Shown one piece after another: positions 1 through 24,991 of a stretch of DNA of 24,991 bases. The notes under the pieces are model-generated. The model worked only from the letters and a program-made list of their open reading frames with translations. It was not told the origin of the DNA and ran no database searches. Each line of letters opens with the position of its first letter. Position 1 is the first letter of the stretch. The DNA lies in IMG/VR virus record IMGVR_UViG_3300043543_000216, positions 1-24,991 of that record; one strand, written 5' to 3'. The DNA is from a virus. The translations under genes were made by a program, and so were the position numbers.

Positions 1-63
1 CCGCGCGCGCCGGTCGATTGACATTTCCCAACGACCTGTGCTGATTGGACTTATGCCGACGGT
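1..63 (+). promoter_or_regulatory. Leader / candidate promoter of array 1
   Basis: This stretch directly precedes the first repeat of array 1. It has a perfect -35 hexamer TTGACA at 18-23, but no convincing -10 hexamer 16-18 bases downstream (CTGATT at 41-46 is poor). It ends with CTTATGCCG at 50-58, and the same nine bases occur just before the first repeat of array 2, so both stretches look like copies of one leader. The window starts here, so the upstream part of the leader, where cas genes would be expected, cannot be seen. That it drives rightward transcription is inferred from its position on the side with the least-degraded repeats. Confidence 0.45.
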
Positions 64-1530
64 GTAACAGTGCCTGCGCAGTGGCTGATTTACTGCGACC
101 GGTCGGTGGGTGCTGGCGGCGGAGGCGGAGGGCGCGTAACAGTGCCTGCGCAGTGGCTGATTTACTGCGACTAGTCGCAGCTTGGTCGTGCTTTCGAGGA
201 ACGCAACGGTAACAGTGCCTGCGCAGTGGCTGATTTACTGCGACGACGCACCCCCGTGGGCCGCTGCCCGCAGTGAAGCTATAACAGTGCCTGCGCAGTG
301 GCTGATTTACTGCGACCTGGATGCGTTGTGCCAGATCGAGGACGCCCCCTGATAACAGTGCCTGCGCAGTGGCTGATTTACTGCGACGCAACCGCCTTGG
401 ACAGCCTCCCCTCGGCCACCAGGTAACAGTGCCTGCGCAGTGGCTGATTTACTGCGACCCGCCCGAGGCCGTCCTCGTTGTGACGGATGCGAGGTAACAG
501 TGCCTGCGCAGTGGCTGATTTACTGCGACGGTCTGGAGCTGGTGCCGGTGAAACAAGCACGGAGAGTAACAGTGCCTGCGCAGTGGCTGATTTACTGCGA
601 CTCCGTGCGTGGCGGGCGCGAGGGACTGTTTGTGCCGTAACAGTGCCTGCGCAGTGGCTGATTTACTGCGACGCCCGCTGGTGCCCCGTGACGCACTGCC
701 GCCGCCGCCGGTAACAGTGCCTGCGCAGTGGCTGATTTACTGCGACCGGGTTGGGGGGGTCGTTTTCAGAGGTGTCGACATGTAACAGTGCCTGCGCAGT
801 GGCTGATTTACTGCGACGAGTGCCCTTGTCTGCACTGCCAAGCACGGAGGTTTGTAACAGTGCCTGCGCAGTGGCTGATTTACTGCGACCTCGCAGGGAT
901 CCGGGGCCGCACCACGCGACCCGATGTAACAGTGCCTGCGCAGTGGCTGATTTACTGCGACCCCTGTGTGTGGCAGGCCGGACTGGTGCTTGGTGGCGTA
1001 ACAGTGCCTGCGCAGTGGCTGATTTACTGCGACGAACACCCTGCGCCCAATTCGCACCGCGGGGATAGGTAACAGTGCCTGCGCAGTGGCTGATTTACTG
1101 CGACCGGGTAGCGGACTTAGAGGCGTGGGCGGCCCGAGAGTAACAGTGCCTGCGCAGTGGCTGATTGACTGCGACGCCGGCTGAGTCGTGGTCTGGCATC
1201 ACAACCACGGTAACAGTGCCTGCGCAGTGGCTGACTTACTGCGACGGTATGCCGATGGCGGCTGCCTAAATCTGGAACCGTAACAGTGCCTGCGCAGTGG
1301 CTGATTTACTGCGACTCAATTCTTCGTTGTCACGCAGGCCAGCGTCCGCCGTAACAGTGCCTGCGCAGTGGCTGATTTACTGCGACCGGGGCACTTTTGG
1401 CCAGCCTGATTTGGCGGCTCCGTAACAGTGCCTGCGCAGTGGCTGATTTACTGCGACGGTAACACGCGACCCCTACGCCTCAAGCGCGGCTGGTGTAACA
1501 GTGCCTGCGCGTTGGCTGAGCTATTGCGAC
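64..1530 (+). CRISPR. CRISPR-like array 1, intact part (21 repeats, 20 spacers)
   Basis: Twenty-one 36-bp repeats start at 64, 136, 209, 281, 352, 423, 494, 566, 637, 711, 782, 854, 926, 998, 1069, 1140, 1210, 1280, 1351, 1422 and 1495. They are separated by different spacers of 34-38 bp. Each repeat begins GTAACAGTGCC (first base sometimes A) and ends GCGAC. Between these lies a hairpin, CGCAGT, a 9-nt loop, then ACTGCG. The first 15 copies are identical after the first base. Copy 16 has GATTGAC, copy 17 GACTTAC, and copy 21 is clearly degenerate, so the array decays rightwards, which puts the leader on the left. No cas gene is in the window, so type and activity are unknown. The unit is about 72 bp, a multiple of three, which creates long spurious reading frames. 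Confidence 0.85.
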
Positions 1531-1565
1531 TGCCTGCCGGGCAGCGGTGCTATACTTCTGGGGTA

Positions 1566-2275
1566 CGTGATATTGCCAGCGCAGTGGCTGACTTACTGCG
1601 CCCCCAGGTCGGGGTTTCCAACCTCCTTTACCCGGCCTGGGTGATGGTGCCTGCGCAGTGGCTGATTTACTGCGACCTATAATGCCCACGCCATCGAGCA
1701 ACATGACCTCGCGTCGCCAATGCCCGCGCGGTGGCTGAGTTACCGCGACAGGGGGACGCCCGCCCAATGAGAATTTCAATGAAGTGTCGCAATGACCGCG
1801 TGCAACGGGATAACCGACGCAATGCTTGCGCGGCGGCTTGGCGGCTGCGACTACTAGGCATTGCGATTGCGGCGCGAGTCAATGCCTGCGCGGCGGCTGA
1901 GTAGTCGCGATCGGCCGAGGGCAAGTAGTGCGTGCGCCGTGCTGGCAATCTCGGCAACATCGCTACGCTTGGGCAGCGGTTTGGCGGCTGCCACTCTGGC
2001 TGCGATCACATCGAAGTGTCTGCGTGCCGACTTGTAGAGCCACGCCTGCGCAGCGGTCCGCTTGCTGCGACAAGGCCCCGCGTGACAATCGCGATGCCCG
2101 CGTGGTGGCTTGGTTACCGCGACTTGGCGACGTTGGAGAACGAGGCGAGCGCGCGGACGAAGTGCCGCGAGACGCGATGCCCGCGCGGCGGCCTGAACGC
2201 CGCGACAACCGCAAGCGAAGCCGCGCGCAGTGAGACACGGCAGTAGGCCGGCGCGGTCGCTTGTTCGCCGCGAGA
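1566..2275 (+). repeat. Degenerate distal tail of array 1 with covarying hairpins
   Basis: About twelve decayed repeat units continue array 1, ending near 1602, 1676, 1749, 1820, 1851, 1911, 1958, 1994, 2071, 2123, 2206 and 2275. The 5' part of the repeat is lost and only the hairpin plus terminal GAC or similar stays recognisable. Stems differ but mostly still pair: CGCGGT/ACCGCG (1714-1749), CGCGGC/GTCGCG (1880-1911), GGCAGC/GCTGCC (1966-1994), CGCAGC/GCTGCG (2049-2069), CGCGGC/GCCGCG (2176-2206). The unit near 1789-1820 is barely recognisable. Spacers here vary from about 23 to 54 bp. No protein-coding gene is supported. Confidence 0.7.
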
Positions 2276-2371
2276 GGCTGCGTTGTGCCACGTTTCCGAT
2301 GGCCCAATTGGTGCATGGCTCTCGATTTGCGTTGCCTAACCCTTTGCGGTATCTTGTCTTATGCCGGTGCT
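2276..2371 (+). promoter_or_regulatory. Leader / candidate promoter of array 2
   Basis: This is a 96-bp repeat-free, relatively AT-rich stretch between the array 1 tail and the first repeat of array 2. A sigma70-like pair, TTGCGT at 2327-2332 and TATCTT at 2350-2355, is spaced by 17 bp and would start transcription just before the array. CTTATGCCG, shared with the array 1 leader, sits at 2358-2366 next to the first repeat. The shared motif and the sharp switch from decayed to perfect repeats mark this as an internal leader. Promoter function is inferred. Confidence 0.5.
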
Positions 2372-4486
2372 CCGAAAGTGCCTGCGCAGTGGCTGATTGA
2401 CTGCGACTACGTGTCGTGGCTGGTGGGTGCGTTGCGTCCGCGCCGAAAGTGCCTGCGCAGTGGCTGATTGACTGCGACCCGGAGCCATGGACGCCTTCAA
2501 GCTGGAGCACCGGCCGAAAGTGCCTGCGCAGTGGCTGATTGACTGCGACGTCACCGAGTGACGCAGTTCGTCACGCCCCCTTCCCCGAAAGTGCCTGCGC
2601 AGTGGCTGATTGACTGCGACGCGGCACACGCCCCGCACCACGGCCGCCAGCCGCCGCCGAAAGTGCCTGCGCAGTGGCTGATTGACTGCGACTGGAGCTG
2701 GACCTTCCCACGCGGCCCCATCCCTTGCCCGAAAGTGCCTGCGCAGTGGCTGATTGACTGCGACGGGGTTGGCCATCTTTGCTTTCCTGCCAGATCTCAT
2801 CCGAAAGTGCCTGCGCAGTGGCTGATTGACTGCGACGACACCCCTGACCGGCCGCAATGTGGTGGTGATACCTCCGAAAGTGCCTGCGCAGTGGCTGATT
2901 GACTGCGACTTGCTGGGGGGGGTTCCAGCAGCAATTCCGACGGCCCGAAAGTGCCTGCGCAGTGGCTGATTGACTGCGACGAGTCGCAGCCGAGTCGTAG
3001 ATTCCAAGAACGCAACCGAAAGTGCCTGCGCAGTGGCTGATTGACTGCGACCTGGATGGCCTTGCCCGGCAGGCGGCCCCGCAATCCCCGAAAGTGCCTG
3101 CGCAATGGCTAATTGACTGCGACGGCCAGGCCGGTCGCCGCCAACCGCCGCAGCGCCTCCCGAAAGTGCCTGCGCAGTGGCTGATTGACTGCGACCGGCG
3201 TCCGCCCCGCGAGGAGCGCGACCTGCTTGTCCGAAAGTGCCTGCGCAGTGGCTGATTGACTGCGACTGCAAAGCGGTTGCCATCAAGACGGCAAACGGAA
3301 TTCTGATAGTGCCTGCGCAGTGGTGGATTTACTGCGACGTGTAGTGCAAAAGCACTATTTGGGCGGCACTGGCCGAAAGTGCCTGCGCAGTGGTGGATTT
3401 ACTGCGACCCACGCCCATCGTCGCGACATGCGGCACATGGATGACCGAAAGTGCCTGCGCAGTGGTGGATTTACTGCGACGACCCCGCGGCGATTCGGGC
3501 TTGGCTGAGCGAGCCGGCCGAAAGTGCCTGCGCAGTGGTGGATTTACTGCGACCTACTTAGGCGGTATTTCCGTTCGGACGCTGTGGCCGAAAGTGCCTG
3601 CGCAGTGGTGCATTTACTGCGACGCCGTCGAACTCGGCATGATTGCCGAGCACTACTCTCCGAAAGTGCCTGCGCAGTGGTGGATTTACTGCGACAAGCG
3701 GCTCAAAGCATTCGGGGCGGGCGTGCAGCCCCGAAAGTGCCTGCGCAGTGGCTGATGTACTGCGACGAGGAGGTGCGGTCGCGCGTGCTCGGCGCCCTGC
3801 TCCGAAAGTGCCTGCGCAGTGGCTAATGTACTGCGACCGCGCTGGATTTGGGTTGGTGGCTTTCGGTGGTGTGCTGAAAGTGCCTGCGCAGTGGCTAATG
3901 TACTGCTGCGACCCGCTGACCCAGCACGGCTTCCACGACGCGACTACCCGAAAGTGCCTGCGCAGTGGCTAATGTACTGCGACCTGCCTTCGGGGGCGAC
4001 CTCCCACGCATCCCGCAACTGAAAGTGCCTGCGCAGTGGCTGATGTACTGCGACAATTGGACCGAATTGGCCCGAATTGGCCCGAATTGGCCGAAAGTGC
4101 CTGCGCAGTGGTGGATTTACTGCGACGATGTTGCCCCGATCTTACTTGTCACCTCGCCCGTCCCGAAAGTGCCTGCGCAGTGGTGGATTTACTGCGACCT
4201 CGCCAGCCAGTCGCGCAACTCGCCCACCGGGTATAGCCGAAAGTGCCTGCGCAGTGGCTGATTGACTGCGACCTGCTCGACGTGCAGAGGCCTGTCCTAC
4301 TGAACGGCCGAAAGTGCCTGCGCAGTGGCTGATTGACTGCGACGCCGCAACGACGAATGCCGGCGGCGCGGGCAAGTGCCGAAAGTGCCTGCGCAGTGGT
4401 GGATTTACTGCGACGATCGATATGCCAATAAAGGCCGAACTAGCGCTGATCCGAAAGTGCCTGCGCAGTGGTGCATTTACTGCGAC

Positions 4487-4521
4487 GATGTCCAGGAGGA
4501 CTGTTGAGCCGTACTTGACCG
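4487..4521 (+). other. Spacer with exact 35/35 match to a virion gene in this window
   Basis: This spacer begins GATGTCCAGG and ends CTTGACCG. It is the perfect reverse complement of 20093-20127. The identity covers the whole spacer and stops exactly at both repeat borders. A rightward transcript of the array would be antisense to the mRNA of the gene starting at 20088, covering codons 2 to 14. On the strand matching the spacer, the protospacer is flanked 5' by ATCGATGA and 3' by ATCAT, neither of which matches the repeat. Confidence 0.95.
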
Positions 4522-4626
4522 CCGAAAGTGCCTGCGCAGTGGCCGACCTACTGCGACGAGGGCCATCGTTTCGGGACCGCTCGACACAGATAAACTGAAA
4601 GCGCCTGCGCGGTGGCTGATTCACCG

Positions 4627-4748
4627 CGACGAGGTGGAGCTCGACAGCCACGACAATTGACAATGCCTGCGCAGTGGCTGATTTACTGCGACGAGGTGGA
4701 GCTCGACAGCCACGACAATTGACAATGCCTGCGCAGTGGCTGATTTAC
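4627..4748 (+). repeat. Tandem duplication of one repeat-spacer unit (62 bp)
   Basis: The segment beginning CGACGAGGTGGAGCTC occurs at about 4627 and again at 4689. Each copy includes the same short spacer, ending CACGACAATTGA, and the following hairpin repeat. The copies are identical up to GATTTAC, after which the second continues with CGCAAC instead of TGCGAC. This is duplication of a whole unit, not new spacer capture. Confidence 0.85.
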
Positions 4749-4860
4749 CGCAACGTCTGACGGGTGGCATCCCCAACACGATGCCTCTCTGAAACTGCCT
4801 GCGCAGTGGCTGATCTACTGCGACCCACCCACGCAACGCGACCGGCACACGCGCAACCAC

Positions 4861-5757
4861 ATGATCATGCCTGCGCGGTGGCTTTTAAACTGCGACCGGC
4901 AGCTTGGGCACATGCCCGCCCTTGACCATGCTCAAATGCCTGCGCGGCGGTTTCGTTGCCGCGACCGAGCCGAAGGGACTGTCGGGCTGGAAGGACGTGA
5001 TCAGCAACTGTGCCGGCCAAATCGGGAGAACTCCTGCGCGGCGGTTTGGTTGCCGCGACGCCACACCCACACGCCGGATGCAAGGACGAGCCAGCGCCAC
5101 GACGCCTGCGCGGCGGCCTCATTGCCGCGACACCACCAAGGCAAGGGCATCCGCGGCCGGGTCGCTCGTCGCGACGCGCAGTCGAAATGCCAGCGCGGTG
5201 GCTTCTTTATCGCGACCTCCCGCGGCGCGCGGCTGGCCAACCAAAAACCGACATGTCTGCTTGGCGACTTGGTTGTCTTGACTTGCGCCTCGGCCACGAC
5301 CGTGGTTGTGAAAAAGTGATCAACGCCTGCGCGGCGGCTTGGTTGTCGCGACTCGCGCCTCGGCCACAGCCTCGGTTGTGGGAAAGTGGTCAATGCCTGG
5401 GCGGCGGCTTCGTTGCCGCCACTCGTGCCTCGGCCAGTATCTCAGCCCTGACAAACACACCGGGCCTGCGCGGCGGCTTCGTGGCCGCGACATGGTCAGC
5501 TTGGTGAGCCGTCCAAGGAATCCGCAAAACCTGCGCGGCGGTTTGGTTGTCGCGACGCGGAGCTGACGGCAGCTCCATTGACACGACCATCTGATCCAGA
5601 CAAGATCCTGGTTTGCCGATACCTGCGCGGGGGGGTCATGCCCGCGAGCCAGCGGTGTGTCCGAGCGACATCATGCCTGCGCGCCGGCTAGGGGCGGCGC
5701 GACGAGAAGAGCCTGGTCTCACGATATTCCCTGCGCGCGGGGGCGAGTTCGCGCGAC
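4861..5757 (+). repeat. Degenerate distal tail of array 2 with covarying hairpins
   Basis: About fourteen decayed units end near 4896, 4965, 5059, 5131, 5175, 5216, 5281, 5352, 5422, 5491, 5556, 5648, 5703 and 5757. Their common form is roughly CAATGCCTG, stem CGCGGC, 9-nt loop, GCCGCG, AC. Stems change in pairs: CGCGGT/ATCGCG (5216), GGCGGC/GCCGCC (5422), CGCGGG/CCCGCG (5626-5646), CGCGCC/GGCGCG (5680-5701, 10-nt loop), CGCGCG/CGCGCG (5734-5755, 10-nt loop). The unit ending at 5281 has mostly lost its stem. Spacers are 12-66 bp. Three consecutive spacers (from about 5282, 5353 and 5423) share a CGCCTCGGCCA-like start, so they arose by duplication. No coding gene is supported here. Confidence 0.7.
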
Positions 5758-5847
5758 ACGTCGATGGAGGCGGACTGGAGATTGTCAACGGGCATCGCTA
5801 GAATTCGGTAGACTAACATATCTCCTTGCCCGACAACGCGAAGCGCC

Positions 5848-6126
5848 ATGAACCAACTTGGTAACGGGACCGGCTCGCCATACGTCGATCTGTTCTTAAG
5901 GCTACTCAGGGAGGTCGGCTTCCAGGGAGTGCTCGTGATGGGCCTTCTGTACGCCGGTTGGCAGGTCGGCCGGGAACTCGTCAGTGCCCACGCGGCGTTC
6001 CTGCAAACGCTGAGCACCGCGATGCAGGCGCAGAGCGAGAGCCTGTCGCAGATCGCCAAGAGCATGCGGGCCCAAGAGGAGCTGCTGAGAAACCTATCCG
6101 ATCATGAACCAAAACCACGCCCCTGA
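5848..6126 (+). CDS. Small membrane protein, possibly lysis- or packaging-associated
   Basis: This 92-aa protein has one hydrophobic segment at about residues 23-41 (VGFQGVLVMGLLYAGWQVG). A long amphipathic, probably coiled-coil helix follows at about 45-85, and the tail is charged and proline-rich. It is the first gene after the array tail, 90 bp downstream of the last hairpin. No strong ribosome site (a weak GAAG) or convincing promoter is visible. It overlaps the next gene by 23 bp. The single membrane segment plus position before the terminase would suit a holin-like or other small membrane protein, but no family signature is recognised, so function is open. Confidence 0.6.
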   Translation: MNQLGNGTGSPYVDLFLRLLREVGFQGVLVMGLLYAGWQVGRELVSAHAAFLQTLSTAMQAQSESLSQIAKSMRAQEELLRNLSDHEPKPRP

Positions 6127-6508
6127 ACCGGAGGCGATCGATCAGCCGGACCAGCCAGCGGCTGGGGAAGGGCTTCTGGAATCGCCCGGCCAGGAAGATC
6201 TGATCAATGACGCGGTTGAGAAGCTGGTTCTGGAAATCCAGGCCAAGCGAGGCCAGCGACTCAACAAGCAGGCCCTGGCACAGGCCCTGCTGGTGCGATT
6301 CGGTGGCTACCAGGCCATCGCGAAGCTGATCTACGAGCTGTACAAGACTAGCAAGAAGGGTTCGAGCACTCGCAGCAACATCGTCCGGATGATCGTCAAC
6401 TGCATCGCTTCGGAGAGGATTCAAGACGAGGCCAATCCGCTCCTCGATCTAAAGCCGGATCAGCTCCGGAGTCTGATGCGCCATGCCCTGAACAACTTCC
6501 GTGAGTAG
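6104..6508 (+). CDS. Probable terminase small subunit (by position)
   Basis: This 134-aa acidic, mostly helical protein ends just inside the start of the large terminase gene (8-bp overlap). The first 30 residues are proline- and acid-rich and look disordered. The body contains Lys/Arg-rich helices (residues about 45-100) that could bind DNA, including a QALLVRFGGYQAIAKLI helix pair. Small terminase subunits usually sit directly before TerL, are 100-200 aa and have an N-terminal helix-turn-helix. That, and nothing stronger, supports the call. The alternative is an unrelated small regulator of the packaging operon. Confidence 0.45.
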   Translation: MNQNHAPEPEAIDQPDQPAAGEGLLESPGQEDLINDAVEKLVLEIQAKRGQRLNKQALAQALLVRFGGYQAIAKLIYELYKTSKKGSSTRSNIVRMIVNCIASERIQDEANPLLDLKPDQLRSLMRHALNNFRE

Positions 6509-8333
6509 CCGCCCGCAACTGCCCTGGAGCACCGGCAACATCGACCCGTCGGCCCCGGTCTGGCGGGAACGCGCCAAATCCATCGAAAAGATCGAGCAGG
6601 TCACCAAGCGGCGCAGGCCGAAGAGCTGCCCCTCCCTACCGGCGAGCAAGGCCCACCTGGAGTGGCTCTACGAAATCCTGGAAACCTACGTGGCGCAATG
6701 CACCGACGCCCTGGCGCTATACCGCGCCCTGCCGGCCTGCGAACGCTTCCACGCCTCGATGGCCAGGCAGAGGATCGTCTCCGGAGGCAACCAAGCTGGG
6801 AAGTCCCTGTGCACGGCCATCGAATTCGCGAGGATCCTCAGGGGCAGGGATCCCTACCATAAGCGAGCCGCGAAGGGCATCCGTGCCATGGTCGTCGCCT
6901 ACGATGAAGACCACGTGGCGGACGTGATCTGGCAAAAGCTTTGGTGGCCCGGCGCATTCTACATCATCATCGACAGGGAAACTGGCCTTTGGCGAAGCGT
7001 GAGGTGGGACGAGAACGACCCATCAAGGCTCGACCCCGGTGACGCGAAGAGGCGGAGCGAATGGTACCCCTCGCCTCCCATCATCCCCGCAAGCGAGGTC
7101 CTCAGCCTCTACTGGGTGAAGAAGGGCCGAGGAGTGCCTGACCGGGTGATTCTGAACAACGAATCGATGGCGACCTTCCACACGAGCCGCGGGGCGCCGC
7201 GCCAGGGCGTGGAGCTGGACTACGCTTGGTTCGACGAGGAAATCGAGAACCGTCGGTGGCTGCCCGAGATTTCCGCCCGGCTGGTGAAACGTGACGGGCT
7301 GTTCGTCTGGTCGGCCACGCCGCAGCACGCCACCCACCATCTGATGGAGCTGCATGCCCAATTCCTGGCCGGCGAACCGAACATCGAGGAGTTCACCCTA
7401 TCGACGGGCGACAACCCCTTCCTGTCCGAGGATGGGAAAACGGACCTCTACCGGAAGCTGTCCGCCCTAGGCGACGATGAACTGCGCGTGCGGTGGCACG
7501 GAGAATACGCGGCCGAGAGCCGACGGATTTACCCGCAGTTCGACCCTTCCATTGGTCAGAACGGGGTGACATCCTTCCGGATTCCCGATGACTGGATGCG
7601 GATTTTGGCCGTCGATCCTGGCACCGCGTTCGCCGCCGCGCTGTTCCTGGCCGTGCCGCCAGACGGCGGAGAGCTGCACGCCTACGACGAGGTATTCCTG
7701 CGAAACACGACCGCGGCCGAGCTGGCATCCCAGGTGAAGCTGAAGCATGGATCGAAGTTGCAGTTCGAGGTCTTCATCATCGACGGGAAGACCGCGCATC
7801 AGACGCCGCAGGGATTCGGCGTCCGCATCCTCGACCACTACGCCCGGGCATTCGAGATAGTCGGCCTGTCGTCACGGCGCACCGGGTCTTCCTTCCTGTA
7901 CGGGAACCCGGATCCGGAAAGCCGCACGATCATTCTGCGGCAGATGATGCAGCGCTATGAGGACGGCACTCGCCGCTTAAAGGTCCACAGGGAGAACTGC
8001 CAGTACCTGATCAGACAGATCCAGAGTCGGTATTACTCCAAGGCGAATGCCGAGAAACGCGAGCGAGCCGATCGTCCGAACACCGTCCTCTGGCGATGCG
8101 ACCTAGTTGACTGCCTCGAATATGGAGCCGCCTGGGTCGCCGAGATAAGCGGTGGCGTGGACGAGCCGTTCGCGTGGTACAAGCCGGCCAGCTCGCGGGA
8201 CACGACCAATCAGGTACAATTGGGTGATGGTGCCTACCCGGACTTCCTGAGAGCGTATAATCGCGCCAAGCAGCAGACTAGCGGGCTGCATTCCCATTCG
8301 TTCACGGCAGCATTGAAAAGGATCGCATGGTGA
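6501..8333 (+). CDS. terL: Terminase large subunit (DNA-packaging ATPase and nuclease)
   Basis: This 610-aa protein translocates phage DNA into the prohead and cuts it. The N-terminal ATPase has a Walker A motif GGNQAGKS (about 95-102), a Walker B strand LDYAWFDEE (about 239-247) and a coupling motif SATP (271-274). The C-terminal RNase H-like nuclease shows the expected acidic residues in ILAVDPG (D372), FIIDGKT (D428) and CDLVDCLEY (D534/D537). All catalytic residues appear present and the length fits the family. It starts with GTG, overlapping the upstream stop by 8 bp, which suggests translational coupling. The downstream gene overlaps its end by 7 bp. Confidence 0.95.
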   Translation: MSSRPQLPWSTGNIDPSAPVWRERAKSIEKIEQVTKRRRPKSCPSLPASKAHLEWLYEILETYVAQCTDALALYRALPACERFHASMARQRIVSGGNQAGKSLCTAIEFARILRGRDPYHKRAAKGIRAMVVAYDEDHVADVIWQKLWWPGAFYIIIDRETGLWRSVRWDENDPSRLDPGDAKRRSEWYPSPPIIPASEVLSLYWVKKGRGVPDRVILNNESMATFHTSRGAPRQGVELDYAWFDEEIENRRWLPEISARLVKRDGLFVWSATPQHATHHLMELHAQFLAGEPNIEEFTLSTGDNPFLSEDGKTDLYRKLSALGDDELRVRWHGEYAAESRRIYPQFDPSIGQNGVTSFRIPDDWMRILAVDPGTAFAAALFLAVPPDGGELHAYDEVFLRNTTAAELASQVKLKHGSKLQFEVFIIDGKTAHQTPQGFGVRILDHYARAFEIVGLSSRRTGSSFLYGNPDPESRTIILRQMMQRYEDGTRRLKVHRENCQYLIRQIQSRYYSKANAEKRERADRPNTVLWRCDLVDCLEYGAAWVAEISGGVDEPFAWYKPASSRDTTNQVQLGDGAYPDFLRAYNRAKQQTSGLHSHSFTAALKRIAW

Positions 8334-8704
8334 CCGACAAGGCTTCGTGGGAAATGCCCCATGTTGACGTGGGGGAGATCGTTTACTACAAGAGCGGCCT
8401 GGAATCCAGGACCTGGACGCCCTTTCTGGTTTCGGCCGTGGCCAGGAATCCAAGCGGCGAGGGGCATATCGCCGGGTTCGTGGGGATCTTCCGTACCAGC
8501 ACGGGCGCCGAATGCCGCGACATGGTGCTGCACATCGATGACCCGCGGCTCCAGGACCCGACGTTCTACGGGCGACTGATGGCCGAGGGGGATGGCGGCA
8601 TCTGGGATTACGCCCCCTGGACCAAGAGGCTCCAGCAGCAGTTCAATTTGCTCCGGGATCGGATCAGCAGCCTGGAGAAAATCGTCAGGAGTTCCAAGGC
8701 GTAG
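8327..8704 (+). CDS. Hypothetical phage protein with C-terminal coiled coil
   Basis: This 125-aa protein lies between TerL and portal. It overlaps the TerL stop by 7 bp and has an AAGGA site four bases before its ATG. Residues about 12-80 are beta-rich (DVGEIVYYKSG through AECRDMVLHID) and could form a small barrel. The last 30 residues (KRLQQQFNLLRDRISSLEKIV) form a heptad-like helix suited to oligomerisation. I do not recognise a family. Its place in the packaging/portal module suggests a structural or assembly role. Confidence 0.65.
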   Translation: MVTDKASWEMPHVDVGEIVYYKSGLESRTWTPFLVSAVARNPSGEGHIAGFVGIFRTSTGAECRDMVLHIDDPRLQDPTFYGRLMAEGDGGIWDYAPWTKRLQQQFNLLRDRISSLEKIVRSSKA

Positions 8705-8710
8705 TCGCAA

Positions 8711-10771
8711 ATGCCCGTTTCAGAGGCGTTCAGGGCGGCCGTTCAGGCCTGGCAAAAGGTCCTCCAGATCGCCCTGGACTACAAGCAGATCCACTTCCAG
8801 GCCGACGCCGACGAGGCGATGCGGTTCTATGCCAGGTCGAACTACGAGTTCCTTTACACCCTGGACACGGACGACCTGGCCTCGCAGTACAACATGCCAG
8901 CCGTCGGCGAGCCGCGGCACAAGATGGCGGCGAACCTGGTCTCGAACATGGTGCAGGTGCTCCTGCCAGTCCTGTACCACCGGAACCCGACGAGGCTCGT
9001 GACGGCCAGGCTGCCAGACGTTGACGTGCAGCTCATGGCACAGCACGCCGCCACGATGCATGCGGCCCTCGATCCGGCCACCGGGCAGCCCGCCCCCATC
9101 CCAATGCCTGGGATGATGGATCAGCACTGGAAGGTGAAGGCGCAGCTCATGACGGCATTCCTGAACGCCACGCCAGGCGAGCTGAACCTGCGCAGGGAAT
9201 GCCGGCGAGCAATCACGGACGCACTGATCAGCGGCATGGGCATCGTCTGGTGCGAGCTGGTGGAGACCGCCTCCGGCATGCTTCCAGGCTCGTTCTACGT
9301 GTGCAGTCGCGACGTTCTGTTCGATAGCGACGAAACGGAGCTGCGGGACTGCCGTTGGGTGGCAAGACGGAAAAGGGTTCCCGTCTGGCAGGCGGAGACG
9401 ATGTTCGGATGGCCACGAGGCGATCTGAAGGGAAATGCGGAGGGGAGGACGAACCAGGGGTGGATCGATGGCGGCGGCCGCGGCCAGGAAACGCGGCTGA
9501 CGGACGAGCAGACAACGAACGACCAGATCGAATACTGGGAGATCTACTCCAGGATGGGGCTGGGCGGTCGGCTTCGCGGGCTCAACGAGGAAGCACAGGC
9601 CATTCTCGACCAGCTTGGGCAGTATGTCTATCTGGTCGTCGCGAAGGGGGTGGACTATCCGCTAAACGTTCCTCCGCACCTGTTCGAGTGGCCGCCAGAC
9701 CAACTTCTCGCGGAGTTGCAGGCCAGGCTAGCGTGGCCCATCCCGACCTACAAGCGGGCTAGGAATCCATGGCCCTTCGCGGCCCTGTGGTTCCATGAGC
9801 GCACCGATTGCGTCTACCCGCAATCCCACGTGATGCCGGCCATGTCGTATCAGAAGGCGATCAACTGGATTTATACCTATTTGCTAGGTAGATTGCGGGT
9901 TGCCAGCCGGACGTTGATGGCCTGCCCCCAGGGGCTCGACGAACGGGTGAAGGAGCAGATCCTGTACGGCGGCGATCTAGAGCTGATCGAACTCAAGACC
10001 CACGACATCGAGAAGTTCGGCGACATTCTGCGATACATCCAGGTCCCCGAGGTCACGGCCGAGCTGTGGAAGGTCTTGTCGGCCGTCAAGCACGAGTTCG
10101 AGCTGGCCACGGGCGTAACCGAGCTGCTGCAAACGGGGATGACCTCCCAGGCCATGCGATCGGCGACGGAGGCCCAAGTCAAGCAGGGGTTGGCCCAGCT
10201 CCGGCCCGACGACATGGCGACCATGACCGAGGAGTGGATGGGCGAGATGGCGGCCAATGAGGCGTTCGCCGCGGAACTGTTCCTTGGTCCCGAGGATGTC
10301 GCCCCGATCTTCGGAGAGCCGTACAATCCAGGTGACCCCGCGGCCGGCATCCCGGAGCAGATGGGACCGCTCACGCGGCTCTGGATGGAGGTGGCCCATT
10401 CGCCAGACCTGTCCAGCGCCTCATCGACCCTCGAATATCGAGTCGAGAGCGGCAGCGCCAGGAAGCCCAACAAGGAGTGGCAGCAGTCGCAGGCGATGCA
10501 GGCCATGCAGACGTTCATGCCGCTGTTGATGCCGCACTACCAGCAGACCGGTGACCCGACGCAGATCAATCGCCTGCTAACCTACTGGGCGCGGGCGCAA
10601 GACATCGAGGACTACGAGAGCCTGCTGCTGCCAGACCGGAGGGCCGAGATGGCCGCCATGCAGCAGGCCATGCAACAGGCACCTAGTGGCAACCGACGAC
10701 CGCCGCCGTCGGAGGCGGCTACCCAGCCCCTTCCGGAGGAGGCGGCACGGATTCTCGCATCCCTGCAATAG
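8711..10771 (+). CDS. Portal protein (head-to-tail connector)
   Basis: This 686-aa protein is expected to form the dodecameric ring at the capsid vertex through which TerL pumps DNA. Supporting evidence is position directly after terL, size in the range of podovirus portals, and an architecture with an Asn/Met-rich N-terminal helical zone (MAANLVSNMVQVLL), a clip/stem region, and a long helical C-terminus rich in Gln, Ala and Met (about 590-686) like portal barrel or crown segments. No enzymatic motif is seen. No strong ribosome site precedes the ATG, so coupling to the upstream gene six bases away is likely. Codons around 10295-10311 resemble the start of one array spacer. Confidence 0.8.
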   Translation: MPVSEAFRAAVQAWQKVLQIALDYKQIHFQADADEAMRFYARSNYEFLYTLDTDDLASQYNMPAVGEPRHKMAANLVSNMVQVLLPVLYHRNPTRLVTARLPDVDVQLMAQHAATMHAALDPATGQPAPIPMPGMMDQHWKVKAQLMTAFLNATPGELNLRRECRRAITDALISGMGIVWCELVETASGMLPGSFYVCSRDVLFDSDETELRDCRWVARRKRVPVWQAETMFGWPRGDLKGNAEGRTNQGWIDGGGRGQETRLTDEQTTNDQIEYWEIYSRMGLGGRLRGLNEEAQAILDQLGQYVYLVVAKGVDYPLNVPPHLFEWPPDQLLAELQARLAWPIPTYKRARNPWPFAALWFHERTDCVYPQSHVMPAMSYQKAINWIYTYLLGRLRVASRTLMACPQGLDERVKEQILYGGDLELIELKTHDIEKFGDILRYIQVPEVTAELWKVLSAVKHEFELATGVTELLQTGMTSQAMRSATEAQVKQGLAQLRPDDMATMTEEWMGEMAANEAFAAELFLGPEDVAPIFGEPYNPGDPAAGIPEQMGPLTRLWMEVAHSPDLSSASSTLEYRVESGSARKPNKEWQQSQAMQAMQTFMPLLMPHYQQTGDPTQINRLLTYWARAQDIEDYESLLLPDRRAEMAAMQQAMQQAPSGNRRPPPSEAATQPLPEEAARILASLQ

Positions 10772-10783
10772 GAGAACGCATCA

Positions 10784-10930
10784 ATGCCGGTTGATAGGAA
10801 GTTGATGAAGAAGCTCAAGGCGGAGTACGGCCCACGCAAGGGGGAGCGCGTGTACTACGCGCTCGAAGCCCAGGGCAAGATCAAGCCGCGCCATTCGGAG
10901 AAGTCGTCCAGGAAGGGCAAGTCTCGATGA
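10784..10930 (+). CDS. Small basic protein (48 aa)
   Basis: This short gene has a strong AGGAG site at 10770-10774, nine bases before its ATG, and ends in an ATGA overlap with the next start (10927-10930). The product is 48 residues with about one third Lys/Arg, including LMKKLKAEYGPRKGERVYYA. Small Lys/Arg-rich proteins of this kind often follow portal genes in phages and may bind DNA or scaffold. No defined function is recognised. The ribosome site and coupling make it a credible gene despite its length. Confidence 0.75.
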   Translation: MPVDRKLMKKLKAEYGPRKGERVYYALEAQGKIKPRHSEKSSRKGKSR

Positions 10931-11451
10931 AGCGCGTGGAGAGCTACGAGGAGTGCTATCGCAGGCTCATCGCTCGGGGGGTCTCTCCCAAGCTCGCCGA
11001 CATGCTCGCGGCCAGGAAGCCGCCTGGCGCGTGCACGGACCGGGAGTTCATGCACGGCAAGCGCCATGCGGATCAGTTCGAGAACGAACCGGAGGTGGGT
11101 CGCTTGTACAGGGCCATCGCCGCCAGGCACGGCGTGAGCACCCAGGGCAAGTTCTACATGTCTCAGCTCGCCGATTTCCCGGGCGACCCCAGGGCATGGA
11201 TCGACAGCAAGGACGACATCCGGCGGATTTGCGAGCAGCGAGGCTGGGGCTGCGAGGGCATCGTCAACGTGCCGCCGCCGCGATACAAGGACGATGGGGC
11301 GGCCGATGATGGCCCCTACATGGTGGCCGAGGATATCGTCGAGGAAGAGTTTCAGTCGCATGTGGCCGAGAATCCCGACCTGGCGAGGCTGCCGGCCGAG
11401 AAACAGGCCGAGTACAAGGCGGACCTGAGGGAGCGTCTATCCGGACGGTAG
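10927..11451 (+). CDS. Hypothetical virion-module protein
   Basis: This 174-aa protein is translationally coupled to the upstream 48-aa gene by an ATGA overlap, with GGAAGG about ten bases before the start. The middle contains a conserved-looking segment with two cysteines, ICEQRGWGCEGIV (about 100-112), after a GDPRAWIDSKDDIRR stretch. The C-terminus is charged and helical (EEEFQSHVAENPDLARLPAE). Two cysteines alone do not make a zinc finger. It sits where scaffold and capsid genes are often found, but it is too short and has no major-capsid features. Confidence 0.7.
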   Translation: MKRVESYEECYRRLIARGVSPKLADMLAARKPPGACTDREFMHGKRHADQFENEPEVGRLYRAIAARHGVSTQGKFYMSQLADFPGDPRAWIDSKDDIRRICEQRGWGCEGIVNVPPPRYKDDGAADDGPYMVAEDIVEEEFQSHVAENPDLARLPAEKQAEYKADLRERLSGR

Positions 11452-11454
11452 GTC

Positions 11455-12597
11455 ATGCCCCTGCGAACGTTCCGTGACGTGATCCAGCATGGGATCGACT
11501 ACCTGGGCGGAGCCCCGCAGGACGCCGTGGCCCGCGATCTCAGGGGCGCCGCGATGGCCGCCCTCGACCACCTCGGCAACCTGCGGAGGTGGAACGCCTA
11601 TTTGAAGCAGGGACGTACCATCCTGTCGGCACCCTATGAGACCGGCACGATCCAGTACACCCACTCACCGAACCGCCTGCTCGTGCTCACGGGCGGGACC
11701 TGGCCCGCCTGGGCCGCGAATGCCACGATCGTGATCAGCGGTCGGCCACATATTTCGGTGGCCCGGCTCGACGACACGACCCTGATGCTGCATCGCACGC
11801 TCAATCCTGGCGCGGACGTGGCCGCTGGAACGTCCTTCAAGCTCATCCAGGACATTCATCCGGCGCCAGAGGATTTCCTGGAGCTGGCCGACCCCAAGCT
11901 GGGAGGATCGCTCTGGAGGCTGAGGCGAGTCACGGCTGAAGAGCTGTGGCGACTGAGGCATCAGCAGGTCATGGTCGGAGACCCAGCCTACTTCGCCATC
12001 GGCCAGTATCCGCTGGAAATGGGTCGGAAGGCGATCTTTCTCTGGCCCGCTCCACAAAGCGACATGGACCTGGACTACGCATACCACGGCAAGCCGAGAG
12101 CCCTGAGGTGGACAGGCTACGAAGCCGAGGCGACCCTGGGCACGGTTTCGGCCACGGGTGGAAGCACGTCGGTTACCGGAACGGGGACCGGGTTCAAAGC
12201 CTCCATGGCTGGGGCCGTGATTCGATTCGGCACCAACTCCACGACGGTTCCCACCGGCCTGGATGGGATTTCTCCGTACGCGGAGCAGGCCATCATCGGC
12301 TATGTGCAAAGCACCACGTCGCTGTTTCTCGCCTCCGCCCCTGAAAACAGCGCATCCGGGGTGAAGTATATCATCTCGGACCCGATCGATGTGCCCGACT
12401 ATCTGTGGCCGGCGTACCTGAGGGGATTCGAGCTGGAACTGGCCAGACGGCGCAGGATGGGTGGCATTCAGGAGATCTTCAATCTTTGGCGAGAGGCGAT
12501 CGACCACGCGGCCGCGGCCGACGGTCCGAGCTACGAGCCTCGCAGCGCATACGGCCCGCACGGGACGCGGCGACGACTCTCCGACTATCCGCCTTGA
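11455..12597 (+). CDS. Head-tail adaptor / tail tubular A-like protein
   Basis: This 380-aa protein starts three bases after the previous stop. The N-terminal helical part (RTFRDVIQHGIDYLGG, AALDHLGNLRRWNAYL) and the C-terminal helices (PAYLRGFELELARRRRMG) resemble podovirus adaptor proteins that join portal to tail (T7 gp11 or P22 gp4 type). Between them is a beta-rich insert (about residues 228-310) starting GTVSATGGSTSVTGTGTGF, a motif also found in the next tail gene. The role is inferred from order (portal, adaptor, gp10-like) and this architecture, not from a specific catalytic motif. Confidence 0.6.
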   Translation: MPLRTFRDVIQHGIDYLGGAPQDAVARDLRGAAMAALDHLGNLRRWNAYLKQGRTILSAPYETGTIQYTHSPNRLLVLTGGTWPAWAANATIVISGRPHISVARLDDTTLMLHRTLNPGADVAAGTSFKLIQDIHPAPEDFLELADPKLGGSLWRLRRVTAEELWRLRHQQVMVGDPAYFAIGQYPLEMGRKAIFLWPAPQSDMDLDYAYHGKPRALRWTGYEAEATLGTVSATGGSTSVTGTGTGFKASMAGAVIRFGTNSTTVPTGLDGISPYAEQAIIGYVQSTTSLFLASAPENSASGVKYIISDPIDVPDYLWPAYLRGFELELARRRRMGGIQEIFNLWREAIDHAAAADGPSYEPRSAYGPHGTRRRLSDYPP

Positions 12598-12622
12598 TGC
12601 ACGCCGATGGAGCGGTTGAAGC

Positions 12623-12910
12623 ATGAGCGAACGGCCGAGGGCCTATCAGTCCATCCGCGTTTTCACTGGGCTGGTAACGAACGCCGACCCAGAGGATATT
12701 CCGCCCGGGGCTTCCGTCGTCCAGGAGAATTTCTGGCTCGTCACGCCCGGCGAGATGCAATCGCGGGACGGATTTCTGACGCAGGCGCTAAGCGGCGGCA
12801 ACTCGACGAACTCGAATGACGTGATCGCCGGCACGTTGTTCGTCACGCCTGGCCAGAGCTGGATCGTCTATCAGCTCTCCGACGGTCATGTGCTCGCCGG
12901 CTATTTCTAG
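12623..12910 (+). CDS. N-terminal fragment of gp10/tail-tubular-B-like tail protein
   Basis: This 95-aa frame has GGAG ten bases before its ATG. The sequence TNADPEDIPPGASVVQENFW followed by ESQ-like text ending in MQSRDGF resembles the N-terminus of P22 gp10-type and similar podovirus tail proteins (pattern LxPxDxPPGAxxxADN, then RRGF). It ends at TAG 12908-12910, and the rest of such a protein continues in the -1 frame from about 12904. It is best read as the 5' part of one gene, with the second part at 12922-15030. The slip site is discussed in the findings. Confidence 0.65.
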   Translation: MSERPRAYQSIRVFTGLVTNADPEDIPPGASVVQENFWLVTPGEMQSRDGFLTQALSGGNSTNSNDVIAGTLFVTPGQSWIVYQLSDGHVLAGYF

Positions 12911-12921
12911 GCCAGAACGCC

Positions 12922-15030
12922 ATGGGCGCCAAGCAGATCACGTCCACACCGTTCAACACGTTCATGCCCCTGTCGTTCGCCAAGACGAGGCATGGGTTGC
13001 TGCTCATGGTCAATGGGCTGGATCGTGGTGGCGTGTGGGATGGCGTCACGAACAGCATCTTTGAGATCGGCATCGATCCGCCGGACACTGCGCCGAACGC
13101 GACGCTGATCGCCGGAGGAGCGCTTTCGGACGGCCAGTACGATCTCTACTACAGGTTCGTCGATCTGTACGGCAATCCATCCGACCTTTCGCCGGTCCAA
13201 ACGATCACCGCCACTGCCAACAAGGCCTTTGACTGGACATTCGGCGTCAGCTCGCAGTCCCGCGTCACCAAGAGGGAGTTGTGGCGAACGCTGGCCGACG
13301 ACAGCAGAGTCGTCTACCGCGTGGCGGTCATCGACGACAACACGACAACCATGCTTGTCGAGGGCACCTCGGACGAGACACTGCGCGCGAACGCCCAGAA
13401 AGATCCGAATACCATCATGCCCCTGTTCGTCGAGCCATTCGGTCGGCCGCACGCGAATCGTTTCGGCGTTCCGCCCGACCACAAGGCCGTCGTGGCCCTG
13501 TTTCAGGATCGCTCATTCTGGGCGGTGGACGTGGCCTACAACGTGGGGACGGTCACGGTCACGAATGGCAGCACAAGCGTGACGGGCACGGGCACGAACT
13601 GGCCATCCACGTTCAAGAACCGCTATCTCTACTTGATCGGGGCGGCAAACAACCAACAGGCCTACGTGATCGATTCCGTTCCGTCCGCCACGTCGCTCGT
13701 CCTGAAGAAAGCCTACTCTGGCACGAGCGGCACCTACAGCTACGTGATTCGGCCGGCGCCGTCCGAGAGGAACAAGCTCTATTTCAGCTCGGCCGACTAT
13801 CCGGAGGGCGTGCCGATCCAAAACACGTACACTCTCCAGGAAAATACCGGCGACGACAACGAGATCACCGGCCTGATGCCGCACGGTTCGTATCTCTACA
13901 TCCTGAAGGAGAGGCATATCTACCGCCTCTCTTTCGTGCGGCAACCGGAGATCGACATCGCGGTTCATCTCCATGCGTTTCGTGGCGCCTTCAATCAACG
14001 GTGCTGGGACCGCGTGGAGGGTACGGCCTACCTGTTCGACCAACACGGGCCGTATCGTCTGACCGAAAACGGCAACATCGACCCGATCGGGTCGCCCATT
14101 CAGGATTTCTGGAGGAAGGAATCGCCCGACTTCTCGATGTCCAAGTGGTTCTTCGTGCGGGCGAACCCGGCACAGGAGACGATCAGGTTCTATTACTCCG
14201 TGTCGGGCGACACGCGCCCGACGCGGGCGCTGTGTTTCCAGTACCGCACGAATCACTGGTGGATTGAGGTCTACAACTGGGCCTTCGGCGCCGCCGTGCT
14301 GCATGCTGGCGGCGGCGCGGTTCGGCAGTACAACGGCTCCACATCGAACCGCTGGCTGCGATTTGGTGGCACGAAGCTGGATGGCGTGTCTGAATCGATG
14401 GGTACCGTGCGCGGCACGGTCACCAGCGCCACGTCCAACACGCTGACCGACTCCTCGGCTGTCTTCCCCACCGAAGTCGTCGACGTGCCGATCACCATCG
14501 TGTCTGGGACCGGCAGCGGCCAGACCCGCCTGATCGCCGCGAGGCTTTCCAATACGTCGCTGCAAATCTCGGGAACGTGGTCCACGATTCCAGACACAAC
14601 GAGCACCTACCAACTCGGGGCCATCGCCTGCAAGTACAAGTCCCCGATATTCGCGTGGCTGCCGATCGAGATCCACCAGGACCGCCAGTTTCGCCTTATC
14701 TATGTGCCCGTATCACAGGATGTGATCCTGGAGCTGCGCAAGTACACGAATCACTCATCGACCCCGGAGACCTTCAACGTCCAGTTCATCGACGAGGGCA
14801 GCGGCATTTCCGTCGCCGGTGGTTCGCAGGTCATAGCCCTGAACCTCCACAGAAACCGCAACGCCCTGGGCGAGGCCTCCGGCATTCTGCGTGTTTTCCT
14901 GCCTGGCCTATCCGAGGATCGCACCGAGGGCGAGAAATGGGTGCAGTTCGAGCTGTCGGGCTATTCGAGCGCCGACGGCATCCGCATCCGCGGCATTGAG
15001 CTGCTAGGCGTGCCGGATGAGAGGCGCTGA
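12922..15030 (+). CDS. gp10/tail-tubular-B-like tail protein, main part
   Basis: This 702-aa frame is beta-rich and carries features of podovirus tail-hub/needle proteins: a propeller-like series (GGVWDGVTNSIFEIG, RVVYRVAVIDD, MPHGSYLYILKERHIYRL, YLFDQHGPYRLTENG). It also has a GTVTVTNGSTSVTGTGTNW insert (nt about 13546-13755) and a second GTVTSATSNTLTDSSAVF module (nt about 14404-14620). No ribosome site precedes the ATG, and the frame is open upstream past 12860, which supports production by frameshift from 12623. The fused product would be about 800 aa, a normal size for the family. It overlaps the fibre gene by one base (TGATG). Confidence 0.65.
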   Translation: MGAKQITSTPFNTFMPLSFAKTRHGLLLMVNGLDRGGVWDGVTNSIFEIGIDPPDTAPNATLIAGGALSDGQYDLYYRFVDLYGNPSDLSPVQTITATANKAFDWTFGVSSQSRVTKRELWRTLADDSRVVYRVAVIDDNTTTMLVEGTSDETLRANAQKDPNTIMPLFVEPFGRPHANRFGVPPDHKAVVALFQDRSFWAVDVAYNVGTVTVTNGSTSVTGTGTNWPSTFKNRYLYLIGAANNQQAYVIDSVPSATSLVLKKAYSGTSGTYSYVIRPAPSERNKLYFSSADYPEGVPIQNTYTLQENTGDDNEITGLMPHGSYLYILKERHIYRLSFVRQPEIDIAVHLHAFRGAFNQRCWDRVEGTAYLFDQHGPYRLTENGNIDPIGSPIQDFWRKESPDFSMSKWFFVRANPAQETIRFYYSVSGDTRPTRALCFQYRTNHWWIEVYNWAFGAAVLHAGGGAVRQYNGSTSNRWLRFGGTKLDGVSESMGTVRGTVTSATSNTLTDSSAVFPTEVVDVPITIVSGTGSGQTRLIAARLSNTSLQISGTWSTIPDTTSTYQLGAIACKYKSPIFAWLPIEIHQDRQFRLIYVPVSQDVILELRKYTNHSSTPETFNVQFIDEGSGISVAGGSQVIALNLHRNRNALGEASGILRVFLPGLSEDRTEGEKWVQFELSGYSSADGIRIRGIELLGVPDERR

Positions 15031-16223
15031 TGTTCACGCTCCAGGCGAGCCAGATCCTGGGCAGCCTCGTCGGCAAGGTGCCGCAGGAACTGATCGACGC
15101 GCTGCAGGCCCTGCTGGGAAACTGCGCCGCTCCGCTGGAGCACCGCGGCCCAATCAAGTTTGAACCCCCGCCCCCGGAAATCGAAATCCACAACCACTTC
15201 AACGCCGTCCAGGGCGCCGTCTACTGGGCCAAGGCACGATTCAACTGGGTCAACCGCCCCGGGAACGACTCGTACGTTGATTGCTACCTGTGCCTCGATC
15301 GGAGAGGCAAGGCAACCCTGCCCACGAATGTGCGAGTGTACCTGCCCCGGCAGTCGGCAATCAACGAGACAAAGAAGAGCGGGCAGGATCCGAACGTCGT
15401 CGCCGATGCCGTGATCCTCTTCGCCTACGACGCCAATGGAGAGGCGGTCTGCATCAGCGACTACCTAGACGACAAGATCGGCACCATCAAGGCCTGGGAT
15501 CGCCCGGATGACGAAATCCCGCCAGGATGGAAACTGCTGACCTCGATAAACGGCACCTCGCTCTGGGATGCGGACGCGAAATATCCGAGACTGCTGCTTC
15601 CATACCTCGACCCGACTGTGTTCATCGGCGAGGATTATGTTCCCTTCCAGACGGCCGGCAATACGTTCGGAACGCGCAGCCACAGTCATGCGGCCCACCA
15701 GATCCCCTCGGACAGCTTGATCACCAGCTCGGACGGTGGGTTTTTCGGTTACACGGACTACACCGTTCTGTACATCAGCGGCGAAACGGGATGTGCCCGC
15801 TCGAACGTCTACGCCCACCTGCCGCGACACAGACACTTTTACGAGATGACGGGCTTTACGATCGTCCAGGCATACCCTGGACGGCCAGGCAACCAGATCG
15901 GAGTGCTTACCGGGCCATCCGGCCCAATACCAATCTGCCCTGGCGACCTGAGGACGGACCCGAACTGTCTGGTTACAACCACGCTGCCCATCCCCATCTA
16001 TGAACCCATCTGCTATTTCTACGGCCCCTATGAGGTACTGGGGCACAAGCACCCGGTCAGCATCGACGTGGGGGCCCACAACCACTCGTTCAGCATTCCG
16101 CCTCACTCGCATACCGTGAACACGGTGGGCAGGATACTGGAGCATGACAGAAGGGACCATCTGGATCCATCCATCGTGACGAAATGGATCATCCGCTACG
16201 ACAACTCGCACACGGCCGCGTAA
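15030..16223 (+). CDS. Tail collar-type fibre protein with HxH motifs
   Basis: This 397-aa protein probably forms a trimeric fibre or spike contacting the host. Residues about 150-170 (IGTIKAWDRPDDEIPPGWKLL) match the phage tail-collar pattern G(T/S)I..W....IP.GW. Six His-x-His motifs are visible: IHNHF (54-56), HSH (218-220), HRH (267-269), HKH (339-341), HNH (350-352) and HSH (359-361). In trimeric phage fibres such as T4 gp12, HxH motifs coordinate metal along the axis. An AGAGG site lies five bases upstream and the start overlaps the previous stop (TGATG). Receptor specificity cannot be read from sequence. Confidence 0.75.
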   Translation: MFTLQASQILGSLVGKVPQELIDALQALLGNCAAPLEHRGPIKFEPPPPEIEIHNHFNAVQGAVYWAKARFNWVNRPGNDSYVDCYLCLDRRGKATLPTNVRVYLPRQSAINETKKSGQDPNVVADAVILFAYDANGEAVCISDYLDDKIGTIKAWDRPDDEIPPGWKLLTSINGTSLWDADAKYPRLLLPYLDPTVFIGEDYVPFQTAGNTFGTRSHSHAAHQIPSDSLITSSDGGFFGYTDYTVLYISGETGCARSNVYAHLPRHRHFYEMTGFTIVQAYPGRPGNQIGVLTGPSGPIPICPGDLRTDPNCLVTTTLPIPIYEPICYFYGPYEVLGHKHPVSIDVGAHNHSFSIPPHSHTVNTVGRILEHDRRDHLDPSIVTKWIIRYDNSHTAA

Positions 16224-17221
16224 GCGACAGCTCCCGCGGGCGATTGCGCCTCTGCCAGTTCATCTTCGTGGGCGGCCAGCACAGCTTCCGCTGCTCGAAG
16301 TGTGGAAGGCTGATCCACACCACCATGCCCATCGAGGATGTCCGCTTCGAGTGCCACGGATCCGGGCTGCCCGGCAAGCCGGCCACCTGGAACAACCTGC
16401 CGTGCCCGCGGCCAACGCGGATCACGCCGAAGGTCAGGCATCTGCTCTACCACCTCTACCCCGTCCGCGGCAAATGGGAATGGCACGTCGAGTGGTTGAG
16501 GCGGTATTGGCACGTCTTCAACGGCAGGAAGATCATCGGCATCGCCGTCGACGGGGCGACGGAATGCGAATCCGAGGTCGTCAAGTCCCTACCGGCGGAC
16601 GCGGAACGGCTGCTCGTCATCAATGACCCGACCCAGCGCGAGGCGAAGACCTTCATCAAGGCGATCAGGCAATTCACGTCCGCGGCGGCGGACGAAACCG
16701 TCTGCTTCATGCACTCGAAGGGCGTCAGGCACCCCGAAAACCATCTAGCCTGGTTGTGGGCGGAGGTGCAGTACCACCACTGCCTCCACCGCTGGAAGGC
16801 CGCGATGCGCGCCCTGCGAACGCACATCTTCGCCGGTCCCATCCTGCGCCCTGGCGCCGGCCTCGATCAGCAATCCATGTACCTTTGGCCATGGCACTTC
16901 ACGGGCGCGTTCTACTGGTTCCGCCTCAAGGAAGCACTGGAACACCCCAGACGCTGGCAGCTTCCCATCGTCTGGTGGTATGTCGAGGGGTGGCCAGCGC
17001 AATTTGGACCAGAGAGAATCGCCCAGGCCCTGCTGTGGCACGGTGAAGTCAACCTCTACTCCAAGGCCGCATGGCCGCCGCTTTTGGAACGTCACGCGCG
17101 CATGGGCGGCCGGCTGGTGGAATCCCTCGATCAGTTCGTCGAGGGCGGAACATGGCCATGGCCGCATCTGCCAGCTGACGCCATACCGTGCGCTCATACC
17201 CTGGCTAGCTCGCATGGATGA
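16184..17221 (+). CDS. Glycosyltransferase-like protein with N-terminal zinc ribbon
   Basis: This frame encodes 345 aa from the ATG at 16184. That start overlaps the fibre gene by 40 bp, and an in-frame TTG at 16244 just after the fibre stop is a possible alternative. Residues about 31-60 form a small ribbon-like motif with CSKC (C37, C40) and a later Cys (C57). The rest shows segments typical of a bacterial polysaccharide glycosyltransferase group: HLLYHLYPVRGKWEWHVEWL, FMHSKGVRHPENHLAWLW (compare HTKG) and WPWHFTGAFYWFR (compare HFSGNFWW). The expected role is sugar transfer to a glycan or virion protein. It starts the modification cassette and overlaps the methyltransferase by 8 bp. Confidence 0.6.
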   Translation: MDHPLRQLAHGRVSDSSRGRLRLCQFIFVGGQHSFRCSKCGRLIHTTMPIEDVRFECHGSGLPGKPATWNNLPCPRPTRITPKVRHLLYHLYPVRGKWEWHVEWLRRYWHVFNGRKIIGIAVDGATECESEVVKSLPADAERLLVINDPTQREAKTFIKAIRQFTSAAADETVCFMHSKGVRHPENHLAWLWAEVQYHHCLHRWKAAMRALRTHIFAGPILRPGAGLDQQSMYLWPWHFTGAFYWFRLKEALEHPRRWQLPIVWWYVEGWPAQFGPERIAQALLWHGEVNLYSKAAWPPLLERHARMGGRLVESLDQFVEGGTWPWPHLPADAIPCAHTLASSHG

Positions 17222-17834
17222 GAAGATCGACATCGTGAGTGCCGTTACCGACGAGGAAGCAGAGCTGCTCTCAAAGCTCGCGGCTGGTAAGTTCGTCATC
17301 GAAATCGGGACGGAATTCGGGAAGAGCACCATTGTGATGGCGAGGACCGCCAAGCTGGTCTATGCCGTTGACCACCACTACCTGGCGCCCAAGCTCACCG
17401 AGCCATGGGATGTCGAAAAGTGCGTGGAACAGGTCGGCGCCCTGCTGCGCAACCTGCGCAAGTACAATGTCGCCGAGAAGGTTATCCCGGTAATCGGTGA
17501 TTGTGGCAAAGCCTGTAGCTACCTCGCCCCAGGCAGCTTCGATATGCTGTTCATCGATGCTGACCATACGTATACTGGCGTCAGGCACTCCCTCTGGAGC
17601 GCGATCGGATTGCTGGTCGCCGAGCCGATCATCGCGTTTCACGATTACGGCCGCTGTCGTCCCGAATACGACTGGCACGTGACGGAAATCGTGGATTGCC
17701 TGGCCGAGGAATGGAACGCGCACCTGACGGTTGTCGGGCACCTGGCGGCAATTCAATCGAAACGCAACTGGCAATTCAGCCTGGATGGATTGGCCGAGGC
17801 ACTACGAAAGGCGAAGCAAAAATGCGGGCTCTAG
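17214..17834 (+). CDS. Class I SAM-dependent methyltransferase
   Basis: The ATG at 17214 gives 206 aa and starts inside the end of the upstream gene; an earlier in-frame ATG (16980) would overlap that gene by over 240 bp and is unlikely. Motif I is FVIEIGTEFGKST (about 27-39, ExGxxxGxS). An acidic strand DMLFIDADHTYTGVRHSLW lies at 110-128, followed by IIAFHDYG (139-146). The FID.DH.Y.GV plus FHDY combination is typical of Methyltransf_24-like enzymes, often O-methyltransferases in glycan or small-molecule modification. The neighbours (glycosyltransferase-like, epimerase, oxygenase) suggest a sugar or surface substrate. Confidence 0.85.
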   Translation: MDEKIDIVSAVTDEEAELLSKLAAGKFVIEIGTEFGKSTIVMARTAKLVYAVDHHYLAPKLTEPWDVEKCVEQVGALLRNLRKYNVAEKVIPVIGDCGKACSYLAPGSFDMLFIDADHTYTGVRHSLWSAIGLLVAEPIIAFHDYGRCRPEYDWHVTEIVDCLAEEWNAHLTVVGHLAAIQSKRNWQFSLDGLAEALRKAKQKCGL

Positions 17835-18805
17835 TAACCGGCGGCGCGGGCTTCATCGGGCATCATCTCATCGATGCCCTGCTCTCGCGAACGAACTGGG
17901 AGATCGTCACGCTCGATCGCTTCGACATCTCCGGCACGCCGCACAGACTGGCCGAAATACTCCAGGACCGAGACGACCGCGAAAGGCTCAGGGTCGTCTG
18001 GCACGATCTCAAAGCCCCAATCTCCGATAGCGTTTCGGCCAGAGTCGGCGAGGTTGATTACGTCTTCCATCTGGCCGCGGCGTCGCACGTTGATCGGAGC
18101 ATTGCCGAACCGAGCCTGTTCGTGCTCGACAACGTTCTCGGAACCACGCACTTGCTCGAATGGGCCGTCAAGCTTCCCGCCCTCAAGCACTTCTTCTACT
18201 TCTCCACCGACGAGGTGTTCGGCCCCGCCAATGCTGGACAACAGTTCAGGGAATGGGACCGCTACCACTGCGGCAATCCGTATGCCGCGACGAAGGCCGG
18301 CGCCGAGGAGATGTGCCTGGCCTTCCAGAACACATTCAAGTTGCCGGTTTCCATCATTCACTGCATGAACGTGTACGGCATCCGGCAACATCATGAGAAG
18401 TACATCCCGTCCTGCGTGCGCAAAATCCTCAACGGCGAGGAAGTCATGGTGCATTCGTCGCCGCGGATGGTTCCAGGTTCAAGGTTCTACATGCATGCCC
18501 GCAGCGTCGCCGACGCCCTGCTCTTCCTGCTGCCCAGGGCCCAGGTCGGCGAGAAGTACAACTTCGTGGGACCGCTGGAGGTCGATAACCTGACCCTGGC
18601 CTTGACCGTCGCCGACGCCCTGGGCAAGCCGCTTCGTTACCGGCTGGTGGATTTCCACAGCTCTCGACCAGGGCACGACCTTCGCTACGCACTCGATGGA
18701 ACCGTCATGCGGGAACTCGGATTCATGGACCCGCACCCGGACACCCTCCATGAGATCCGTAAGGTCGCGATCTGGACGGCTGAACACCCGCAATGGCTGC
18801 GCTGA
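17822..18805 (+). CDS. NAD-dependent nucleotide-sugar epimerase/dehydratase
   Basis: The ATG at 17822 overlaps the methyltransferase stop by 13 bp and gives 327 aa, normal for extended short-chain dehydrogenases. The N-terminus MRALVTGGAGFIG carries the Rossmann GxxGxxG. LDRFD at the end of beta-2 suits NAD binding. FHLAAASHVDRS, FSTDEVFG (about 127-134) and YAATK (Y154, K158) give the active site, and the STDE form is characteristic of dTDP-glucose 4,6-dehydratases and relatives. The expected reaction is oxidation-based epimerisation or dehydration of a nucleotide sugar. The exact substrate cannot be assigned. Confidence 0.9.
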   Translation: MRALVTGGAGFIGHHLIDALLSRTNWEIVTLDRFDISGTPHRLAEILQDRDDRERLRVVWHDLKAPISDSVSARVGEVDYVFHLAAASHVDRSIAEPSLFVLDNVLGTTHLLEWAVKLPALKHFFYFSTDEVFGPANAGQQFREWDRYHCGNPYAATKAGAEEMCLAFQNTFKLPVSIIHCMNVYGIRQHHEKYIPSCVRKILNGEEVMVHSSPRMVPGSRFYMHARSVADALLFLLPRAQVGEKYNFVGPLEVDNLTLALTVADALGKPLRYRLVDFHSSRPGHDLRYALDGTVMRELGFMDPHPDTLHEIRKVAIWTAEHPQWLR

Positions 18806-19497
18806 CACGATTCAGAGTGAGGCCCTTCCCGCACTGGCTGGTGGACGATTTCCTGCCGGCCGACACGTGCTATTCCCTGTCTGCCGCCATGCAATCGTGC
18901 CGTTCTCAGTGGACCAGCAGGCCGAGCGACTACGAACCAGGGAAGTTCGAGGTGCCGATCGACCCACGGCAAAGGGAAATGGTGGCGGGAATGGCCGCGG
19001 CCTGGGCCGCCGAGAACCTGCCGACCATCGGAATCGATCAGCTCTGGCACGGCGCCGGGGCCCAGGCGATGGTGGCCGGCGCCCGTCTCGAACCGCACCT
19101 CGACCACACGCACGCCCCGGACGGCCGGCCCATCGCCTACAAGGCGGTCATCTTCGTGCACACCACGTGGAATACTGACTGGGGCGGAGAACTCGAATTG
19201 TGGTGGATAGCCGACGCCAACCCCATCCCCGTGGCGCTATATCCCGCCAGGCGGTATTCCCCCAGGCCGGGTAGAATGGTGGTGATGGCCAACTGTCAGT
19301 CGTCGGCCCATGGCGTCGCGCCCGTCAGCGACAAGGCAGCTCTCCCCCGGCTATCGATCCTAGTCAACTTCGTGGGGCCGGAGCCAGATTTCCAGAAACG
19401 GCCCCGCGCCCTGTTCTTGCCGCGGTTCGACGACCCCGCGATGGATGTCGAGCAGAGACTGGCCAGGGCCGGATTGTCGGGCAATGACACGGTATAA
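18793..19497 (+). CDS. 2-oxoglutarate/Fe(II)-dependent oxygenase
   Basis: This 234-aa protein starts 13 bp inside the epimerase gene. The N-terminal FPHWLVDDFLP is common in phage and bacterial 2OG oxygenases. The iron facial triad is visible as HLD (H102, D104) and a distal His in SSAHGVAPV (H173). R186 in LPRLSILVNF is well placed to bind 2-oxoglutarate. WGGELELWW (130-138) matches the GGEL core strand of prolyl-hydroxylase-like folds. All key residues are present, so it is probably active. The substrate is unknown; the cassette context suggests a sugar or tail/fibre protein. Confidence 0.85.
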   Translation: MAALTRFRVRPFPHWLVDDFLPADTCYSLSAAMQSCRSQWTSRPSDYEPGKFEVPIDPRQREMVAGMAAAWAAENLPTIGIDQLWHGAGAQAMVAGARLEPHLDHTHAPDGRPIAYKAVIFVHTTWNTDWGGELELWWIADANPIPVALYPARRYSPRPGRMVVMANCQSSAHGVAPVSDKAALPRLSILVNFVGPEPDFQKRPRALFLPRFDDPAMDVEQRLARAGLSGNDTV

Positions 19498-19526
19498 TTC
19501 AGATGGTTCCGACTGTATTGGGAGGT
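19493..19526 (+). promoter_or_regulatory. TATAAT box and strong ribosome site before internal virion genes
   Basis: A perfect TATAAT lies at 19493-19498, overlapping the end of the oxygenase gene, with GGAGGT at 19521-19526, 13 bases before the next ATG (19540). No good -35 hexamer is found at 16-18 bp (TTGTCG at 19474 is too close). This 42-bp gap is one of the few breaks in the operon, so an internal promoter is plausible but unproven. Confidence 0.3.
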
Positions 19527-19539
19527 AGTCCGCGCGGCC

Positions 19540-20091
19540 ATGACCCCATTTGAGATCTACTTTGGGAACCTGATGAATCAGGCGATCGCCGACGCCTCGC
19601 TCGGAAGCGGTTCCGGCCTGGCTGGAGCCTTCGGGCAGGCGGCGCAGCAGAACCTCCTCGCCAAGCAGTTCCTGGATCAGCTCAATCTCCAGAGACTCAC
19701 GCAATACGACCTGCCGAAATACCAAACGGACGCCCAGACGCAGCTCGCCCTGGAGTTGGCGAGGCTGCGTGCAAGGGAACGGGCCAACATGCTGGCCGGC
19801 GCGGCCACGCAGCTCCCGATTCTGCTGGGAATGCTTGGCTCCCTAGGCGTCGGGCCTGGTATCCAGGGCTGGGATATTCGAGACGCCCAGGGGAATGTCA
19901 CCAGCAGCGTCAGGCTCCCGACGGGCGGTGGGTTTGGAGGAGGCGCCGGTGCGTTCGGAGGCATGCCAAACATGGCCGCCAGGCGCTGGCTCAAGGCGTT
20001 CTCCCACCCTGGCGCCACGTGGGATAAACAGCTCGGCTGGCAATTCCGGCCGTGGGGCGTTCCCCCGACACGGCGTAGACAATACCTATGA
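19540..20091 (+). CDS. Candidate internal virion protein (183 aa)
   Basis: This Gln/Ala/Leu-rich helical protein has a first half rich in amphipathic helices (AAQQNLLAKQFLDQLNLQRL, LALELARLRARERANMLAG). A hydrophobic Gly-rich segment ending LPILLGMLGSLGVGPG and a Gly-rich linker follow. Such composition is common in small ejection proteins of podoviruses. It opens the block of long Gln/Ala-rich genes and overlaps the next gene by an ATGA. Its C-terminal hydrophobic motif recurs in that neighbour (LLSFLSSLGVGI), so the two may be related. No named family is recognised. Confidence 0.6.
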   Translation: MTPFEIYFGNLMNQAIADASLGSGSGLAGAFGQAAQQNLLAKQFLDQLNLQRLTQYDLPKYQTDAQTQLALELARLRARERANMLAGAATQLPILLGMLGSLGVGPGIQGWDIRDAQGNVTSSVRLPTGGGFGGGAGAFGGMPNMAARRWLKAFSHPGATWDKQLGWQFRPWGVPPTRRRQYL

Positions 20092-20480
20092 TCGGTCAAG
20101 TACGGCTCAACAGTCCTCCTGGACATCTCATCGATAACTTCGAGCAGCGACTCCGTGCGTTGTTGGGAGATGTCAAGCCGCCACCCTTCATTCAGCCAGG
20201 GCCACCGCGAGATTTCTACAATCCCTCGGCTCTCGCTCAGAATGCCGCCACCTCGGCCATGGCCGCGCGGATCGCTGGCCAGACCGCCGCGGCAAACCTG
20301 CGGAACCAATTCCTGCCGCAGCTAGCCAGCTACAGGCAAAAATGGCAGGCGGATAGGGCATCCCAGGCATTCAACGCCATTCAGCAAGCACAGCAGCTCC
20401 AGCAGGCAGCCAACGCATTGCATAGGCAGAGGCTCCAGGCCTTGTTGTCGTTCCTGTCCTCGTTGGGAGTCGGCATCTAG
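20088..20480 (+). CDS. Candidate internal virion protein; target of an array spacer
   Basis: This 130-aa protein is coupled to the previous gene by an ATGA overlap. After a Pro-rich N-terminus (LGDVKPPPFIQPGPPRDF) it is almost entirely helical and Gln/Ala-rich (NAIQQAQQLQQAANALHRQR), ending in a hydrophobic tail like that of its upstream neighbour. The function is probably a small ejected or structural protein, judged only from composition and context. Bases 20093-20127, codons 2-14, are the exact complement of the spacer at 4487-4521. Confidence 0.65.
   Translation: MIGQVRLNSPPGHLIDNFEQRLRALLGDVKPPPFIQPGPPRDFYNPSALAQNAATSAMAARIAGQTAAANLRNQFLPQLASYRQKWQADRASQAFNAIQQAQQLQQAANALHRQRLQALLSFLSSLGVGI
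20093..20127 (-). other. Protospacer: exact complement of spacer 4487-4521
   Basis: All 35 bases are identical to the spacer on the minus strand. The flanks (5' ATCGATGA and 3' ATCAT on that strand) differ from the array repeat, so this is not a copied array unit. It begins five bases into the coding region, next to the ribosome-binding zone, where an antisense RNA or bound effector could block translation or transcription. Confidence 0.95.
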
Positions 20481-20492
20481 CCGATCGCAAAG

Positions 20493-21557
20493 ATGGCATT
20501 CGCGTATCCCCCAACCTTCGGCAGCTGGAATTCCAGGAACACGGGAATCGAGCGTGCCCTGGGGCTTGAGCCGCCGGAAGCCGAAGCAGCCAACCCGTTC
20601 GAGGAGGTTCTGGCCGGCATCCAATCTCGTCTCGATACCGGCCCATGGGGCTGGCATTCCTCCAGGCCGCCCGGGCACACGATCCCCGCCACGCCCACGA
20701 GCGCCGGAGAAACCGTGACTCCACAGGGTCAGGTGCTGTTGACACCACCCGTGGGCTACACGCCCACCTACGGCCAGCACGACTGGTCGAAGGTCTACAG
20801 GTCGCCAGGATTTGGTAGGCCGCCGATACCGCGCCGACAGTCACCATTCAACCCCGAGACCTATACTCAGGACGATTGGGGGGGCACTCCATCGAGGACG
20901 GCCTGGGCCCAGGGGGCCGTGCCGGAGAGATATCTGACCGGAGCACCAGGGTCTCGGCCCACGGTAAGCCGACGCGGAAGGGCTGCCCAAACACAGCCAA
21001 CTCCATGGGAGGAGCCACCAGTAACTCAAGCCACGCCGCAGTACGTCCCGTACCCCTCGCTTGCTGGGCCGTACACGCCGGAGTTTACCCAGCAGGCGCG
21101 GGCGGCCATGGATTACGCCGCCTCGCTCAGTGGGGGAAGCCCATACAACCAGAACGTCATCGACGTGAACACTGGCATCGACACGGCCGATCAGGTCTGG
21201 GCCAATTCGCTCATGCCACTGATGAGCAATCGCGCCTTCAATGACGTGATGATGCAAAGCTCCGAGCTGATGAAGGCCTTCGATCAGCCCGGACGGAGCC
21301 GCGACGAGGGCGTGTATGGCATGGTCGGGAACGCCATGCAAACCATGCTGGCAGGGGCGCAGCAGGCCGCGCTGGAGGACCAGATGCGCCGCGAGTCAGA
21401 GAATAGGTTGTTTCAGCAGCAAGGCTTTAATCTCGCCAACCAGTACGGCCAGGCGCTGGCCGGGCTGATGGGGCAATCGTATCTCCAGCAGCTCGAAAAC
21501 AGCATGGCCCCGCAACTGATGGGACTCCAATGGCTAACCAGTATCCTTGGCGAATGA
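20493..21557 (+). CDS. Hypothetical virion protein (354 aa)
   Basis: The first half is Pro/Gly/Thr/Ser-rich and looks extended or disordered (for example TPTYGQHDWSKVYRSPGFG, PRRQSPFNPETYTQDDWGG). The second half (about 195-354) is helical with Met, Gln and Ala (SELMKAFDQ, MLAGAQQAALEDQMRRES, QQQGFNLANQYGQALAGLMG). This split resembles internal or minor virion proteins. No motif gives a function. It follows its neighbour after 12 bp without a strong ribosome site and overlaps the next gene by 28 bp. Confidence 0.65.
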   Translation: MAFAYPPTFGSWNSRNTGIERALGLEPPEAEAANPFEEVLAGIQSRLDTGPWGWHSSRPPGHTIPATPTSAGETVTPQGQVLLTPPVGYTPTYGQHDWSKVYRSPGFGRPPIPRRQSPFNPETYTQDDWGGTPSRTAWAQGAVPERYLTGAPGSRPTVSRRGRAAQTQPTPWEEPPVTQATPQYVPYPSLAGPYTPEFTQQARAAMDYAASLSGGSPYNQNVIDVNTGIDTADQVWANSLMPLMSNRAFNDVMMQSSELMKAFDQPGRSRDEGVYGMVGNAMQTMLAGAQQAALEDQMRRESENRLFQQQGFNLANQYGQALAGLMGQSYLQQLENSMAPQLMGLQWLTSILGE

Positions 21558-23956
21558 GGGAATTCCTCAAGGCCCTGCCGCCCGAGGCCAGGGCCGAGTT
21601 CCTTGCCGGCCAGGCGCCAGGCGGCGCGGCTGTCGCGCCACCTCTCAATCCGGCAGCGGATGCTCTGGGTGACGCGCCTTGGCCGCTCATCCCGGAGGAG
21701 TACAGGGGCGACATCCTCCGGCACGAGCTGATGCGAAAGATCCTTAGCCAGCATCCGGCGGCCACGGCACCTCCCAACGTCGCGGTCAAGCCGCCCGCAA
21801 ACTGGTACGAATACTCCCGGCGCCAAGTCGGCTCGCCAGCGGATGCCCTGGCTGACGGACCTTGGCCGCCCATCCCGGAAGAGGACAGGGATGATATCCC
21901 GCGGCATGAGGTGCCGCAAAAGATCCCCAGCCAGCAGACGGAATACACGCCACCTCCCAATATCGTGGTCAAACCGCCCCCAAAACCGCACGAATACGCT
22001 CGGCGCCAATTCGACTCGCCAGCGGATGCTCTGGGTGACCCGCCTTGGCCGCTCATCCCGGAAGAGTACATGGGTGACATCCTCCAGCACGAGGCGCTGC
22101 GAAAGATCGCTCGACCGCCGGCAACGCCAGTGGCTCGGCGGCGCCCCTTGCTAGCCCGGGCGCCCAGCCAGCAGGCAAGGCCCGTGGCTCGGCGGCGCCC
22201 CTTGCCAGTCCGCCCGCCCAGGCAGGAACCGCTTTACTACGGATATTGGGATAGCTCAAGACGGCTCGACATGCTCGACGACCAGTTGGACCAGGTCGAT
22301 GAGATCCTTGAGCGCACCCGCCCTGGCGGCGTCGATACCGGGCGCGTGGTTCCATCGAGGCCGTCGCCACGCCCCACGCCCAGCGATCCGACCATGCTGG
22401 GATGGCGGTTCGCCCAGATGCCGCCGATACAGCGGGAGGAGCCGTACAAGTCCAAGGACATCACCTTCGAGGAGTGGAGGAAGCAGCGAGGCGACAAGCG
22501 CAAGGAAATGACCCTGGGGCCGGATCGGGTCTCGCCCCATAACATCGAACGGCTCTACCGGGAAGCCAGGCTTCACCCGGACCAGTTCTCGGCGCTCAAG
22601 GAGATTTTCTGGAATCAGGGCCGGTTCCCGACGGCACGCGAGCTGCTTCAGATGAGGCTGCCCCTCCACATGTGGCCGAGGCAGTATGGCCCGCCGGCGC
22701 GGGCACTCGGCCAGCGTGAGGTCGTGATGGGGAGAGCCGGCGCCCAGCCTGCTGCCGGTGAGCTGAGAGCCGGCGGCGAGATCCCCGAGGCGGCCGGCGC
22801 TGCCGCGCCGCAGGCCGCCGTCGCGGGCGGGGCTGGCGTGCCGGTCGTCGAGGACATGGTCTGGCCAGTCCGGCCGCTGCTGCGAGACTTCACTGGACCG
22901 ACAGGCTTCCGCGGGCCGTTCGGCGAACTCTACTTGCGAGAATCCGATGCCATCAAGGCAAAGCAGCTAGCACGGGCCGCCGCCAGACAGGAACTTCAGC
23001 GTGGCGCGTTTCGCCGCTGGGCCAGGGACATTCGCCAGACGGGGATGCCGCCGATGGGTGTGGCGCTGGCCATGCTCGGCGCCGGCGGAGGCCTGGAAGG
23101 CGGCAACCTGGAACAGGCCGGCGCGATCCTGAACCTCGGCAATCCGGATGTCGCGGCCGCCGCGATGCGCGTCGCCGCGGCCCAGCGAGAGGGGGCCGCG
23201 GACAGGGCATTCCGGGAGCGCGAGTCGGCCGCGGAGAGGGCGTTCCGGGAGCGCCAGGCTCAAGGCGCCATGGAATTCCAGGCGCGCGAGGCGGCCGATG
23301 AGAGGGCGTTCCGGGAGCGCGAGGCGGCCGCGGAGAGGCAGCTTCGTCTCTATCTGGCCGAGAAGGAGCGGGAACTGGCCAAACAAAAGATGACGGCCGA
23401 GGAACAGGCGGCATATCTACGGCTTTATCAGGAGACGATGAATTCCATGATCTCTGGCCTGGGGGAGCAGGTCCCGGACCCAGTGCTGAGGCTGAATCTC
23501 GCCAAGGAACTCACGGAGAAGGCCATGAAAAACCTGTTCGGCGTTGGGCAAGCCGCGCCACCAGACGGTCGGCAAGCCGATCAGCCGCAACAGCCGGACG
23601 ATCGGCAAGCCAATCAGCCGCAACAGCCAGACGCCAGCACCATCGTTCGGGCTCTCCAGAATCTCGAACAAAGAGCACAGGTCATGAGGCCAGACCAGTT
23701 CTTCGACTCCATTACCGAGGAAGATGTGGCCCTCGTCGGCCCGGAAGCCATCTCGCGCATCGTCGCCGAGCGCAAGTGGCAGGATGAGCTTCAGGACTAT
23801 CTTGAAGAGCCAGGCGTTTGGGATGAACTTACCTCGGCGGAATTCTGGAAAACCGTGACCCCAGGCATGGCTGGTGACCCCATGAAGCTTTATAAACAAT
23901 GGGCTGAACGAAACCTGAGGCTCGGGCGAGCACTCGGATTCGGGCCACAACAATAG
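21530..23956 (+). CDS. Large repeat-containing, coiled-coil virion protein
   Basis: This 808-aa protein has near its N-terminus three imperfect repeats of about 61 residues, starting at PADALGDAPWPLIPEEYRG, PADALADGPWPPIPEEDRD and PADALGDPPWPLIPEEYMG (nt about 21650, 21836, 22018). An Arg/Pro-rich basic zone follows (VARRRPLLARAPSQQ, VARRRPLPVRPP). Residues about 550-620 form a highly charged helix with repeated AAERAFRERE-like units, probably a coiled coil. A short duplicated segment RQADQPQQPDD/RQANQPQQPDA lies later. No enzymatic motif is seen. Size and position suggest an internal or ejected virion protein. Confidence 0.7.
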   Translation: MANQYPWRMREFLKALPPEARAEFLAGQAPGGAAVAPPLNPAADALGDAPWPLIPEEYRGDILRHELMRKILSQHPAATAPPNVAVKPPANWYEYSRRQVGSPADALADGPWPPIPEEDRDDIPRHEVPQKIPSQQTEYTPPPNIVVKPPPKPHEYARRQFDSPADALGDPPWPLIPEEYMGDILQHEALRKIARPPATPVARRRPLLARAPSQQARPVARRRPLPVRPPRQEPLYYGYWDSSRRLDMLDDQLDQVDEILERTRPGGVDTGRVVPSRPSPRPTPSDPTMLGWRFAQMPPIQREEPYKSKDITFEEWRKQRGDKRKEMTLGPDRVSPHNIERLYREARLHPDQFSALKEIFWNQGRFPTARELLQMRLPLHMWPRQYGPPARALGQREVVMGRAGAQPAAGELRAGGEIPEAAGAAAPQAAVAGGAGVPVVEDMVWPVRPLLRDFTGPTGFRGPFGELYLRESDAIKAKQLARAAARQELQRGAFRRWARDIRQTGMPPMGVALAMLGAGGGLEGGNLEQAGAILNLGNPDVAAAAMRVAAAQREGAADRAFRERESAAERAFRERQAQGAMEFQAREAADERAFREREAAAERQLRLYLAEKERELAKQKMTAEEQAAYLRLYQETMNSMISGLGEQVPDPVLRLNLAKELTEKAMKNLFGVGQAAPPDGRQADQPQQPDDRQANQPQQPDASTIVRALQNLEQRAQVMRPDQFFDSITEEDVALVGPEAISRIVAERKWQDELQDYLEEPGVWDELTSAEFWKTVTPGMAGDPMKLYKQWAERNLRLGRALGFGPQQ

Positions 23957-23974
23957 TAACGGTCCGAGGTGCCC

Positions 23975-24991
23975 ATGGCGATCAGCCTCTTCCCAGAAAA
24001 GCGGAAAAAACCTGGCCCCCTGCCGGAACTGGACCTGACCCTCGAACCAGAGGAAAAGGCCGATCTTCTCTCCGATCTCAAGGCCGGGACGCTCTCGACC
24101 ATCGGATACATCGCGGAGACGCTGGACAAGCCGGGCCGCGCGATCCGCGGCCTGCTTGGTGGCCAGCCCAGGGAAGTCCTGAACCTGCTCATCCCTTTTT
24201 CGGATGCATTGGGGGTCACGGATCCGGCAACCCAGGTCAGCGGTAGGGATCTCCTCGAAAAGGCGGGACTTCTCTCGGAGAACACGCCTGGCCTCGACTG
24301 GGGAGACGTGGCCGGGTTCGTGACCGAGGTCGCCCTCGATCCGTTGACGTGGGTCTCTGGGCCCGGCAAGGCGGCCATCGGCGGCGCGGCGAAGGCCGGC
24401 ACAAAAGGGGCCGCCAAGGTAGCGAAAGCCGCCGCCAAGCAAGCCGCCGCGGATGTCGCCAGACGTAGCGCGAATATCTACCAGCAGGCGAGGCTCGCGG
24501 CGGAATCGCTCTTGCCAAGCGGCACCACGGCGGCCCAGGTCGCGGAGCATCTCGACGAGGTCGGACGGCTGGCCGTGGAGTCCGAGCGTCTGGCGGCGAC
24601 CAAGACCGCGGTTCAGAACGCCATGGTTAGCGCGGCCGCGCCAGACCACCCGGTCCTGTTCGGCCGCCCCGTAAGCGCCAACCGCGCCATGGCATCCATG
24701 TCTGGACTGTTCGACGAGGCGAATCCGCGGCTGCCCGGACATCTCACCACGCCCGCCAGGATGACCGAGGAGATCGCCGCGGGCGAGCGCGGCCTGATCT
24801 CCCTCACCAACCCCATCACCGGGAAACAGTACCTCACGCTGTTCACGGGGCCAAGAGCCGCCGAATTCTACAAGTTCGTGACGTACAACCCCGTCTCCAA
24901 CGTATTGCGAACGTGGTTCGCCTCCGGCCACGAGGGCCTCAAGGGCATGGCCGACGAGCACTTCTGGGCGGACCTCCGCAAAGCCAAGGCC
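23975..24991 (+). CDS. Large virion protein, N-terminal part (runs off the window)
   Basis: An open frame from ATG 23975, with GAGGT four bases upstream, continues without a stop to the window end (339 codons). After a basic start (FPEKRKKPGPLPELD) it has amphipathic helices, then VTEVALDPLTWVSGPGKAA (about 118-136), a segment common near the N-terminus of very large phage ejection or polyvalent virion proteins. Ala/Lys-rich helices follow (GAAKVAKAAAKQAAADVARR). The C-terminal domains that would define function, such as transglycosylase or protease, are outside the window. Confidence 0.65.
   Translation, partial: MAISLFPEKRKKPGPLPELDLTLEPEEKADLLSDLKAGTLSTIGYIAETLDKPGRAIRGLLGGQPREVLNLLIPFSDALGVTDPATQVSGRDLLEKAGLLSENTPGLDWGDVAGFVTEVALDPLTWVSGPGKAAIGGAAKAGTKGAAKVAKAAAKQAAADVARRSANIYQQARLAAESLLPSGTTAAQVAEHLDEVGRLAVESERLAATKTAVQNAMVSAAAPDHPVLFGRPVSANRAMASMSGLFDEANPRLPGHLTTPARMTEEIAAGERGLISLTNPITGKQYLTLFTGPRAAEFYKFVTYNPVSNVLRTWFASGHEGLKGMADEHFWADLRKAKA

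Follow-up and report, generated by a model that had tools for sequence, protein, structure and literature searches.

Type V-M (formerly V-U1) CRISPR-Cas12m systems are known from Mycolicibacterium, Gordonia, and plasmids (PMC10442227, PMC11013384, PMC11656645). In the crRNA of Cas12m2, a pseudoknot of six pairs is combined with a stem, a G.A closing pair, and a terminal C (PMC10442227). Phages also encode type V-U systems, as described for huge phages (PMC7162821) and for the cyanophage vB_AphaS-CL131, which harbors a V-U2 system (PMC6293099). In addition, viruses carry mini-CRISPR arrays and solitary repeat units or RNA anti-CRISPRs (reviewed in PMC11656645; PMC10651486), the latter being characterized as repeat mimics located apart from arrays and inhibiting a Cas complex of the host.

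The locus analyzed here was found in a window of 24,991 bases, which is a complete IMG/VR record. It resembles the type V-M systems by its 36-nt repeat, which contains a 3′ short stem and a 6-bp pseudoknot ending in A-C, and by the presence of Cas12m adjoining the array in related records. It differs from them by its location on a phage, by the distribution of 59 spacers in two arrays with no effector visible on the fragment, and by a loop of 9 nt instead of 8 according to the published numbering. As in the phage V-U systems, arrays that appear to be of type V are carried by a phage and no adaptation genes were seen; some spacers, as in those systems, may be directed against other phages. In contrast to the compact arrays reported for phages (median of six repeats), the window harbors two long arrays and a pair of spacers with presumably homologous targets. 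Solo units scattered in phage genomes (G006, G008, and G010) are comparable to the known solitary repeat units but are built on a V-M-like scaffold, occur in several copies per genome, and have retained their base pairing. Since phage-borne V-U and V-M CRISPR systems have already been described (PMC7162821, PMC6293099, PMC11656645), the system of the window is a new member of this group.

Phage-borne arrays and their repeat scaffold

Both arrays are carried by a phage since the genes encoding the terminase large subunit and the portal protein are located on the same contig of the IMG/VR record (Table 1). The first-pass annotation described the arrays and a pair of similar spacers, referred to below as twins, but missed the phage carrier, the CRISPR type, and a self-matching spacer. 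Spacer boundaries and the alignment were recomputed with fixed 36-nt repeats. The two arrays have similar leaders (72% identity between positions 14-99 and 2322-2407, first repeat included) and different repeat variants. At 4631-4656 and 4693-4718, two short spacers of 26 nt are identical; with their repeat, they mark a unit that was recently duplicated in tandem.

Table 1. Features of the window.
Feature	Position	Strand	Observation
Partial leader, array 1	1..63	+	Truncated by contig end; any effector gene would lie beyond
CRISPR array 1	64..1749	+	36-nt repeat GTAACAGTGCCTGCGCAGTGGCTGATTTACTGCGAC; 23 spacers, 34-38 nt; final units diverging
Twin spacer, array 1 no. 2	172..208	+	37 nt; minus strand reads VAFLESTTKLRL
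Divergent repeat units after array 1	1719..2274	+	Irregular spacing; pairing counted
Leader, array 2	2322..2371	+	Resembles 14-63
CRISPR array 2	2372..4965	+	Repeat CCGAAAGTGCCTGCGCAGTGGCTGATTGACTGCGAC plus variants; 36 spacers
Twin spacer, array 2 no. 9	2981..3015	+	35 nt; minus strand reads AFLESTTRLRL
Spacer 18, array 2	3624..3659	+	28/36 to Synechococcus phage S-CBS3 helicase-methylase gene, LGNHAEF motif
Spacer 30, array 2	4487..4521	+	35/35 identical to DNA of the phage itself
Divergent repeat units downstream of array 2	4866..5556	+	Irregular spacing; pseudoknot helix in all counted
Terminase large subunit	6501..8333	+	phrog_2, E 3.7e-14; Pfam PF03237
Portal protein	8711..10771	+	phrog_156, E 4.8e-12
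Self-matched gene, 130 aa	20088..20480	+	No PHROG match
Self-protospacer	20093..20127	-	First codons of ORF 20088-20480; 5′ flank TTATCGATGA (TGA, no TTN)

The architecture of the repeat, GCC-UG-CGCAGU-GGC-UGAUUU-ACUGCG-A-C, fits the Cas12m2 crRNA scaffold, as GCC may pair with GGC and CGCAGU with ACUGCG, followed by A-C. One of the features expected of a type V-M system, a 36-nt repeat with a 3′ stem and pseudoknot scaffold, is therefore present in the window. A search of Rfam returned no match. Covariation was assessed for the 9 pairs of the scaffold in 57 distinct units from all records, which had been gathered by sequence patterns without any pairing requirement. Pairing was found in 98.1% of the cells versus 86.9% following shuffling, and double changes in 59 cells versus 16.8 in the shuffles. 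Pairing was far lower in every slid register. Among the divergent units counted in the region following array 1, all contained the 6-bp pseudoknot helix and all but one the 3-bp stem. Downstream of array 2, the unit ending at position 5422 harbored a double change in the pseudoknot helix, from C-G to G-C. Because base pairs are kept, compensatory changes such as the latter included, the divergent units flanking both arrays look maintained and not simply decaying.

Screening of IMG/VR with a relaxed repeat pattern led to further records, and Cas12m genes were found to adjoin the same repeat family in three of them (G009, G015, and G016). G015 (193 kb) contains, at 27 kb, an array of 16 spacers that shares the repeat core; it is preceded by a gene for a 628-residue protein (P0001), which matched PADLOC Cas12u1 (E 4.9e-75) and the solved Cas12m 23vw (E 2.8e-52). 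An array and a Cas12m gene were also present in G009 (94.5 kb; protein P0002) and in G016 (210 kb). CasPhi (Cas12j), initially considered on account of its repeat, was dropped once Cas12m had been found to adjoin the same repeat family. Based on the repeat scaffold and on these relatives, the arrays of the window appear to be of type V-M (Cas12m); no cas genes were found on the 24,991-base fragment, the left end of which cuts the leader of array 1.

Solo copies of V-M-like scaffolds were observed in intergenic gaps of related phage contigs (L024, L039, L040, and L042, in G010, G008, and G006). No Cas12m gene was found on the contigs of G006, G008, and G010, and a TnpB-like protein is encoded by G006 and G010. 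Matches to the repeat pattern in GTDB genomes were mostly chance matches in GC-rich coding sequences, convincing units being limited to two MAGs (G017 and G018). The latter, an Acidimicrobiaceae MAG, harbors a Cas12m-like gene (L085, contig 474; E 6e-42) and similar solo units on other contigs, which may hint at the host group.

Two spacers reading as the same peptide but for one residue

Recomputation confirmed that the twins match at 26 of 35 positions in the same register, the 5′ ends of both spacers being aligned. Their similarity is real. On the minus strand, the twins read (V)AFLESTTKLRL and AFLESTTRLRL, as previously proposed, although the spacer of array 2 contains 11 residues and not 12, its V codon extending by one base (position 3016) into the repeat that follows. 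The nine differences are located in five codons (CTA/CTC, AAG/CGG, ACC/ACT, AGC/TCT, and CTC/TTG), of which four are synonymous and one leads to a K/R change. Each of the remaining reading frames displays 3-5 residue changes. The frame is closed by a TAA codon within the repeat in array 1, as had been noticed, but the same frame is open in array 2 (ORF 2336-3286). The peptide-level score of the twins (48) ranked first among all spacer pairs, related records included; the maxima of six shuffled sets were 33-46, one set at 46 approaching the observed value.

We propose, with a probability of about 0.7, that the twins are entries in paralogous phage-carried V-M-type arrays, each captured on its own, at the same site, from one of two protein-gene homologues that had diverged. 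The twins probably originate from competing phages or from another mobile element. The interpretation put forward in the first-pass annotation is partly supported: capture at one site from two diverged homologues is the best reading, whereas the notion that the donors were related elements is plausible only.

One twin might instead be directed against a gene of the phage itself, located outside of the 25-kb fragment, and the other against the homologue of a rival, the array being partly self-acting, for example in timing expression of the phage's own genes. This scenario accommodates the perfect match (35/35) between spacer 4487-4521 and the phage itself, as well as the case of G015, another Cas12m record, where spacer 1 is identical at 36/36 positions to a site elsewhere in that record flanked by TTG (spacer sites of G015, L032 15054 and L033 6132). 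It is improbable, as the part of the phage genome covered here lacks the twin peptide and the self-site of the window is devoid of a TTN flank.

Copying of one twin from the other would imply that an ancestral array was duplicated and that the pair is the last recognizable survivor of neutral divergence. Duplication of an array did occur at some time, as indicated by the similar leaders and related repeats. However, there is no second similar pair, the next best cross-array pair matching at 18 of 35 positions, and a spacer would have drifted by 26% while the repeats remained nearly identical within each array. In simulations of neutral substitution with transition weights of 1 to 4, nine random substitutions left any of the six frames open with no more than one changed residue in 0.09-0.27% of the trials. 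The peptide therefore survives neutral drift in only 0.1-0.3% of the simulations, although the corresponding p-value (about 0.001-0.003), obtained for one pair, is not overwhelming. Neutral divergence following array duplication is accordingly much less likely than two captures from homologous coding DNA, which are favored by the way in which the codons differ, by the shared register at the 5′ ends, and by the absence of any other shared spacer. The purifying selection in a target protein claimed in the first-pass annotation is an inference, as the target gene itself was not found in the collections searched. Chance similarity, conceivable since there are about 800 cross-array pairs and the twins were noticed after looking, is very improbable because none of 400 sets of dinucleotide-shuffled spacers of both arrays reached 26 matches (best in-register match of 24, mostly 17-20) and because the codon pattern provides an independent second test.

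Sources of other spacers and search for the target gene

The few spacers with an identifiable source seem to point to phage genes. Among the spacers of the window, one was close to a cyanophage methylase motif (28/36) and one matched the phage itself, the remainder having no match. In the related records, spacer 15 of G015 matched at 34 of 36 positions a site located just upstream of a transposase-like gene of the same record. In three other records, AAA+ Walker-B codons matched spacer 1 of G016 at 28 of 35 positions, with mostly synonymous changes, a TTC flank, and the peptide EQA(E/N)GGTL(F/L)LDE. The self-matches and the methylase-like and Walker-B-like spacers make it credible that the twins derive from coding DNA of related phages. 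Relative to the gene, the guide is in antisense orientation for the twins, the self-match of the window, spacer 1 of G015, and the methylase case, and in sense orientation in the G016 case. In type V-M systems, a T- or C-rich PAM is expected 5′ of the protospacer; the flanks observed here are TTG (self-site of G015), TTC (homologous site of G016 spacer 1), and TGA (self-site of the window). The sole perfect protospacer of the window, which is a self-site, has no TTN flank.

The self-matching spacer of the window is located in the older, repeat-divergent part of array 2. The first bases of spacer 25 of array 2 (4127-4162) match the portal gene at position 10295 (16/17) before diverging, possibly by chance.

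The 12-residue peptide pattern was detected neither in IMG/VR nor in GTDB genomes. Shorter patterns provided candidates that were all rejected: five matches in short spurious ORFs for a 9-residue pattern, a single unrelated match for AFLExTTxLRL, and two stretches for VAFLESTT, neither of which was confirmed. Comparison of the spacers to phages and plasmids by blastn revealed chance-level matches only. Profile searches of PHROG and PDB with padded peptides gave nothing, 12 residues being too few for such searches. The twin peptide was present in none of the 395 genomes of the class of the MAG harboring similar units. These searches, in line with the checks proposed in the first-pass annotation, identified no target gene in IMG/VR, GTDB genomes, phages, and plasmids. 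Such an absence is weak evidence and says little, since no more than two or three of the 59 spacers have any relative in the collections searched.

Proposed mode of action and significance

If the twins were captured separately from two homologues, their mode of action may be proposed by analogy with Cas12m systems. Transcription of the arrays would proceed from the leader, and the repeats would each fold into the Cas12m pseudoknot scaffold and present their spacer as a guide. With the crRNA paired to the coding strand of the target gene, a Cas12m that binds DNA without cutting it, and which the phage would have or use, would then block transcription of the target. The two versions of the spacer would cover two sequence variants of this target. 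More speculatively, the phage might employ its V-M arrays, together with the divergent solo units that have kept their pairing, as a standing RNA-guided regulator of its own genes and of those of its rivals, the perfect self-spacer matching the start of one of its genes and the paired spacers tracking variants of one rival gene; we consider this extension unlikely.

If two captures did occur, the twin pair would be a rare trace, preserved in the sequence, of one site in a gene family having been sampled twice by a phage CRISPR system. Tracking of variants in phage-phage competition would then be testable even with an unsequenced target, because codon degeneracy between the twins reveals the reading frame. 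Less expected are the self-match and the solo units with conserved pairing, both of which deserve a separate study. In particular, with self-matching spacers present in two records, it may be asked whether a Cas12m that does not cut allows phages to retain guides directed against themselves, something that would be impossible with a cutting effector.

Follow-up and report, generated by a model that had tools for sequence, protein, structure and literature searches.

An exact self-matching spacer in CRISPR arrays beside the terminase operon of a podovirus-like phage

Arrays and phage genes on the record

The DNA analysed (hereafter the window) comprised the entire IMG/VR record IMGVR_UViG_3300043543_000216, a 24,991-bp fragment of a podovirus-like phage that encodes TerL, a portal and structural proteins (Table 1). 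Two CRISPR arrays, both read left to right into the terminase operon, occupy the left part of the record. Regular 36-nt repeats, near identical in the leader-proximal parts, separate unique spacers of mostly 34-38 nt, with homologous leaders at one end of each array and decay rightward. Both leaders carry CTTATGCCG immediately before the first repeat. Distal spacers are irregular in length and array 2 ends in repeat traces at 5673-5703 and 5727-5757. A search of Rfam found no match, and the repeat pattern was not encountered as an array in viral contigs or in 84,980 genomes, the latter containing only nine single matches. Array 2 also contains alternating blocks of loop variants (i.e. GGCTGATTG, GGTGGATTT and GGCTAATGT) at 2372-4521, hinting at recombination between arrays or at changing leader-end repeats. 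The same unusually short 26-nt spacer is present in two successive units (4631-4656 and 4693-4718), which is a recent duplication.

Table 1. Positions of the arrays, the self-matching spacer, its target and the main phage genes in the window
Feature	Position	Strand	Remark
Leader of array 1, truncated by contig start	1..63	+	homologous to leader 2
CRISPR array 1: 31 repeats, 36 nt, GTAACAGTGCCTGCGCAGTGGCTGATTTACTGCGAC	64..2274	+	diverged from 1495 onward
Leader of array 2	2275..2371	+	homologous to leader 1
CRISPR array 2: about 46 repeats, CCGAAAGTGCCTGCGCAGTGG...ACTGCGAC	2372..5757	+	diverged from 4522 onward
Repeat directly 5' of self spacer	4451..4486	+	hairpin intact
Self-matching spacer, 30th of array 2	4487..4521	+	exact match to 20093-20127
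Repeat 3' of self spacer, first of diverged zone	4522..4557	+	stem intact
Small TerS-position protein	6104..6508	+	placed by position; weak similarity in L024/L025
Terminase large subunit	6501..8333	+	PHROG 2, E 3.7e-14
Portal protein	8711..10771	+	PHROG 156, E 4.8e-12
Virion structural / tail protein	12922..15030	+	PHROG 3287, E 1.4e-10
Upstream gene, 183 aa	19540..20091	+	directly precedes target gene, overlapping start
Targeted gene, 130 aa	20088..20480	+	start overlaps stop of gene at 19540 (ATGA)
Protospacer	20093..20127	-	flanks in spacer orientation: 5' TGA, 3' ATC

Phage genes from 6501 onward encode the terminase large subunit, the portal and a virion structural protein, followed by a methyltransferase, a nucleotide-sugar epimerase and a 2OG oxygenase and then by several proteins of unknown function, including the product of the targeted gene. 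The three enzyme genes (methyltransferase, nucleotide-sugar epimerase and 2OG-Fe(II) oxygenase) lie at 16980-19497 within the structural gene cluster and perhaps have a role in surface or virion glycan modification. A neighbouring 808-aa protein, for which no relatives were found in viral contigs, contains in-frame repeats at 21651-22199 (three 183-nt units) and at 23170-23358 (five copies, 33 nt apart).

The gene order terL-portal-10927-11455-12623-12922-15030 recurs, wholly or partly, in dozens of viral contigs, among them contigs of 40-60 kb. The closest relative (i.e. L018; 92.6% identity across 7063-15777) is an 8.7-kb fragment that covers neither the arrays nor the target. TerL lies well inside the contig in relatives, with a phage DNA helicase gene upstream of it in one of these (i.e. 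L037), indicating that the array site corresponds to an inner part of such genomes. The arrays adjoin an operon encoding a small membrane-like protein, the TerS-position protein and TerL, with 90 bases between array and operon. GC content is equal in the array and phage parts and flat across their junction. Because the site is internal in relatives and GC content is uniform, we take the arrays to be phage-borne; reads alone could prove that both parts form one molecule.

An alternative, raised in the initial annotation, was that the arrays belong to a host and the remaining genes to its prophage; in that case, or if the contig is chimeric, the self match would be an ordinary host anti-phage spacer. 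In its favour, the array is absent from every relative having sequence left of TerL. K-mer repeats at array-like spacing were observed in two relatives (L028 and L071), and L028 produced no match to the hairpin model in a search of relatives that left out L071. The short distance to the terminase operon, the helicase gene upstream of TerL in L037, the flat GC content and the absence of the repeat as an array from the 84,980 genomes all argue against a host origin, as do the absence of a tRNA from the window and of an integrase among the genes scanned in it. With the array running directly into the terminase operon, we regard a host or chimeric origin as decidedly unlikely.

No cas genes were detected in the window by Pfam, PHROGs or PADLOC, a result that would also fit host arrays. 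The contig starts in leader 1 and such genes could have been lost by the contig cut to its left. The relatives produced no match to Cas1 or to the Cas12f/TnpB zinc ribbon. As no effector is present on the record, the array subtype was left unnamed.

The self-matching spacer and its target

The self-matching spacer is the reverse complement of its target at 35/35 bases (E 7e-14 for the record alone). Identity ends at both spacer boundaries, where the repeat flanks (i.e. ...GCGAC / CCGAAAG...) differ from the target flanks (i.e. ...ATCGATGA / ATCATAG...). Coincidence of match boundaries with repeat boundaries is a mark of spacer uptake and would be unlike an assembler error. When spacers were compared with the non-array part of the window, the best match was 35 bases as compared to a mean of 19.9 and a maximum of 21 for shuffled copies, in agreement with the initial view that chance could not account for it. 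A search of the window with all spacers found this single self match, the other spacers being at shuffle level or about 1 base above. Similarly, at the protein level, the self match alone exceeded shuffled peptides in searches of the window and relatives.

In the ORF that begins at 20088, the target takes up bases 6-40, roughly codons 2-14, and the guide would be antisense to this gene, as had been proposed; the direction of transcription is supported by the homologous leaders, by decay at the distal ends and by the preference for G-U among one-sided changes in the hairpin. The accompanying description of the target as a virion gene found no support, the 130-aa protein having no match in Pfam or PHROGs. 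No relatives of this protein were found in viral contigs, and an AlphaFold model made without an alignment consisted of one long helix at low confidence.

A guide lying over codons 2-14 at the translation start, and antisense to the mRNA in the supported direction, could act in autoregulation. The crRNA would repress this late gene by guiding either a DNA-binding effector that does not cut or a complex that targets RNA, so that expression is timed or limited. Type IV-A and Cas12m effectors provide a precedent, as both silence without cutting (PMC11656645), and perfect identity in an older spacer is in keeping with such a function. This is, however, a single self spacer among about 70, for which antisense orientation alone has a 50% chance; no effector was seen in the window, the target gene is without known function and the same spacer or target was found in no relative. 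We consider autoregulation unlikely. More doubtful still is the specific form in which an exact guide, antisense to a late-region gene at its start, is kept by the phage as an internal switch and read by an effector that targets RNA or binds its site without cleavage.

The 5' flank of the target is TGA, which under type V rules had been noted as not T-rich. This description holds, and type V is nevertheless not excluded by it because CasPhi-2 accepts 5'-TBN (PMC9942878). As compared to known PAMs, TGA fits TBN and fails TTTV, TTN, TTR, GTN and DHR. The fit to TBN says little, since this motif occurs at 16.6% of positions in the phage. Inference of a PAM from the arrays failed as the searches yielded no exact target for another spacer. 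No pairing is formed between the mRNA flank and the four repeat-tag bases adjoining the self spacer, so that the tag would not restrain a type III complex.

Hairpin conservation in diverged repeats

The repeat folds as a hairpin whose stem stops 2 nt before the spacer. A hairpin directly before the spacer is the geometry of type V guides; in CasPhi (Cas12j, type V-J), it stands at the 3' end of a 36-nt repeat. The present repeat shares this CasPhi-like arrangement, its hairpin lying directly 5' of the spacer, whereas its sequence presumably differs from that of the CasPhi repeat and, in contrast to CasPhi phage systems, no effector protein was seen on the record.

Covariation was assessed in the 27 leader-distal diverged repeats (zones 1495-2274 and 4522-5757). 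Positions in the 5' part and loop were changed in up to 24/27 units while the stem was kept, with 157/162 stem cells paired. Both bases were changed in 32 cells as compared to a mean of 18.8 and a maximum of 25 across 2,000 permutations, counts of this kind being open to inflation by kinship among the sequences. An independent tool found 97.2% of cells paired versus 87.6% in shuffles and 26 double changes versus 8.7, and sliding of the strands reduced pairing to ≤60%. One stem pair was inverted (i.e. C-G to G-C) in two units (1959 and 5387). Among the one-sided stem changes, 10 cells became G-U as compared to 3 that became A-C or C-A, indicating that the + strand is the constrained RNA.

Three tandem-duplicated units of repeat plus spacer (5247, 5317 and 5387; spanning 5247-5456) differ from each other at 18-20 of 70 bases (about 26-29%), and every stem difference between units 5317 and 5387 preserves pairing. 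The divergence of these units may be usable as a clock of array age. Maintenance of stem pairing by compensatory changes despite this divergence indicates, at the level of sequence comparison, that the distal units are old and that selection acted over a long time to keep their hairpin as RNA, suggesting that they did not simply decay. We know of no earlier description of compensatory evolution within distal repeats. In Pyrococcus abyssi, distal spacers with degenerate repeats gave no detected crRNAs (PMC3124441), and the diverged distal units of the present phage may thus be functional or not.

These changes also bear on whether the arrays are remnants without an acting effector, in which the self match would be neutral. 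Remnants would be consistent with the lack of cas genes in the window and with the irregular lengths of the distal spacers. Compensatory changes in 27 old repeats, however, mean lasting selection on the hairpin, and the leader-proximal repeats are near identical; we view this explanation as very improbable.

Source and tolerance of the self spacer

Other spacers may be directed against phages. Spacer 3624-3659 (+) matches a phage DNA methylase gene (i.e. Synechococcus phage S-CBS3 gp40) at 28/36 bases (E 0.03), in the reading frame of the gene and over the stretch LGNHAEF, which is suggestive of a target in this gene. Spacers 172-208 (array 1, +) and 2981-3015 (array 2, +) are alike at 26/35 bases (score 17 versus ≤10 in shuffles), as if they sampled one site in diverged targets, and a search with a degenerate pattern of the common site found nothing. 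On the reverse strand, both of these spacers are open in one common frame, reading LRSxxxRxxCD. The other spacers had no exact match in phages, plasmids or 39 related phage records, nor by translated search, and beyond the self match and S-CBS3 gp40 no further convincing match to mobile elements was obtained from phages or plasmids.

The self spacer lies on the old side of array 2, yet among well-formed repeats just before the diverged zone, and is unmutated. Only 12.6% of 35-nt windows are identical between the phage and L018. As so few windows stay identical at this divergence, the spacer most likely derives from the phage itself or a near-identical sibling. The initial annotation had proposed uptake from a competing relative followed by tolerance; tolerance remains the most likely of the readings offered there, while a clearly diverged competitor as source is disfavoured by the exact identity.

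The reading that we prefer, held at even confidence, is that of a phage-borne array with a self spacer derived from the phage's own genome, or from a near-identical one, and tolerated without active self-cutting. Pre-crRNA would be transcribed rightwards from the leaders, and an effector encoded off the contig (i.e. beyond position 1 or by the host) would use the guides mainly against other phages. In an array active during infection, the replicating phage genome would be a natural source of spacers, and the self spacer would have been acquired from replicating DNA of the same phage or of a near-identical sibling. Persistence without lethal cleavage would follow if TGA is not a functional PAM, if the effector does not cut or if cutting comes too late, leaving the spacer as a tolerated bystander that would do no more than weakly restrain siblings or the gene at 20088. 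With a single self spacer found, such uptake would seem to be rare or, as a rule, purged, and the present spacer to be harmless or useful.

Tolerance agrees with an exact match bounded by the repeats, with its being the only self match among the spacers and with the misfit of TGA to TTN, TTTV, TTR and DHR. Transcription of the arrays agrees with the covarying hairpin and with the G-U bias that marks the + strand as RNA, and anti-phage use with at least one spacer resembling a phage gene and with the two spacers that mark one site in diverged targets. Routes to tolerance are also known, self spacers usually being tolerated through PAM or protospacer mutation, an Acr or missing cas genes (PMC6990116). 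Against an unsuitable flank, TGA would be permitted by the TBN PAM of CasPhi-2 (PMC9942878); the repeat tag would give no protection from a type III system. Retention of 35/35 bases in an older spacer is explicable also by selection on the spacer, and the SPV viruses mutated their own copies (PMC6858448) whereas this phage has not.

The spacer might instead be an interviral weapon, taken from a competing sibling and cutting siblings with a good PAM while the phage itself is protected by a PAM change. The mini-arrays of SPV1 and SPV2 are known to act in this manner (PMC6858448) and huge-phage spacers target other phages (PMC7162821). The SPV viruses, however, escape self-targeting by mutation or deletion of their own copy, whereas all 35 bases match here; identical 35-nt windows would be scarce in a sibling of L018-like divergence, and no sibling carrying the target was found in viral contigs. 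We judge this use somewhat unlikely.

Virus-borne arrays, anti-sibling spacers, very long viral arrays and tolerated self spacers have already been described (PMC6858448, PMC7162821, PMC10076291, PMC6990116, PMC6079278). Within the part of the literature covered, no report was found of an exact self match retained in a phage's own array, and novelty is thereby unproven. Such a match opens to experiment the question of whether a phage tolerates, or even employs, an array directed against its own genome. The portogloboviruses SPV1 and SPV2, the best-studied case of virus-borne arrays, likewise carry arrays that have leaders and lack neighbouring cas genes (PMC6858448). Their arrays contain 1-2 spacers as compared to about 77 units in the present phage, their repeats match host repeats whereas the nine single genome matches of the present repeat did not identify a host, and their own target copies are mutated. 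Arrays on huge-phage genomes (PMC7162821) and the long arrays of landfill viruses (PMC10076291) share with the present ones a location on phage genomes, some anti-phage spacers and decay of the old end. Huge phages have a median of six repeats, with up to 187 spacers in one viral element, and a self match is not described in the passages covered; in the present phage, diverged repeats maintain the hairpin by compensatory change. Prophages of Clostridioides difficile also carry arrays with genome-targeting spacers, the Cas proteins there belonging to the host (PMC6079278). TIGR-Tas arrays were dropped as a candidate since the 35-nt spacer is identical to genomic DNA along its full length, which would argue against them.
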